64,000 nucleotides of DNA from Mycobacterium vicinigordonae (GTDB lineage Bacteria; Actinomycetota; Actinomycetes; Mycobacteriales; Mycobacteriaceae): contig NZ_CP059165.1 of assembly GCF_013466425.1 (NCBI RefSeq), forward strand, positions 1 to 64,000. Direction: 5' to 3'. Below are positions 1 through 64,000 of the stretch, in pieces. Position 1 is the first letter of the stretch; every line of letters starts with the position of its first letter. A program made the translations under genes and the position numbers. The notes under the pieces were generated by a model. That model made no database searches, had not been told where the DNA came from, and worked only from the letters and a program-made list of their open reading frames with translations.

Positions 1-1482
1 TTGACCGATGACCCCGGTTCCGGATTCGCCACAGTGTGGAACGCGGTCGTGACCGAGCTCAACGGCGACTCCGGTAACGGGTCGAGCCCGGCCACTCCCC
101 TGACTCCTCAGCAAAAGGCGTGGTTGAAGCTCGTCCGACCACTGACCATCGTCGAGGGATTTGCTCTGCTGTCGGTGCCCAGTGTGTTCGTCCAGAACGA
201 AATCGAACGTCACCTTCGCAACCCGATTACCGACGCTCTCAGCCGCCGTCTGCAACAGCAGATTCAGCTGGGCGTCCGGATCGCGCCCCCCTCAGAAGAC
301 GACGACGATTTCCCCGCACCAGCCGAGGCTGCGACCGCCGAGGACGCTTCGGAACCGGCCGACGACGAGGACGCTTCGGCCGACGGCGCGTCGTCCTGGC
401 CCACCTATTTCACTGACCGTCCACACACCACGGACACCTCCGCGGCCAGCGGCACCAGCCTCAACCGCCGCTACACGTTCGACACCTTTGTGATCGGTTC
501 TTCCAACCGCTTCGCACACGCGGCAACCCTGGCCATTGCCGAGGCGCCGGCCCGTGCCTACAACCCCTTGTTCATCTGGGGCGAGTCCGGTCTAGGTAAG
601 ACCCATTTGTTGCACGCCGCCGGAAACTACGCACAACGGCTGTTCCCGGGCATGCGGGTCAAGTACGTCTCCACCGAGGAATTCACCAACGACTTCATCA
701 ACTCACTGCGCGATGACCGCAAGGTGTCGTTCAAGCGCAGCTATCGAGACGTCGACGTGCTGCTCGTCGATGACATCCAGTTCATCGAGGGCAAGGACGG
801 CATCCAGGAAGAGTTCTTCCACACGTTCAACACACTGCACAACGCCAACAAGCAGATCGTTATCTCATCGGACCGCCCACCCAAGCAGCTGGCCACGCTC
901 GAAGACCGGCTGCGAACCCGGTTCGAGTGGGGACTGATCACCGATGTGCAGCCGCCGGACCTCGAGACGCGCATCGCGATCCTTCGTAAGAAAGCACAAG
1001 TGGAACGGTTAGCCGTCCCCGATGATGTGCTCGAGCTGATCGCCAGCAGCATCGAACGCAACATCCGTGAACTCGAAGGTGCGCTTATCAGGGTCACCGC
1101 GTTCGCGTCGCTGAATAAGACACCCATCGATAAGGCCCTCGCCGAAATCGTGCTGCGCGACCTGATCGCCGACGCCAGCGGCATGCAGATCAGCGCGGCC
1201 ACCATCATGGCGGCCACCGCCGAGTACTTCGACACCACCGTCGAGGAACTACGCGGCCCCGGCAAGGCCCGGCCGTTGGCACAGTCTCGGCAGATTGCGA
1301 TGTATCTGTGCCGCGAGCTCACCGACCTCTCACTACCCAAGATCGGCCAGGCTTTCGGCCGCGACCACACCACGGTGATGTACGCGGAGAAGAAGATTCG
1401 CGGCGAAATGGCCCAGCGCAGAGAGATCTTCGACAACGTCAAGGAACTCACCACGCGGATCCGGCAGCGCTCCAAGCGCTGA
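1..1482 (+). CDS. dnaA: Chromosomal replication initiator DnaA
   Basis: DnaA binds DnaA boxes at oriC, melts the adjacent DNA and recruits the replicative helicase. The 493-residue protein has the usual layout: an N-terminal interaction domain (about 1-90), an acidic low-complexity linker (about 97-155), the AAA+ ATPase and a C-terminal DNA-binding domain. Walker A GESGLGKT ends near residue 201, Walker B LLVDDIQ lies around 254-260, and the DnaA signature [14 protein letters not shown] sits near the C terminus. The start is TTG at base 1, as in M. tuberculosis dnaA. The gene is followed by the oriC-type spacer and dnaN. Full length, with no disruption. Confidence 0.98.
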
Positions 1483-2025
1483 AACTGGCCCTGCCGCGGC
1501 TCTGAGCCGCGCTCGTCCGCACTTTCTTGCAAAAACTTCTCTACCTCAGGTCACATGAGCACCACCGCCGAGGTGTGGGTAGACCTGTGCACAAACCCCC
1601 CATAGCGCGGTGCACTACCGCGGAATCGGTGCACATCTGTGATTCATCCCCACTGGTCCACCGAGGATTACACAGCCCGTACCCCCGTCATCCACAGCCG
1701 CCTCGGCCCGCTAGCAGCGGTTAGACCAAGCTGTCCCCAGATTGCACACCCCCTAATACTGATATTGAAATCTCTTCCTCGATTCTCCTTTGAAGTAGCG
1801 GGTTGGGGACATCCCCTCACTCCGCGCTCAGGAACCGCACCCCAGCCGGGTCTGTCGGGGTTCTCGTTTAGCTTTCAAGTTGGCTCGAGAAGCTCTACGG
1901 TTGTTCTTCGACTGCTGTTGCGGCCGTCGTGGCGGATTGCCCGCTCGGCGTTCGTCGCGGCGAGTCCCCAACGCCGGCGGGGGAGCCGGCCCGATTTTTG
2001 GTTCACTGTTAGGTGAAGGGACGCA
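1483..2025. other. dnaA-dnaN intergenic region, probable oriC and dnaN promoter region
   Basis: This 543-bp gene-free spacer lies where mycobacterial oriC is located. A close match to the actinobacterial DnaA box (TTGTGCACA on the minus strand) is at 1586-1594. TCATCCACA at 1688-1696 is one mismatch from TTATCCACA. CTGTCCCCA at 1731-1739 is a weaker match. An AT-richer stretch at about 1750-1800 could be the unwinding element. A 7-bp stem (1495-1501 with 1505-1511) directly after dnaA may end its transcript, although no T-run follows. Box identities come from reading the sequence; function is inferred from position. Confidence 0.8.
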
Positions 2026-3222
2026 ATGGACGCGGCTACAACACGGGCGGCCACCGATTTGAGGTTTCGTCTGGTTCGGGAGTCCTTCGCCGAAGCGGTG
2101 TCGTGGGTGGCCAAGAGTCTGCCGTCGCGTCCTACCGTGCCTGTTCTCTCTGGCGTGCTACTGACCGGCTCGGATGACGGCCTGACGATTTCCGGATTCG
2201 ACTACGAGGTGTCCTCCGAAGTTCAGGTTCCGGCTGAAATAGCTTCTCCGGGAAGCGTTTTGGTGTCCGGAAGGCTGTTGTCCGACATCACTCGGGCATT
2301 GCCTAACAAGCCGGTGGACTTCTACGTCGACGGCAGCAGGGTCGCATTGACTTGCGGTAGCGCGCGTTTTTCGCTGCCGACGATGGCGGTGGAGGATTAT
2401 CCGACCTTGCCGGCGCTGCCCGAGGAGACCGGAACGCTACCCGCAGAGTTGTTCGCCGAGGCGATCGGCCAGGTCGCAATCGCTGCCGGCCGCGACGACA
2501 CCTTGCCGATGCTGACCGGGATCCGGGTCGAAATCTCTGGTGAGACCGTGGTTTTGGCCGCTACCGACCGATTTCGGCTGGCGGTGCGCGAGCTGACCTG
2601 GACGGCGTTGTCACCGGACATCGAGGCCTCGGTGCTGGTGCCGGCTAAGACACTGGCCGAGGCCGCCAAAGCGGGTACCGACGGCTCCGATGTCCGGCTG
2701 TCGTTGGGCTCGGGATCGGGCGTCGGCAAAGACGGACTCTTGGGTATCAGCGGTAACGGCAAGCGCAGCACCACCCGATTGCTGGATGCGGAATTCCCGA
2801 AGTTCCGGCAGCTGCTGCCGGCTGAGCACACCGCTGTGGCCACCATCAATGTGGCCGAACTTACCGAGGCGATCAAGCTGGTCGCCTTGGTCGCCGACCG
2901 CGGTGCGCAGATCCGCATGGAGTTCTCGGACGGCATGCTGCGGCTGTCGGCTGGGGCCGACGATGTGGGCCGGGCCGAGGAAGACTTGGCTGTCGATTAC
3001 GCCGGCCAACCGCTGACCATCGCATTCAACCCGAATTACCTGACCGACGGTCTGGGGTCATTGCATTCCGAGCGGGTGTCGTTCGGCTTCACCACTCCGG
3101 GCAAGCCCGCGTTGCTGCGGCCCGCGTCGGCTGATGACCCGGTGCCTACCGGCAGTGGTCCGTTTCCTGCGGTGGTGACGGATTACGTGTACCTGCTGAT
3201 GCCGGTACGGCTGCCCGGCTGA
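2026..3222 (+). CDS. dnaN: DNA polymerase III beta subunit (sliding clamp)
   Basis: The protein forms the ring-shaped dimer that tethers the replicative polymerase to DNA. It is 398 residues, against about 402 in M. tuberculosis, and consists of three similar clamp domains. Conserved stretches include [15 protein letters not shown] near the N terminus, a middle-domain [11 protein letters not shown], and the typical C-terminal end [12 protein letters not shown]. The ATG at 2026 is preceded by a GAAGGG ribosome site at about 2015-2020. It lies in the order dnaA-dnaN-recF, with recF starting 16 bp downstream, so the two are probably co-transcribed. Nothing unusual is seen. Confidence 0.97.
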
Positions 3223-3238
3223 TCCCTGCGACCCACCC

Positions 3239-4396
3239 GTGTACGTCCGGCATTTGGGCTTGCGTGACTTCCGGTCGTGGCAGCGGGCGGATCTCGACTT
3301 GGAGCCAGGCCGTACCGTGTTCGTCGGCCGAAACGGGTTCGGCAAGACGAATCTCGTTGAGGCGCTGTGGTATTCGACAACTCTGGGATCGCACCGGGTG
3401 GGTACTGACGCACCGCTGATCAGGGTCGGCAGCGACCGTGCCGTGGTGTCGACGATCGTGGTCAACGAAGGCAGGGAATGCGCCGTGGATCTTGAGATCG
3501 CGGCGGGGCGGGCGAATAAGGCCAGACTCAACCGGTCGCCGGTGCGCAGTACCCGCGAGATTGTGGGGGTGCTGCGGGCGGTCCTGTTCGCCCCCGAGGA
3601 TCTGGCATTGGTTCGTGGCGACCCGGCGGATCGCCGTCGGTATCTGGACGAATTGGCGACAGTTCGGCGTCCGCTGCTCGCGGCCGTGCGCGCCGACTAC
3701 GAGAAGGTGTTGCGCCAGCGCACGGCATTGTTGAAGTCGTTGTCGGGGGCGCGTTTTCGTGGTGACTGGGGTGCACTGGACACATTGGAGGTGTGGGATA
3801 GCCGGCTGGCCGAGCACGGAGCGCAGTTGATGTCGGCCCGGATCGCGTTGGTCGATGAACTGGCACCGGAGCTGCAGAAAGCCTACGAGATGTTGGCACC
3901 CGAATCACGTTCGGCCGCAATAGGTTACCGTGCCAGCACGGAATCGCTGGTGCCGGAAGCGAGCACGGTGGCCGATCCGGAGACCCTAAAAGCCGCGTTG
4001 TTGTCGGCACTGGCCGCACGCCGGGACGCTGAGCTCGAGCGTGGCGTGTGTCTGGTCGGACCGCACCGCGACGATTTGGAATTGCGGCTCGGGCATCAGC
4101 CTGCGAAGGGCTTCGCCAGTCACGGTGAATCGTGGTCGTTCGCGGTGGCACTGCGGCTGGCAGCCTACGAATTGTTGCGCTCCGAGGGCAGTGACCCGGT
4201 GCTATTGCTTGACGACGTGTTCGCCGAACTCGATGTCAAACGGCGCTCGGCGCTGGCGGCCGTCGCCGAATCGGCAGAGCAGGTTCTGGTGACCGCGGCG
4301 GTGGTGGAGGATATCCCCAACGGCTGGGACGCTAGACAGGTGCGCGTCGAATTGCGTGACGGCGATAGCGGTTCGGTGTCAGAGGTGGTGTCGTGA
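3239..4396 (+). CDS. recF: DNA replication and repair protein RecF
   Basis: RecF is an SMC-like ATPase that loads RecA at gaps during recombinational repair. The 385-residue length equals the M. tuberculosis protein. Walker [10 protein letters not shown] is at about residues 30-38; the tubercle bacillus has GPNGYGKTN, so the loop is slightly changed but the essential G..GKT is kept. The C-terminal signature includes [17 protein letters not shown] and the Walker [12 protein letters not shown]. The start is GTG at 3239, 16 bp after dnaN. Its stop overlaps the start of the next gene by 4 bp (GTGA), which suggests translational coupling. Confidence 0.96.
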
Positions 4397-4941
4397 GCAC
4401 GGAGCCTACTGGTCAAGACGATGTAAACCAGCGCGGAATCGACCTGGTACGCAGAACGCTGGAGGAAGCGCGGGCAGCGGCACGCGCGCGCGGCCAGGAC
4501 GCGGGGTTGGGTCGCGCGGTTCCGGTGCCGTCGCGGCGCCGGGTAACTGGCTCGCGGCGCCGGTGGTCGGGCCCAGGGCCCGACACGCGGGACCCGCAAC
4601 CGCTGGGTCGGTTGGCACAGGATCTGGCCAAGCAGCGGGGGTGGACTCCGCAGGTTGCCGAAGGTGCGGTATTTGGGCAGTGGAAGGCGGTGGTCGGTCA
4701 CCAGATCGCCGACCATGCGACCCCCACCGCCCTCAACGACGGGGTGCTCAGCGTGACGGCGGAGTCGACGGCCTGGGCTACGCAACTGCGCCTTATGCAG
4801 AGTCAGCTGTTGGCCAAGATCGCGGCGGCGGTCGGTAACGGGGTGGTGAAGTCGCTGAAGATCACCGGCCCGGCGCGGCCATCGTGGCGTAAAGGACAGA
4901 AGCATTTCAGCGGTCGAGGACCTCGCGACACCTACGGATAA
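4393..4941 (+). CDS. dciA: DciA-family (DUF721) helicase-associated protein, Rv0004-like
   Basis: DciA proteins associate with the replicative helicase DnaB and promote its loading in bacteria that lack DnaC. The 182-residue protein has a basic, disordered N-terminal half and a DUF721 core beginning around residue 70. The core includes [13 protein letters not shown], a W-containing motif [18 protein letters not shown], and [12 protein letters not shown]. It overlaps recF by 4 bp and lies upstream of gyrB, as Rv0004 does. Family assignment is from recognised sequence; the helicase role is known for the family and is not shown here. Confidence 0.9.
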
Positions 4942-7221
<2,280 letters not shown>

Positions 7222-7253
7222 CCCGTTGGCGTTCAACGACAAACGAGGACTAA

Positions 7254-10358
<3,105 letters not shown>

Positions 10359-10429
10359 CGGGCGGGGGCCGGCTCGCGGCGAACCCGGCATAGACTCAGC
10401 TACTTGAGCAGAACATGTGAGGAGTCGGG

Positions 10430-11287
10430 GTGAGTTCACCGAACGAGCCGGGCGCGCCCAGTCCGGGTGACAACCCGAATGGCGACGGGGCAGCAGAACG
10501 CGCCGGTGCACACCGGGCGGCGACCGGCCCCGGACGTGTCCCGGATACCGCGGACTCGCCGCCGTGGCAGCGCGGCGCTGCCAGGGCCACTGCGCCGTCC
10601 GGGCCGCGGCCTGCGGCCGATCCGCCTACCGACGTCCGCGCCCCGACGAGTTCGGAGGCCAGGCTGAACCGCTTTATCTCGGGCGGTTCGTCATCCACTC
10701 CCGGCCCGGCAAACTCGCCACCGGAGCCGGCTGCCCCGCGCGGCGACAATACTCCCGCGGAGGCGTACGCCAGCGAGCTGCCCGATCTGTCCGGCCCGAT
10801 TCCGCGGCCGACGCAGCGCAAGTCCGTGCCCGAACGCAGTTCGGATGCCCCGAGTTCGTCGGTCCGCGGGTCCGGGGACGCCCGGGAATCGCGCAGCGTG
10901 GCGGTGGGGACCCGGCGCGGCCGCGGGCCGGTTCGGGCCAGCATGCAGATCCGGCGCATTGATCCGTGGAGCACCTTGAAGGTGTCGCTGCTGCTGTCGG
11001 TGGCGCTGTTCTTCGTCTGGATGATCGCGGTCGCGTTCCTCTATCTCGTGCTCGGCGGCATGGGTGTGTGGTCGAAGCTGAACAGCAACGTCGGGGATCT
11101 GCTGAACAACACCAGCGGTAGCAGCGGCGAACTGGTGTCTAGCGGCACCATCTTCGGCGGGGCCATTCTTATCGGCTTGGTCAACATCGTCTTGATGACG
11201 GCGATGGCCACCATCGCCGCGTTCGTCTACAACCTCACGACAGATTTGATCGGTGGTATCGAAGTGACGCTGGCAGATCGGGACTGA
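10430..11287 (+). CDS. DUF3566 membrane protein, Rv0007-like
   Basis: Conserved actinobacterial membrane protein of unknown function, always found just after gyrA. The first 165 residues or so are Pro/Ala/Ser/Arg-rich and probably disordered and cytoplasmic. The DUF3566 core has two membrane helices ([20 protein letters not shown] and, later, [20 protein letters not shown]) separated by a polar segment with [12 protein letters not shown] at 10430 was chosen because it follows a GAGGAG-like site at about 10419-10424. It is 285 residues. No biochemical function can be stated. Synteny supports assignment as the Rv0007 orthologue. Confidence 0.88.
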
Positions 11288-11360
11288 GGGCGGACCGGGG
11301 ACGTTTTGGGAGTCGGGCGGCCGGTGCGGTAATCTCGTCGCTCGTCCGTATGCACAGTAC

Positions 11361-11434
11361 GGGCCTATAGCTCAGGCGGTTAGAGCGCTTCGCTGATAAC
11401 GAAGAGGTCGGAGGTTCGAGTCCTCCTAGGCCCA
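11361..11434 (+). tRNA. ileT: tRNA-Ile (GAT anticodon)
   Basis: A complete cloverleaf of 74 nt. The acceptor arms GGGCCTA and TAGGCCC pair perfectly. The D-arm contains AGCTCAGGCGGTTAGAGC, the anticodon GAT is at 11395-11397, and the T-arm loop reads GTTCGAGTC. The 3' CCA is not encoded. It pairs with tRNA-Ala 150 bp downstream, as in other mycobacteria. Confidence 0.97.
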
Positions 11435-11439
11435 CGATC

Positions 11440-11595
11440 ATGTTCCCGTCACGACGTCATCTGAAGGTGGTGCTGCCGCTGGCAGCGGCGGCCTTGGGCG
11501 CGGCGGCCGTAGTCCGGTCGCGGCGCGATGTCGAGGTCTGGCACGTGGCGCCCGATCCATCCTCTGGTCAGCCACCTGGCCCCCAGGGGCCTTAG
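11440..11595 (+). CDS. DLW-39-like small protein between two tRNA genes
   Basis: A 51-residue ORF starting at ATG 11440, only 5 bp after tRNA-Ile, and ending with TAG at 11593-11595, inside the first ten bases of tRNA-Ala. It has a hydrophobic segment LKVVLPLAAAALGAAAVV, then basic residues and DVEVWHVAPD. The latter resembles the DLW-A-TD motif of the DLW-39 family, tiny actinobacterial membrane-associated proteins encoded at this tRNA position. Here the DLW triplet reads EVW, so the match is imperfect. Function is unknown. No clear ribosome site fits between the tRNA and the ATG. Confidence 0.55.
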   Translation: MFPSRRHLKVVLPLAAAALGAAAVVRSRRDVEVWHVAPDPSSGQPPGPQGP

Positions 11596-11658
11596 CTCAG
11601 TTGGTAGAGCACCGCCTTTGCAAGGCGGGTGTCAGGGGTTCGATTCCCCTAGGCTCCA
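11586..11658 (+). tRNA. alaT: tRNA-Ala (TGC anticodon)
   Basis: A complete 73-nt cloverleaf. Acceptor GGGGCCT pairs with AGGCTCC with one G-T wobble. The anticodon stem CCGCC/GGCGG encloses TTTGCAA with TGC at 11619-11621. The T-arm reads GTTCGATTC. The 3' CCA is not encoded. Its 5' end overlaps the stop codon of the small DLW-39-like ORF. Confidence 0.97.
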
Positions 11659-11678
11659 CTTTTGAAAAGCTTCATTTC

Positions 11679-11720
11679 GACACCCCGGTGTCCATGAGGC
11701 GACCAGGCGCACAGTCGCCT
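11679..11720 (+). terminator. Two stem-loops after tRNA-Ala, possible terminator
   Basis: GACACC (11679-11684) pairs with GGTGTC (11687-11692) across a 2-nt gap, and AGGCGAC (11697-11703) pairs perfectly with GTCGCCT (11714-11720). They lie between the tRNA pair and the convergent TetR gene. There is no T-run, so rho-independent activity is uncertain. Confidence 0.4.
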
Positions 11721-11755
11721 ATCTGAACGCATTGTGGCAAGTGCCCCCGGTGAGG

Positions 11756-12343
11756 CTAATCCTCGACGGTGACCCGAAGACGGGGTTTCCTTTGGTCCCC
11801 CTTCGCGGCGATGCGATCCCATACCGCGTCGACGAGTGGTTCCAGTAAGAGTTCACCCATCTGCTGGGCCAACACGGTGAGGATCTGTGTGGATTCACGC
11901 TTTTGGGTCGACGCCCGTCCGGATTGACGCAACGCCGCGACCTCACGTTGCGTCAGGTCGATCAGAACGTCCAGCAGATGTAGATGGTCATCGGACTGCT
12001 CAAGCAGAGCGCGGCGGACGTAATTGACAACCGGCGGGTTCTGTTCCAGCATCCGGCGCACGGATTTGTCTCGCGCAGCGGTAATTTGCCCGATCGAGCC
12101 TGCGACCGGAACTTCGGCGATCGCCCCGGCGAAGTAGTCCACGACAAGTTGGTCGACCGCTTCGCGCAGACCGGCCTTGGTTTTGAAGTGGTGTTGGACG
12201 AGGCTCGATGTCACCCCCGCTTCGGCTGCGACGTCGCGCAGCGATACGCGGTCGTATCCGTGCTGTGCGTAGAGGTCGAGTGCGGCGTTGCGAATTCGCG
12301 CCTTGGCGGTGAGATCGGTGTTCGTCGCCCGCGGGTTGCCCAT
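11756..12343 (-). CDS. TetR-family transcriptional regulator
   Basis: A one-component repressor of 195 residues. The N-terminal helix-turn-helix domain contains RIRNAALDLYAQHGYDRVS, LRDVAAEAGVTSSLVQHHF and the KAGLREAVD helix typical of TetR proteins. The rest is an all-helical ligand-binding domain of unknown specificity. The ATG at 12343 was chosen because an AGGAGG ribosome site lies just upstream; the longer open frame has no such support. It is divergent from an acyl-CoA dehydrogenase gene, which suggests it regulates that gene and itself, possibly responding to an acyl-CoA or fatty acid. It is absent between alaT and cwsA in M. tuberculosis, as I recall that map. Confidence 0.9.
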   Translation of the reverse strand: MGNPRATNTDLTAKARIRNAALDLYAQHGYDRVSLRDVAAEAGVTSSLVQHHFKTKAGLREAVDQLVVDYFAGAIAEVPVAGSIGQITAARDKSVRRMLEQNPPVVNYVRRALLEQSDDHLHLLDVLIDLTQREVAALRQSGRASTQKRESTQILTVLAQQMGELLLEPLVDAVWDRIAAKGDQRKPRLRVTVED

Positions 12344-12554
12344 GCCGCCTCCTCCGGCTTGACATGCTAGCCGACCAGCACACTTTACAAGTGAACTAAT
12401 TACTATACGCTTACATAGTGTTCGCCAAAGAGAAGTGAATGCGCCGACGACTGCCATCCATATCGGGCCGCACATCCCCGGGTTTACGGAATACACGTGC
12501 GCGCAAGAGCTTGCCAATAAGGCGGATAGCCGCCTGAACGGAGTGAGTGAAGTC
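12344..12554. promoter_or_regulatory. Divergent promoter region of TetR gene and acyl-CoA dehydrogenase
   Basis: A 211-bp divergent spacer. The part near 12380-12425 is clearly AT-richer than its surroundings (it includes AACTAATTACTATACG) and contains the imperfect inverted elements GTGAACTA and TAGTGTTC around 12392-12424, a possible TetR operator. This is inference from symmetry and position only. Confidence 0.4.
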
Positions 12555-13718
12555 ATGTCCGAGCTGTTCCCCCATTACCGTGCGACGTGGGAGACCGACC
12601 AGCACCGCGAATTGCGGCGTCACGCAGCCGAGTTCTTCCGCAAGGAAGCCACTCCGAACCAGGAGCGGTGGGCAGCCAATCATCAGGTCGATCGCGACTT
12701 CTGGAACAAGATGGGCAATGCCGGATTGCTGGGCTTGGACCTCCCTGAAGAGTTCGGTGGGACGGGAGGCGACTTTGGCTACTCGGCGATCGTCGGCGAA
12801 GAACTTGCCCTGGCTCACGACGCGGCATCGGGCTGGGCGGTCCACTCACCGATCGTTGCGCACTACATCAACACCTACGGAAACGCCGAGCAGAAGCAGC
12901 GCTGGATGCCCAAGATCATAAGCGGCGAGGCCGTGCTCGCGATCGCGATGACCGAGCCGGGCACCGGTTCGGACCTGCAGGCGGTGCGCACCACCGCGAC
13001 CCGCGACGGCGACGAGTACGTGATCAACGGGTCGAAGACGTTCATCTCCAACGGAACTCATTGCGATTTGCTGGTGATCGTCGCCAAAACGGATCCCTCT
13101 GCGGGCGCGGCCGGGGTGTCGTTAATCGTTGCCGAAACCGGCGACGACCCGGCGGGCTTCGAGCGCGGCCGGGTGCTCGAAAAGGTGGGCCAACATGGGC
13201 AAGACACCCGTGAGCTGTTCTTCTCCGACATGCGTGTGCCGGCGGCAAACCTTCTTGGCGAGAGGGAGGGCCAGGGCTTTTATCAGCTGATGGAACAGCT
13301 CGCCCGCGAGCGCCTGATTATCGCCTCGGTGTGTTCGGGCATGGCTGAAGCGGCGCTGCTCGAGGCGATCAAGTACACCAAAGAGCGTGAAGCGTTCGGA
13401 AGACCGTTGATCAAGTTCCAGCACAACAGGTTTCAGCTCGCAGAGCTCAAGGCCGAGGTGCTGTCGATCAAGACTACCGTCGACTACTGCGTTCAGCAGT
13501 ACATCGATGGGAGCATCGACCCAGCTACCGCGTCGATGGCCAAGCTGATCGCTGCCGACAAGGGCGTCGCCGTCGTCGACCGGTGTGTGCAGTTCTTTGG
13601 CGGCTATGGCTACATGATGGAGTACCCCATCGCCCGTGCCTATGCGGCTGCCCGCGTCAACAAGATCTATGGCGGCACAAGCGAAATCATGAAGGAAATT
13701 ATCAGCCGCTCACTGTAG
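12555..13718 (+). CDS. Acyl-CoA dehydrogenase
   Basis: A flavoprotein dehydrogenase that probably introduces the 2,3 double bond into an acyl-CoA; the substrate is unknown. At 387 residues it is standard length for the family. Conserved motifs include GLLGLDLPEEFGGTG, the FAD/substrate signature AIAMTEPGTGSDLQAVRT, FISNGTHCDLLVIVAKT, and the C-terminal FFGGYGYMMEYPIARAYA and IYGGTSEIMKEIISRSL. In the last motif the position that is the catalytic Glu in many short-chain members (YEGT) is Gly. As in long-chain and isovaleryl types, the base would then come from another helix. The ATG at 12555 fits the family N terminus; the frame is open to 12435 but the extra residues look non-native. Confidence 0.9.
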   Translation: MSELFPHYRATWETDQHRELRRHAAEFFRKEATPNQERWAANHQVDRDFWNKMGNAGLLGLDLPEEFGGTGGDFGYSAIVGEELALAHDAASGWAVHSPIVAHYINTYGNAEQKQRWMPKIISGEAVLAIAMTEPGTGSDLQAVRTTATRDGDEYVINGSKTFISNGTHCDLLVIVAKTDPSAGAAGVSLIVAETGDDPAGFERGRVLEKVGQHGQDTRELFFSDMRVPAANLLGEREGQGFYQLMEQLARERLIIASVCSGMAEAALLEAIKYTKEREAFGRPLIKFQHNRFQLAELKAEVLSIKTTVDYCVQQYIDGSIDPATASMAKLIAADKGVAVVDRCVQFFGGYGYMMEYPIARAYAAARVNKIYGGTSEIMKEIISRSL

Positions 13719-13945
13719 CGGCATAGACGGTCGACAACGCCGGCAGCATCCCGATCGGCGATCCGTGGACGATCCGCAACCAGCCCGTCCAAAGGCTGCC
13801 CGACTCGGCCCCGTGTCTTGGATTCCCGAACGTGCTGACGGGAGCCGCGTGCCACCCGGCTCATTACCCGGCCGTGTGCATTGCCGCAGGGCGGCTGCTA
13901 GCCGCGGACGCCCTGATCGAGGCCCTCGCAGCACAAGCCTGACGG

Positions 13946-14299
13946 TCAGCGCGCCAGCGGTCGGTAGAACACGAGGCCGTTGCCCTTGTTGTCGTACACC
14001 ACGGCGCGACGCTCGTGCGCGTCGTCGTAAGGCCCCTTCACGATGCCGCCGCCGCTCTGTTCGACGGCTTTGGCGGCGCCATCGACGTCTGCGGTTTTGA
14101 TCCCCACGACGACCTGACCCGGGATCGGGTGGTCCACCTCCGTGGCTAGCGCCAACGTCACCGACCCCCCGTCCAGCGCCGCGAAGTGTGCTCCGTCCCG
14201 GAATTTGACTGCCATGCCCAGGGTCTCGCTGTAGAACCGGATCGACTCCTCCAGGTCGTCGGTCGACAGGATGATCATTCGTACGTCGTGATCGCTCAT
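13946..14299 (-). CDS. VOC-family (glyoxalase/dioxygenase fold) protein
   Basis: A single-domain vicinal-oxygen-chelate protein of 117 residues. The beta-alpha-beta-beta-beta repeats are visible: DVRMIILSTDDLEESIRFYS, TLGMAVKFRDGAHFAALDGG, then QVVVGIKTADVDGAAKAV and RRAVVYDNKGNGLVFYRP. Such proteins act as glyoxalases, dioxygenases, epimerases or resistance proteins; the sequence alone does not say which. ATG 14299 has a GAGGAGGC ribosome site just upstream. It is convergent with the acyl-CoA dehydrogenase and belongs to the three-gene block that separates alaT from cwsA. The 227 bp between 13719 and 13945 hold nothing I recognise. Confidence 0.85.
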   Translation of the reverse strand: MSDHDVRMIILSTDDLEESIRFYSETLGMAVKFRDGAHFAALDGGSVTLALATEVDHPIPGQVVVGIKTADVDGAAKAVEQSGGGIVKGPYDDAHERRAVVYDNKGNGLVFYRPLAR

Positions 14300-14434
14300 T
14301 GCTGCCTCCTCGTTGGCCCAGCCTGTCCGGGCTGAACGCGACAAGCTAGGGCCGAGAGTCACTTCCGTCGACGCATGGGCCGGGGCGTTGTCTGGATGTG
14401 ATCGGGAAATCACACTTTGCTGGAAGCGACGGCC

Positions 14435-14875
14435 TCACGGCCGCGGTTGTACATCCACGCTGGGCGGGCGCGGTGAGGGCTCCGGGCGTGACGAACGGCG
14501 CACGATGCTGAAGGCGACGGCACCGCCGGCGAGCACGGCGACGGTCGCCGCACCAGCGATCAGCCACGGCTTCTTGCTGCGACGCTGGTTGCGGCGGGCG
14601 TCCTGCAGCAACTGCGGCAAGCTGGCGACGACTTCCTGCGCGGCGGCCAGTTCCTGGCCGATGGTGTCCTGAGCCGCCGCGATCTCCTTGGCTAACTGGC
14701 CTTCCCGGTAGCGGCGGCGCACTTCGGACGCGGCAGAGTGCGCGGATTGGACGCCGAGCCCGACAACGCCGCGGGTGACGTCCACCGGGCCTACTGCGGA
14801 ATAGGTCAGACCCCGGGTCAGTCGCTCCCGTGGGGTCAATCGGTCTGGGGCCCGTTCGCCAGCCCTTCGGCTCAT
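14435..14875 (-). CDS. cwsA: Cell wall synthesis protein CwsA (Rv0008c-like)
   Basis: CwsA is a small single-pass membrane protein that works with CrgA and Wag31 in polar growth and septation of mycobacteria (known for the M. tuberculosis/M. smegmatis proteins). The 146 residues compare with 145 for Rv0008c. It begins [19 protein letters not shown], has a central helical region ([20 protein letters not shown]), one C-terminal membrane helix ([20 protein letters not shown]) and a short basic tail. ATG 14875 was chosen by match to the family N terminus, although the frame is open to 15160. It is divergent from ppiA. Confidence 0.88.
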
Positions 14876-15011
14876 TTGCTGCCGCCCTTTCCGTGCACTG
14901 CTCACAGTCCTACGCAGTCCTATCAGTTGGCGAGCATTCGAGCTAGTGCCTGTACAGACTGACACCAAAAGGATGCCGCGGGTGCACCGGCTGCGGGCCG
15001 AACGCGGTGTG

Positions 15012-15560
15012 ATGGCAGACTGTGATCCCGTGACCAACAGCCCCATCCAGACCGCCACCGCCACGCTGCACACCAACCGGGGAGACGTCAAAGTCGCCCT
15101 GTTCGGCAACCACGCGCCCAAGACCGTCGCCAACTTCGTCGGACTTGCGCAGGGCACCAAGGAGTACTCGACGCAGAACGCCTCAGGTGGTCCGTCGGGC
15201 CCGTTCTACGACGGCGCGGTCTTCCACCGGGTGATCGGGGGATTCATGATCCAGGGCGGCGACCCGACCGGCACCGGCCGTGGCGGACCGGGCTACAAAT
15301 TCGCCGACGAGTTCCACCCCGAACTGCAATTCGACCGCCCCTACCTGCTCGCGATGGCCAACGCTGGCCCCGGCACCAACGGCTCGCAGTTCTTCATCAC
15401 CGTCGGCCCGACCCCACACCTGAACCGTCGCCACACCATCTTCGGTGAGGTGATCGATCCGGAGTCGCAGCGCGTCGTCGACGCCATCGCCACCACGGCC
15501 ACTGACGGCAACGACCGTCCGCTCGAGCCGGTGGTAATCGAGTCGATCACCATCTCCTGA
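15012..15560 (+). CDS. ppiA: Cyclophilin-type peptidyl-prolyl cis-trans isomerase A
   Basis: Cytosolic PPIase that speeds cis-trans isomerisation of proline bonds during folding. The 182 residues equal the length of M. tuberculosis PpiA. The cyclophilin active-site motifs are all present: [19 protein letters not shown] (catalytic Arg), [19 protein letters not shown] and HTIFGEV. ATG 15012 gives the conserved MADCD N terminus; an in-frame upstream start at 14946 would add residues not seen in homologues. No signal peptide. Confidence 0.97.
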
Positions 15561-15569
15561 GCGCTGGCC

Positions 15570-15986
15570 TCACCGGCCCGCGTAGCCGGCGTCGGTGAGT
15601 GCGTCGAGAACCTCCAGCGGGTCGGTTCCGAGGTCCCAGCGGGACAGCACCATCAGCCCACCGCCAACCGTTTCGATCTCGAGTAGGCGGATTCTGCGGC
15701 CGTGGCGGCGGAATTCGGAGATCCGGATGATCTCGATCGAATCCCGGCGCAATAATTGCGTCCGGAACCAGCCGCGCAGTACCAGACCGTCGTCAGTGAT
15801 TGCCAGCTTGGGCCGAGCGCGCCACGACGCGCCGGCAAACAAGATCAGGCCCACGGCCACGATCCCGGCGATAACCCGCCCAGGCGGGTCTGTGACCAGC
15901 GTCACAGCCGCGATAGCCATCAAGACGCCGGCGAGTCCACAGCCAGCGATTCCCGCAGTGGGCGGCGCCCATTGAGTTTGCTGCAT
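15570..15986 (-). CDS. PH-domain membrane protein, Rv0010c-like
   Basis: A 138-residue protein with two adjacent membrane helices (IAGCGLAGVLMAIAAVTLV and VIAGIVAVGLILFAGASW) followed by a small bacterial PH-like domain (PKLAITDDGLVLRGWF through LDALTDAGY). It matches Rv0010c in place and layout, convergent with ppiA and upstream of crgA. No function is established. The start is ATG at 15986. Confidence 0.85.
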   Translation of the reverse strand: MQQTQWAPPTAGIAGCGLAGVLMAIAAVTLVTDPPGRVIAGIVAVGLILFAGASWRARPKLAITDDGLVLRGWFRTQLLRRDSIEIIRISEFRRHGRRIRLLEIETVGGGLMVLSRWDLGTDPLEVLDALTDAGYAGR

Positions 15987-16154
15987 GTCCTACCTGGACC
16001 CTCTCACCACTATGGATACGGTTATCCACAGCAGCTATCAACAGTGGGGATGAATCACACGCTTGTGATTGGGTGACGGAATGGTTGCTAGCGGGCTAAC
16101 AAAACACTCGCCGGATGAATGCATTTTCCTCCGCGGCACCCTCGGTGTGATGGC

Positions 16155-16436
16155 TCAGTGCCACCGCATCGTGAGCAACAACCCGGTGATCATGAAAGCG
16201 AACGCGATCGCGTAGTTCATCGGGCCCAGATCGGTCATCCAGTGCAGGGCTGCCGGGGCCTGCTGGCTCATGGCGCCCAGCTGGAACACCATTAGCCAGA
16301 TCAGCCCAATCAGCATCAGGCCGATGAACAAGGCGACGAACCACGCGCTCGACGGCCCGACCTTCACCTTCACCGGTGTGCGGCTCACGGCGCTGATGGT
16401 GAAGTCGTTCTTCTTGCGGACCTTGGACTTCGGCAT
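16155..16436 (-). CDS. crgA: Cell division protein CrgA
   Basis: CrgA is a small divisome membrane protein that interacts with FtsZ, FtsI and CwsA. The 93 residues equal the M. tuberculosis length. The N terminus [17 protein letters not shown] is basic and cytoplasmic. It is followed by two membrane helices, [20 protein letters not shown] and [18 protein letters not shown], with a short loop containing WMTDLG. It lies next to the Rv0010c and Rv0012 homologues, as in other mycobacteria. Confidence 0.97.
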
Positions 16437-16583
16437 TTACGACCTCTGGTATCAAGCGGGTGGTGTCAAAATGAGCCCGGCAGGTGCAACGATTACCGTT
16501 ACGGCTGCGGGCACAACTTGGGTACGAGACTAGCCCACCCCGCAGTGACGTCCGGAAACCCGCCAGGAAAAGCAGGAGAGGCC

Positions 16584-17351
16584 GTGTCCGATCAGACGGG
16601 CGACCAGTCCACCGGGCAGCGGCGGTCGCCGTGGCGCTTCGGTGTCCCGGTGGTGTGTCTGCTGGCCGGGTTGCTGTTGGCGGCGACGCACGGGGTGTCC
16701 GGCGGGGCCGAGATCCGCCGCAGCGACGCGCCCCGGCTGGTCGACCTGGTACGCGAGACGCGGTCCTCGGTGAGTCGCCTGGACGCCGAGCGGCAGGCGC
16801 TGAGCCACAAGATCGACTCCGCACATGGCAGGTCCTCGTCCGCGGCGCTGCAAGCGATGCTCAAACGGGCGGCCGAACTGGCCGGTGAAGCCGATATGAA
16901 CCCGGCGCACGGGCCAGGCTTGGTGGTTGTCCTCAACGACGCCCAGCGCGACGCCGAGGGACGCTTCCCCCGCGATGCCACCCCCGACGACCTGGTGGTG
17001 CACCAGCAGGACATCGACGGCGTCCTCAACGCGATGTGGAGCGCGGGAGCCGACGCGATCCAGATGCAGGACCAGCGGATCATCGCCACCTCGGTGGTTC
17101 GCTGCGTCGGTAACACGTTGCTGCTCAACGGACGCACCTACAGCCCGCCGTACACCATCACCGCGATCGGCAACGCGACCGCGATGCAAAGTGCGTTGGC
17201 CGCGGCCCCATTGGTGACGCTGTACCGGCAGTACGTGGTCCGCTTCGGCCTCGGCTACCGGGAGGAAGTCAAATCCGATGTGGCGGTCGCCGGGCATTCC
17301 GAGCCGGTGCGCCTGCACTACGCCCAGCCGATGGGGCCGATCGGCTACTGA
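16584..17351 (+). CDS. DUF881 membrane-anchored protein, Rv0012-like
   Basis: A DUF881 protein of 255 residues, with one N-terminal membrane helix (GVPVVCLLAGLLLAATHGV) then an extracytoplasmic part with a coiled-coil-like segment (LVRETRSSVSRLDAERQAL) and the DUF881 core (AWNPAHGPGLVVVL-type motif here MNPAHGPGLVVVLNDAQRD, then GNTLLLNGRTYSPPYTITAI). DUF881 genes cluster with division genes, but their function is unknown. The GTG at 16584 was chosen because GGAG lies 5-9 bp upstream; the frame remains open to a TTG at 16518. Confidence 0.87.
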   Translation: MSDQTGDQSTGQRRSPWRFGVPVVCLLAGLLLAATHGVSGGAEIRRSDAPRLVDLVRETRSSVSRLDAERQALSHKIDSAHGRSSSAALQAMLKRAAELAGEADMNPAHGPGLVVVLNDAQRDAEGRFPRDATPDDLVVHQQDIDGVLNAMWSAGADAIQMQDQRIIATSVVRCVGNTLLLNGRTYSPPYTITAIGNATAMQSALAAAPLVTLYRQYVVRFGLGYREEVKSDVAVAGHSEPVRLHYAQPMGPIGY

Positions 17352-17386
17352 GCGGGGCGGCGCTGTTCGGACGGTACCCTGTCACG

Positions 17387-18082
17387 ATGCGGATCCTGGT
17401 CGTCGACAACTACGACAGCTTCGTGTTCAACCTGGTCCAGTACTTAGGCCAGCTGGGCGTCGAGGCCACTGTGTGGCGCAACGACGACACCCGCCTTTCC
17501 GACGCTGACGATGTCGCCGGCCAGTTCGACGGCGTCCTGCTCAGCCCGGGGCCTGGCACCCCGGAGCGTGCCGGGGCGTCGATCAGGCTGGTTCGCGCGT
17601 GCGCAGCGAGGGGCACCCCCCTGTTGGGGGTGTGCCTGGGACACCAGGCCATCGGTGTGGCGTTCGGCGCCACCGTGGACCGGGCGCCAGAGTTGTTGCA
17701 CGGCAAGACCAGCAGCGTTTTACATACGAATGTTGGTGTGCTGCAAGGACTTCCGGATCCCTTCACGGCCACCCGGTACCACTCGCTGACAATTCTGCCG
17801 GAGTCGCTACCGGCGCAGCTCGAGGCCATTGCACATACCCGCAGCGGAGTGATCATGGCCGTGCGGCACACCGAACTGCCTATTCACGGCGTTCAGTTCC
17901 ACCCGGAGTCGATCCTGACCGAGGGGGGCCACCGAATGCTGGCGAACTGGCTCACCTACTGCGGCTGGGTCCGCGACGACACGCTGGTGCGTCGCTTGGA
18001 GAACGAAGTCCTCACCGCGATTCGACCGCACTTTCCCGGCGAAACGGGTGACTCGGCGACTACTGACCGAACTTCAGCGTGA
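17387..18082 (+). CDS. trpG: Glutamine amidotransferase, TrpG/PabA type
   Basis: Class I glutamine amidotransferase that releases ammonia for a chorismate-using partner. It may serve 4-amino-4-deoxychorismate (folate) synthesis, anthranilate synthesis or both. The 231 residues show DNYDSFVFNLVQYL, oxyanion-hole LSPGPGTPERAG, the nucleophile Cys in LLGVCLGHQAIGVAFG, and the His/Glu pair in GVQFHPESILTEGG. The 3' end overlaps the 3' end of the convergent pknB gene by 23 bp. The symbol follows the M. tuberculosis annotation of Rv0013; pabA may describe its role better. Confidence 0.93.
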   Translation: MRILVVDNYDSFVFNLVQYLGQLGVEATVWRNDDTRLSDADDVAGQFDGVLLSPGPGTPERAGASIRLVRACAARGTPLLGVCLGHQAIGVAFGATVDRAPELLHGKTSSVLHTNVGVLQGLPDPFTATRYHSLTILPESLPAQLEAIAHTRSGVIMAVRHTELPIHGVQFHPESILTEGGHRMLANWLTYCGWVRDDTLVRRLENEVLTAIRPHFPGETGDSATTDRTSA

Positions 18083-19933
18083 TCACGCCGTCCCGGTTCA
18101 CGCCGCTGCCCGCCGACGGGCTCTGATAAACGATCTTGTTGTGCTGGGAGCCCCCGGCGTCCACGTCGGGCCCCTTGTCGAGGACTCCGGTCCAGCCCAA
18201 CGCCCGCAACCGCGGTTCGGCATCGGTCCAGAACATCCCCGACAGATCGGGCATGACGAACTGGTTGCCCTTGGACACCTGCAACTCGATCACCGAATCG
18301 ACCGGAACCGTGGTGCCCGCGGGTGGGTTGGTGCCGATCACGTCGCCGGCCGTGCGCGGGCTGTCCACCGAAGCCTGACTGAACCGCGAAAACCCGTACA
18401 CGGTGAGGTTCTTCTGCGCCATTTCCACCGTCTGGCCCGCGACGTCGGGGATCTGCTTGGTCTCGGGCCCCGAGCCCACGATGATCGTGATCACGTTGGT
18501 GATGGCCGACGTCTGATTGGCTGGCGGGTTCGTTCCGGTCACCTTGCCCGCCATCTCCGGGCTGGACGGCGCACTGGATTGCTTGAACTTGGTGAACCCG
18601 GCCGCGGTGAGCTTCTTGACCGCCTCGGCGTAGGTCAGCGACGAGACATCGGGCACCTCACGCTGCTCGGGCCCGGTGGACACGTTGATGGTGATCTCGT
18701 CTCCGGCGCCTACCGACGCGCTGGCAGACGGGTCGGTGCCGATGACGTGATCGGGCGGGATGCTGGAGTCGGGCTTTTGCTGGGTGCGCGTCTTGAAACC
18801 CTTGTTCTGCAGCGAGGCGATGGCGTCAGCGGCCGTCTGGCCGCGCACGTCGGGAACCTGGACCTTGCGGGTATTGCCGCCGAACGTGTTGATCGCGATG
18901 GTCACGATCACCGTCAGCACCGCCAGCACGGCGACCACGGCCACCCATCGGCCTACCGACGCCGCCCCCCGATTGTCGGAGTCGTCGAAACGTTGCCGGG
19001 GCAGCGGGTCGGTGCGGGGGCCACCGTGGCCCGGGCCCCCGGACGAGAGCATCGACCTACGCTCGGCCCCGGTCAGCACCTTGGGCGCTTCGGGCGTTTC
19101 GCCGTTGTGCACCCGTACCAGGTCGGCGCGCATCTCCGCGGCGGTCTGGTATCGGTTCTCCGGATTCTTGGCCAGCGCCTTGAGCACCACGGCGTCGAGT
19201 TCGGCGGAGATGCCCTCGTGTCGTTCCGAGGGCGGAACGGGGTCTTCCCGGACATGCTGGTAGGCGACCGACACCGGCGTGTCACCGGTGAAAGGCGGTT
19301 CCCCGGTGAGCATTTCGTACAACACGCAGCCCAGCGAGTAGACGTCGGAGCGGGCGTCGACCGAGTCGCCGCGGGCCTGCTCCGGCGAAAGGTATTGCGC
19401 GGTGCCGATCACCGCGGCGGTCTGGGTGACGCTGTTGCCGCTGTCGGCGATTGCGCGGGCGATGCCGAAGTCCATCACCTTCACCGCGTTGGTGGAGCTG
19501 ATCATGATGTTCGCCGGCTTGACGTCACGGTGGATGATGCCGTTTTGGTGGCTGAAGTTCAGCGCCTGACAGGCATCCGCGATCACCTCGATGGCGCGCT
19601 TGGGTGTCATGGGACCGTCGGTGTGCACGATGTCGCGCAAGGTGACGCCGTCGACGTACTCCATGACGATGTAGGGCAGGGGTCCCGCGGGTGTCTCGGC
19701 TTCTCCGGTGTCGTAGACCGCGACGATCGCAGGGTGGTTCAGCGCGGCCGCGTTCTGCGCCTCACGGCGGAACCGTAGGTAGAAACTGGGGTCGCGGGCC
19801 AGGTCGGCGCGCAGTACTTTGACCGCGACGTCGCGGTGTAGCCGGGTGTCGCGGGCGAGGTGAACTTCGGACATCCCGCCGAAACCGAGGATGTCGCCAA
19901 GTTCGTAACGGTCGGACAGATGCCGAGGGGTGG

Positions 19934-19937
<4 letters not shown>
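18060..19937 (-). CDS. pknB: Serine/threonine protein kinase PknB with four PASTA domains
   Basis: Essential transmembrane kinase controlling peptidoglycan synthesis and division. The 625 residues compare with 626 in M. tuberculosis. The kinase domain shows the glycine loop [13 protein letters not shown], catalytic [16 protein letters not shown] and an activation loop with the autophosphorylated Thr-Gln-Thr ([19 protein letters not shown]). A juxtamembrane linker precedes the single helix [19 protein letters not shown]. Four extracellular PASTA repeats follow, each beginning V/IPDV, which bind muropeptides and lipid II in the family. The gene overlaps pknA by 4 bp and is last in the fhaA-pknB operon. 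Confidence 0.98.
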
Positions 19938-21190
<1,253 letters not shown>

Positions 21191-21263
21191 GCTGTGCCTC
21201 CCGCTCGCTCCGGTCCGCGCGTGTTCCGCGCGGCGATGTTCACGCGCTCTTGCCTGCGGCGAC

Positions 21264-22742
21264 TCATGGTCCCCCTTGCAACGCAGCTTCGATCACTGCC
21301 CGCCCGATCGGCGCCGCCAGTGCGCCACCGGTCGCGGACAGCCGATCGGCCCCGTTCTCCACTAGTACCGCCACGGCGATCTTGGGGGCCTGCGCGGGTG
21401 CGAAGGCGATGTACCACGCGTGTGGTGGCGTATGCCGCGGATCGGTGCCGTGCTCTGCGGTACCTGTCTTGGATGCGATCTGCACGCCGGGGATGGCCCC
21501 TTTCTGCTGTGCGTTTTTTTCGGCGCCGACCATTAGCTCTGTTAGCTTAGCGGCGACCTGCGGCGACACCACGCGGCGTTGTTGATAGGGGGCGGTGGAA
21601 CTGATATTGGCCAGGTCGGGGCCCTTGAGGCTTTGCACCAGGTAGGGCCGCATCAGGACGCCGCCGTTGGCGATCGTCGCAGCCACTTCGGCGTTCTGCA
21701 GGGGAGTCAGCGCGACGTCCTTCTGGCCGATACTGGTCATCCCCAACGCGGCACCGTCCGCGATAGGCCCAACGGTGGATTCGGCGACCTGCAGCGGAAG
21801 CGGATCGGGTGCGTCGTCCAGACCGAAGGCGCGGGCCATGCTGCGCAGCGCGTCGGTGCCGGTGAGCAGCCCCAGTTGAACGAACGCGGTGTTGCACGAC
21901 TTTGCGAATGCCTCACTCAATGACACGGTCGGCCCCGTGTCGCACGGCGTACCGCCGAAGTTCTCCAGAGTGGCCGTGCTGTTGGGTAGTGGAATCCGTG
22001 CCGCCGCGGTCAGCTGCTGGTTCTCGGTGGAACCGGCGGCTAGCGCAGCGGCTGTGGTGATCACCTTGAACGTGGAACCGGGCGGGTATGTCTCGGAGAT
22101 CGCCCGGTTTATCAGCGGAGAGTCGGGGCTGTCCCGAAGCTGCTGCCAGGCCTGGGCCTGCACGTCGGGATTGTGCGAGGCCAGCAGGTTGGGGTCGTAT
22201 GACGGAGATGAGACCAGAGCCAGGATCTTGCCGGTCGACGGTTCCAGCGCTACCACGGCGCCCTTGCACGGTGCACCGCCGCAACCCTGCTGCATCGCGT
22301 CCCAGGCGGCCTGCTGGATGCGCGGGTTGATGGTGGTGTCCACGTTCCCACCCCGCGGGTCGCGGCCGGTGAAGAAGTCGGCCAGCCGCCTGCCGAACAG
22401 GCGCTCGTCGGATCCGTTCAGCAGCAGGTCCTCGGCTCGCTCCAGACCGGCGCTGGAATAGCGCAGCGAGTAGAACCCGGTAACCGGCGCAAAGACGGCG
22501 GGGTTGGGGTACACCCGCAGGAAGCGGAACCGGCTGTCGGTGGCCACCGAATAGGCCAGCAGTTGGCCACCGGCAATGATCTGGCCGCGCTGGCGTGAAT
22601 ACTCGTCGAGCAGCACCCGCTGGTTACGCGGGTCGGCGCGCAATCCGTCGGCGGTGAAGACCTGCGTCATCGTGGCATTGAGCAGAAGCAACACGATCAG
22701 CGCCATCACGGTCACCGAGATCCGGCGCAGCGAGGTGTTCAT
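21264..22742 (-). CDS. pbpA: Penicillin-binding protein PbpA (class B transpeptidase)
   Basis: Peptidoglycan transpeptidase acting with its SEDS partner RodA. The 492 residues begin with a membrane anchor ([18 protein letters not shown]) and a non-catalytic dimerisation domain. The penicillin-binding domain follows with SxxK ([11 protein letters not shown]), SxN (KSCNTAF) and KTG ([10 protein letters not shown]). ATG 22742 was chosen by match to the M. tuberculosis N terminus and because it overlaps the rodA stop by 4 bp; the open frame to 22898 lies inside rodA. PknB phosphorylates PbpA in M. tuberculosis (known, not shown here). Confidence 0.97.
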
Positions 22743-24154
22743 ACGCGCTCGATCACCTCGGTGTTGGCCGCGGCTATCGGCGACTTCTTCTTTCGGGGAC
22801 GGGTGCGCAACGGACGCCGGGCTCCGTCGGAGATCCGCGCCAGTATGGCCAGCAACACGTAGTTGGCCAATAGCGACGACCCGCCGTAGGACAGCCACGG
22901 CGTGGTCAAGCCGGTCAGCGGAATCAGCTGGGTTACCCCGCCGACGACGATAAACAGCTGAATGGCCAACGCTGAGGCGAGGCCCGCTGCCAGCAGCTTG
23001 CCGAAGCTGTCGCGAGTGGCGATCGCGGTGCGCATGCCGCGGATGATGACGATCGTGTACAGCATCAGAATGCTGGCCAGGCCCACCAGGCCCAGCTCTT
23101 CGCCGAACGCGGCAGTGATGAAGTCGGTAGACGCAGCGGGCACGGTATCGGGCTGGCCGTTACCCAATCCGGTCCCGAAGATGCCGCCGGTGGCGAAGCT
23201 GAACAGCGCCTGCACCATCTGGTAGCCATTGCCGTCGGGGTCGGCGAACGGATCCAGCCACGTCTGGACCCGAACCCGGACGTGGTCGAACGAGTAGTAG
23301 GCGGCCACGCTGCCCATCGCGAACAACACCAGTCCCAGCACGACCCAGCTGAACCGCTGGGTCGCCAGGTACACCACCACCAGAAACGACGAGTACAGCA
23401 GCAGCGAGGTGCCGAGGTCTTTCTCGAAGACCATCACCGCCACCGAGATCACCCAGGCCGCCAGGAGCGGTGCGAGGTCGCGTGGGCGCGGCAGCGTCAT
23501 ACCCATCAGGTGCTTGCCGGCGCTGGTGAACAGGTTGCGCTTGGCCACCAGGACCGCTGAGAAGAAGATCAGCAGCAGGATTTTGGAGAACTCGGCGGGC
23601 TGAATCGAGAAGCCGGGCAACCGAATCCAGATTTTCGCCCCGTTCTGCTCGGACAGCGACTTGGGCAGTAGCGCGGGGATAACCAGCAGCACCAAACCCG
23701 TCAACCCGCAGATGTAGCCGTAGCGCGCGAGTTGGCGGTGATCCTTGAGAAAGGACACCACCAACGCAAACGAGATGACCCCGACCAGCGTCCAGAGCAT
23801 CTGCTGATTGGCGCTGGGGTGACCGTGCCGGCCGACTTCCTTGTCCGACAGATCCAGGCGGTGGATCATCACCAGGCCGAGGCCGTTGAGCAGCGCAACC
23901 ACCGGCAGCAGCAGCGGATCGGTGTAGGGCGCGAAGCGCCGCAGGGCAAGGTGGGCGAAGATGAACAGCGTCAGAAACCCCAGCCCGTAGGTGACCAGGT
24001 CCCAGTGCAGACCCCGCTCCTGGTTGGCCTCCACGATCATCAGCGCGGCGACGGTGATGATCGTGGCGAAAACCAGCAACAACAGCTCTGCGTTGCGCCG
24101 GGTCGGTAGCGGAGGAGTCACCGCAACCGGTGCGGGCAGTTCCGTCGTTGTCAT
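22739..24154 (-). CDS. rodA: SEDS-family peptidoglycan polymerase RodA
   Basis: Polytopic membrane glycosyltransferase that polymerises lipid II with PbpA. The 471 residues show many membrane helices, a cytoplasmic Arg-rich C terminus (RPLRTRPRKKKSP) and SEDS motifs such as WIRLPGFSIQPAEFSKILLL (containing the conserved Pro-Ala-Glu), the long extracellular loop with DHVRVRVQTWLDPFADP, and GLTTPWLSYGGSSLLANY. It overlaps both neighbours by 4 bp, so pstP-rodA-pbpA are translationally coupled. Confidence 0.97.
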   Translation of the reverse strand: MTTTELPAPVAVTPPLPTRRNAELLLLVFATIITVAALMIVEANQERGLHWDLVTYGLGFLTLFIFAHLALRRFAPYTDPLLLPVVALLNGLGLVMIHRLDLSDKEVGRHGHPSANQQMLWTLVGVISFALVVSFLKDHRQLARYGYICGLTGLVLLVIPALLPKSLSEQNGAKIWIRLPGFSIQPAEFSKILLLIFFSAVLVAKRNLFTSAGKHLMGMTLPRPRDLAPLLAAWVISVAVMVFEKDLGTSLLLYSSFLVVVYLATQRFSWVVLGLVLFAMGSVAAYYSFDHVRVRVQTWLDPFADPDGNGYQMVQALFSFATGGIFGTGLGNGQPDTVPAASTDFITAAFGEELGLVGLASILMLYTIVIIRGMRTAIATRDSFGKLLAAGLASALAIQLFIVVGGVTQLIPLTGLTTPWLSYGGSSLLANYVLLAILARISDGARRPLRTRPRKKKSPIAAANTEVIERV

Positions 24155-25662
24155 GCCGCTGTCCGGCAGTCCACGCCTGGTTTTTGTGCGGGTTGTACGG
24201 TTTCGGTCACCGCCGGTGGCGCAGTTGTGGTTGCCGGGCTGCTGCTGGATGGAGCGATCGCTGTTGAAGGAGTGGGCACTGTGCTGGAGGGCGTCGTGGT
24301 TGTCGACGAGCCGCTGGTGGTAGTCGGCGGCGGGGCGCTGCTTTCCGGGGTGCCGCTGCTGTGGGTCGACGGGGCCGAAGGTTCAGTCGGTGACGTGGTG
24401 CCCGACTGGCAGATCGGAAGTAGCCCGGCTGCCAATTTGCGCAGCTGGTTGCGGGCGTCCTCCAGGCTTCCGGAGGGCAGCCCGGACTGCACCGCAGCGC
24501 GCTCGGATTGACGAAGATCGTCCAGTTTGAGCTGCCGGCAGCCGGCCGTTCCGGGTGGCGCTTCGGTCACCACGTTCTGCGCGTTGACGCAGCCGACCAG
24601 GTGTACCTCGTGCATCGACATGCCCAGCAACGACCCCTGGACGCCCCGCATGATGGCGACGGATGCGCCGTTGGTGGCGACGTAGTAGTTGTCCCGCACG
24701 ATCATCCGGCCGATGAACAGGCCAGCCAGTAGCAGCAGCACTACCAGCGTGACGACCAGAAAGAGCCGCCGGCGCGGCCAGCGCAACTTCTTCGGCGGTT
24801 CCGCTTGCGGCGCAACGCGTTTCGCGGCCTCCGGGCGGGGCCTTATCGCTGAAGCTCGGCCGGCGGCGGTGTTGGGCAGCGTTAGTTGATCGTCGTCGTT
24901 GTCGCCGGACACCGCGCCGGCCAGAATGGGCTGGGTCTGCCCTATCTCGTCGTCGACGACGTCGGCCACGACAACGGTGACGTTGTCGGGGCCACCGCCA
25001 CGCAGCGCAAGCTCGATCAGCCGATACGCGCTCTCGGCGACGTCGGGGATCTGCAGCGCCTCGGCGATGGTCTCATCGCTGACGGGGTCGGAAAGCCCGT
25101 CGGAGCACAGCAGGTAACGGTCGCCGGCGCGGGCTTCCCGCATGGTCAGCGTCGGCTCGACCTCGTGGCCGGTCAGCGCGCGCATGATCAACGACCGCTG
25201 CGGGTGGCTGTGCGCTTCTTCGGCGGTGATCCGGCCTTCGTCGACCAGCGTCTGGACGAACGTGTCGTCCTTGGTGATCTGGGTCAGTTCGCCGTCGCGG
25301 AAAAGGTAGCCGCGCGAATCCCCGATATGCGCCAGCCCGAGGCGGTCGCCCGCGAACAGGATCGCGGTCAGGGTGGTCCCCATGCCCTCGAGGTCGGGCT
25401 CCATTTCGACCTGAGCGGCGATCGCGGAGTTGCCCTCGCGTACCGCTGCGTCCAGCTTGGCCAGCAGGTCTCCGCCGGGCTCGTCGTAGTCGAGTGGCGC
25501 CAGTGCGCCGACCACCAACTGGGAGGCGACTTCACCGGCGGCGTGGCCGCCCATACCGTCGGCCAGAGCCAACAGCCGCGCACCGGCGTAGACCGAGTCT
25601 TCGTTGTTGGAGCGCACCAAGCCTCGGTCGCTGCGGGCGGCGTAGCGCAGGACTAGTGTCAC
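24151..25662 (-). CDS. pstP: PP2C-type Ser/Thr phosphatase PstP
   Basis: The phosphatase that reverses PknA/PknB signalling. It has 503 residues, against about 514 in M. tuberculosis. The catalytic domain (1-240) carries PP2C metal-binding motifs SNNEDSVYAG, LADGMGGHAAGEVAS, GDSRGYLFRDG and GGPDNVTVVVADV. A linker, one membrane helix (LFLVVTLVVLLLLAGLFIG) and an extracellular domain ending in a Ser/Thr/Pro-rich stretch and two Cys residues follow. The extracellular part diverges strongly from M. tuberculosis. GTG 25662 was chosen because it follows a GAGGAG site and fits the MTLVLRYAARSDRGL start. Confidence 0.96.
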   Translation of the reverse strand: MTLVLRYAARSDRGLVRSNNEDSVYAGARLLALADGMGGHAAGEVASQLVVGALAPLDYDEPGGDLLAKLDAAVREGNSAIAAQVEMEPDLEGMGTTLTAILFAGDRLGLAHIGDSRGYLFRDGELTQITKDDTFVQTLVDEGRITAEEAHSHPQRSLIMRALTGHEVEPTLTMREARAGDRYLLCSDGLSDPVSDETIAEALQIPDVAESAYRLIELALRGGGPDNVTVVVADVVDDEIGQTQPILAGAVSGDNDDDQLTLPNTAAGRASAIRPRPEAAKRVAPQAEPPKKLRWPRRRLFLVVTLVVLLLLAGLFIGRMIVRDNYYVATNGASVAIMRGVQGSLLGMSMHEVHLVGCVNAQNVVTEAPPGTAGCRQLKLDDLRQSERAAVQSGLPSGSLEDARNQLRKLAAGLLPICQSGTTSPTEPSAPSTHSSGTPESSAPPPTTTSGSSTTTTPSSTVPTPSTAIAPSSSSPATTTAPPAVTETVQPAQKPGVDCRTAA

Positions 25663-25726
25663 GGGCGCAACTCCTCGACCCTGGCTCGCAACCCCGGCGA
25701 GCCGGCGCCGTCGCCATCTGCGCGCC

Positions 25727-26194
25727 TCACGGGCGCAACTCGATAGCCGTCTTGCCGATCCGAACCGGCGTACCTATGGGAACTCGTACCGCAGTCGTCA
25801 CCTTCGCCCTGTCAAGGTAAGTGCCGTTCGTCGAACCTAGATCTTCCACATACCATTCCGAACCGCGTTGGGACAGCCTGGCATGCCGAGTCGATGCGTA
25901 ATCGTCAGTCAACACCAACGTCGAATCATCCGCGCGCCCGATCAGCACCGGCTGTCCGCTGAGCGTGATGCGGGCTCCGGCCAGCGCCCCCTCTGTGACG
26001 ACCAGATAGCGGACCGAGTCTCGGCGTTGCCGTGACGGCAGCAGGCTGCCGCGCAACGCAAGCCCACGCCGCACCATGACCGCACCCGTCGGGGCGTAGA
26101 TGTCGGTGCGCAGGATCCGCAGCACCGACCAGATGAAGAGCCACAACAGCATTAGGAACCCGGCGCGCGTCAGTTGCAGAACCAAACCCTGCAT
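25727..26194 (-). CDS. fhaB: FHA-domain protein FhaB (FipA)
   Basis: Phosphothreonine-binding protein linking kinase signalling to cell division; in M. tuberculosis it is called FipA and contacts FtsZ and FtsQ. Its 155 residues equal the tuberculosis length. It has an N-terminal membrane helix (AGFLMLLWLFIWSVLRILR) and a C-terminal FHA domain with VLIGRADDSTLVL, STRHARLS and DLGSTNGTYLD. ATG 26194 gives the conserved MQGLVLQLT N terminus; the extension to 26263 is not supported. The gene lies between fhaA and pstP in the operon. Confidence 0.96.
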   Translation of the reverse strand: MQGLVLQLTRAGFLMLLWLFIWSVLRILRTDIYAPTGAVMVRRGLALRGSLLPSRQRRDSVRYLVVTEGALAGARITLSGQPVLIGRADDSTLVLTDDYASTRHARLSQRGSEWYVEDLGSTNGTYLDRAKVTTAVRVPIGTPVRIGKTAIELRP

Positions 26195-26290
26195 CTGGCG
26201 GTCCTTTCCGTCCCGGCGCTGCCCACCCCCTGCCCGCGATATCGGGCATCTCAGCAAAGACACAATACTGGGATGCCGGCCGGGGTGGGG

Positions 26291-27964
26291 TCAGTGGATG
26301 CGGACGATGATCTCGGAGTGGCCCAGACGGATGACATCGCCGTCGGCCAGCTGCCATTCCTGGACTGGCGCGTTGTTGACGGTGGTGCCGTTCGTCGAGT
26401 TCAGGTCCGAGAGCAGCGCGACCTGGCCGTCCCAGCGAATTTCCAGATGCCGACGCGACACACCCGTATCGGGCAGCCGGAACTGGGCGTCTTGCCCCCG
26501 ACCGACGATGTTCGAGCCGTCGCGCAGCTGGTAAGTGCGCCCGCTGCCGTCATCGAGCTGCAGGGTGACCTGCGCTCCCGCCTGCCCGTAACCGCCCTGC
26601 CCGTAGCCGCCATAGCCACCGCCTTGACCGTAGTCAGGGGCGGGTTGACCATAGTCGGGCGCCGGCGGCTGCCCGTAGTCGTAATCCGAGCGGCCGGCGG
26701 GCTCGCCATAGCCGCCCGGCGCCGGGGCGTAGCCGCCGCCGGGCGCAGCCTCGGCGTACTGGGTGTACTCGTTGGCGCCGTATTCCTGGCGCCCGTAGCC
26801 GCCGCCCTGCTGGTAACCCTGGTCTTGCCCGTAGCCGCCCTGCTCGGGGTAGGCCTGCCGCTGCGGCTCCGCCGGCGCAGGCGGGGCGCCGTAACCACCG
26901 GCATCCTGACGAGCGGGCTCGCGCCCGTAGTCGCCGTAGCCGCCCTGGGGTTGTCCGTAGCCACCCTGCGGCTGGCCCTGGCTGTAGCCGCCCTGTTGGT
27001 AACCCTGCTCCTGGCCGTAGCCGCCCGCAGCGCCGTAGCCGCCGCCGGGAGGGCCCTGAGGCGCCGCGGGAGCCGACTCGTGGGTCGGTGCGTAGCCGCC
27101 CTGCGCCTCGCCGTACCCGCCTTGGCCGTAGCCGCCCTGGTCCTGGTAGCCGCCCTGGCCGTAGCCGCCTTGCGGCTGCTCGTATCCACCCTGGGGCTGC
27201 CCGTAGCCGCCCTGGTCCTGGTAGCCGCCCTGGCCGTAGCCGCCTTGCGGCTGCTCGTATCCACCCTGGGGCTGCCCGTAGCCGCCCTGGTCCTGGTAGC
27301 CGCCCTGGCCGTAGCCGCCTTGGGGTTGTTCGTAGCCGCCCTGGCCGTAGCCACCCTGCTGTGGTGGGTAGCCCTGCTGGGGCGGGTAGCCGCCCTGCTC
27401 GGGCGGGTAGCCGCCGCGCGGGTCTTCTTGGCGTCCGTAGCGGTCGTCGTAGTACTCGTCGGGCCGCCCCTGACCGCGGTAGTTCGGATTGTCAGTCATC
27501 GGTCGTACTCCTGGTTCTGCGCCAAACGCATGCTTCGATTGTGGCCGTGCGGCATCGGTAGCCGTCGGGCGGGGCTCGACGTCGGGGTTGACAGCACCGC
27601 GGGCGCGGAACTGGCCGGTATGCAGGTTCGAGGATTCCTCGAACCGTACGACCACATCACCATACGTTTGCCACCCCTGTTCTTGGATATAGTCCGCCAA
27701 GTACCGAGCAAAAGCGCCCGACGTAAGGTCCGGATCGGCGCCCAACTTCTCCGAGTCGTGCACACTGAGGGTAATGATGTATTCGTTGGGTGCCAAAAGG
27801 CGATTTCCCTGCAAGGACCGGACGCCGTCGTTGGCCTCACGCCGCAGCATCGCTTCAACTTCTTCCGGCAGGATCGATCCGCCAAAAACCCGGGCAAACG
27901 CATCACCGACGGTCGCCTCGAGTTTGCGCTCGATGCGTTGAACCAGCCCTCGTCGGCTACCCAT
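26291..27964 (-). CDS. fhaA: FHA-domain protein FhaA with expanded Gly/Tyr/Gln repeat linker
   Basis: FhaA is a PknB substrate and binding partner; with MviN it restrains peptidoglycan synthesis. The 557 residues compare with 527 in M. tuberculosis. The N-terminal domain (about 1-120, DUF3662) is [20 protein letters not shown] onward. The C-terminal FHA domain has [24 protein letters not shown] and [10 protein letters not shown]. Between them (about 155-455) lies a low-complexity linker of [15 protein letters not shown] units, including three identical 25-residue copies. The gene is first in the reverse operon leading to pknB. Confidence 0.95.
27141..27335. repeat. 75-bp tandem repeat inside fhaA
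   Basis: The unit beginning TCCTGGTAGCCGCCCTGG occurs at 27141, 27216 and 27291, a period of exactly 75 bp (25 codons). The first two copies are near-identical and the third diverges after about 45 bases. The unit encodes Gly-Tyr-Gln-rich sequence in the FhaA linker. Being in frame and nearly identical, it should vary in copy number without breaking the gene. Confidence 0.9.
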
Positions 27965-28212
27965 CTGTGCGCGCTCGCCTCACTACTGTGCTGGGGGATT
28001 CTCGGAGGGTAAACGGCTCGGCCGTTGGTCGTGTTGATGAGCAATCGTATCGGGATACCCCGATGCGGCGGCACCGTGAGAATCCTGAGAATTGCATCGC
28101 TACTGATCAGAGACCCCGGCGTTGATTTGGCGTGAAGCGACTGCACGGGTGCTGCCCGGGTGCGCGGTTGGGGTTGGCGCCGACTACAGTGATATGGTCC
28201 TGCGGTTGTTTC

Positions 28213-28295
28213 GGGCGAGTGGCGGAATGGCAGACGCGCTGGCTTCAGGTGCCAGTGTCCTTCGGGACGTGGGGGTTCAAGTCCCCCTTCGCCCA
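28213..28295 (+). tRNA. leuT: tRNA-Leu (CAG anticodon)
   Basis: An 83-nt class II tRNA. Acceptor GGGCGAG pairs with TTCGCCC with one wobble. The anticodon stem CTGGC/GCCAG encloses TTCAGGT with CAG at 28246-28248. A long variable arm (TGTCCTTCGGGACGT) and the T-arm GTTCAAGTC follow. The 3' CCA is not encoded. The accessory patch at 28.3-30.7 kb begins directly behind it. Confidence 0.97.
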
Positions 28296-28301
28296 CATAC
28301 A

Positions 28302-28357
28302 GCAGTTCTACGAACTGCGAAGCATAAGGTCACGAACTCGAAAGAGGTCGTGACCTT
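28302..28357 (+). terminator. Two perfect stem-loops after tRNA-Leu
   Basis: GCAGTTC (28302-28308) pairs with GAACTGC (28312-28318) around TAC. AAGGTCACGA (28326-28335) pairs perfectly with TCGTGACCTT (28348-28357) around a 12-nt loop, followed by TGTGTTT. This probably ends the tRNA-Leu transcript; the second stem could also be a protein-binding palindrome. Confidence 0.6.
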
Positions 28358-28435
28358 TGTGTTTGAGGTTGTCTAGAGGTTGCGAGGGCCGAAAGCAGGT
28401 GGCTGGGGATTTAGCTGCACGCGTCCCCTGGCGAC

Positions 28436-28645
28436 TTAGGCAAGCAGCTGCGTGAGTGCATCGGAGTAGCGCTGCAGTGTCTCGCGATCAGCATCGTCGA
28501 TGCGCACAATGTCGTTCGCTAGCGAACTCACTACGGACGCTGGGTCAATCACTACTTGTAGTAGGCGACGCTTTTCGACTGCTAAGTGCAGGAGGCGGTC
28601 TGGAACGCCCCGGGTTTGATGCCTGTGTGTGTGATGGGTTGCGAG
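28436..28645 (-). pseudogene. Possible gene remnant without a start codon
   Basis: A stop-to-stop frame of 69 codons on the minus strand with protein-like composition (PDRLLHLAVEKRRLLQVV, then SLANDIVRIDDADRETLQRY and SDALTQLL before TAA at 28436-28438). There is no ATG and no ribosome site, and only internal GTG codons. It could be the C-terminal end of a decayed gene whose start was lost. I do not recognise the family. The surrounding 28358-28649 holds nothing else I can support. Confidence 0.25.
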
Positions 28646-28649
28646 TTAA

Positions 28650-29102
28650 TCAGCGAGAGCGGTCGCGAAGAGGGTAGACAACTGTGGCGATTGTGGCGCC
28701 TTGTTTGCTGGTGCGCCAGGCGTGGGGGGCGTTGGTGATCGTGATGGCATCGCCGATGTGCAGGGTGATGGTCTTTGTTTCCAGGAGTAGGTCGACCTCG
28801 CCGTGCAGCACGATGCCGTAGTCGTGGGTGTGGGTGGTGTGCGTTGGTGTCTGGAAATGGGGACTGAGTTCGGTCACTAGCCAGCTGATGGGGGGTGGAG
28901 CGTCGGCTGGGTTGCGTTGGTCGTCGTGAGGTGTGGTGAGGTGGTGAATGATTGCACCGCCCGGTGGTGGGTCAATGGGATTGTTGGGGTGGATGGGTAT
29001 CGGCGGTGTGTCTGAGTTCGGGATGACTGCTGCGGGCGCGGTTGTGTCGTTGATGGTCAGGTCGGCGCCGTGTTGGGTGATTTTGACGAGACGCACCGTC
29101 AT
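28650..29102 (-). CDS. Cupin-domain protein
   Basis: A 150-residue protein with a single C-terminal cupin barrel: HTTHTHDYGIVLHGEVDLLL supplies the His-rich metal-binding motif, and GDAITITNAPHAWRTSKQG the second motif. The N-terminal half is Pro/Asn/Thr-rich. Its ATG overlaps the stop of the upstream dehydrogenase gene (ATGA), so the two formed an operon. Cupins of this size often bind small molecules or metal; no substrate can be inferred. Codon use is less GC-biased than in neighbours (many CAC/ACC/ACA), consistent with acquisition. Confidence 0.75.
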   Translation of the reverse strand: MTVRLVKITQHGADLTINDTTAPAAVIPNSDTPPIPIHPNNPIDPPPGGAIIHHLTTPHDDQRNPADAPPPISWLVTELSPHFQTPTHTTHTHDYGIVLHGEVDLLLETKTITLHIGDAITITNAPHAWRTSKQGATIATVVYPLRDRSR

Positions 29103-29928
29103 AATGCTGTGGGGCGGTCGGTGGTGGCTTGGCTGACCGCGGGGACGTTGTTGGTGATGAGCATTCCGCCATCGACGGGTAGTTCCACGCCGGTGATGAA
29201 TCCGGCGTCGTCGGAGGCGAGGAATTGCGCGGCGGCCGCGACGTCGGCGGGATAGCCGGTGCGGGTGACGATCATCGTCTCGAAAGTTGCTGCCATGCCG
29301 GGATTTTGGTTCAGGATCCGGGCGACGTCGTCGGTGATGACATGGCCGATGATGATGGTGTTAGACCGTAGCCCGTTGGCTCCGTAGTCGACGGCGATTT
29401 GGCGGCTCAGCGCGTTAATCGCGCCCTTGCCGATGCTGTAGCCGGCGGCTTTGGGTACACCGTTTTTGAGGCTGCTGCTGAGATGTTGATGATGGCGCTG
29501 GTTGGGTTGGCGATCAGGTGTGGAAGAGAGTATCTGCATGCCCAGAACTGACCGATCAGTCCTGGTGTGAGGATGGACATCAGCTGGTTGGTGCGGAGAT
29601 CCCCGGCGGCGCCGTCTCCGCCCAGGACTACGTCGGTGGGGGCGGCGTTGTTGACGAGGATGTCGAGGCTGCCATAGTGCTGGACTGCGGTGTCGATTCC
29701 GGTGCGGACCTGTTCCTCGATGCTCAGGTCGATGGGGACGAAGAGCGCCGCGCCGCCACGGTCGCGGATGGTGGTTTCCACCTGCTTGCCGCGCTCAGCA
29801 TGGCGTCCGCTCACGATGACGCGGGCGCCGGCCGCGGCGAACTGTAGTGCGATGGCCGCGCCGACGCCTTTTGTGGCGCCGGTGATCAGAGCGGTCTTGC
29901 CGTTCAAATCGCCAATCAACGTTGTCAT
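29099..29928 (-). pseudogene. Short-chain dehydrogenase/reductase, frameshifted
   Basis: A Rossmann-fold oxidoreductase gene broken by one frameshift. The 5' part (29407-29928) encodes GKTALITGATKGVGAAIALQ (the NAD(P)-binding TGxxxGxG motif) and ILVNNAAPTD (NNAG-like). The 3' part in another frame (29099 to about 29465) supplies the catalytic Tyr-x3-Lys as AAGYSIGKGAINALSRQ and the C-terminal GVELPVDGGMLI. The frames meet at a run of five A residues (minus strand, 29463-29467); a sixth A would restore one protein of about 275 residues with Ser, Tyr and Lys in place. It is either a true pseudogene or a homopolymer error in the assembly. The start is ATG 29928; the longer frame lacks support. 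Confidence 0.8.
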
Positions 29929-30106
29929 GGGTGAAACTCTCTCTTTATCTTTTCTGGCGCGCCGAGCCACCCAGCGTGGGACGCCGGTGCAGGCTTGGTG
30001 GCGTGATTGTTGGGCAGCAACTTCACGCATCCGGCGCCGCGCCCTACTGAAGAACACCCGTAAGTCTGTGGCTGCCCGGATAGAAGATTCGCTGACGCCA
30101 CCGATA

Positions 30107-30141
30107 TAGACAGTTTAAACTGTTTAGTTCTAACTGTCTAG
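30107..30141. promoter_or_regulatory. Clustered operator-like repeats
   Basis: TAGACAGTT (30107-30115) is the exact inverse of AACTGTCTA (30132-30140). AACTGTTTAG (30118-30127) and AACTGTCTAG (30132-30141) are near-identical direct repeats 14 bp apart. CAGTTTAAACTG (30111-30122) is a perfect 12-bp palindrome. The sequence is AT-rich against a GC-rich background. It lies about 180 bp upstream of the SDR-cupin pair, so it may be the operator of a TetR- or MarR-type regulator not encoded nearby. Confidence 0.5.
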
Positions 30142-30283
30142 ATAAAGGCTATGGCGCGGGAGGCTTTGGCGCTCAGGATGGTCCAGCACACTCCGGGGCG
30201 GTCGTGGCCGCCCATGGTGCCGCCGCCGACGGTCATGCCTTGCGCAGACCGCACGGTCCCGGTGTAGCCGAGAGTGAACCCAC
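30138..30283 (-). pseudogene. Fragment of a conjugative relaxase/helicase (TraA/MobF-like)
   Basis: A short frame encoding GFTLGYTGTVRSAQGMTVGG then TILSAKASRAI, ending at a TAG. The motif LGYxxTVHxAQGxT is the late helicase motif of TraA/TrwC-type relaxases of conjugative elements. Everything upstream in that gene is missing; at about 30280 the sequence switches to an unrelated Abi-like fragment. This is probably debris of an integrated plasmid or ICE. Assignment is by motif recognition only. Confidence 0.5.
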
Positions 30284-30640
30284 ATCCCAAATGTGCACTG
30301 CGCGATGAGCCGCCTCGGTGTCGAGGGGTCGCCTTGCGCGGGGTTACCCCAGGCCTGGGCGACCCGTCTCTGTGAGCGGTCATCGAGGGCAATGTTCTGG
30401 TACCACTCAGGCCTGTGGGCATTGTTCAACGCGGTATGCATGGCGTTGCGCAACGCAACTTCAACGATGGCCAGGTCGACGAGGATGGCGATCGACAGAT
30501 TTCGGTCCCAAATGTAGAGCCTGCGCGCAAATTGTCCTGGCCGGCGGCCCGCAGGTATGACGCATGGCGCGGCGTTGATATGGCTCGATCGAGCGCTGCG
30601 GCCCCTAGGCCCAGCGGAAAATCGCCGTTCACACTTGTCA
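30280..30640 (-). pseudogene. Frameshifted Abi-like (abortive infection type) gene remnant
   Basis: Two minus-strand frames together resemble the Abi-like family of phage-defence-associated proteins. One (about 30521-30640) reads ALDRAISTPRHASYLRAAG. The other (about 30283-30525) reads RRLYIWDRNLSIAILVDLA, IVEVALRNAMHTALN and later LIAQCTFGMW, matching the family pattern of W-N, EVALRNA and SFGFW motifs. At least one frameshift near 30520 and loss of the C terminus make it non-functional. Its 3' end is fused to the relaxase fragment. Codons and motif order support a real but dead gene. Confidence 0.55.
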
Positions 30641-30652
30641 CGACGGAACCGC

Positions 30653-30673
30653 CCCGGCCTTTGGCCGGGTTTT
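30653..30673 (+). terminator. Rho-independent terminator, orphan
   Basis: CCCGGCC (30653-30659), loop TTT and GGCCGGG (30663-30669), followed by TTTT (30670-30673), a good intrinsic terminator for the plus strand. No intact plus-strand gene precedes it, so it may belong to a lost gene of the accessory patch or insulate amt from read-through. From here to the amt start at 30873 I see no gene. Confidence 0.6.
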
Positions 30674-30872
30674 CTGTCTGAGGGACCGACCTCGCGCGGC
30701 TGCGGTCGCTAGCCACGGTTCTTGATGGGTGAATGGGACCAGCGTTTTCGCACCCCGCACTGCGCGATCGCGCGGCCTTCGCCGCTGACGGGTCGCTGAG
30801 ACCACCGACTGCCAAGCGCTGACTCCGGCGTGCCTTAGATTCCTACCGACAACTACCGAGGGAGCTGCAGCG

Positions 30873-32183
<1,311 letters not shown>

Positions 32184-32211
32184 CCGTGCGCGCCGCCGGT
32201 ACCCTGGCGAC

Positions 32212-32478
32212 GTGACCAGCCAGAAAGTGCCGGGCGGCGTTGTCCACGAACTTCCCGCCGACCTGCGGCAGGCGTTGATCGGCAACAGCACCGCGCTAGC
32301 GCTCTGGAACGACATCACCCCGTTGGCGCGCAATGAATTCATCTGCTGGGTCGAGGACGCCAAGCAGGTCACGACCCGGGAGCGCCGCATCCGCCGCACC
32401 CAGGAGGAGCTCGAAGAAGGCAAGCGGCGGCCCTGCTGCTGGCCGGGTTGCAAGCACCGGGAGCGCAACGGCAGGTAG
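32212..32478 (+). CDS. YdeI/OmdA-family small protein
   Basis: An 88-residue protein matching the C-terminal part of the YdeI or OmpD-associated family: ELPADLRQALIGNSTALALW, then NEFICWVEDAKQVTTRERRI and RRTQEELEEGKRRPCCWPGC. The family is annotated as bacteriocin-protection-like, but its biochemical role is unclear. GTG 32212 was chosen as the start of the conserved region, 28 bp after amt; the frame is open further upstream inside amt. Co-transcription with amt is likely from spacing. Confidence 0.78.
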   Translation: MTSQKVPGGVVHELPADLRQALIGNSTALALWNDITPLARNEFICWVEDAKQVTTRERRIRRTQEELEEGKRRPCCWPGCKHRERNGR

Positions 32479-32530
32479 CGCGGCGTCTTCGACGGCTGCA
32501 TTGCTGGTATGGCGGGAAGCCCGCTACTGT

Positions 32531-32549
32531 GCAGGTTAGGCGTACCTAA
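32531..32549. promoter_or_regulatory. IdeR-like iron box upstream of the PPE gene
   Basis: GCAGGTTAGGCGTACCTAA matches the 19-bp mycobacterial IdeR consensus TTAGGTTAGGCTAACCTAA at 15 of 19 positions, including TTAGG and its inverse CCTAA. It lies 125 bp upstream of the PPE start, in a 195-bp spacer otherwise without genes. IdeR with Fe2+ represses iron-uptake genes, so the PPE gene would be induced by iron limitation. The count is by eye; binding is not shown. Confidence 0.65.
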
Positions 32550-32673
32550 TTCGGCGGACTTACCCCTTACCCGCCAACTTGGGTACCTGCCTATCGTGTC
32601 GTCCGCTGCGGCGGCGACGCACGGGGAGGAGAGCTTTGGATGACGTTAGGTTTCTTAAGGGGGGGCTGACGGG

Positions 32674-34176
32674 ATGACGGCTCCGATTTGGATGGCCTCG
32701 CCGCCCGAGTTGCACTCCGCATTGTTGTCCGCGGGACCCGGCCCGGGTGCGCTGCTGGCCGCGGCGGGCGCCTGGCAGGCGCTTGCCGCGGAATACGATT
32801 CGGCGGCAGCCGAGCTGCTCGGGGTGCTGGGTGCGGTGCAGTCGGGTTCGTGGGAGGGACCCTCGGCCGCCGAGTACGTCGCCGCACACGCTCCCTACTT
32901 GGGGTGGTTGGCCGGCGCGCAGGCCAAGAGCCTGGCCGCGGCCGCTCAGCACGAGGCCGCCGCGACCGCCTACACGACGGCGCTGGCGATGATGCCGACC
33001 TTGCCGGAGCTAGCGGCTAACCACATCATCCACGGGGTGCTGGTCGGTACGAATTTCTTTGGTATCAACACGATTCCGATCGCGCTGAACGAGGCCGACT
33101 ACGTCCGGATGTGGATCCAGGCCGCCACCACCATGGGGACCTATCAAGCTGTCGCGACGTCGTCGGCGGCGGCGGTGCCCACCACCTCACCGGCGCCCGC
33201 GGTTGTCAAGGCCGACGCCGCGAATTTCGCCGCCGAACCCAGTCAGCTGGCTGCGGCCGCGCCGGCCGCCGACTCAGGTAGCCAACTTAACCTCGCCGAC
33301 CTCATCACACAGCTGCTGCAGCAGTATCTCGACTACGTCAACAGTGTGTTCCAGCCGATCATCAACTTCCTGCAAAATCCGATCGGCAACAGCTTCCAGT
33401 TGATCAACGACTTCCTGACCAACCCGGAGGCGGCTTTGGTCACCTGGGGGCCGTTCCTGTTCGCGGTTGCCTACCAGGTCTTCTCGTGGATCGGAGCATC
33501 GCTGACCTACCCTCAGCTGCTGCTCGATCCGCTGCTCGCGATCACGATGGGCGTGGTGATCGGGGTTGGTTACCAGTATCTGCAGCAGTTACCTGCCGCC
33601 GTCCCCGACGGCGAGGGGGTGGGGGCTTCGACGGCACCGGTGGTGTCCTCGCACTCCTCGAACTACCCGATGGCCACCCTGGCGCCCACCGTGGCTGGCC
33701 CGGCCGGTGCTCCGGTGACCACTGCTGCGGGCAGCGCGGGGGCCGCGCCGGCCTCGGCTGCTCCGGCGGCCGCGGCGCCGGCCATTCCCTACGCTGTAGC
33801 CGGTATTGGACCCGACGAAGGGTTCTCCCCCACTTTCCGTGACCGGACCGGCGTGAAGGCCCCGGCGGAAGGAATTCCGGCCGCCGCGGCGGGGGTTTCG
33901 GCACGCGATAAGCGGCGAGCGCGGCGCCGGCGGGCGGCCACAATGCCCGAGCATCAGTACGCCGACGAGTTCCTGGACTACGACCCTGACGCCGACGTAC
34001 CGCCCGAGGAACCGCTGGTCGCCGCATCGAGCCGTGGCGCAGGCGCGATGGGATTTGGTGGCACCGTTGCCAGCGGCGACGCCGACGCCACTGGCTTGGT
34101 CACCCTGGACGGCGACGAATACGGTAGCGGGCCGACCATGCCGATGCTGCCTACCACCTGGGAGGAGCGGGGATAG
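32674..34176 (+). CDS. PPE family protein, PPW subgroup, PPE37-like
   Basis: A 500-residue PPE protein without a PE partner. The PPE domain (1-175) has ASPPELHSALL, a WxG-like QSGSWEGPSA, and PTLPELAANHIIHGVLVGTN followed by NTIPIALNEADYVRMWIQAA, closely recalling M. tuberculosis PPE37. The C-terminal part is Ala/Pro-rich. FRDRTGVKAPAEG and the final PMLPTTW fit the PPW subgroup (PxxPxxW). PPE37 is iron-regulated and implicated in haem-iron use, and an IdeR-like box lies upstream here, so an iron-starvation role is plausible. PPE proteins are type VII substrates acting at the cell surface. ATG 32674 has a purine-rich site upstream. Confidence 0.85.
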   Translation: MTAPIWMASPPELHSALLSAGPGPGALLAAAGAWQALAAEYDSAAAELLGVLGAVQSGSWEGPSAAEYVAAHAPYLGWLAGAQAKSLAAAAQHEAAATAYTTALAMMPTLPELAANHIIHGVLVGTNFFGINTIPIALNEADYVRMWIQAATTMGTYQAVATSSAAAVPTTSPAPAVVKADAANFAAEPSQLAAAAPAADSGSQLNLADLITQLLQQYLDYVNSVFQPIINFLQNPIGNSFQLINDFLTNPEAALVTWGPFLFAVAYQVFSWIGASLTYPQLLLDPLLAITMGVVIGVGYQYLQQLPAAVPDGEGVGASTAPVVSSHSSNYPMATLAPTVAGPAGAPVTTAAGSAGAAPASAAPAAAAPAIPYAVAGIGPDEGFSPTFRDRTGVKAPAEGIPAAAAGVSARDKRRARRRRAATMPEHQYADEFLDYDPDADVPPEEPLVAASSRGAGAMGFGGTVASGDADATGLVTLDGDEYGSGPTMPMLPTTWEERG

Positions 34177-34186
34177 TCTCGGCGGC

Positions 34187-34528
34187 TTAGTGACCGGGAC
34201 GCGCGTTGACCCATCCGACAACTTCGGCGGAGACCGGATCAGTGATGTCGTTGTATTCGGGATGCTTCTTGAGCACGGTGACCACCATCGAGCACACCGG
34301 CACGATGCGCTTGCCGTCGGCGCGGGTGGCCTGCAGCGCCTCCTCCAGCAGGATGGTCGCGAGCCCGCGGCCGCCGAAGTCCGGGTCGATCTCGGTGTGG
34401 TGGAAGATGCGCTGCTCGCCTCGGTCGGCGAAATCGGCGAAGCCGACGGTCTGGCCGCCGACGTCGATGCTGTACCGGTCGTCCTCCTTCGTCACGGTGG
34501 TTACCGCGCCGGTTTTGTCGGTGGTCAT
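34187..34528 (-). CDS. GNAT-like N-acetyltransferase (YjdJ type)
   Basis: A minimal GNAT-fold protein of 113 residues. FADFADRGEQRIFHHTEIDP and the acetyl-CoA-binding FGGRGLATILLEEAL (R/Q-x-x-G-x-G/A loop) followed by IVPVCSMVVTVLKKHPEY are typical of the YjdJ/YidJ-like subgroup of unknown substrate. ATG 34528 overlaps the pirin stop by 4 bp, so it is translated as the second gene of that operon. The longer frame upstream is inside the pirin gene. Confidence 0.86.
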   Translation of the reverse strand: MTTDKTGAVTTVTKEDDRYSIDVGGQTVGFADFADRGEQRIFHHTEIDPDFGGRGLATILLEEALQATRADGKRIVPVCSMVVTVLKKHPEYNDITDPVSAEVVGWVNARPGH

Positions 34529-35511
34529 GTGCGCTCCTCTGGTTGGGCAGCCGGCCTGGGCAGCAGCCGGGTGGTGGGCAGGGGCGGTGCCGGCAGGCGG
34601 GTGACCGGACCCCGGTAACCCGCGACGGCACCGAACCGGTCCGCGGCGGGCCCGTCGTTGCCGTCCTGCCATGACTGACGATAGGCGACGATGTCGTCGT
34701 GGCTGCGACCGACGAAGTTCCACCACATCACCAGCTGTTCGCCGAACGGGACGCCGCCCAACAGCAAAACCCGAGCCGGTGCGCCGCCCGCACTGCGCAG
34801 GTGCAGTGTTTGATGTCCCGGGCCCTGGTACCCGAGCTCGGCGACGGCCAGGGTGACCCCACCCATCTGTACGGGTCCCGCGTCACACAGCACGCCGTGC
34901 TCGAATGCCGGGTCGACGCTGAGGTCGACCCCTGCTCCGGGGTCGAGATCGACTTGTGCACCCAGTAACGGCGTGAAAGGCGTTACCGGAGAACGGCTTC
35001 CGGCTAACTCCCCGAGAAACACCTTGAGCCGCGCGCTGGGCAGCAGCGTCTCTTCGGGCCGGTAGTGCGCGAAGGCGCGACCGGTGTCGCGTGCCGAATC
35101 CGGCAGCGCTACCCACAGTTGCGCGCCGCGCAGAACCCGTCCGGGCGTGGACACCTCGGAATGGCAGATGCCTGCGCCGGCGGTCATCAGGTTCAGCTCG
35201 CCCGGGTGCACCATTGCGTGGACGCCGGCACTGTCGCGATGTTCAACCTCGCCATCGAACAGCCAACTCACGGTTTGTAATCCGGTATGCGGGTGCGGCG
35301 GGACGTCCATCTGAGTGGCGGCGGGTCCGTAGTGATCGATGAAGCACCATGCCCCGATCAGTGAGCGTTGCCGCTGTGGGAGCGTGCGCTGCACCCGGAT
35401 CGCCCGCGGACCACCCAGCGGGACCTCCCGTGGCCGCAGCACTTCGGAAACGGCGGCCGTCGGCGAAGCGCCACAAGCGACTTCGGAAGGTTCCACCTCC
35501 AGGTTGCTCAC
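34525..35511 (-). CDS. Pirin-like protein
   Basis: A bicupin protein of 328 residues. The N-terminal cupin has IGAWCFIDHYGP, VPPHPHTGLQTVSWLFDGEV and GELNLMTAGAGICHSE, the metal-binding His/Glu motif of pirins. A C-terminal cupin follows with PARVLLLGGVPFGEQLVMWW and a conserved WNFVGRSHDDI. Some pirins are quercetin dioxygenases or transcription cofactors; the role here is unknown. The tail is Pro-rich. It is 26 bp after an acyl-CoA dehydrogenase gene in the same orientation. Confidence 0.9.
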   Translation of the reverse strand: MSNLEVEPSEVACGASPTAAVSEVLRPREVPLGGPRAIRVQRTLPQRQRSLIGAWCFIDHYGPAATQMDVPPHPHTGLQTVSWLFDGEVEHRDSAGVHAMVHPGELNLMTAGAGICHSEVSTPGRVLRGAQLWVALPDSARDTGRAFAHYRPEETLLPSARLKVFLGELAGSRSPVTPFTPLLGAQVDLDPGAGVDLSVDPAFEHGVLCDAGPVQMGGVTLAVAELGYQGPGHQTLHLRSAGGAPARVLLLGGVPFGEQLVMWWNFVGRSHDDIVAYRQSWQDGNDGPAADRFGAVAGYRGPVTRLPAPPLPTTRLLPRPAAQPEERT

Positions 35512-35537
35512 CCTCGCGACCCTACTCGCCGCGCCCC

Positions 35538-36920
35538 TCAGCGCCCCGGTGGGCGCAGTACCTTCATCGCTACCCGCATGAATGGTTCGGGCACCCGATC
35601 CTTCAGCGACAGCGCGGTGTCGGCTGCGCGTGAACGCAACGGCGTCCCGCGGCCGAATATCCGGTTCAACGGACCCCCGCTCGGCTCGATGGTCACGTGC
35701 AATGGCGGGGTGTCGACGTTAGAACCCAGCGCGTTGGCGATCACCATCCGCTGGATTTCGCTGGTGCCTTCGAAGATGGTGTACAGCTTGGCATCCCGAT
35801 ACCACTTTTCCACCGGGTGATCGGTGATGTAGCCCCAGCCGCCCATCGTCTGAATGGCGCGCTCGGTGGCTTTGACCGCAACTTCGCTGGCGGCCATCTT
35901 CGACATCGAACCCTCACCCCGCTCGAACGGGACACCGCTGGCCGCCATCCAGGATGCCCGCCACGTCAAGAGACGGGCGGCATCGATCTGGGTTGCCAAT
36001 TCCGCCAGAGGAAAAGCGATGCCTTGGTTGTCGATGATGGGGCCGCCGAAGGCTTCCCGTTCGGTGGCGTAGGCAGTCGCGTATTCCAGCGCGGCGCGGG
36101 CGATCCCGATTGCCTGCGCCGCGACCATCGGTCGGGTCTGCTCGAAGGTACCCAGGGTGGCCGAGCCGGATTTCTTGCCGCCGGCGACCACTTCCCGCGC
36201 CTTGGCCAACTTGTGCTCCAGCTTGTCCTGGCCGCCCAGCAGGTTGCCGCCCGGAACCCGCACGTTGTTGAACTTCAATTCAGCGGTGTGTGAAGCGCGG
36301 CAACCCAACTTGTCGAGCTTGCGCACCAACTCCAACCCCGGTGTGCCGCCAGGCACCACGAACAGCGCCTGGCCGCGGTGGCCGAGTTCCTGGTCGACGA
36401 CGGCGTTGACGACGTGGACGTTGGCGATGCCGCCGTTGCCGATCCACATCTTGTGGCCGTCGATGATCCAGTCGTCGCCGTCGCGGCGGGCAGTGGTTCG
36501 CAGATTGCGCACGTCGCTGCCGCCTTCGGGTTCCGAGATCGCCAGCGCGGCGAGCTTGAGATCACCTGGCGTGCCGAAACATTCAGGGGCCCAATCCAAC
36601 ATCTGCTCCGGAGAGGCGGCCTGGCCGATCGCCGACAGCGCCAACGCAGGCATGACGATCGCCAGACCGATTCCCGCACAACCCCAGAACAGCTCCTCCA
36701 TGAACATCGGTAGCGAGATGCCGGTGGGATCGCCGATCAGATCCCGGTAGAACAACGGGCTGTAGAAGCCGCGCTGCGCCGCCTCCTCCAGCACGGGCCA
36801 GGGGAACTCCTGGCGCTGGTCGTACTCGAGGGCGACGGGCCGGATCACTTCTTCGGTGAATTCGTGTGTCCGCCGCGCCAAGTCGTGCTGGGCTGCCGTG
36901 GGGGTCAGGTCGAAGGTCAT
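35538..36920 (-). CDS. Acyl-CoA dehydrogenase
   Basis: A 460-residue flavoprotein acyl-CoA dehydrogenase. Motifs: LAALAISEPEGGSDVRNLRT, IDGHKMWIGNGGIANVHVVN, GCRASHTAELKFNNVRVPG, MGGWGYITDHPVEKWYRDAK and the catalytic-Glu motif IFEGTSEIQRMVIANAL, which is intact here. About 65 residues extend beyond the usual C terminus. ATG 36920 starts the family N terminus (MTFDLTPTAAQHDLARRTHE); the open frame to 37181 lacks homologous sequence. It appears to head an operon with the pirin and GNAT genes. The substrate is unknown. Confidence 0.92.
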   Translation of the reverse strand: MTFDLTPTAAQHDLARRTHEFTEEVIRPVALEYDQRQEFPWPVLEEAAQRGFYSPLFYRDLIGDPTGISLPMFMEELFWGCAGIGLAIVMPALALSAIGQAASPEQMLDWAPECFGTPGDLKLAALAISEPEGGSDVRNLRTTARRDGDDWIIDGHKMWIGNGGIANVHVVNAVVDQELGHRGQALFVVPGGTPGLELVRKLDKLGCRASHTAELKFNNVRVPGGNLLGGQDKLEHKLAKAREVVAGGKKSGSATLGTFEQTRPMVAAQAIGIARAALEYATAYATEREAFGGPIIDNQGIAFPLAELATQIDAARLLTWRASWMAASGVPFERGEGSMSKMAASEVAVKATERAIQTMGGWGYITDHPVEKWYRDAKLYTIFEGTSEIQRMVIANALGSNVDTPPLHVTIEPSGGPLNRIFGRGTPLRSRAADTALSLKDRVPEPFMRVAMKVLRPPGR

Positions 36921-37023
36921 GGGTACGCCTTTGCGGTCGCTGCCTCGGCCCGAGCGGGGCCACCAATGACCCCCGTATACCCGGCGCGCGGTCGCACAAT
37001 CCGCGTTGCCGGTCAGGCCTGGC

Positions 37024-37440
37024 TCAGGCTGCCGTGCGCGGACCCAGCCGGGCCTGCGGGAGATGCAACACCGCCGCGCTGACGGCCACGGTGCTGCTTT
37101 CGTGCCGGGCCAGCAGCGCGGTGTTCTCCGGCAGCTGCCGGGCATTGATCTCGCCGGCGGCGATGCGGCGCAATTCCTCATGGGCCCGCGCGAGTTGTTC
37201 GCGTTTTCGGTACTGGCCGCCTGGCAGCTTTACGCCGGCCCAAACCCCGTACTCCTCACGATGGGTGATCGCCCGCTGGGCGCACATGCGCTGCTGAGCC
37301 AGCGGGCACCGCCGCAGACATTGAATCCGTGCCTCGGTCGCCGACCGCTCGTAGGCGCGGGCCTTGGCGGCGCCGTCTCCGCCGTCGTCGTCGGGATAAC
37401 CGAACCAGAGTTCTGGGTTGGATGCGCAGGGGTTTGCCAT
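37024..37440 (-). CDS. whiB5: WhiB-family iron-sulfur regulator WhiB5
   Basis: A redox-sensing transcription factor carrying a 4Fe-4S cluster. The 138 residues match the 139 of M. tuberculosis WhiB5. Cysteines at 5, 41, 45 and 53 are the likely ligands, with spacing C-x3-C-x7-C; most WhiB proteins have C-x2-C-x5-C. A glycine-rich turn GVWAG (65-69) replaces the common G-V/I-W-G-G. A basic C-terminal region follows (LPGGQYRKREQLARAHEEL). WhiB5 affects type VII secretion gene expression and virulence in M. tuberculosis. It is divergent from the Rv0023-like regulator heading the partial ESX locus. Confidence 0.9.
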   Translation of the reverse strand: MANPCASNPELWFGYPDDDGGDGAAKARAYERSATEARIQCLRRCPLAQQRMCAQRAITHREEYGVWAGVKLPGGQYRKREQLARAHEELRRIAAGEINARQLPENTALLARHESSTVAVSAAVLHLPQARLGPRTAA

Positions 37441-37582
37441 GAGTCGATCTCCTTTCGAGCGAAACGTATGCGAAATCGTATACACACCCAGACACCACAG
37501 GCAAGAGAAACGTGACAAAAACGTATATCCGAAGGCGAGTCAGAGTCGCTGTGTAATATCCCGCGTATGGCCGGAGCCAGCC
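37441..37582. promoter_or_regulatory. whiB5 / Rv0023-like divergent promoter region
   Basis: A 142-bp spacer, AT-richer than average (CGAAACGTATGCGAAATCGTATACACACC and similar). The repeated CGTAT(G/A)C elements at about 37464-37483 and 37511-37516 (ACGTATATC) could be regulator sites. ATCGTATAC at 37475-37483 is close to a palindrome. No experimental support. Confidence 0.4.
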
Positions 37583-38380
37583 GTGAGCCGTGAGTCGGCC
37601 GGCGCGGCCATGCGTGCGCTGCGCGAGTCCCGTGACTGGTCGCTCGCGGACCTGGCGGCAGCCACCGGGGTGAGCATCATGGGGCTGAGCTACCTGGAGC
37701 GCGGCGCCCGAAAGCCGCATAAAAGCACAGTTCAGAAAGTTGAGAACGGTTTAGGCTTGCCCCCCGGCACCTACTCGCGATTGTTGGTCGCCGCCGATCC
37801 CAACGCTGAACTGGCGCGCTTGCTTGCGACGCAACCGCCCGAACTCGGTATCGCGCGGCGGCCGGGGCCGGTCGTCGTAGACAGGCACGACGACACCGAG
37901 GTGCTGGAGGGATACGCCGAGGCGCAGCTTGAGACGCTCAGGTCGGTCATCGATCGCCTACCAGCGAAGACATCAAACGAATATGAGACGTATATTCTGT
38001 CTGTGATCGCACAGTGTGTGAAGGCGGAGATGCTGGCCGCCAGCTCGTGGCGGGTCGCAGTGAACGCCAGCGTCGATTCGGCCGGACGCCTCATGGAGCA
38101 TCTGCAGGCCCTCGAAGCAACACGCAGCGCCCTGTTGCAGCGAATGCCAGCAAGTCTGAGTGCGCGCTTCGACCGGGCCTGTACGCGGTCGTCGCTGCCA
38201 GATGCGGTTATCGCCGCGTTACTCGGCGTCGGCGGGGACGAGGTTTGGGACATCCGCAACCGGGGCGTCATTCCTCCGGCGGCGATGCCGCGAGTGCGCG
38301 CATTCACCGAGGCGATGGAGCGCGCGCCCGGTTCCGAGCCCAGCCTCGAGTCCGCCGAAGAGTCGGGGGATGACCGGTGA
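37583..38380 (+). CDS. XRE-family transcriptional regulator, Rv0023-like
   Basis: A 265-residue regulator. The N-terminal Cro/CI helix-turn-helix has MRALRESRDWSLADLAAATG, SIMGLSYLERGARKPHKSTV and QKVENGLGLPPGTYSRLLVA. The rest is a helical domain with TSNEYETYILSVIAQCVKAE shared with Rv0023. GTG 37583 was chosen by match to Rv0023; the frame is open to 37418. Its stop overlaps the start of the next gene (GTGA), so it is translationally coupled to the NlpC/P60 gene and may control the whole locus. Confidence 0.9.
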   Translation: MSRESAGAAMRALRESRDWSLADLAAATGVSIMGLSYLERGARKPHKSTVQKVENGLGLPPGTYSRLLVAADPNAELARLLATQPPELGIARRPGPVVVDRHDDTEVLEGYAEAQLETLRSVIDRLPAKTSNEYETYILSVIAQCVKAEMLAASSWRVAVNASVDSAGRLMEHLQALEATRSALLQRMPASLSARFDRACTRSSLPDAVIAALLGVGGDEVWDIRNRGVIPPAAMPRVRAFTEAMERAPGSEPSLESAEESGDDR

Positions 38381-39183
38381 GCCGCCTCGAACTCGAGGCC
38401 CTGCGCCGCGCCCACGATCTTTTCGTTGGCGTGGGTGCGAATCCCGGTGTGGACGCGGGCACCGGGGTGTTTAGTGATGAGTCGAATACCGTTGTCGGAC
38501 AACATCATTATCAACGGACCGCAACCCGCGCCCGGACGGCCCTGACGTCGGCCGCGCAAACGGATGCAGCAGCAACCGCCGTGCTCGCCGGCGCCCATCG
38601 CGATCGCGCCGCCGCGCGCGAGGTCACCGGCGCCGTTCTCGGCGAGGCTCAGGCCGATGCCGCCACCACGCCGACGACACCGCTGGCGCAACGGGAAGCG
38701 ATGCGTCGCCGGGTGGCGCGGTTGCGTGCTCAACGCGCGCACGTCACGTCCGCCCGGAGTCGCTCGCGACGCCACGCTGCGGCGCTGCGCGCGCTGCGTT
38801 ATCGGATGACGCACCATCGCCGCGGACGGCGACTGCCACTGCCGAGCGGGCGGGCCGGGCTCGCGGTGCGCGCCGCGCTCTCGCGGCTGGGCCGGCCGTA
38901 TGTCTGGGGTGCGACCGGTCCCGATCAGTTCGATTGCTCTGGGCTGGTCCAATGGGCCTACGCGCAGGCCGGTGTGCACCTCGATCGCACCACGTACCAA
39001 CAGATCAACGACGGGGTCCCGGTGCCGCGATCGCAGGTGCGACCCGGTGACCTGGTGTTTCCGCACGCGGGCCACGTGCAGCTGGCGATCGGCAACAACC
39101 TGGTGGTCGAAGCGCCATATTCGGGCGCGTCCGTGCGGATCAGCCCGCTGGGCGGCAACGTGCAGATCCGGCGGCCACTGTGA
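38377..39183 (+). CDS. NlpC/P60 cell-wall hydrolase, Rv0024-like
   Basis: A probable peptidoglycan endopeptidase of 268 residues (Rv0024 is 281). The N-terminal half is helical and Arg/Ala-rich (REAMRRRVARLRAQRAHVT). The C-terminal NlpC/P60 domain begins about residue 165: YVWGATGPDQFDCSGLVQWA has catalytic Cys187, and HAGHVQLAIGN has catalytic His233. No signal peptide is evident, so export may depend on type VII secretion. Rv3896c, beside ESX-2, is a paralogue of Rv0024, which supports an ESX-2-like origin for this cluster. Confidence 0.9.
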   Translation: MSRLELEALRRAHDLFVGVGANPGVDAGTGVFSDESNTVVGQHHYQRTATRARTALTSAAQTDAAATAVLAGAHRDRAAAREVTGAVLGEAQADAATTPTTPLAQREAMRRRVARLRAQRAHVTSARSRSRRHAAALRALRYRMTHHRRGRRLPLPSGRAGLAVRAALSRLGRPYVWGATGPDQFDCSGLVQWAYAQAGVHLDRTTYQQINDGVPVPRSQVRPGDLVFPHAGHVQLAIGNNLVVEAPYSGASVRISPLGGNVQIRRPL

Positions 39184-39225
39184 GTCAACGCCCAGTCGAC
39201 TGGGCAGGATGAGAAGGTTAGAGCC

Positions 39226-39588
39226 ATGTCGGACCAAGCCGGGTCTTCGGTAGCGGCCATCCAGCAGCGCCAGGCGGCGCTGGCCAGAAAGCACAGTGCG
39301 ATCGCCGATGCCGACCGGACGTTGGCCGACGTCCTCACTAGCGCACACCAGGCGGTGCGAGATAGCGCCCGCCGGCTCGAGACGATTGCGGCGGAGATCG
39401 ACCGCGCGGTGCCGCAGCATGGCGGTTCGGGCGGCGATACGACGCTGGGTGCGCGCGAGTTCCAGCGTTTCCTGGTCGCAAAGCAGCGTGAGATCGCCGC
39501 CGTGGTGGCCAGCGCACGCGAGGTTAGCCGTACGAAAAGTGCTGTGCTGCAAGGCTTGCAAGACCAATACTCGATCCACACGGGGTGA
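39226..39588 (+). CDS. DUF4226 protein, Rv0025-like
   Basis: A 120-residue helical protein, the same length as Rv0025. It starts [20 protein letters not shown] and ends with a DUF4226-type segment: [20 protein letters not shown] then [14 protein letters not shown]. The same segment recurs in the next gene (RDFQRFLIGKLRDIRAVVAT). It is about 40 bp from both neighbours in one probable operon. Function is unknown; DUF4226 genes occur beside ESX loci. Confidence 0.85.
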
Positions 39589-39626
39589 ATTGCCGAGTTG
39601 GGCGGCCGTAGGTACTGTCCCGCGGC

Positions 39627-41066
39627 ATGGCGACCGATAGGGACGTCTTCGATGCGATGCAGCTCATCGCGGCACGCACCGGTGACCCGAGCGCATGGAA
39701 GGCCGGGTTGACCGGGCAAGAGGTGATCGACTTTCTGAGTCCCGCGACACCCGGCCAGGTACGTGACGCCCTGCTGGACCGGATCCGCCGGCAGCATCCC
39801 GATGTGTTCGACCAACCTGCCGCACCGCTACCGGACCGAGTGCCTGCACCGCCACGCTCACCCGCCCAGCCCGACCGCGCGGACGGCGACGCCGCCAACG
39901 CGATTGCCGAGGCAGAAGCCGCTCTGGCGCACCAGAATTCGGTGACTTCCCAGCTGGATCTGCAGGTCGTCTCGGCCATCCTGAACGCGCACCTGACGAC
40001 CACCGAAGGCAAGGATGCGCTGGCGTCGTTGCAGCGGGAGATCGAGATCGCCGTAGCCACCCGATCGGACCTGGATACCCCGGCCGGCGCGCGCGACTTC
40101 CAGCGGTTCCTGATCGGCAAGCTCAGGGACATCCGGGCCGTGGTCGCGACCGCCGGCCTCGACGACACCTCGAAATCTGCCCTCATGGCTGCTTGGACGT
40201 CGCTGTACAACGCGTCGAAGGAGGAACCCCCCCGCGATCGGGTGGACGCGGCGCCCGCGTACGCGGCTGGTGGTGGTGCCCAGCAGGCGACGCCGGCCGT
40301 CGCCGACATGGGATCAGACCCGCTGCTGGACTCGCTGCTCTTCGACGATCCGGCGGGAGCGCCGATGCAAGAACCTGCTGCTATGCCCGCGGCGACTTCC
40401 GGCGGCGGACTACCCGCGAGCGCGGCGGCGCCGGGCGCCGGCACGGGCTTGCCCAGCTGGGGCACACCGAGCGGTCTGTCGCTGCCCGGCCTGTCGGGCG
40501 GTGCCCCCGGACGCGATGACGGCGGGCTCGGAGACGGGCTCTTCGACGAGGAACCCGATCGGAGCGAGCGCAAGCCGGCCGATGAGGACTCCAACAAGGA
40601 CGATCCAGACCACCAAGACGATCCCCAGCCCCCGGCGGACCAGGGTCAGCCCGAAGCGACAGCGGGGCCGACGACGGTGACGCTCCCCACCGGCGAGACG
40701 GTGACTGCCGCCAGCCCGCAGCTGGCGGCAGCGATCAAGGCTGCCGCGAGCGGAACACCGATCCCCGACGCGTTCCAGCAGCAGGGAATCACCATCCCGC
40801 AACCCGGTACCGCGGTCGCCCACCCCGTGGACCTATCCCAGCTCACGCCAGGTGACATCGGCATCTTCACCGATCGGCACGCCCTCGCCTTGGGCCGCAG
40901 CAAGGCACTGCTCGACGGCCAAATTCAGCAGATCGCGACCGTGACCGGACCCAGCTTTCTAGGCTGGGAGCACCCGCCGGCGCCGGCCTCTCCCGCACCG
41001 GAGACCGCGCCGCCCGCCGGCGAGGCGCCGACGCCTACCCGGCCGTCTGCGACGTTGACCAGCTAG
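39627..41066 (+). CDS. DUF4226 protein with Pro/Ala/Asp-rich centre, Rv0026-like
   Basis: A 479-residue protein (Rv0026 is 448). The N-terminal region contains VFDAMQLIAARTGDPSAWKA. A DUF4226 unit at about 90-195 includes LDLQVVSAILNAHLTTTEGK and RDFQRFLIGKLRDIRAVVAT. A long low-complexity acidic region (about 225-355) follows. The C-terminal part has LSQLTPGDIGIFTDRHALAL. No signal peptide or membrane helix is seen. It lies in the operon between the Rv0025- and Rv0027-like genes. Role unknown; association with a secretion locus suggests a secreted or chaperone-like partner. Confidence 0.85.
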   Translation: MATDRDVFDAMQLIAARTGDPSAWKAGLTGQEVIDFLSPATPGQVRDALLDRIRRQHPDVFDQPAAPLPDRVPAPPRSPAQPDRADGDAANAIAEAEAALAHQNSVTSQLDLQVVSAILNAHLTTTEGKDALASLQREIEIAVATRSDLDTPAGARDFQRFLIGKLRDIRAVVATAGLDDTSKSALMAAWTSLYNASKEEPPRDRVDAAPAYAAGGGAQQATPAVADMGSDPLLDSLLFDDPAGAPMQEPAAMPAATSGGGLPASAAAPGAGTGLPSWGTPSGLSLPGLSGGAPGRDDGGLGDGLFDEEPDRSERKPADEDSNKDDPDHQDDPQPPADQGQPEATAGPTTVTLPTGETVTAASPQLAAAIKAAASGTPIPDAFQQQGITIPQPGTAVAHPVDLSQLTPGDIGIFTDRHALALGRSKALLDGQIQQIATVTGPSFLGWEHPPAPASPAPETAPPAGEAPTPTRPSATLTS

Positions 41067-41123
41067 CCATAGAAAAACAGAACTCGCCGGCCACCGGACC
41101 GGCGAGCAGCAGAGGAGGAGCAG

Positions 41124-41441
41124 ATGGCCGATCGGATCCATGTGGTGCCCGCGCACCTGCGGGACGCAGCTGCCCGTCACCAACAGACCTCCGACCACTT
41201 GCGGACCATCCCGTCCTCGCACGCCGCCATCCAGGACAGCCTGGACTCGCTCGGCCCGATCTTCGGCGAGCTTCGCGAAGCCGGACGCGAACTGCTCGAA
41301 TTCAGGCGGCGCTGCTACGAACAGCAGGCTGACGACCACGCCGAAATCGCCCAGAACCTCGAGATTTCCGCCGCGACCTGGGAGCGGCACGAACAGGAGG
41401 CGGCGGGAATGCTCGGCGGAATCGTCGACGGCGACCGATGA
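41124..41441 (+). CDS. WXG100-like ESX secretion-associated protein, Rv0027-like (DUF2580)
   Basis: A 105-residue helical-hairpin protein, the same length as Rv0027. MADRIHVVPAHLRDAAARHQ and the later helix EFRRRCYEQQADDHAEIAQN resemble the DUF2580 (EspC-like) group, small partners or substrates of type VII systems. A canonical WxG is not present; a Trp occurs late in ATWERHEQEA. ATG 41124 has a GAGGAGG ribosome site. The Rv0028-like gene begins 10 bp downstream. Confidence 0.85.
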   Translation: MADRIHVVPAHLRDAAARHQQTSDHLRTIPSSHAAIQDSLDSLGPIFGELREAGRELLEFRRRCYEQQADDHAEIAQNLEISAATWERHEQEAAGMLGGIVDGDR

Positions 41442-41451
41442 CGGGTCGCGC

Positions 41452-41763
41452 ATGACAGACGCCAATCCCGCCTTCGACACCGTGCACCCCAGTGGGCACA
41501 TCCTGGTTCGATCCTGCCGCGGCGGATACCTGCACAGCGTCGCGCTGAGCGAGGCGGCCATGGAAACCGACGCCCAGACGCTGGCCGAAGGAATCCTGCT
41601 GACCGCCGACGTTTCGTGCCTGAAGGCGTTGCTGGAAGTGCGCGACGAGATCCTCGCCGCCGGGCACACGCCGTCGGCCGAGGTGCCCTCAGCCGACCAT
41701 CTCGACGCCGCGATCGAGAAGCTGCTGACACATCAGCTGCGCAGACGCCCGACGGCGAGCTAG
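41452..41763 (+). CDS. DUF2694-like protein, Rv0028-like
   Basis: A 103-residue protein (Rv0028 is 101). It contains FDTVHPSGHILVRSCRGGYL and HSVALSEAAMETDAQTLAEG followed by a helical C terminus. Similar small proteins are encoded beside other ESX clusters. ATG 41452 lies 10 bp after the previous stop. The stop codon overlaps the stop of a small minus-strand ORF. Function unknown. Confidence 0.82.
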   Translation: MTDANPAFDTVHPSGHILVRSCRGGYLHSVALSEAAMETDAQTLAEGILLTADVSCLKALLEVRDEILAAGHTPSAEVPSADHLDAAIEKLLTHQLRRRPTAS

Positions 41764-41936
41764 AGCAACCAGATCCGCGCGCTGTCGGGATCCGGCGCGA
41801 TATCGACCGGCGGCTCGATCGGGTTGTTGCCGAACAACTCTCGTGCGCGACCGAGTAACGCCCGCACCTCGTCGAGCTGCTGCTGCAACGCAGAATCGGC
41901 CATGAAGGTACGGTACTTCGGCCACCTCGCCGGCAC
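41760..41936 (-). CDS. Small antisense-oriented ORF, hypothetical protein
   Basis: A 58-codon minus-strand frame from GTG 41936 (MPARWPKYRTFMADSALQQQ) with an internal ATG at 41903, then LDEVRALLGRARELFGNNP and a C-terminal PDPDSARIWLL. Third codon positions are strongly G/C and the middle forms a clear amphipathic helix, as expected of a real gene. No strong ribosome site is visible. It is convergent with the Rv0028-like gene and divergent from the Rv0029-like gene, the only opposite-strand gene inside the locus. I do not recognise the family. Confidence 0.45.
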   Translation of the reverse strand: MPARWPKYRTFMADSALQQQLDEVRALLGRARELFGNNPIEPPVDIAPDPDSARIWLL

Positions 41937-41994
41937 AATTCACCGTGTGCATCCGGGGCAACGAACACTCCGCAGCTACCGCTAGGCTTAGCCG

Positions 41995-43203
41995 GTGGGG
42001 ATCTTCGGTCGGGTGACGGCACGCCAGCGCCTGCGCCGGGCAACCGCGGAATCCCTCACGGTACCCACCTTCAGCGGCCCGCCGGATTGCACCCCCTGGG
42101 TGATCGGTGAGTTGTGGCCCGCCGAGCTGTCACGCACCTCACCCGAAACTGCATCGCTCGCAACGTATCTCAAGGCCGACCTGCAACGGATCGCCGACAC
42201 CGCCAATGTCGACCTCAGATCAATGGGCCACGCGGGAATGACATTCGCGGAGCGGCGCGCCGCCGAGGCCCGATTGATCGGCGAAGCTCGAGCACTGGCG
42301 CAGCGACGAGTCGAGTCGACCTTGCGTCAACTGCGCGGCGTTAGCGGCCACGCGTTCACTGACCGCCAACCGTCGGGCGAGGCCGGCCACACGGATATCG
42401 ACAAGACCCAGGTGATCCCCGCCGTCCGCGACGAGCCAGCCGATGAGATTGACACCGCCAGCACCCGGGTGTTGCCCTCCGTGCGGGACCGGCCGGTGCC
42501 CTCAGCTCCGGCGCAACCGGAGGCGCCGCCCCAAGCGCCCGAAAGTGCCGAAGCCGACCGGGTCACAGACCACGAGCACAGGTTGCACGCTCTGCTGGCG
42601 TACGTGGCCCGGCAGGAGCCACGGCTGGGGTGGGCGGTCGGCGAGCGTGCGGACGGGACGACTGTCCTGGTCACTGACCTCGCACATGGTTGGATCCCCC
42701 CGGGGATCGCCGTCCCCGAGGGCGTGCGACTGTTGGAGCCCGACCGCCGGACCGGACGTGCGGCGGAGTTGCTGGGGACGACGACACGGGCGCTGACCTA
42801 CGCTCCAGGCGATCCGTCCAAGCTCTCGTCCGACGTGCCGGCAACTCCAGAGTCGCTGCAACCATTCCAGCTGCCGCCCGTCGATGACCTGGGCTGGGAG
42901 CTCGGCGCAGCGACGCATTGGCGGGATGGGCTGCCACGGCTGGTGAACACGCTGGCCAAGGCGGCCGCTGCTGGTACCGATCTCGTCGACCAGGAAGTGG
43001 ATTTGCTGCGCGTGCACCTGGATACCGCCCGCTACCAGCTGCTGGCCCACTATCCCGAGCCCGATCCGGCCCAGCTTCTCAATTGCATGCTGTTGGCCGC
43101 CACCGAGCGAAGCGTTGCCGGTGACACCATTTCGGCGAACTACCACTTCGCCTGGTTCCGGAAATTGACCGGACCGAAGTCCGGTGAGCAGGCCGAACGT
43201 TGA
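41995..43203 (+). CDS. ESX-locus conserved protein, Rv0029/Rv3899c-like
   Basis: A 402-residue protein (Rv0029 is 365). The N-terminal domain MGIFGRVTARQRLRRATAES with FSGPPDCTPWVIGELWPAEL is followed by a Pro-rich linker (about 140-185) and a C-terminal domain with WAVGERADGTTVLVTDLAHG, WIPPGIAVPEGVRLL and RYQLLAHYPEPDPAQLLNCM. The same architecture occurs in Rv3899c beside ESX-2. Function is unknown. GTG 41995 is the start of the conserved N terminus. Confidence 0.85.
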   Translation: MGIFGRVTARQRLRRATAESLTVPTFSGPPDCTPWVIGELWPAELSRTSPETASLATYLKADLQRIADTANVDLRSMGHAGMTFAERRAAEARLIGEARALAQRRVESTLRQLRGVSGHAFTDRQPSGEAGHTDIDKTQVIPAVRDEPADEIDTASTRVLPSVRDRPVPSAPAQPEAPPQAPESAEADRVTDHEHRLHALLAYVARQEPRLGWAVGERADGTTVLVTDLAHGWIPPGIAVPEGVRLLEPDRRTGRAAELLGTTTRALTYAPGDPSKLSSDVPATPESLQPFQLPPVDDLGWELGAATHWRDGLPRLVNTLAKAAAAGTDLVDQEVDLLRVHLDTARYQLLAHYPEPDPAQLLNCMLLAATERSVAGDTISANYHFAWFRKLTGPKSGEQAER

Positions 43204-43239
43204 ATTGACGCTGGTCGGGGCCATCGACATACTGTCCTG

Positions 43240-43575
43240 GTGTCGGGGTCGGGTCGTCGCGGCGAACTCAGCAACCGCAGCGCCGCCGACGACGAGGCCC
43301 TCGTCGAATCGGTTCTTCGTGAACTGAGCGAAGCAGCCGACAGGTGGGAGGCACTCGTCGCGCAGGCCGAGACCGTCACCTACAGCGTGGACCTGGGGGA
43401 TGTCTTCGCTGTCGCGAATGCCGACGGTCGGTTGCTCGAGTTGACGTTGCATCCGGACGTGATGGACGGCTATGCCCACAGCGAGCTGGCCGACAGACTC
43501 AACCTCGCGATCGCAGCGTTGCGCGACGAGGCCGAAGCCGACAACCAGGCACGGTACGGCGGCCAGCTGCAGTGA
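43240..43575 (+). CDS. YbaB/EbfC-like small protein, Rv0030-like
   Basis: An 111-residue protein (Rv0030 is 109). The core VTYSVDLGDVFAVANADGRL and LELTLHPDVMDGYAHSELAD, then RLNLAIAALRDEAEADN resembles the YbaB/EbfC fold also found in EspL-type proteins of ESX loci. EbfC proteins bind DNA; ESX-associated versions act as accessory factors. GTG 43240 is 36 bp after the previous gene, and eccB begins 21 bp downstream. Confidence 0.78.
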   Translation: MSGSGRRGELSNRSAADDEALVESVLRELSEAADRWEALVAQAETVTYSVDLGDVFAVANADGRLLELTLHPDVMDGYAHSELADRLNLAIAALRDEAEADNQARYGGQLQ

Positions 43576-43596
43576 TGCCCCGAAGGAGAACGATCA

Positions 43597-44739
43597 GTGC
43601 CACTCAATCTGTCCAACCGGGACCAGAATTCGGGGCATCTGTTCTACAACAGGCGATTACGTGCGGCGATCACCCGGTTCTCGGTGCGAATGAAGCACGA
43701 CGACCGCAAGCAGCAGGCCGCAGTGGTGTTGTCGATGGTGCTCGTGCTGCTCGGGGTGGGCTGGATGGCGCTGTTGCACATCATGAAGCCCGCTGGGTTG
43801 GTCGCACAGTCGGCCGTGGTTGGAAACCGTGACACTGGGGCCGTGTACGCCCGAATCAACGGGCGGCTCTACCCCGCATTGAACCTAACGTCGGCGCGGC
43901 TGGCGGTCGGCAATGCCGCGGCACCCACGTGGGTGACCGCCGCCGAGATCGCCAAGTACCCGACCGGCCCCATGATCGGCATACCGGGTGTGCCGGACAG
44001 TCTGCAGGTGACCGCCAGCACGGTGTCCGCGTGGGCGGTCTGTGACACACAGCCAAGCGGTCGTGGCGGTGCGACGTCTCCGGTCGTGACCGCTATCGCC
44101 GGACCCCTCGCACCGCTCGACAGGGCTGCGGCGATGGCGCCGACGCAGGCCGTTCTGGCGACCCATCGGGGCGCCAGCTACGTGATTTGGGGAGGGCAGC
44201 GGTCCCGCATCGACCCGACCGACCGCTCGGTGACATTCAACCTCGGTCTGGACGCCGGGGTGACCTATCCGATCGAGATGTCCAACGCACTCTTCGACGC
44301 GATGCCGTCGACGGAACCGATTGTGCTGCCGCAGATTCCAGAGTCTGGTACACCGTCGCGCTGGTTGGATGGCGGCAGGGTGGGCACCGTGCTGGAATCC
44401 CGTGACGCCGGCGGCGCGGTCAACGGCTTCTACGTACTGCTGCCGGGCGGGGTGCAGAGGATCAGCGCCTTCGTCGCCGACCTGCTGCGCAAATGTCCCG
44501 CCGGTACGAGTCGCGGTAGCCGCGCCGTTGGCACTGCCGGAACGCGAGCCGCGCAACATCTTGTTGATGATCGCGCTGCCCGCTCTGCTGATCGGAATCG
44601 TCGGCACCCTAGTGGTGATGTACGCGTCCGGTGTTCGGTCGCTGCAGTCGGGGTTCTTCCCGATGATCGGCCTCGTTGGGTTCGGCGCACTGATGTTCGG
44701 TGGACGGTTCGGTCGCGGCCGCCGAATCAGTTGGGGTGA
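43597..44739 (+). pseudogene. eccB: eccB (ESX-2-like), truncated by deletion
   Basis: EccB is a core membrane component of type VII secretion with a large periplasmic domain. The start is typical: MPLNLSNRDQNSGHLFYNRR, a single membrane helix QAAVVLSMVLVLLGVGWMAL, then EccB repeats with GRLYPALNLTSARL, VCDTQPSG and VLLPGGVQRISAFVADLLR. Homology stops at about codon 298 (44490); family members are about 480-500 residues. The remaining 82 codons run in the wrong frame through the 5' part of eccC. GTG 43597 has an AAGGAG site. The truncated protein lacks the last periplasmic repeats and is probably inactive. Confidence 0.85.
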
Positions 44740-47700
44740 ACAGGAAAAGCTGCGCCGAAGTTACCTTCGTCAGCTCGACGAGGACCGTGAGGAAATACAG
44801 CGCGCCGCCGGGGAGCAACGCCGCAGCCAGCTGTTCGTGCATGCCGATCCGCAGCACCTCGACACCGTCATCGGCGGCCCACGCATGTGGGAGCGGCGCC
44901 CCACCGATTCGGACTTCCTCGATGTCCGGTTGGGTATCGGGATGCAGCAGGCCAGTGAATCCGCCGTCTCGCTGCAGTGGCCCGACGTTCCGGTCGGCGA
45001 GGAACTCGAGCCGGTAACCGGTGGAGCGCTGCGGGATTTCATCTTGGAACAGAGCAAGATCCGCGGCATCGGCAAGGTACTTAACCTACGGTCCAAGCCG
45101 GGATTCAGCTTCATCGGCGACAACCCGGACGAACTGCACGGTCTGGCGCGAGCGATATTGTGCTCGCTGGCCGTCTACCACAGCCCGCATGACCTCAAGC
45201 TGATGGTGGTCACCCGCCATCCGGAGCTCTGGCAATGGCTGGTGTGGTTGCCGCACAACCAACATGATGAGATGTTCGATGCGTGCGGGCTGCGTCGGCT
45301 GGTCTTCGCCTCCCCTACCGAACTCGAAGACGCACTCGACGCCGAACTGCACCGCAAGGGTCGCGGACCGTGGACGCCGCCGGTGGGAGGCAGCCCGACG
45401 TCCATGCCGTCACCAATCGAATCTACTTCCGGTACGGCGCTGGGTCCGCACTGGGTGATAGTCGACGACAGCGCCGGTACTCCGGAGCAGTGGGAAGGGG
45501 TGACTGGGCAGAAGGGCATGGCTGGCATCACCGTCCTGCGGTTAGCCACCCGTGCCGGCTTAGGCGTCGGATTCACCGAACCAGCGCAACGGTTTTCGCT
45601 CAACCAGGGCAGACTCGTACATCGCGACACCTTCTATGCAGCGGCCGACATGCTGGCGGATTGCACCGCCAACCGCTACGCGCGGGCCCTGGCCCGCTGG
45701 TCACCGATGAGCGCGGCCGCACTGTCCGAAACCGACAGTCAGGGTGGGGAACTGCTGCGCGCGCTGGGTATCATCGATCCACGTGAACTCGATGTCGATA
45801 AACTCTGGGCCGAAAGCCGAGGTCGGGGTGACCCGAACTGGGCAATGGTGCCCGTCGGCGTCAAGCAGGGCGGCGAGCTGCAATACGTGATCCTGCGGGC
45901 CAAAGACTTTGGCGGGTACGGATTTCACTCGGTGGTGATCGGCACGTCCGGGTCCGGCAAGTCCGAATACTTCCTGTCGCTGTGCAGCGGCATCGCGCTG
46001 ACCCACGCGCCGGATACATTCATCGTGATCTTCGTCGACATGAAGTTCGAATCGGCTGCCCAAGACTTGCAAGGGTTTCCGCACGTTGCCGGCTCATTGT
46101 CGAATCTGGGCAAAGACGAACGCCACCTGGCCGAGCGGATGCGCAAGGCCATCAACGGCGAGATCGCCCGTCGGTACCGGCTTTTCAAGGACGCTGGTGC
46201 TCGCGACGCCAACGAGTACGAGGAGATGCGGCTGGCCGGGCGTGATCTGGAACCCGTCCCGATCCTGCTGGTGATTATCGACGAGTACCTCGAGTTGTTC
46301 ATCCACCACCCGGAGTGGATCGACCTGGTGATTCACATTGGGCAGGAAGGCCGCGGCTGCAACGTGTTCTTCACTCTTGGCGGACAGCGGCTGGATCTGT
46401 CGTCGCTGAGTAAAGTGAAGAGCAACATTGCCTTTCGTGTTGCTCTGCGCGCCGAGACGGCGGAGGATTCCCGCGACGTGATCGGCAGCGACGCCGCATT
46501 GCATCTGCCGTCGCAGGAGAACGGCTACGGCCTACTGAAGATCGGGCCGCGCGACCTCGAGCAGTTCCGATGCTTCTACGTGTCGGCCCCGTTCGTGGTG
46601 CCCAAGCGGACACTCAATGTGGAAACGACCGTTGCCATGAGCTTTTCCCAGCCGCGCGCCTACACCTCGGCGTTTCAGCCGTTGAGTGAATCCGATAGCG
46701 CCGCACTGGCAGTGGCTGACGAACCCGAGGAACCTGACGAATTCCTGTTTCACTCCGACGGCTTCCGCAAGAAGAAGCTCGTCGACGTGATAAGGGAGTC
46801 GCTGGTCTCCCTTCCTGCGCGGCCACCACACCAAATCTGGTTGCCGCCATTAGAAGTCAGCGAGACGGTGGACGCGCTGGTGTCGCGGTGGCGTGGCAGG
46901 CCGTGGGACGACGACTACGGCCATAACCCCGGCCTGGTGTTCCCGATCGGCATAGTGGATATCCCCGAGGAGCACGACCAGCGGGTGCATGCGATCAACG
47001 CCGAGATGGACAACATCATGGTTGTCGCGACGGCCCAGCGCGGCAAGTCCACCACGTTGATGACACTGATGGCGTCAGCAGCGCTGATGTACCGGCCGGA
47101 ACGCGTGACCTTCTTTTGCATCGGCGCGTCGCTGTTCCCGATCGAAGAGCTGCCACACGTGGCATCGGTGGTCAGTCCGACTGATCGAGAAGGAGTTTCG
47201 CGCACCATCGCCTCGATCGAGGGGCTGGTCCTGGCCCGGGAGGCGTCGTTCAAGAGGTACCAGATCGATATCTCTGAATTCCGTGAGCGGCGGTTTGGGC
47301 TGGACACCTCGCAAGGCGATGCGTATCAAGCGGGCACCGATCCGGACGACAAGTTCGGGGATGTCTTCCTGGTCATCGACAACTTTAGCGACCTCTACGA
47401 CAAGGACGCCGCGATGGGTGACCGTGCCATCGCGATTGCACGCCAAGGGTTGTCGTACGGGGTGCACGTGATGACCACCGCGACGGCGTGGCTGGTGGGC
47501 CAGAAGCAGCAACTGGTGAACGTCTCCAACGCACGAATTCAGCTGCGGCTGAGCAACCCAGACGAAACCCAGATGGGTGCGGGCTTCGAGCGAAAGAAGG
47601 CGGCGCGCAACACCTTAGACCGGCCCGGCTTCGGGCTGACCCGAGACGGGCACGAACTGTTGGTCGGGATGCCGGAGGTGATCGGAGTCGATGGCCAACG

Positions 47701-48547
47701 GGTGGCGACCCGCGATATCGGCGTACTTATCGCCCAGCTGACCGGCACCGGCAGGGTGGAGAGCTTGGCCCGACTACCGGAACGAATGCCGTTGGCCGAG
47801 GTGGCCGCAGCGTTCGCGGAGACTCCCGGACACGCCGATCCGCTCAACATCCCCTTCGCAATCGGGGAAACCGCGCTACAGCCCGCCGCGCTGCCCACCC
47901 GCGTGCTGCCGCACATGCTGGTTGTTGGGCGCCAGTCATGCGGAAAGACAACTACATTGGCGACCTTCGGGCAGATGATTGTCGCCCGCTGCACCCCCGA
48001 CGAGGCGCAGATCACCATCATCGATCCCAAGACTTCGCTGATTGGGAAGATCCAGGGTGACCACGTGCGGGCCTACGCCTACACAGCCGACGACATCGAC
48101 GCTGTGCTCGCCGAGCTGGCGCAGTTGATGCGCGACCGGTTGCCACCGTCAGGGCTCAGTCAGGAGGAGCTGCTGCGCCGGCGCAGCTGGGACGGCCCGC
48201 ATCACTTCGTGTTGATCGACGACGAACAAGAGCTGCGGCCGCACGGTGTGGTCGGCAAGGCCGCCGCGACGGCGCCGCTGTGGGGGCTGCTCGAGCGCGG
48301 CCGGGAGATCGGTCTGCACGTGATCGCGTCGCGGCTGCCCGGCAACTGGGCGGGCGTGTCGGTCACGAGCCCGTTCTTGCAGAAGATGACCGGTTCGCGT
48401 GCTCCCACGCTATTCATGGACAACGATCCTGCGGCGGTGAAGGTCTTCGGCAGGACCAGTGCCCAGCAGCTGCCGCCTGGGCGAGGCCTGCTGGTCACCA
48501 GCGACGGGGTGATGGAAGGTGTGCTGGTCGCGGACTCACAGGCGTGA
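44528..48547 (+). CDS. eccC: EccC-type FtsK/SpoIIIE ATPase (ESX-2-like), 5' end lost
   Basis: EccC is the motor ATPase of type VII secretion. Homology begins at about 44495 (VPPVRVAVAAPLALPEREPR), so the native start and first 20-30 codons were removed by the deletion that cut eccB. TTG 44528 or ATG 44567 are the first possible starts; translation is unproven. The membrane segment has NILLMIALPALLIGIVGTLV, then a DUF domain. Three ATPase domains are intact, with P-loops GTSGSGKSE (about 45941-45967), ATAQRGKST (about 47029-47055) and GRQSCGKTT (about 47925-47951). The undivided gene is the form found in ESX-2 to ESX-5, not ESX-1. No internal stop in 1340 codons. Confidence 0.82.
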   Translation: MALPEREPRNILLMIALPALLIGIVGTLVVMYASGVRSLQSGFFPMIGLVGFGALMFGGRFGRGRRISWGEQEKLRRSYLRQLDEDREEIQRAAGEQRRSQLFVHADPQHLDTVIGGPRMWERRPTDSDFLDVRLGIGMQQASESAVSLQWPDVPVGEELEPVTGGALRDFILEQSKIRGIGKVLNLRSKPGFSFIGDNPDELHGLARAILCSLAVYHSPHDLKLMVVTRHPELWQWLVWLPHNQHDEMFDACGLRRLVFASPTELEDALDAELHRKGRGPWTPPVGGSPTSMPSPIESTSGTALGPHWVIVDDSAGTPEQWEGVTGQKGMAGITVLRLATRAGLGVGFTEPAQRFSLNQGRLVHRDTFYAAADMLADCTANRYARALARWSPMSAAALSETDSQGGELLRALGIIDPRELDVDKLWAESRGRGDPNWAMVPVGVKQGGELQYVILRAKDFGGYGFHSVVIGTSGSGKSEYFLSLCSGIALTHAPDTFIVIFVDMKFESAAQDLQGFPHVAGSLSNLGKDERHLAERMRKAINGEIARRYRLFKDAGARDANEYEEMRLAGRDLEPVPILLVIIDEYLELFIHHPEWIDLVIHIGQEGRGCNVFFTLGGQRLDLSSLSKVKSNIAFRVALRAETAEDSRDVIGSDAALHLPSQENGYGLLKIGPRDLEQFRCFYVSAPFVVPKRTLNVETTVAMSFSQPRAYTSAFQPLSESDSAALAVADEPEEPDEFLFHSDGFRKKKLVDVIRESLVSLPARPPHQIWLPPLEVSETVDALVSRWRGRPWDDDYGHNPGLVFPIGIVDIPEEHDQRVHAINAEMDNIMVVATAQRGKSTTLMTLMASAALMYRPERVTFFCIGASLFPIEELPHVASVVSPTDREGVSRTIASIEGLVLAREASFKRYQIDISEFRERRFGLDTSQGDAYQAGTDPDDKFGDVFLVIDNFSDLYDKDAAMGDRAIAIARQGLSYGVHVMTTATAWLVGQKQQLVNVSNARIQLRLSNPDETQMGAGFERKKAARNTLDRPGFGLTRDGHELLVGMPEVIGVDGQRVATRDIGVLIAQLTGTGRVESLARLPERMPLAEVAAAFAETPGHADPLNIPFAIGETALQPAALPTRVLPHMLVVGRQSCGKTTTLATFGQMIVARCTPDEAQITIIDPKTSLIGKIQGDHVRAYAYTADDIDAVLAELAQLMRDRLPPSGLSQEELLRRRSWDGPHHFVLIDDEQELRPHGVVGKAAATAPLWGLLERGREIGLHVIASRLPGNWAGVSVTSPFLQKMTGSRAPTLFMDNDPAAVKVFGRTSAQQLPPGRGLLVTSDGVMEGVLVADSQA

Positions 48548-48637
48548 ATCGACAGGTAGCGTACGTCACCTTAGACTCACCAACTCAGCGCTGGCTCGCA
48601 GTTCGAGCCCGTTGCGCGATCGATTTGGGAGGTACGG

Positions 48638-48943
48638 ATGGTTGGACTGTTCGACGTAGTTCCGGGAGCCGTCGACTTGTCGGCGGCCGCGGAGGCGGGC
48701 ATCAGCGAGGAGATGGCGGCCACGACGGCGGCCGGCGCGGCCGCGCTCACCGGAGTGCTGCCAATGGCGATGGACGCCGATTCGATTGAATTCGCGACGG
48801 CGCTAAACGCGGCGGGCGCCGCCTACCTGGCGACGGCCGCCGAGCACGTCGGGCAGCGCGCAGGGTTCTCCGGCGCGCAAGGTCTAGCGTCGGCCACCGC
48901 CGTCGCCGCAGAGGGCTCCAACGCGGGCGCGGTGGGACTTTAG
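48638..48943 (+). CDS. PE-family protein, PE36-like
   Basis: A 101-residue protein. VVPGAVDLSAAAEAGISEEM and DADSIEFATALNAAGAAYLA, then ATAAEHVGQRAGFSG align with PE36 (Rv3893c) of ESX-2. The usual Pro-Glu at residues 8-9 is Pro-Gly here. The C-terminal YxxxD/E secretion signal is present as YLATAAE. ATG 48638 has a GGGAGG ribosome site. It lies 90 bp after eccC and 8 bp before a PPE gene, the classic PE-PPE pair. Confidence 0.82.
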   Translation: MVGLFDVVPGAVDLSAAAEAGISEEMAATTAAGAAALTGVLPMAMDADSIEFATALNAAGAAYLATAAEHVGQRAGFSGAQGLASATAVAAEGSNAGAVGL

Positions 48944-48951
48944 GACCGCGG

Positions 48952-50127
48952 ATGGCCGACCCCAGGTGGACAGGCCCGCCCGAAGTCGTCGCGGCGATCT
49001 TCGAGGCGGGATCGCCTGCGTCCGTTCTCGCCAACAACGTGGTGTGGGTCACCGAGACCGCGAACAACGAGCTGTCGGCCGGCCTGTCGCAGATCAACAC
49101 GTTCGTTACGGCAGCACACTGGCAGGGCGTGAGTTCGGTCGCTTCGACGGTCGCGGCGACCGGCCTCAACGCCGGGCTGCAAACGCTGGTCGGCTGGACC
49201 GCCGAGAAGATCAACGTCACCCAGGCCGCCGTCGAGGCGTTCATGATCGCCCGGTCCTCGGTGATCCCGTCGGTGGTGTCCCAGACGAACCGAGACGAGT
49301 GGACTGTGCTGAACGCCACCAACTTCCTCGGCCAGAACACCCCCGGGATAGTCGAGCGGGATCTGGAGTATTTCGGAGAGCATTGGCCGCACAACTCGCG
49401 GGCGGGCTGGACGTACTCGGGAGCGCTGACGGCCCTGATCGGGTTGCTCGGTGTTCCACCGCCCGTCGCGCCGACGGGCGCCTCCCCGGCGGCACCCGCC
49501 GCAGCGGCTGAGGCGGTCGCGCAGGCCGCCGCCCAGACGGGCATGCGCGATGCGGTGCAGGCGTCCACGCAGGTTTCACAGACCGCTGGGCAGACCACCT
49601 CCTCCCCCGCCGAGGCAACTGGCCAACTCAGTTCGCTAATGCAGGAACCGATGCAAATGGTGTCTGGCGTTACCGGCCCGCTCAAGGAGATGACGCAGGC
49701 GCCGATGCAGGCGGTGCATGGGCTCACTAGCATGCCGCAGAGTTTTATGCAGTCCCTGGGAGGCATGTTCCCGTCGACCGGTGCGCCCAATGCCGTGGCC
49801 GCTGCCGCCGAACCGGTGGTGGCTGCGGGGGGCGTCGCGGGTGGCGGTGGCGCATCCTTGGGTGGTGGTGCCGGTGGGTTTCCCGGCGCCGGGATGACCA
49901 GCTACACCCGCCCCACCAGCAGCTTCGAAGCCGAGGGTGGCCGGGCGGCCAGTCTGCGCGCCAGCATGCTCAACGCTGCTGAGGTGCGGGGGCCCACAGT
50001 GTCCACCGGTGGCGCGCCGATGCCAATGACGCCGACCGGAATGCTGGCGCGCAGTGGGAGCGGCCATGAATCCGAGAAAGACGTGGCCCGGGCTCGCGTT
50101 CAATTTGACGGTGATCGGCCCGCCTAG
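48952..50127 (+). CDS. PPE-family protein, PPE69-like
   Basis: A 391-residue protein aligned along its length with PPE69 (Rv3892c, 399). MADPRWTGPPEVVAAIFEAG, the WxG-like HWQGVSSVAST, RDEWTVLNATNFLGQNTP and DLEYFGEHWPHNSRAGWTYS are shared, as is the Met/Gln/Pro-rich middle (MQMVSGVTGPLKEMTQAPMQ) and the TSYTRPTSSFE C-terminal motif. Unlike full ESX-2 clusters, it is not followed by esxD-esxC or espG; the next gene is convergent. It probably depends on PE partner binding for stability. If no ESX-2 exists elsewhere it would be orphaned. Confidence 0.85.
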   Translation: MADPRWTGPPEVVAAIFEAGSPASVLANNVVWVTETANNELSAGLSQINTFVTAAHWQGVSSVASTVAATGLNAGLQTLVGWTAEKINVTQAAVEAFMIARSSVIPSVVSQTNRDEWTVLNATNFLGQNTPGIVERDLEYFGEHWPHNSRAGWTYSGALTALIGLLGVPPPVAPTGASPAAPAAAAEAVAQAAAQTGMRDAVQASTQVSQTAGQTTSSPAEATGQLSSLMQEPMQMVSGVTGPLKEMTQAPMQAVHGLTSMPQSFMQSLGGMFPSTGAPNAVAAAAEPVVAAGGVAGGGGASLGGGAGGFPGAGMTSYTRPTSSFEAEGGRAASLRASMLNAAEVRGPTVSTGGAPMPMTPTGMLARSGSGHESEKDVARARVQFDGDRPA

Positions 50128-50177
50128 GACATCGTCAACGACTTCGAGCACATGCCTCACCCGGGGGTCGTTGGGAC

Positions 50178-50951
50178 TCAGCGCCCGGGGCCGGGCGGGC
50201 CCGCGAAGGCCTGTGCGATTCCCAACCAGCGCTGCGCATCGTCCCCCACCGCGGTCACGTCCAGCGCCGCCAAGGGTCGTCGCTGGGTGACCAGGAAACA
50301 GAAGTCCTCCGCGGAGCCGGTGACGCGCTGCGCGGCGTGTGCCGGTCCCCAGGACCAGGTATCGCCGCCCGGGCCGCGCAGCTCGACGTAGAACGGCTCG
50401 CTCGGCGGTGCCAGGTTGTTGACGGCATACGCGTAGTCGCGGGCCCGCACCCCGATATGGGCGATCGACCGCAGCCGGTCGGTGGGCGTCCGCGTAACAC
50501 CTAGCGCGTCGGCGACGTCGAGTCCATGCGCCCAGGTCTCCATCAGCCTCGCGGTGGCCATCGACGTTGCGCTCATCGGCGGCCCGAACCACGGCAGCTT
50601 GCGGCCATCGGGAACAGTGAGCAGTGCATCGTGCAGTCGACCGCGGGTGTCGCGCCAGTCAGCGAGGAGTTCCTGCGGCGGCACGGCCGCGAGGTCTTCG
50701 GCACCCGCGTCGACGAAACCGAGGGGGTCGGCGGCCGCGCCGGCCAGGACCTCAGCGAAGCCACTCTCGTCGGTGATCGAGAGCAGCGAAACCCGATCGG
50801 TCCACAGCAGGTGGCCGATCTGGTGTGCGATGGTCCAGCCCGGCGCGGGCGTCGGCTCCGCCCACTGCTGCGGCGCTAGCGGCGCCACCAAGGCGTCGAG
50901 CTCGTCGCTCTCGTCGCGCAGGTCGGCGACGAACGGTCCGGGACCAGCCAT
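50178..50951 (-). CDS. Maleylpyruvate isomerase-like mycothiol-dependent protein, Rv0036c-like
   Basis: A DinB/MDMPI-fold protein of 257 residues, the same length as Rv0036c. The N-terminal metal/mycothiol-binding domain has [20 protein letters not shown] and [12 protein letters not shown] with the conserved His residues. A C-terminal SCP2-like part is [20 protein letters not shown]. The family includes mycothiol-dependent isomerases and transferases; the substrate here is unknown. ATG 50951 has an AGGAGG site just upstream. It lies 10 bp after the MFS gene in the same orientation and faces the PPE gene. Confidence 0.9.
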
Positions 50952-50961
50952 GGAAACCTCC

Positions 50962-52263
50962 TTAAACAACAGCCGCGGGTTGGCGCCGCCGGCCAACGAC
51001 ACCGTGCGCCAGCAACCCGGCCAGATAAATCAACGAGCCCAACAACACGAACAGCGGGGCGCGCCCGTCGCCGGGAATGAACGCCGCCGCCACCGTAACC
51101 GCGGCGATGAACGACACCCAGAACAAGGCGTCCTGTACCGCGAACACGTGGCCGCGCAGCGCGTCATCGACGTCGATTTGCATCGCCGAATCGGCGCACA
51201 GCTTGACCACCTGCCCGGCGGCCCCAAGCAGAAACCCGCATGCCACCATCACCGGCAGCAACAGCGTCGCCCCGCCAGTCTGGATGACTGCTGCTGCCAC
51301 CAAAGCGCCGTTGGCGGTGGCGTACCGCCCCCAGCGACGGACCAGAACGGGGGTCAGCACATTGGACAGAAATGCCCCCAGACCGGTGGCGGCGAAGAAC
51401 AGCAGCGCGGTTCCCAGCCCCTCGATATCGGCGTCCTTCATGTGGTGGACCAGCAGCAGGATCACCAGTGAGTTGATGCCGACGACCATGCGGTGCGCCG
51501 CAAGACCAGACAGCGCGGCCGCCACAGTGGGGCGTTGGACGACCGTCCGCACACCGTGCAACCATCCGGTGACCACGGCGTAGACGGCCGAGCCGTGGAT
51601 CGCGCGCTTGGTGTGGTCTGGGCCGAGCACCCGCGGGGCAAACCGCAGCGACAACAGCAACGCCAGCGACACAGGGATCAGCGCGGTGAAGATGACCACC
51701 GCGGCCCCCTGATCGCCGCCGCCGCCGAGCCAACGCGGCAGCAACATGAAGTTAGCGCCGAGGAAGGCCGCGACGGCACCCGAGGCCGTCGCCACCGAAT
51801 TCATCGTCACCACACTCTCGCGCGGCACCACATGCGGCAGCGATGCGGACATGCAGGCCGACACAAAACGCGCTAAACCGTTGGCCAGCAACGCGGTAAA
51901 CAACAGGACCATGTCGCCGGCGCCGACCGCCAGGATGGCGCCGATCGCGGCGATGAAGCACAACCGCCCAACATTGGCGCCGACCAGCACCAGGCGCCGG
52001 TCCCACCGGTCCATCAATGCACCAGCAAAGGGCCCTAGCAGTGAGTACGGCAGGAACAGCACCGCGAAAGCGCGTGCAATCGCCATCGGGTCGGCGGCTC
52101 GATCGGGGTTGAACAGCAACGCCCCGGCCAGTCCCGCCTGGAAGAGTCCGTCGCCGAACTGACTGGCCATTCGCAGTTGCAGAAGTCGCCAGAAATCGGG
52201 CAGGGCGCGCACCGACCGCCAAAGTTCAACGGGTGCGCTTGCCTGCATCCGGGTGCGAATCAC
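50962..52263 (-). CDS. Major facilitator superfamily transporter, Rv0037c-like
   Basis: A polytopic membrane transporter of about 433 residues with about 12 helices. Features: [40 protein letters not shown] and [14 protein letters not shown] (the loop 2-3 motif region). It resembles Rv0037c (441). The start is uncertain: GTG 52263 follows a GGAAG site, and ATG 52248 and other GTGs upstream to 52320 are in frame. Substrate unknown. It is divergent from yqgE, with about 130 bp between them. Confidence 0.88.
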
Positions 52264-52390
52264 TGAACTCACTTCCACAATCGGCACAGGCAAGGCTGGA
52301 TCGGCTCCGCGCCGTCTCAATACAGTACAAATCTTCGCCCATAGCGGTTGTATGCATTGGCGATCCGGTGGTGGGTGCGATGATGTTCTG

Positions 52391-52996
52391 GTGGCGCAGC
52401 ACGAAGATCCTGAGGACTATGCCGCTCCGGCCGCCCATCGGGTGCGTGCGGGCACCCTGCTGCTGGCCAACACCGACCTGCTGGAGCCGACGTTTCGGCG
52501 CAGTGTCATCTACATCGTCGAGCACAACGAGGGTGGCACGCTGGGCGTGGTGCTCAATCGGTCCAGCGAAACCGCGGTCTACAACGTGCTGCCGCAGTGG
52601 GCCAAACTGGCGGCGAAGCCCAAGACGATGTTCATCGGCGGACCGGTCAAGCGCGACGCCGCCCTGTGCCTGGCCGTGCTGCGAGTCGGCGCCGAGGCCG
52701 ACGGGGTGCCGGGTCTGCGTCACGTCGCCGGTCGCATGGCGATGGTCGACCTGGACGCCGACCCCGACCTAATCGCACCCGCGGTCGAAGGTTTGCGGAT
52801 CTTCGCGGGCTACTCCGGGTGGACCATCGGCCAGCTCGAGGGCGAGATCGAGCGCGACGACTGGATTGTGTTGTCGGCGTTGCCCTCCGACGTCCTGACG
52901 CCGCCGCGTGCCGACCTCTGGGGGCAGGTGTTGCGGCGCCAACCGCTGCCGCTTTCGCTGCTGGCCACCCACCCGATCGACCTCAGCCGGAATTAG
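52391..52996 (+). CDS. YqgE/AlgH family protein, Rv0038-like
   Basis: A 201-residue protein (Rv0038 is 202). The UPF0301/AlgH signature is [40 protein letters not shown] and [20 protein letters not shown], then [19 protein letters not shown]. Family function is unclear. GTG 52391 was chosen by match to the M. tuberculosis N terminus; the open frame to 52253 overlaps the divergent transporter. No signal peptide. Confidence 0.92.
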
Positions 52997-53035
52997 TCGG
53001 CCAGCGCGTCGCGAAAGCCCGTCTCGGGTTTCGGC

Positions 53036-53392
53036 TTAGTGGCAGGACAGCGTGCATCCGGCGCAGCTGCCGCCGCAGCTCTGTGTTTCGGCGTCGATGT
53101 TCGCGGCTTGCCGGCGAAGCGCGAACCGCGCGCTCTGCAGCGACCCCGTGGCCAACGTTCCCACTGCGCCGGCGACGCAGACGACAACTACTACCAGCGC
53201 GGTGTGCGGGGACGCCGCGAGTGCCACTACTCCCCCGGCTGCGAGCATCACCGCTGCCGCCAGCTGGGTCGGCGCCATCGCCCGCAACGCCAGGCGGGTG
53301 AGATCGGCGGTGGGAGCATGAGCAAGAGACCTGACCCCGAACGCGGCAGCGGCTATCGCCGCACACACGCACAGCACGCCCACGATAAGCAT
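53036..53392 (-). CDS. Membrane protein with Cys-rich C terminus, Rv0039c-like
   Basis: A 118-residue protein. Membrane helices: VGVLCVCAAIAAAAFGVRSL, LAAAVMLAAGGVVALAA and TALVVVVVCVAGAVGTLATG. The C terminus contains CGGSCAGCTLSCH, four Cys and one His in 13 residues, suggesting metal or Fe-S binding or a disulfide cluster. The position matches Rv0039c, between yqgE and mtc28. Function unknown. The start is ATG at 53392. Confidence 0.8.
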   Translation of the reverse strand: MLIVGVLCVCAAIAAAAFGVRSLAHAPTADLTRLALRAMAPTQLAAAVMLAAGGVVALAASPHTALVVVVVCVAGAVGTLATGSLQSARFALRRQAANIDAETQSCGGSCAGCTLSCH

Positions 53393-53446
53393 GCGCTCAC
53401 AATACGAGCCCGCCGACGATTGTGTGCGCCGGGCTCCGGCGGGCTG

Positions 53447-54568
53447 TTAACGGGACGGCGCCACGGTCACCAGCGGCGGTTGTTGCGCGGGATTGGAGGT
53501 GGGGGCAGTCTGGCGCCCCTGTCCGGCGAGCGCGCGGGGTGCCGGTTGGAGGGGCTGGACAGGCGCCGAAACGGGCGGCTGTGCGGGTGACTGCGGCGCG
53601 GCCACCGCGGGTGCCTGCAAAGCAGGAGCCTGCGCAACCGGAGCTTGCGCAACAGGAACCGCGGGAGCCTGGGTGGCCGGAGCCTGCGGGGAGGCTGCCC
53701 CGGGTTCCCGGGCCGGTGCCGGAGCGGCAGGGGCCTGAGCTGGGGCACCCGGTGCGCTCACCCGGAACCCGCTGATGATCGCGTCTGTGGCGGGCCCATC
53801 GGCGACGGCCTGCGACGCGGCGGTGGTCACCGCAAACGACACCAGGTACTTCTCGGTCCCGGAGTTGGCGATGACGTGACGGCGGGAGGTGTTCAGCGTC
53901 ATGTCGTTCTCGCGGTAGGTGCCCTCGATCACCGACGACGGGAAGCTACCCATCGGCGCCTGTGAGGCATTGGTCGTCTGCCATGCCAGCAGCCGCTGAC
54001 TGTCCACGAAGCCATGCGTGATCGCCTCCGCCGGGTCGAAGTTCCCAACCAGCTTGTACACCACAACCTGCGCATTCGAGGTATAGACGCTGTTGCCACC
54101 GACCCGGTCGGCGATCACCACAAACGCGTCCGGAACGTTGGGGTCCGGTACCTGAGTCCAGCGCGGCGGCATCGGCACGGTGATGTCGAGCGCCTTGAAG
54201 CCCAGCGGGCGCTGCGGCTCGAGCTTCACCCCCTTGCCTTCCAGGTATTCGCGCAGCGTGCCGGTGACGGCAGGGGCGCTCACCGGTGGCACCGGCGCGG
54301 CGGCCGGGACGGGTGCGGTGGCCGGCAGCGGCGCTGGGATCGCCGCGGGCACCTGAGCTGGGGCGGGGGCGAGTCTGTTGCTGTTGACACCGCCGGGGAA
54401 CACCGTCGCGTTCTGCCCCGGTGGCGTGGACTGCATCTGGCCGGGGACCACCGGCTGGGGAGCCATCGGCTCAGCCGATGCCGTGCCACCGGCAACCATC
54501 ACCACTCCGACGACACCGGCGGCCACCCCACCGGCGATTGTTCGCCAGCTGCGCGCGATCTGAATCAT
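53447..54568 (-). CDS. mtc28: Proline-rich secreted antigen Mtc28
   Basis: A secreted proline-rich antigen of 373 residues (Rv0040c is 310). The N-terminal signal peptide has [20 protein letters not shown] ending ASAEP. A Pro/Ala-rich stretch follows, then an LpqN-like globular domain ([20 protein letters not shown] to [15 protein letters not shown]), and a C-terminal Pro/Ala/Gln tail ([14 protein letters not shown], then [18 protein letters not shown]) that is longer than in M. tuberculosis. ATG 54568 is the start of the signal peptide. It is divergent from leuS. Confidence 0.93.
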
Positions 54569-54764
54569 CCTCGGTTTCCCTCCGGAATAGCCCGGGCGCC
54601 ACCGCCCGCCCTCGTGGCTGTATATAACCACTGCTCAGACGGCCCGACCACGCCCGAAACACAGCTGGGATGAACCTCTGATCGGTGTGCAACGCAACCG
54701 AGACCAACCCGTGGCCGGCTGCTCGGGGCAGGTCGTCGGGGGCGGTCCTTATACCCTGTTGGGC

Positions 54765-57635
54765 GTGACCGACTCGTCTTCCGCCACCGACACCGACGCG
54801 CCGCGGTACCGCTACACGGCCAAGCTGGCGGCCGGGGTGGAACGCGCGTGGCAGGAGAACTGGGCCAACTCGGGGACCTTCAATGTGCCCAACCCGGTCG
54901 GTTCGCTGGCTCCGACGGACGGCTCTACCATTCCCCAAGACAAACTGTTCGTGCAGGACATGTTTCCCTATCCCTCGGGGGAGGGGTTGCACGTCGGTCA
55001 TCCACTCGGCTATATCGCCACGGACGTCTACGCCCGCTACTACCGGATGATTGGGCGTAACGTGCTGCACGCGTTGGGTTTCGACGCCTTCGGTCTGCCG
55101 GCTGAGCAGTACGCGGTGCAGACCGGCACCCACCCGCGGACCCGCACGGAGGCCAACGTCGTCAATTTCCGGCGTCAGTTGGGCCGCTTGGGGCTCGGCC
55201 ACGACGTCCGGCGCAGCTTCTCGACCACCGACGCCGACTTCTACAAGTGGACGCAGTGGATCTTTCTGCAGATCTACAACGCCTGGTTCGACAAAGCCGC
55301 TAACAGGTCCCGGCCGATCGCGGAATTGGTTGCTGAATTCGATTCCGGGGCAAGGTCTCTGGATGATGGACGCAAGTGGTCGGAGTTGTCGGCAGGGGAG
55401 CGGGCCGACGTTATCGACGCCCACCGGCTGGTCTACCGCGCCGACTCGATGGTGAACTGGTGCCCCGGGTTAGGCACCGTGCTGGCTAACGAAGAAGTCA
55501 CCGCCGACGGCCGCAGCGACCGCGGCAACTTCCCGGTGTTCCGAAAGCGGTTGCGGCAGTGGATGATGCGGATCACCGCGTACTCCGACCGCTTGCTCGA
55601 CGACCTCGAGGTGCTGGATTGGCCCGAAAAGGTCAAGGCGATGCAACGCAACTGGATCGGCCGCTCGACCGGTGCCGCGGCGCTGTTCACGGCGACCGGC
55701 GCCGATGGTGCCGTCCACGACATCGAAGTGTTCACCACCCGGCCGGACACCCTGTTCGGGGCGACCTACCTGGTGCTGGCGCCTGAACACGACGCGGTGG
55801 ACGGTCTGGTTGCCCCGGCCTGGCCAGACGGCGTCGACCCGGCCTGGACGTACGGCGCCGCCACGCCGGGGGAAGCCGTCGCCGCCTACCGCCGCGCCAT
55901 CGCGGCCAAGTCCGACCTGGAGCGCCAGGAGAGCAAGGAGAAGACGGGCGTCTTCCTGGGCAGCTACGCCATCAACCCGGCCAACGGCAAGCCGGTGCCG
56001 ATCTTCATTGCCGACTATGTGCTGATCGGCTACGGCACCGGGGCCATCATGGCCGTGCCCGGCCACGATCAGCGGGACTGGGACTTCGCGCGCGCGTTCC
56101 ACCTGCCGATCGTTGAAGTCATTGCGGGCGGCAATATTTCGGAGGCCGCGTACTCTGGTGATGGATCCTTGGTTAACTCCGGCTATTTGGACGGCATGAA
56201 CGTCGCGGCGGCCAAGGAGGCCATCACTGCGCGGCTGGAATCCGAGGGCCGTGGCCGTGCCCGCATCGAATTCAAGTTGCGGGACTGGCTTTTCGCGCGG
56301 CAGCGGTACTGGGGCGAGCCGTTCCCGATCGTGTACGACAGCGACGGCCGTGCGCACGCGCTCGATGACGCCGCGCTGCCGGTCGAACTGCCCGACGTGC
56401 CGGACTATTCGCCGGTGTCCTTCGACCCCGACGACGCGGACAGCGAGCCGTCGCCGCCGCTGGCCAAGGCCACCGACTGGGTGCACGTCGAGTTGGATCT
56501 CGGCGACGGCCTCAAGCCCTACTCGCGCGACACCAATGTGATGCCGCAGTGGGCTGCCAGCTCCTGGTACGAGCTGCGCTACACCGACCCGCATAACTCG
56601 GAACGGTTCTGCGCCAGGGAAAACGAGGCCTACTGGATGGGTCCGCGGCCGGCCGAGCACGGACCGGATGACCCCGGCGGCGTTGACCTGTATGTCGGCG
56701 GCGCCGAGCATGCGGTGCTGCATCTGCTCTATTGCCGGTTCTGGCACAAGGTGCTGTACGACCTCGGCCATGTCAGCTCCAGCGAGCCCTACCGCAGATT
56801 GGTTAACCAGGGCTACATCCAGGCCTTCGCCTACACCGACGCGCGAGGCTCCTACGTGCCGGCCGCCGAGGTGGTCGAACGCGACGGAGCGTTCTTCTAC
56901 CCCGGGCCCGACGGGGAGATCGAGGTTTTCCAGGAGTTCGGGAAAATCGGTAAGAGTCTGAAGAATTCGGTGTCTCCCGACGAGATCTGCGACGCGTACG
57001 GCGCCGACACACTGCGGGTCTACGAGATGTCGATGGGTCCACTGGAGGCCTCCCGGCCGTGGGCCACCAAGGATGTCGTGGGCGCGCACCGGTTTCTACA
57101 ACGGGTGTGGCGGTTGGTCATCGATGAGGAGACCGGTGAGCTGCGGGTGGTGGACCGCGAGCCCGACGCCGAGACACTGCGGGCGCTGCACCGCACGATC
57201 GCCGGGGTTTCCGAAGACTATGCGGCGCTGCGGAATAACACCGCGGCCGCGAAACTGATCGAGTACACCAACCACCTCACCAAGCAGTACCGAGATGGGG
57301 TTCCGCGCCCGGCGGTCGAGCCGCTGGTGCTGATGCTGGCTCCGCTGGCCCCACACCTGGCCGAGGAGCTGTGGGCGCGGCTGGGTCACTCGAAATCGTT
57401 GGCGCATGGGCCGTTCCCGGTCGCAGATCCGGCCTACTTGGTCGTCGACACCGTCGAATACCCGGTGCAGGTGAACGGCAAGGTCCGCGGCCGGGTAGTG
57501 GTGGCCGCCGACGCGGACAACGATACCGTCCAGTCCGCCGCCCTGGCCGACGAGAAGGTGCTTGCCTTCCTGGCCGGAGCCACGCCACGCAAGGTGATCG
57601 TGGTCCCCGGGCGGATGGTCAACCTAGTGGTTTGA
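54765..57635 (+). CDS. leuS: Leucyl-tRNA synthetase
   Basis: A class I aminoacyl-tRNA synthetase charging tRNA-Leu; 956 residues (M. tuberculosis 969). HIGH motif in [20 protein letters not shown] as [15 protein letters not shown], a CP1 editing domain with [15 protein letters not shown] and [20 protein letters not shown], and the anticodon and C-terminal domains ending in [14 protein letters not shown] 54765 fits the family N terminus; the open frame to 54687 does not. Essential gene, no disruption. Confidence 0.97.
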
Positions 57636-57721
57636 CCCCAGCCGATGACTCGACGCGCAACCACGGACGTGATACGCCGAAATCTGTTCGCGCAGTCCAT
57701 ATTCGACCGTATGGGCGATTT

Positions 57722-58387
57722 CTAACGCGGGCGGATGATCACTTCGTGCACCTGCGCGTCCGGGGGAGTGGCGACCACATCGGCCACCACCTGGCCCACC
57801 GTTTCCGGGCGCAGGAACCTCGTCGCGTCATACTCACCGCCTTCATAGGCGACCAGTTCGCGCTGCATCTCGGTGTCGACCCGGCCGGGATGGATCGAGG
57901 TCACTGACAGTGTCGGTTCGTCGGTGCGCAACGAGTCGGCGAAGGCGCGCAGGGCGAACTTGCTGGCCGAGTAGGACGCCATGCCGGGCGACACGTTGCG
58001 GCCCGAGCCGGAGTTGATGAATACCACGTGGCCCCGTGCCTGCCGCAGCGCCGGCAACAACGTCAACGTAAGCGCGACCGCGCCAAAGACATTCACGCTG
58101 AAGGTGGCGCGCCACTCGTCGAGTTGCGACTCGGCGACCCGACCAGGGATACAGACACCGGCGTTGTGCACCAACACGTCGAGTTCGTCGATCACTTCGC
58201 AACTGGCGTCGATGGAGTCCGTGTCGGCCAGGTCCAGCGGGAAGGTGGTGGCGCCCAATCGGTTCGCCACGGTGTCCAGCCGCGCAGAGGGCCGGCCGGC
58301 CAGCAGCAGGGTGTGGGTGGGCGCCAACGCGGTGGCAATTGCGGTGCCGATACCACCGCTGGCGCCGGTGATCAAAGCGGTGGGCAT
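57722..58387 (-). CDS. Short-chain dehydrogenase/reductase
   Basis: A 221-residue SDR. NAD(P)-binding ALITGASGGIGTAIATAL; structural NNAG-type motif as LVHNAGVCIPG; catalytic Ser in FINSGSGRNVSPG and Tyr-x3-Lys in MASYSASKFALRAFADSLR; then SIHPGRVDTEM. A compact classical SDR of unknown substrate. It is convergent with leuS, with an 86-bp spacer, and 30 bp downstream of the MarR gene in the same orientation, so it may be a MarR target. Confidence 0.92.
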   Translation of the reverse strand: MPTALITGASGGIGTAIATALAPTHTLLLAGRPSARLDTVANRLGATTFPLDLADTDSIDASCEVIDELDVLVHNAGVCIPGRVAESQLDEWRATFSVNVFGAVALTLTLLPALRQARGHVVFINSGSGRNVSPGMASYSASKFALRAFADSLRTDEPTLSVTSIHPGRVDTEMQRELVAYEGGEYDATRFLRPETVGQVVADVVATPPDAQVHEVIIRPR

Positions 58388-58417
58388 AACTTCATCCGTT
58401 GCCGCTTATGTTGTGTA

Positions 58418-58930
58418 TCACACGCTTTCACGCCTATGGAGGGTGGGACTACCCTCGGCGTTGCCCGCGGCCTCGCCGGCGGCCAGCCGGTCCAGCGGTG
58501 CCAGCGCCTGCTTCAAGACCTCGAGGTCGGCGTCCGGCAGTTGACTGAGCATCGCCGCGAGCGAGGCGCGCCGATTCGCCAGCGACTCGGCGTGCACAGC
58601 CCGCCCTTGCGGCGTGATGTCCACGAGCACCGCGCGCAGGTCCGAGGGGTCCCGTGAACGCTTCACTAGCCCGATTTTCTCCAGGCGGCGGATCGCCACC
58701 GTGGTGGTGGGGGTCCGCACCCGTTCGTGGGCGGCCAGATCCGTCATCCGGATCGGTCCCCGGTCGAGCAGGGTGATCAGGATCGACAGCTGTGCCAGCG
58801 TCAGTTCACCGGTTACCGCGCCGCCGGTGGGGTCCCCGCGGCGCAGGATCGTGAACAGCTTGGACAGCGACCGATGCAGACCCTCCGCGAGCTCCGTCAG
58901 CGGCGGAGCTGTGGGTTCGCTGTCCGACAT
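58418..58930 (-). CDS. MarR-family transcriptional regulator, Rv0042c-like
   Basis: A winged-helix regulator of 170 residues. ELTLAQLSILITLLDRGPIR, MTDLAAHERVRTPTTTVAIR and RLEKIGLVKRSRDPSDLRAV are the MarR DNA-binding core with the wing Asp-x-Arg. ATG 58930 (MSDSEPTAPPLTELAEGLHR) was chosen; the frame is open to a TTG at 58978. Ligand unknown. It precedes the SDR gene and follows the ABC transporter on the same strand. Confidence 0.9.
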   Translation of the reverse strand: MSDSEPTAPPLTELAEGLHRSLSKLFTILRRGDPTGGAVTGELTLAQLSILITLLDRGPIRMTDLAAHERVRTPTTTVAIRRLEKIGLVKRSRDPSDLRAVLVDITPQGRAVHAESLANRRASLAAMLSQLPDADLEVLKQALAPLDRLAAGEAAGNAEGSPTLHRRESV

Positions 58931-58997
58931 AAACCGGGAGTCTAACCCCAGTCCGGTGCGCTTGATCACACTATGCAATCCGGCGTGCCTGCCCTGT

Positions 58998-59756
58998 TCA
59001 CAGCACCTGGGAGAGGAATCGCTGCAGCCGCTCGGTTTCGGCAGCTTCGAAGATCTGTCCAGGCGGACCGAATTCCACTACTTTGCCGTGATCCATGAAC
59101 ACCACAGCGTCCGACGCCGAACGCGCGAAGCCCATTTCGTGAGTGACCACCACCATCGTCATGCCGTCAGCGCCGAGATCGGCGATCAGCGCCAAGATCC
59201 CTTTGACCAGCTCAGGATCAAGGGCCGAGGTCGCCTCGTCGAAGAACATCACCTGCGGGGCCATGGCCAAGGCGCGGGCAATCGCGACGCGTTGCTGCTG
59301 GCCACCCGACAGTGCGGTGGGCCGAGCGCCGGCCTTGCCTTTAAGGCCGACCCGGTCGAGGTGGTGCAGCGCCAGCTCTCGGGCCGCCTCGGTCGATATC
59401 CGGCGCAGCTTGCGCGGTGCTAGCGCCACGTTGTCCAGCACGGTGCGATGCGGGAAGAGGTTGAAATGCTGGAACACCATCCCGATGCGTTGGCGCAGCC
59501 GGTCGGGGTCGTCGCGCAGCACCGATTTGCCGTCCAGCAGGATGTCGCCGCTATTGGGTTCGTGCAGCCGGTTTAGTGTGCGAAGCAATGTCGACTTGCC
59601 CGAGCCGGACGGCCCGATGACCGCGGCCGTGGTGCCGGCCGGCACCTGGAATGTGACACCGCGCAATACCGGGTTGCCGCCAAGGACCTGGTGAATATCC
59701 TTGGCCCCCAGTGAAACCGGTGCGTTGACCGGTCCGGTTCGGTCGCCACATGCCAT
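58998..59756 (-). CDS. Amino-acid ABC transporter ATP-binding protein (GlnQ-like)
   Basis: A 252-residue ABC ATPase of the polar amino-acid family. Walker A GPSGSGKSTLLRTL, Q-loop in GMVFQHFNLFPHRTVLDNV, signature ALSGGQQQRVAIARAL, Walker B VMFFDEATSALDPELV, and the switch His in VVVTHEMGFARS. Its ATG overlaps the stop of the upstream permease gene by 1 bp (TAATG), so the two form one transporter operon. Probable role: uptake of glutamine/glutamate or a related amino acid. Confidence 0.93.
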   Translation of the reverse strand: MACGDRTGPVNAPVSLGAKDIHQVLGGNPVLRGVTFQVPAGTTAAVIGPSGSGKSTLLRTLNRLHEPNSGDILLDGKSVLRDDPDRLRQRIGMVFQHFNLFPHRTVLDNVALAPRKLRRISTEAARELALHHLDRVGLKGKAGARPTALSGGQQQRVAIARALAMAPQVMFFDEATSALDPELVKGILALIADLGADGMTMVVVTHEMGFARSASDAVVFMDHGKVVEFGPPGQIFEAAETERLQRFLSQVL

Positions 59757-61567
59757 TACGTCATCTCCCGGCCAATGGTCGACGTGACGACTTCGGCCGG
59801 ATCAGCCGGCTCGAGCTTGGCGCGGCCGCGCCGAAGCCGAGTGTCGATGAAGTTCACCAGATGGGTCAGCGGGACGGTCAGGGCCAGGTAGAAAATCCCG
59901 GCTGCCACCAGCGGGGACAGGTTGCCGGTCTGCGCGTTGAGGTCGCGGCCGACCTGGAACAGCTCGCGCTGGTTGGCGACCAGTCCCAGGAAGTAGACCA
60001 GGGCGGAGGCTTTCAACAACGCGATGAACTGGTTGACCAGTGCCGGCAACACCCGTCGTATCCCTTGCGGGACCACCACCAAGCGCATCGCGGTGGAGTA
60101 GCTGAAGCCCAGTGCGCGAGCGGCCTCCAGCTGGCCGCTGTCGACGCTTTGAATCCCCGATCGCAGGATCTCCCCGACGTATGCACCGGTCATCAACCCG
60201 AGCGCGGCGATACCCAACGGGTAGGGGTTGTTGTTGGTCAACCCGCCCACCACCGGTCCCACGCCCAGGCCGATGATCAGGATGATCACCACCTCGGGCA
60301 GGCCGCGGAAGATGTCGGTGTACACCCGCGCAGGCCAGCGCAGCCAGCGGCGCCCTGAGATCCCCGCGATCGCCAGCCCCATTCCGATCGCCAGTCCGAT
60401 GACACTGGCGCTGCCGGTCAGGATCAGCGTGTTGGGCAGCCCGGTGCGGAACAGCGTCGGGATCACTTGCCGGTAGATGTCCCAGTCCAGGAAGGATTCG
60501 CGCAGCTGCGTCAGTGTCGACTTGGGGGCTGCCGGATTCACCGGTTTGCGATGATGTTGGGCCGCAATGGAGGCGAAGTCGGGCAGCTTCGGCGTCGCGG
60601 CGGCTTTCGATCCCGGTTTCCATCCCGGCGGCAGCGTGCGCGGCACCCACTTGCTGTACAGCTCGGCCCAGGTCCCGTCGGCGATAACGGCGTCCAGGCC
60701 CGAGTTCAGGGCGTCGACAAGTGGCTGATTATCCCGGGCGACGGCGTACGCGACGAAATCGTCGGTACCGAAGGTATCGGCGACGATCACAGCTGGATCG
60801 GTGGAGCGGATCGCGCTCGTCGCCTGATTGGCCGGCGCCACCCATGCGTCAAGCTGATGGGTTTTCAGGCTGGCGTAGACGGTGGCGAAGTCAGGGTATT
60901 TCACCGGCTGCAGGTGCAGCGTCTCGACGACGTAGTACTCCTCGACGGTGCCCTGAACGACACCGATCCGCTGGCCGGCGGCCAAGTCGCCGAAGTCCTT
61001 GATGGGCGAACCCGGGGGCACCACCAACGAATAGAAGCCGAAGTCGTAACCGTTGGTGAAGGCGACCGTATGCCGGCGGGCGTCGGTGGCCTTGACTGAC
61101 GAGGAGCCGACGTCGAAGCGCCGCGAGGCTACTTGCGCGAGAAGGCCAGAAAAGTCTGTGCCGACGAATTGCACGTGCAGGCTCAGCTTGGCGGCGATTG
61201 CCCGCAGCAGCTCGTTGTCGAAGCCGGTGAAACGGCCGGTGGCATTGATGCAAGTGCTGGGCGGCGCATCCGATAGTGTGCCGACCACCAGGGTGCCCGG
61301 CGTGCCCAGGCCAAGTTCGGCGGGGTTGATTGCGTTGAGTGGCACCACGCCGGGGGTGGTCTCAGTGTCCGGGTCGGCGGCACCGCCGCGCGAAGAAACA
61401 AGATCGTCGGGCAGCACGGTCGCGCTTTCCAAGCCCGGTGGTGCGCATTGATTGCGGTCGGCTGCGGCCGGGGGTGCGCCCGCCAGGCCAGCCACGATCA
61501 GGATCGTCGCGACTATCCCGAACAGCTTTACGCCGCGGTGGACGGGAGCGTCGACGTTCGAACTCAT
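59756..61567 (-). CDS. Fused substrate-binding protein and permease of an amino-acid ABC transporter
   Basis: A 603-residue fusion. Residues 1-40 form a signal/anchor helix (LFGIVATILIVAGLAG, then APPAAADRN). About 85-325 is a type 3 solute-binding domain (LVVGTLSDAPPSTCINATGR, GFDNELLRAIAAKL, FDVGSSSVKATDARRHTVAF). About 380-590 is a HisM/GlnP-type permease with NTLILTGSASVIGLAIGMGL and the EAA loop GQLEAARALGFSYSTAMRLV. Fusion of the two parts is known for some GlnP proteins of Gram-positives. The start is ATG 61567 (a GTG at 61576 is also possible). It is inserted between the Rv0042c and Rv0043c homologues relative to M. tuberculosis. Confidence 0.92.
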   Translation of the reverse strand: MSSNVDAPVHRGVKLFGIVATILIVAGLAGAPPAAADRNQCAPPGLESATVLPDDLVSSRGGAADPDTETTPGVVPLNAINPAELGLGTPGTLVVGTLSDAPPSTCINATGRFTGFDNELLRAIAAKLSLHVQFVGTDFSGLLAQVASRRFDVGSSSVKATDARRHTVAFTNGYDFGFYSLVVPPGSPIKDFGDLAAGQRIGVVQGTVEEYYVVETLHLQPVKYPDFATVYASLKTHQLDAWVAPANQATSAIRSTDPAVIVADTFGTDDFVAYAVARDNQPLVDALNSGLDAVIADGTWAELYSKWVPRTLPPGWKPGSKAAATPKLPDFASIAAQHHRKPVNPAAPKSTLTQLRESFLDWDIYRQVIPTLFRTGLPNTLILTGSASVIGLAIGMGLAIAGISGRRWLRWPARVYTDIFRGLPEVVIILIIGLGVGPVVGGLTNNNPYPLGIAALGLMTGAYVGEILRSGIQSVDSGQLEAARALGFSYSTAMRLVVVPQGIRRVLPALVNQFIALLKASALVYFLGLVANQRELFQVGRDLNAQTGNLSPLVAAGIFYLALTVPLTHLVNFIDTRLRRGRAKLEPADPAEVVTSTIGREMT

Positions 61568-61602
61568 TACCGCCACCGTAGCGAGCGGCTGCGGGCAGGG
61601 GT

Positions 61603-62331
61603 TCAGAGCGCCAGCGAAGTCCGTTCGGAGTCCAGTTCACCTTCTGCGGCGATCGGTTCGGCGGCGATGTAGTCGCGGTGAAGACTGAAGACGCCACGCC
61701 GGCGTAGCTCGGCGACCATCCGTTCGGCCGTCAGTGCGGATCGACCCACACATGCCGCCCGAGCGGCTTTGGGATCCCGGCGGTGCATCGCCGCGTTTTC
61801 TTCTTCATAGAACGGCAGCATGTCCTCGCGGGTATCTTGGTAGGTCGCGAAAAACACGCGGGGGATCAGGTTCTGCGAGGCGCGGATGGTGGCGTGCAGT
61901 CGGGGTCCCGCGTATTCGTCGTTGACCGTCCGGCGGTATTCCCAGGCGATCTCGGCGAAGTTGCGGGGTTCTCGGGCGGCCCGCAGCGAGCGCAGCAGCG
62001 CGTCGAGCTCGGTGAGGATGCGCGGAGTAGGGTTGGCCGCCGCCCGCGCGGAGGCGACGCCGTTGAGCAGGCCGTCGAGCTCGTGGTGCTCCAGCACGGT
62101 CGCTTCGTCGAACCGCTCGACGAAGGCGCCGCGGTGGTAGCGGGTGGAAACGATGCCGTCATGTTCGAGTTGGACCAGCGCCTCCTGGATGGGCACCCGG
62201 CTGACGCCCAATCCGTGCGCGATTTCGTTGCGGTCCACGCGATCACCGCTGCGAAGTCTCCCGGTCAATATCAGGCACAATATGTGCTTGACTACCTGGT
62301 CTTTTTCTTTGACTCCATACTTTTTCGGCAT
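61603..62331 (-). CDS. GntR-family transcriptional regulator, Rv0043c-like
   Basis: A 242-residue FadR-type GntR regulator (Rv0043c is 244). The winged helix contains [40 protein letters not shown] and [20 protein letters not shown]. The C-terminal all-helical FCD effector domain follows. The start is ATG 62331. It is upstream of the amino-acid transporter gene on the same strand, 35 bp away, so control of that operon is possible. It also lies behind the luciferase-like gene (102 bp). Confidence 0.92.
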
Positions 62332-62433
62332 CAGGTTTCGAATATCTCTTTCGCCCCCCGGAGGGCCAGTTCCGCGGTCAGTTTCTCATGACTTTGGTCG
62401 TGAATCGAAATGTTTTGTCCGGTAAACGACAAG

Positions 62434-63237
62434 TTAATTGACGTTCGCGTCGCGCCACCTGCAGAGCGCTTGCGCGCCGGTCAAGTCGTAGTCGGGACCG
62501 CCGCAGCCGACGGTCAGCAGCGTGACGCCGAGACGGGTGAGGGCTTCGGCGTTTGAGACGACGTCCGGGCCGCCGCCGGCCGACGCGGAACGTTCGATGG
62601 TCCGCGGGTCTCGACCGACAGTCTCGCAGTGTCGGCTGAGCACTTCGGCCTTTGCGGGAAACTCGTCCACGGAAGCGAAGCTGTGCCATAAGTCCGCGTA
62701 CTCGGCGACCAGGCGCAGGGTCTTGCGTTCGCCGCCGCCGCCGATCAGCACGGGGATGTCGCGGGTCGGCGCCGGGTTCAGCTTCGCCAACCGTGACTTG
62801 ATTCGAGGCATCGCCATGGCGAGGTCGTCGAGCCGGCTGCCGGCAGTACCGAACTCGTAGCCGTACTCGTCGTAGTCCTTCTGCTTCCAGCCCGAGCCGA
62901 TGCCCAGGATCAATCGCCCGTCCGAGATGTGATCGACGGTTCGGGCCATGTCGGCGAGCAGTTCAGGGTTGCGGTACGAATTGCAGGTCACCAGCGCGCC
63001 GATCTGGATACGCGATGTCTGCTCGGCCCAGGCACCGAGCATGGTCCAGCACTCGAAGTGCGCGCCGTCGGGGTCGCCATAAAGCGGGAAGAAATGATCC
63101 CAGTTGAAGGCGATGTCCACGCCCATGTCCTCGCAGCGCCGGACGGCGTCGCGGATCTGGCTGTACTGCGGGGCATGCTGAGGTTGCAGCTGTACGCCGA
63201 TGCGGATCGGAAAGTCGGGAAGCACAGGGGAGGCCAT
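62434..63237 (-). CDS. Luciferase-like F420/flavin-dependent oxidoreductase, Rv0044c-like
   Basis: A 267-residue TIM-barrel protein of the luciferase-like monooxygenase family (Rv0044c is 264). Conserved: AFNWDHFFPLYGDPDGAHFE, ALVTCNSYRNPELLADMART, HISDGRLILGIGSGWKQKDY (family glycine motif) and PVLIGGGGERKTLRLVAEYA. Many mycobacterial members use coenzyme F420. ATG 63237 was chosen by family N terminus (MASPVLPDFPIRIGVQLQPQ); the frame is open to 63465 inside the next gene. Substrate unknown. It is 17 bp downstream of the hydrolase gene. Confidence 0.9.
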   Translation of the reverse strand: MASPVLPDFPIRIGVQLQPQHAPQYSQIRDAVRRCEDMGVDIAFNWDHFFPLYGDPDGAHFECWTMLGAWAEQTSRIQIGALVTCNSYRNPELLADMARTVDHISDGRLILGIGSGWKQKDYDEYGYEFGTAGSRLDDLAMAMPRIKSRLAKLNPAPTRDIPVLIGGGGERKTLRLVAEYADLWHSFASVDEFPAKAEVLSRHCETVGRDPRTIERSASAGGGPDVVSNAEALTRLGVTLLTVGCGGPDYDLTGAQALCRWRDANVN

Positions 63238-63254
63238 AGTGACCACCGTAGGCG

Positions 63255-64000
63255 TCAGGCCCCGTCGATCACCTGGCGCACGAGGTCGATCAACGCGCGG
63301 GGTTGGTCGCTCTGCACCGAGTGGCCCGAGTTCTCGACGACGTGCGCACCGCGGAAACGTTGTGCGCGTCGTCCTAGTTCGGCAACATCGTCGTCGTTGA
63401 CGAAGCCGGAGGTTCCGCCGCGCACCAGCGTCACCGGCGCAGACAGGGTGTCGACGTCTGCCCACAGGCTGTCGAAGTCGGGGAACTTGCGAATGGTGTC
63501 GTAACGCCAGGTCCAGTTGCCGTTGTCCAGGCGACGTGAGTTGTGGAATACGCCGCGACGCAACGCTTTTACCTCACGGTGCGGCGCCGCGGCGACCGTC
63601 AGGTCCAGCATCGCCTGGAAGCTGGGGAACTCTCGTTCACCTGCCATCAATTCCACCGTGCCGCGCTGCTCCTTGGTCATCTCGGAGTGGCGTGCCAGCG
63701 CTGACGGGGTGACGTCGATTAGCACCAGCTCATTGACCAGCTCGGGCGCCAGCGCGCCGAGCCGGATGGCGGTCAGCCCACCCAGCGACATCCCGACCAC
63801 GAACTCGGCGTTGGGGGCCAGCTCTCGTAGTACCGGCACCAGGGTGTCGGCGTTGTTCTGTGGCGAGTAGTCGCCGTCCTTGCGCCACGCCGAATGACCG
63901 TGCCCGGGCAGGTCGACCGCCAGGGCGGGTTCGCTCAGCCCGACGATCACGGTGTCCCAGGTGTGCGCGTTCTGTCCGCCGCCGTGCAGGAAGATCACTC
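63255..64000 (-). CDS. Alpha/beta hydrolase, Rv0045c-like, 5' end beyond the window
   Basis: The C-terminal 248 codons or so of an alpha/beta-fold hydrolase; Rv0045c is 298 residues and a characterised esterase. FLHGGGQNAHTWDTVIVGLS holds the oxyanion region, PALAVDLPGHGHSAW the second loop, and FVVGMSLGGLTAIRLG the nucleophile Ser. The acid Asp is probably in NDDDVAEL and the catalytic His in ENSGHSVQSDQP. The gene start lies to the right of base 64000, so it is partial only because of the window edge. Confidence 0.92.
   Translation of the reverse strand, partial: VIFLHGGGQNAHTWDTVIVGLSEPALAVDLPGHGHSAWRKDGDYSPQNNADTLVPVLRELAPNAEFVVGMSLGGLTAIRLGALAPELVNELVLIDVTPSALARHSEMTKEQRGTVELMAGEREFPSFQAMLDLTVAAAPHREVKALRRGVFHNSRRLDNGNWTWRYDTIRKFPDFDSLWADVDTLSAPVTLVRGGTSGFVNDDDVAELGRRAQRFRGAHVVENSGHSVQSDQPRALIDLVRQVIDGA

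Follow-up and report, generated by a model that had tools for sequence, protein, structure and literature searches.

The front half of a divergent ESX-2 locus in Mycobacterium vicinigordonae, likely separated from its back half by an origin-spanning inversion

ESX-2 loci that are split over two distant places and have low similarity to M. tuberculosis have been described in M. paragordonae (PMC6616192), where one part lies beside ESX-1, and in M. decipiens and M. riyadhense (PMC11237670). In the accessible portions of these papers lateral transfer is proposed or the origin is left open, and the split, divergent ESX-2 of close M. tuberculosis relatives is presented as an evolutionarily pertinent open question (PMC11237670). 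Those same portions name neither an inversion, nor a link to Rv0023-Rv0030, nor a promoter motif. A search for literature linking ESX-2 or type VII secretion in mycobacteria with inversion, the replication origin or dnaA returned nothing, most subscription journals lying outside its reach. The split itself is already published, whilst an explanation by inversion was not found in the literature searched.

Gene content and ESX-2 identity of the block

The window analysed here comprises the first 64,000 nucleotides of M. vicinigordonae contig NZ_CP059165.1. Pfam and NCBIfam matches along positions 37583-50127 gave, in order, an HTH regulator, an NlpC/P60 protein, two DUF4226 proteins, an EspC-family protein, DUF2694, DUF5631/5632 and DUF2710 proteins, EccB, a fused EccC, PE and PPE, in agreement with the gene set that an earlier note on this DNA had described (Rv0023-Rv0030 homologues, eccB, eccC, PE and PPE). 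Rv numbers and the names ESX-1, -3, -4 and -5 for other loci are our own presumptive assignments, based on the order of the genes. Divergent from the block, on the reverse strand, lies a regulator gene (37024-37440; Pfam Whib, E = 1.9e-9) that we take to be whiB5. The Rv0023-whiB5 gene order given in PMC7020754 supports this label.

The block itself is on the forward strand. It opens with an Rv0023-like XRE/HTH regulator (37583-38380; Pfam HTH_3), an Rv0024-like NlpC/P60 protein (38377-39183; Pfam NLPC_P60, E = 5.3e-22), Rv0025-like and Rv0026-like DUF4226 proteins (39226-39588 and 39627-41066), an Rv0027-like EspC-family protein (41124-41441; Pfam T7SS_ESX_EspC), an Rv0028-like DUF2694 protein (41452-41763), an Rv0029-like DUF5632/DUF5631 protein (41995-43203) and an Rv0030-like DUF2710 protein with weak similarity to YbaB (43240-43575). 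The Rv0029-like protein matches PDB entry 5imu (E = 1.9e-31); this entry is Rv3899c, and Rv0029 is named as having an EspK fold in the accessible part of PMC9811218. Judged by sequence, it is likely an EspK-type chaperone. The protein at the EspL position of this genome's own ESX-1 belongs to the YbaB family, and the Rv0030-like protein is possibly EspL-like.

There follow a truncated eccB (43597-44739), to which the EccB profile matches over positions 2-324 of 474, and eccC, with EccCa and EccCb fused in one frame (44504-48547, the start likely being 44504) and both TIGR03924 and TIGR03925 over cut-off. The PE gene (48638-48943) is assigned from its position, its conservation in relatives and a Pfam PE match that is under the cut-off of 22 bits (E = 0.00098, 19.8 bits). 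The last gene of the front half encodes a PPE protein (48952-50127; Pfam PPE, E = 8.1e-18).

That the locus is of ESX-2 type was borne out by the EccC tree, for which the earlier note had asked, and by the best PDB match. In this tree, built like the others from fetched genomes, EccC fell in with ESX-2 rather than with ESX-1, -3, -4 or -5: EccC of the lineage found here (window-type) and M. tuberculosis-type EccC formed one clade (95/96) adjoining plasmid pMpg-2, away from ESX-5 and the rest, with a long-branch warning from the tool. Among PDB chains, the third ATPase domain matched M. tuberculosis EccC2 best (6jd5, 221.9 bits), followed by EccC5 (126.1 bits), EccCb1 (80.7 bits) and EccC3 (66.2 bits). 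Moreover, relatives of the PE (46-55%) and PPE (34-44%) proteins are encoded in M. tuberculosis-type ESX-2 loci, which relatives of the Rv0029-like and NlpC-like genes also adjoin, as had been proposed.

One ESX-2 in two halves about the origin

Six EccB genes were found in the genome, belonging to ESX-1, ESX-3, ESX-4, ESX-5, an extra ESX-4-like locus and this block. A genome-wide search for another ESX-2-type eccB or eccC found none, and the complete ESX-2 that the earlier note had suggested seeking elsewhere was likewise not found. The block is thus not a second, partial ESX-2, as that note had it; it is the front half of this genome's single ESX-2, whose back half (esxD, esxC, espG, a ParA-like gene, eccD, mycP, eccE and eccA) is found alongside ESX-1, on the opposite strand (6,236.9-6,246.0 kb). 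This locus next to ESX-1 contains no eccB, eccC, PE or PPE. Taken over both places the core set is complete: eccB (truncated), eccC, eccD, mycP, eccE, eccA, espG, an Esx pair, PE and PPE. EccD, mycosin, EccE and EccA exceed their NCBIfam cut-offs and EspG its Pfam cut-off, whilst EsxD (22.2 bits), like PE, is under cut-off. The set does not form one contiguous operon, as eccB and esxD are about 64 kb apart across oriC and on opposite strands.

Fuller copies in relatives, another check proposed earlier, do exist: both halves are contiguous behind Rv0030 in five mapped genomes (SM1, fragae, methanotrophicum, G073 and G029). All five share an older order, in which oriC separates whiB5/R23-R30 (the Rv0023-Rv0030-like genes)-eccB-eccC-PE-PPE-esx genes-eccA from pcnA-Rv3906-(Rv0036c-Rv0037c)-Rv0038-Rv0040c-leuS. 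The R23-whiB5 pair is reversed in G029, Rv0036c and Rv0037c gave no match in SM1, and SM1 is the only one of the five in which ESX-1 was seen, beyond ESX-2 on the same side. Compared with this order, both neighbour pairs are exchanged in M. vicinigordonae, with oriC inside and the strands reversed, which fits one origin-spanning inversion with breakpoints at PPE|esxD and Rv3906|Rv0036c. Reciprocal exchange of flanks, reversed strands and an enclosed oriC are the marks of an inversion product. The right-hand junction (PPE/Rv0036c) falls at 50128-50177. The first gene past it is an Rv0036c-like MDMPI-domain gene (50178-51002, reverse strand), and the exchanged flank is marked by a gene that we take to be leuS (54687-57635, forward strand); in the mapped older-order genomes Rv0036c-leuS stands beside Rv3906-pcnA.

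The association also holds across a sample of 148 genomes of the genus. Where both halves were on one contig and the arrangement could be tested, window-type ESX-2 was split in every genome with the inverted marker order (12/12) and contiguous in every genome without it (10/10). A move of one half by transposition, or in several steps, is quite unlikely as an alternative to one inversion. An inversion requires two breaks, and the split of M. avium type is called a transposition in the accessible part of PMC4791881; however, the flanks here are reciprocally exchanged, and the halves lie on opposite strands in all 13 split genomes measured.

The front and back trees agree on one shared history of both halves. 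Split rows formed one clade inside the window type whether EccC (8 rows, 100/100) or EccA+EccD (11 rows, 100/99) was used; the EccA+EccD tree left out asiaticum and G096, both with partial frames, and any row in which one of the two proteins was lacking. Contiguous rows were paraphyletic in both best trees, although no starred branch forces this and they fell on one side in 8% (EccC) and 12% (EccA+EccD) of bootstrap trees. Presumably a single inversion occurred in a common ancestor. Lateral transfer, put forward for M. paragordonae in the accessible part of PMC6616192, could instead have brought in the front half; this would account for the low similarity to M. tuberculosis genes and for the patchy distribution, and a related plasmid locus exists. 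However, the back half is dissimilar too, both halves are of the window-type lineage and both exchanged flanks fit an inversion. On the EccC and EccA+EccD trees a separate gain of the front half was judged the less likely course, and we regard it as very unlikely.

Least probable of all is an origin by duplication, which would make the block a second, partial copy and call for a complete ESX-2 at another place. The ESX-2 type of the block and the Rv0024 and Rv0029 paralogues beside M. tuberculosis-type ESX-2 agree with it, but the genome holds no complete ESX-2, its back half belongs to the same lineage as the front, and none of the 148 sampled genomes showed both lineages; with no second ESX-2 and no such genome, duplication was rejected. 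The lack of any sampled genome with both lineages fits replacement better, and where M. tuberculosis-type genomes have Rv0023-Rv0030, this block is likely a scar left when an earlier ESX-2 was replaced. Of the earlier suggestion that this orphan block is the remnant of an ESX-2-like duplication, the remnant thus looks right and the duplication does not; that M. vicinigordonae keeps more of it also holds, though with a broken eccB in this strain. In 33 loci that lack eccC, Rv0030 (or Rv0029) and Rv0036c are separated by gaps of 14-241 bp; a search of the 27 gaps >30 bp found no leftovers of window-type eccB, eccC, PE or PPE. A second ParA-like gene (61-64%), excluded from the counts, is present in five M. 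tuberculosis-type genomes; in the two fetched it stood by itself, and no further ESX-2 marker lay within about 10 kb of it.

Not every copy of the locus includes the accessory block, since three of ten mapped contiguous genomes (G026, G109 and G142), whose ESX-2 lies 165-290 kb from leuS, have R29-R30 only, without R23-R28 ahead of eccB. Moreover, 8 fetched loci have R29-R30 but no eccB, and these two genes may therefore have other uses; another ESX-2 was sought in one of those 8 genomes (L030), where the best EccC reached only 33%.

Expression and integrity of the halves

A promoter is predicted ahead of PE-PPE (TGAATCGACA, a 17-nt gap and TAGACT; 48544-48577, forward strand). In a scan of the whole genome the two-part motif matched three times, ahead of PE, ahead of esxD and at a third place (1,028,037), whilst the reversed pattern gave no match. 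The full motif stands before PE in 16 of 23 split-group loci and in 0 of 15 contiguous loci. Upstream of esxD it lies at 80-113 bp in contiguous and split loci alike, and in 14/14 contiguous loci it is 43-128 bp after the stop codon that ends the long frame before it. A variant of the esxD motif was present in 8/8 M. tuberculosis-type loci, and the motif was absent from M. methanotrophicum and pMpg-2. Within the window the exact esxD motif has no second copy, a variant standing before PE. If the motif is a promoter, as its form suggests, its presence before both PE and esxD means that the genes on either side of the cut likely belonged to different transcription units. The split is likely due to a chromosome inversion that cut just ahead of a predicted internal promoter.

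The native frame of eccB stops after about 300 codons (to about 44491) and is followed by an out-of-frame tail overlapping eccC, a truncation that the earlier note did not mention. Excluding pieces cut by a locus end, EccB of window-type relatives is 478-504 aa long, with SM1 called at 466. Relative to the nearest relative, G059, whose EccB aligns over 1-493 in a single frame without stops, 648 bp are missing and the loss ends just before eccC. With the last 40% of eccB gone, the ESX-2 copy of this strain is probably failing, the truncation probably disabling or weakening it.

Damage is also seen in other genomes: eccC is broken into two pieces in G047, that of G088 contains a stop, G128 has kept its back half whilst a search for its eccC found none, and the PPE of G059 is alignable over only 277 of 391 residues. 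The split system may therefore be decaying, and the broken eccB here, the two broken eccC genes and the eccC not found in G128 would all suit a dead remnant, inactivated by the split. This is nonetheless somewhat doubtful, as dN/dS between this genome and four split relatives is low for genes of both halves (0.02-0.33, with dS about 0.4-1.6 in ESX core genes) and frames are full-length in most split genomes examined.

Taken together, we put at roughly 80% the reading that the block is the front half of the sole ESX-2, likely cut by inversion, with halves that would be expressed separately and work in trans. An inversion spanning oriC would have cut an ancestral contiguous ESX-2 between PPE and esxD, and so between transcription units. 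EccB, EccC and PE-PPE would then assemble in trans with EspG, EccD, MycP and EccE as one machine, which the Rv0023-Rv0030-like genes may regulate and chaperone. At even odds we place a wider reading as a two-site regulon, in which one inversion beside an internal promoter was joined by a motif copy at PE-PPE in the split clade and by co-expression in trans, a later replacement of the whole operon gave M. tuberculosis its ESX-2, and Rv0023-Rv0030 is the scar of the first system.

An inversion would give split ESX-2 loci a single testable cause, as against the lateral transfer put forward in the accessible part of PMC6616192. It would also connect ESX-2 with two sets of orphan genes, Rv0023-Rv0030 and whiB5, and points to replacement as the source of the M. 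tuberculosis ESX-2. The split moreover amounts to a natural experiment on whether secretion machinery encoded at two sites, on opposite replichores, can work.

Comparison with known systems

The published splits in M. paragordonae, M. decipiens and M. riyadhense very likely represent the arrangement found here. ESX-2 of M. tuberculosis (Rv3884c-Rv3895c) matches each half in its genes and their order but is of a different lineage, M. tuberculosis-type EccC being 58-62% identical (one partial match 68%) and EccD 44-50%. Moreover, loci of that type are usually contiguous with accessory genes of their own, whereas here the locus is split about the origin.

In the M. avium complex ESX-2 is likewise in two places, with eccB2-eccC2 displaced, according to the accessible part of PMC4791881. 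In G060, which from the published description we infer to belong to this complex, one part is on the pcnA side and the other beyond leuS. Unlike the split described here, that of M. avium type affects the M. tuberculosis-type lineage and is cut between eccC and PE. A second simple inversion as its cause was unsupported, its two flank genes being far apart in the M. vicinigordonae genome, which served as a proxy. Lastly, the M. paragordonae plasmid pMpg-2 (NZ_CP025548) carries, as here, DUF5631, DUF4226, EspC-type, DUF2694 and DUF2710 genes (Rv0025-Rv0030-type) ahead of a complete ESX-2-like set. However, that locus is plasmid-borne and contiguous with an EccC 47% identical, whereas the locus of M. 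vicinigordonae is chromosomal and split.

The sole ESX-2 of the genome

Domain assignments placed a continuous plus-strand run of Rv0023-Rv0030-like genes, eccB, a fused eccC, PE and PPE between whiB5 (37024-37440, minus strand), its upstream bound, and an MDMPI-domain gene beginning at 50178, its downstream bound. The gene run claimed in the earlier note is thus borne out, with Rv names used as labels and domains computed separately; the start of the window we take, by position, to be dnaA. The same note held the block to be a second, partial ESX-2-type locus. Instead, it is one half of the only ESX-2 in this genome, the remainder of which adjoins ESX-1. The genome (6.27 Mb, one contig) contains six EccB genes, and the other five belong to an extra ESX-4-like locus and to loci that we presume from gene order to be ESX-1, ESX-3, ESX-4 and ESX-5. 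The back half lies at 6,236.9-6,246.0 kb on the minus strand and comprises eccA, eccE, mycP, eccD, a ParA-like gene, espG and two WXG100-type genes; eccB, eccC, PE and PPE are absent from this interval. Its neighbours towards oriC are an Rv3906-like gene and then pcnA. The extra ESX-4-like locus (L096; 4,432,000-4,451,900) carries eccB, two eccD, eccC, mycP, eccE and a ParA-like gene; gene calling gave no esx, PE or PPE there. In the tree its EccC clusters with that of the genome's own ESX-4, both being long-branched.

In ESX systems EccB, EccC, EccD, EccE and MycP constitute the membrane machine, EspG escorts PE-PPE proteins and EccA is cytosolic. The same five proteins would form the machine here, with EspG escorting PE-PPE and EccA acting in the cytosol. 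The Rv0029-like protein matches Rv3899c, whose fold is described in PMC9811218 as similar to EspK, the chaperone of EspB. Regulation of esx-2 by WhiB5 in M. tuberculosis is reported in PMC7020754, citing Casonato 2012.

The eccB of this strain is truncated, its profile match covering only 2-324 of 474 EccB positions. Compared with the nearest relative found (G059, EccC 95%), 648 bp are absent at the junction of the eccB end and eccC start; the G059 sequence aligns to a full EccB along a single stop-free frame. The missing end of eccB has probably disabled or weakened ESX-2 in this strain of M. vicinigordonae. ESX-2 parts are also broken or missing in three further genomes (G047, G088, G128), so that decay of the split system may be under way in several lineages.

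Two other frames in the window were recorded. A short minus-strand ORF (41760-41903, 47 aa) sits between the genes for DUF2694 and DUF5631; comparable ORFs occupy the equivalent position in G059 and in fetched loci L011, L024, L039 and L065. The frame at the gyrA position (7254-10358) encodes 1034 aa, exceeding the usual length of intein-free mycobacterial GyrA.

A probable inversion about the replication origin

The ESX-2 was probably cut by an inversion about the replication origin. SM1, M. fragae, M. methanotrophicum, G073 and G029 retain an older order, with the entire ESX-2 behind Rv0030 at one flank of oriC and, across the origin, pcnA-Rv3906 leading into Rv0036c-Rv0037c-Rv0038-Rv0040c-leuS. 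Within this arrangement SM1 gave no match for Rv0036c and Rv0037c and has ESX-1 on the ESX-2 side of oriC, distal to ESX-2, and the whiB5-R23 pair is reversed in G029. In this genome and G059, PPE abuts Rv0036c-leuS on the right side and Rv3906 abuts esxD-eccA on the left, which is exactly what one inversion with breakpoints at PPE/esxD and Rv3906/Rv0036c yields.

Across 148 genomes of the genus, leuS and pcnA were neighbours in 90 and separated, with opposite strands, in 26; a further 30 had them on different contigs, and 2 lacked one of the markers. Window-type eccC, i.e. of the lineage found here, was present in 32/148 (counting G023, where it is a fragment, G047, where it is in two pieces, and G088, whose frame contains a stop) and the window-type ParA-like gene in 31/148. 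Where both halves shared a contig and the marker order was known, all genomes with inverted order (12/12) had ESX-2 split, with 64-76 kb between the parts and opposite strands, and all with non-inverted order (10/10) had it contiguous (4-8 kb, same strand). One further split genome, G124, falls outside this count as its marker order was not resolved. Full R23-R30 precedes seven of the ten mapped contiguous loci; the other three (G026, G109, G142) have R29-R30 only, and their ESX-2 lies 165-290 kb from leuS.

Shared history and predicted promoters of the halves

Split loci form a single clade both in the EccC tree (8 rows, 100/100), within the window type, and in the EccA+EccD tree (11 rows, 100/99). 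As judged from these sequences, the front and back halves have one common history. Identity of the M. tuberculosis type to this genome is 58-62% for EccC (one partial match 68%) and 44-50% for EccD. In PMC6616192, low similarity to M. tuberculosis was explained in M. paragordonae by lateral transfer; here the low similarity is found in both halves, front and back. The M. tuberculosis type was recognised by the PDB chain of EccC2 from M. tuberculosis; this chain scores 522 bits against the G060 EccC and 222 against that of this genome. Against four split relatives, dN/dS was 0.05-0.07 for eccC, 0.06-0.11 for eccA and 0.02-0.04 for esxD, with pcnA (0.09-0.10) as yardstick. Such low values indicate that selection kept both halves since these species diverged.

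A shared element, TGAAGTGACA with a TA-box behind it, lies ~80-113 bp ahead of esxD in contiguous and split window-type loci alike; the motif is absent at this site in M. methanotrophicum. Thirty of 35 exact TGAAGTGACA matches in the fetched loci, which overlap, lie upstream of esxD at a measured distance; two of the remainder are the M. fragae site and three are one other SM1 site. In 14/14 contiguous loci tested, the long frame ahead of the motif stops 43-128 bp before it. At the corresponding position, GTGAATCGACA together with TACACT or TAGACT occurs in 8/8 M. tuberculosis-type loci. Across 3.9 Mb of fetched sequence, overlaps included, the two-part pattern occurred 62 times, versus 0 for its reverse, and in this whole genome it occurred three times (before PE, before esxD and at 1,028,037; reverse 0). 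Upstream of PE, split-group loci carry the full form (16/23) or a one-mismatch form (7/23); the split was seen in 18 of the 23 (13 full, 5 one-mismatch) and the other 5 were assigned by kinship. The full PE-upstream form was found in 0/15 contiguous loci, M. methanotrophicum having a one-mismatch form, and in 0/8 M. tuberculosis-type loci, two having a one-mismatch upstream box. With the motif before both PE and esxD, it is likely that matching predicted promoters flank the origin in the split clade, and these may be why the split is tolerated.

Two ESX-2 lineages and published splits

Both eccC and the ParA-like gene were of M. tuberculosis type in 36/148 genomes, and none of the 148 showed the two types together or mixed (4 EccC candidates scored per genome, E <= 1e-190). 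Further EccC at 37-42% in six genomes fell outside both types. An extra ParA-like gene (61-64%) occurs in five genomes and is solitary in both inspected (L255 in G085, L256 in G039; 61-65%), with no other ESX-2 marker within ~10 kb of this second copy.

In our reading, the inverted clade first had the window type as its ESX-2. A complete M. tuberculosis-type operon would have displaced it in some lineages, after which the front half at Rv0030 would have been lost and Rv0023-Rv0030 left over. In 33 fetched eccC-less loci, 14-241 bp separate Rv0030 (or Rv0029) from the Rv0036c that comes next, and the 27 of these gaps searched contained no ESX-2 leftovers. Behind R29-R30, 6/8 Mycolicibacterium-type loci carry the first five eccB codons fused to another gene. 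These joints are ESX-2 deletion scars, parallel to Rv0023-Rv0030, and are likely one event because the joint is identical in all six (L030, L034, L038, L042, L043, L047; near 11.5 kb).

Split ESX-2 has been published for M. paragordonae (PMC6616192) and for M. decipiens and M. riyadhense (PMC11237670). The latter gives the split ESX-2 as ~56% identical to that of M. tuberculosis, and those of M. lacus, M. shinjukuense and M. kansasii as ~88-90%. PMC4791881 and PMC9241763 describe, respectively, displaced eccB2-eccC2 in the M. avium complex and patchy loss of ESX-2 among M. marinum relatives. Our search, confined to open-licence literature, found no published account of the inversion, the Rv0023-Rv0030 link or the motif. 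G060 (L242, L243) has an M. tuberculosis-type ESX-2 split across the origin between eccC and PE, a second, separate split distinct from the window-type one. Plasmid pMpg-2 of M. paragordonae (L249) represents a further ESX-2-like lineage, with IS200/IS605-type genes within its accessory block. On this plasmid, the accessory genes and a complete ESX set lie side by side.
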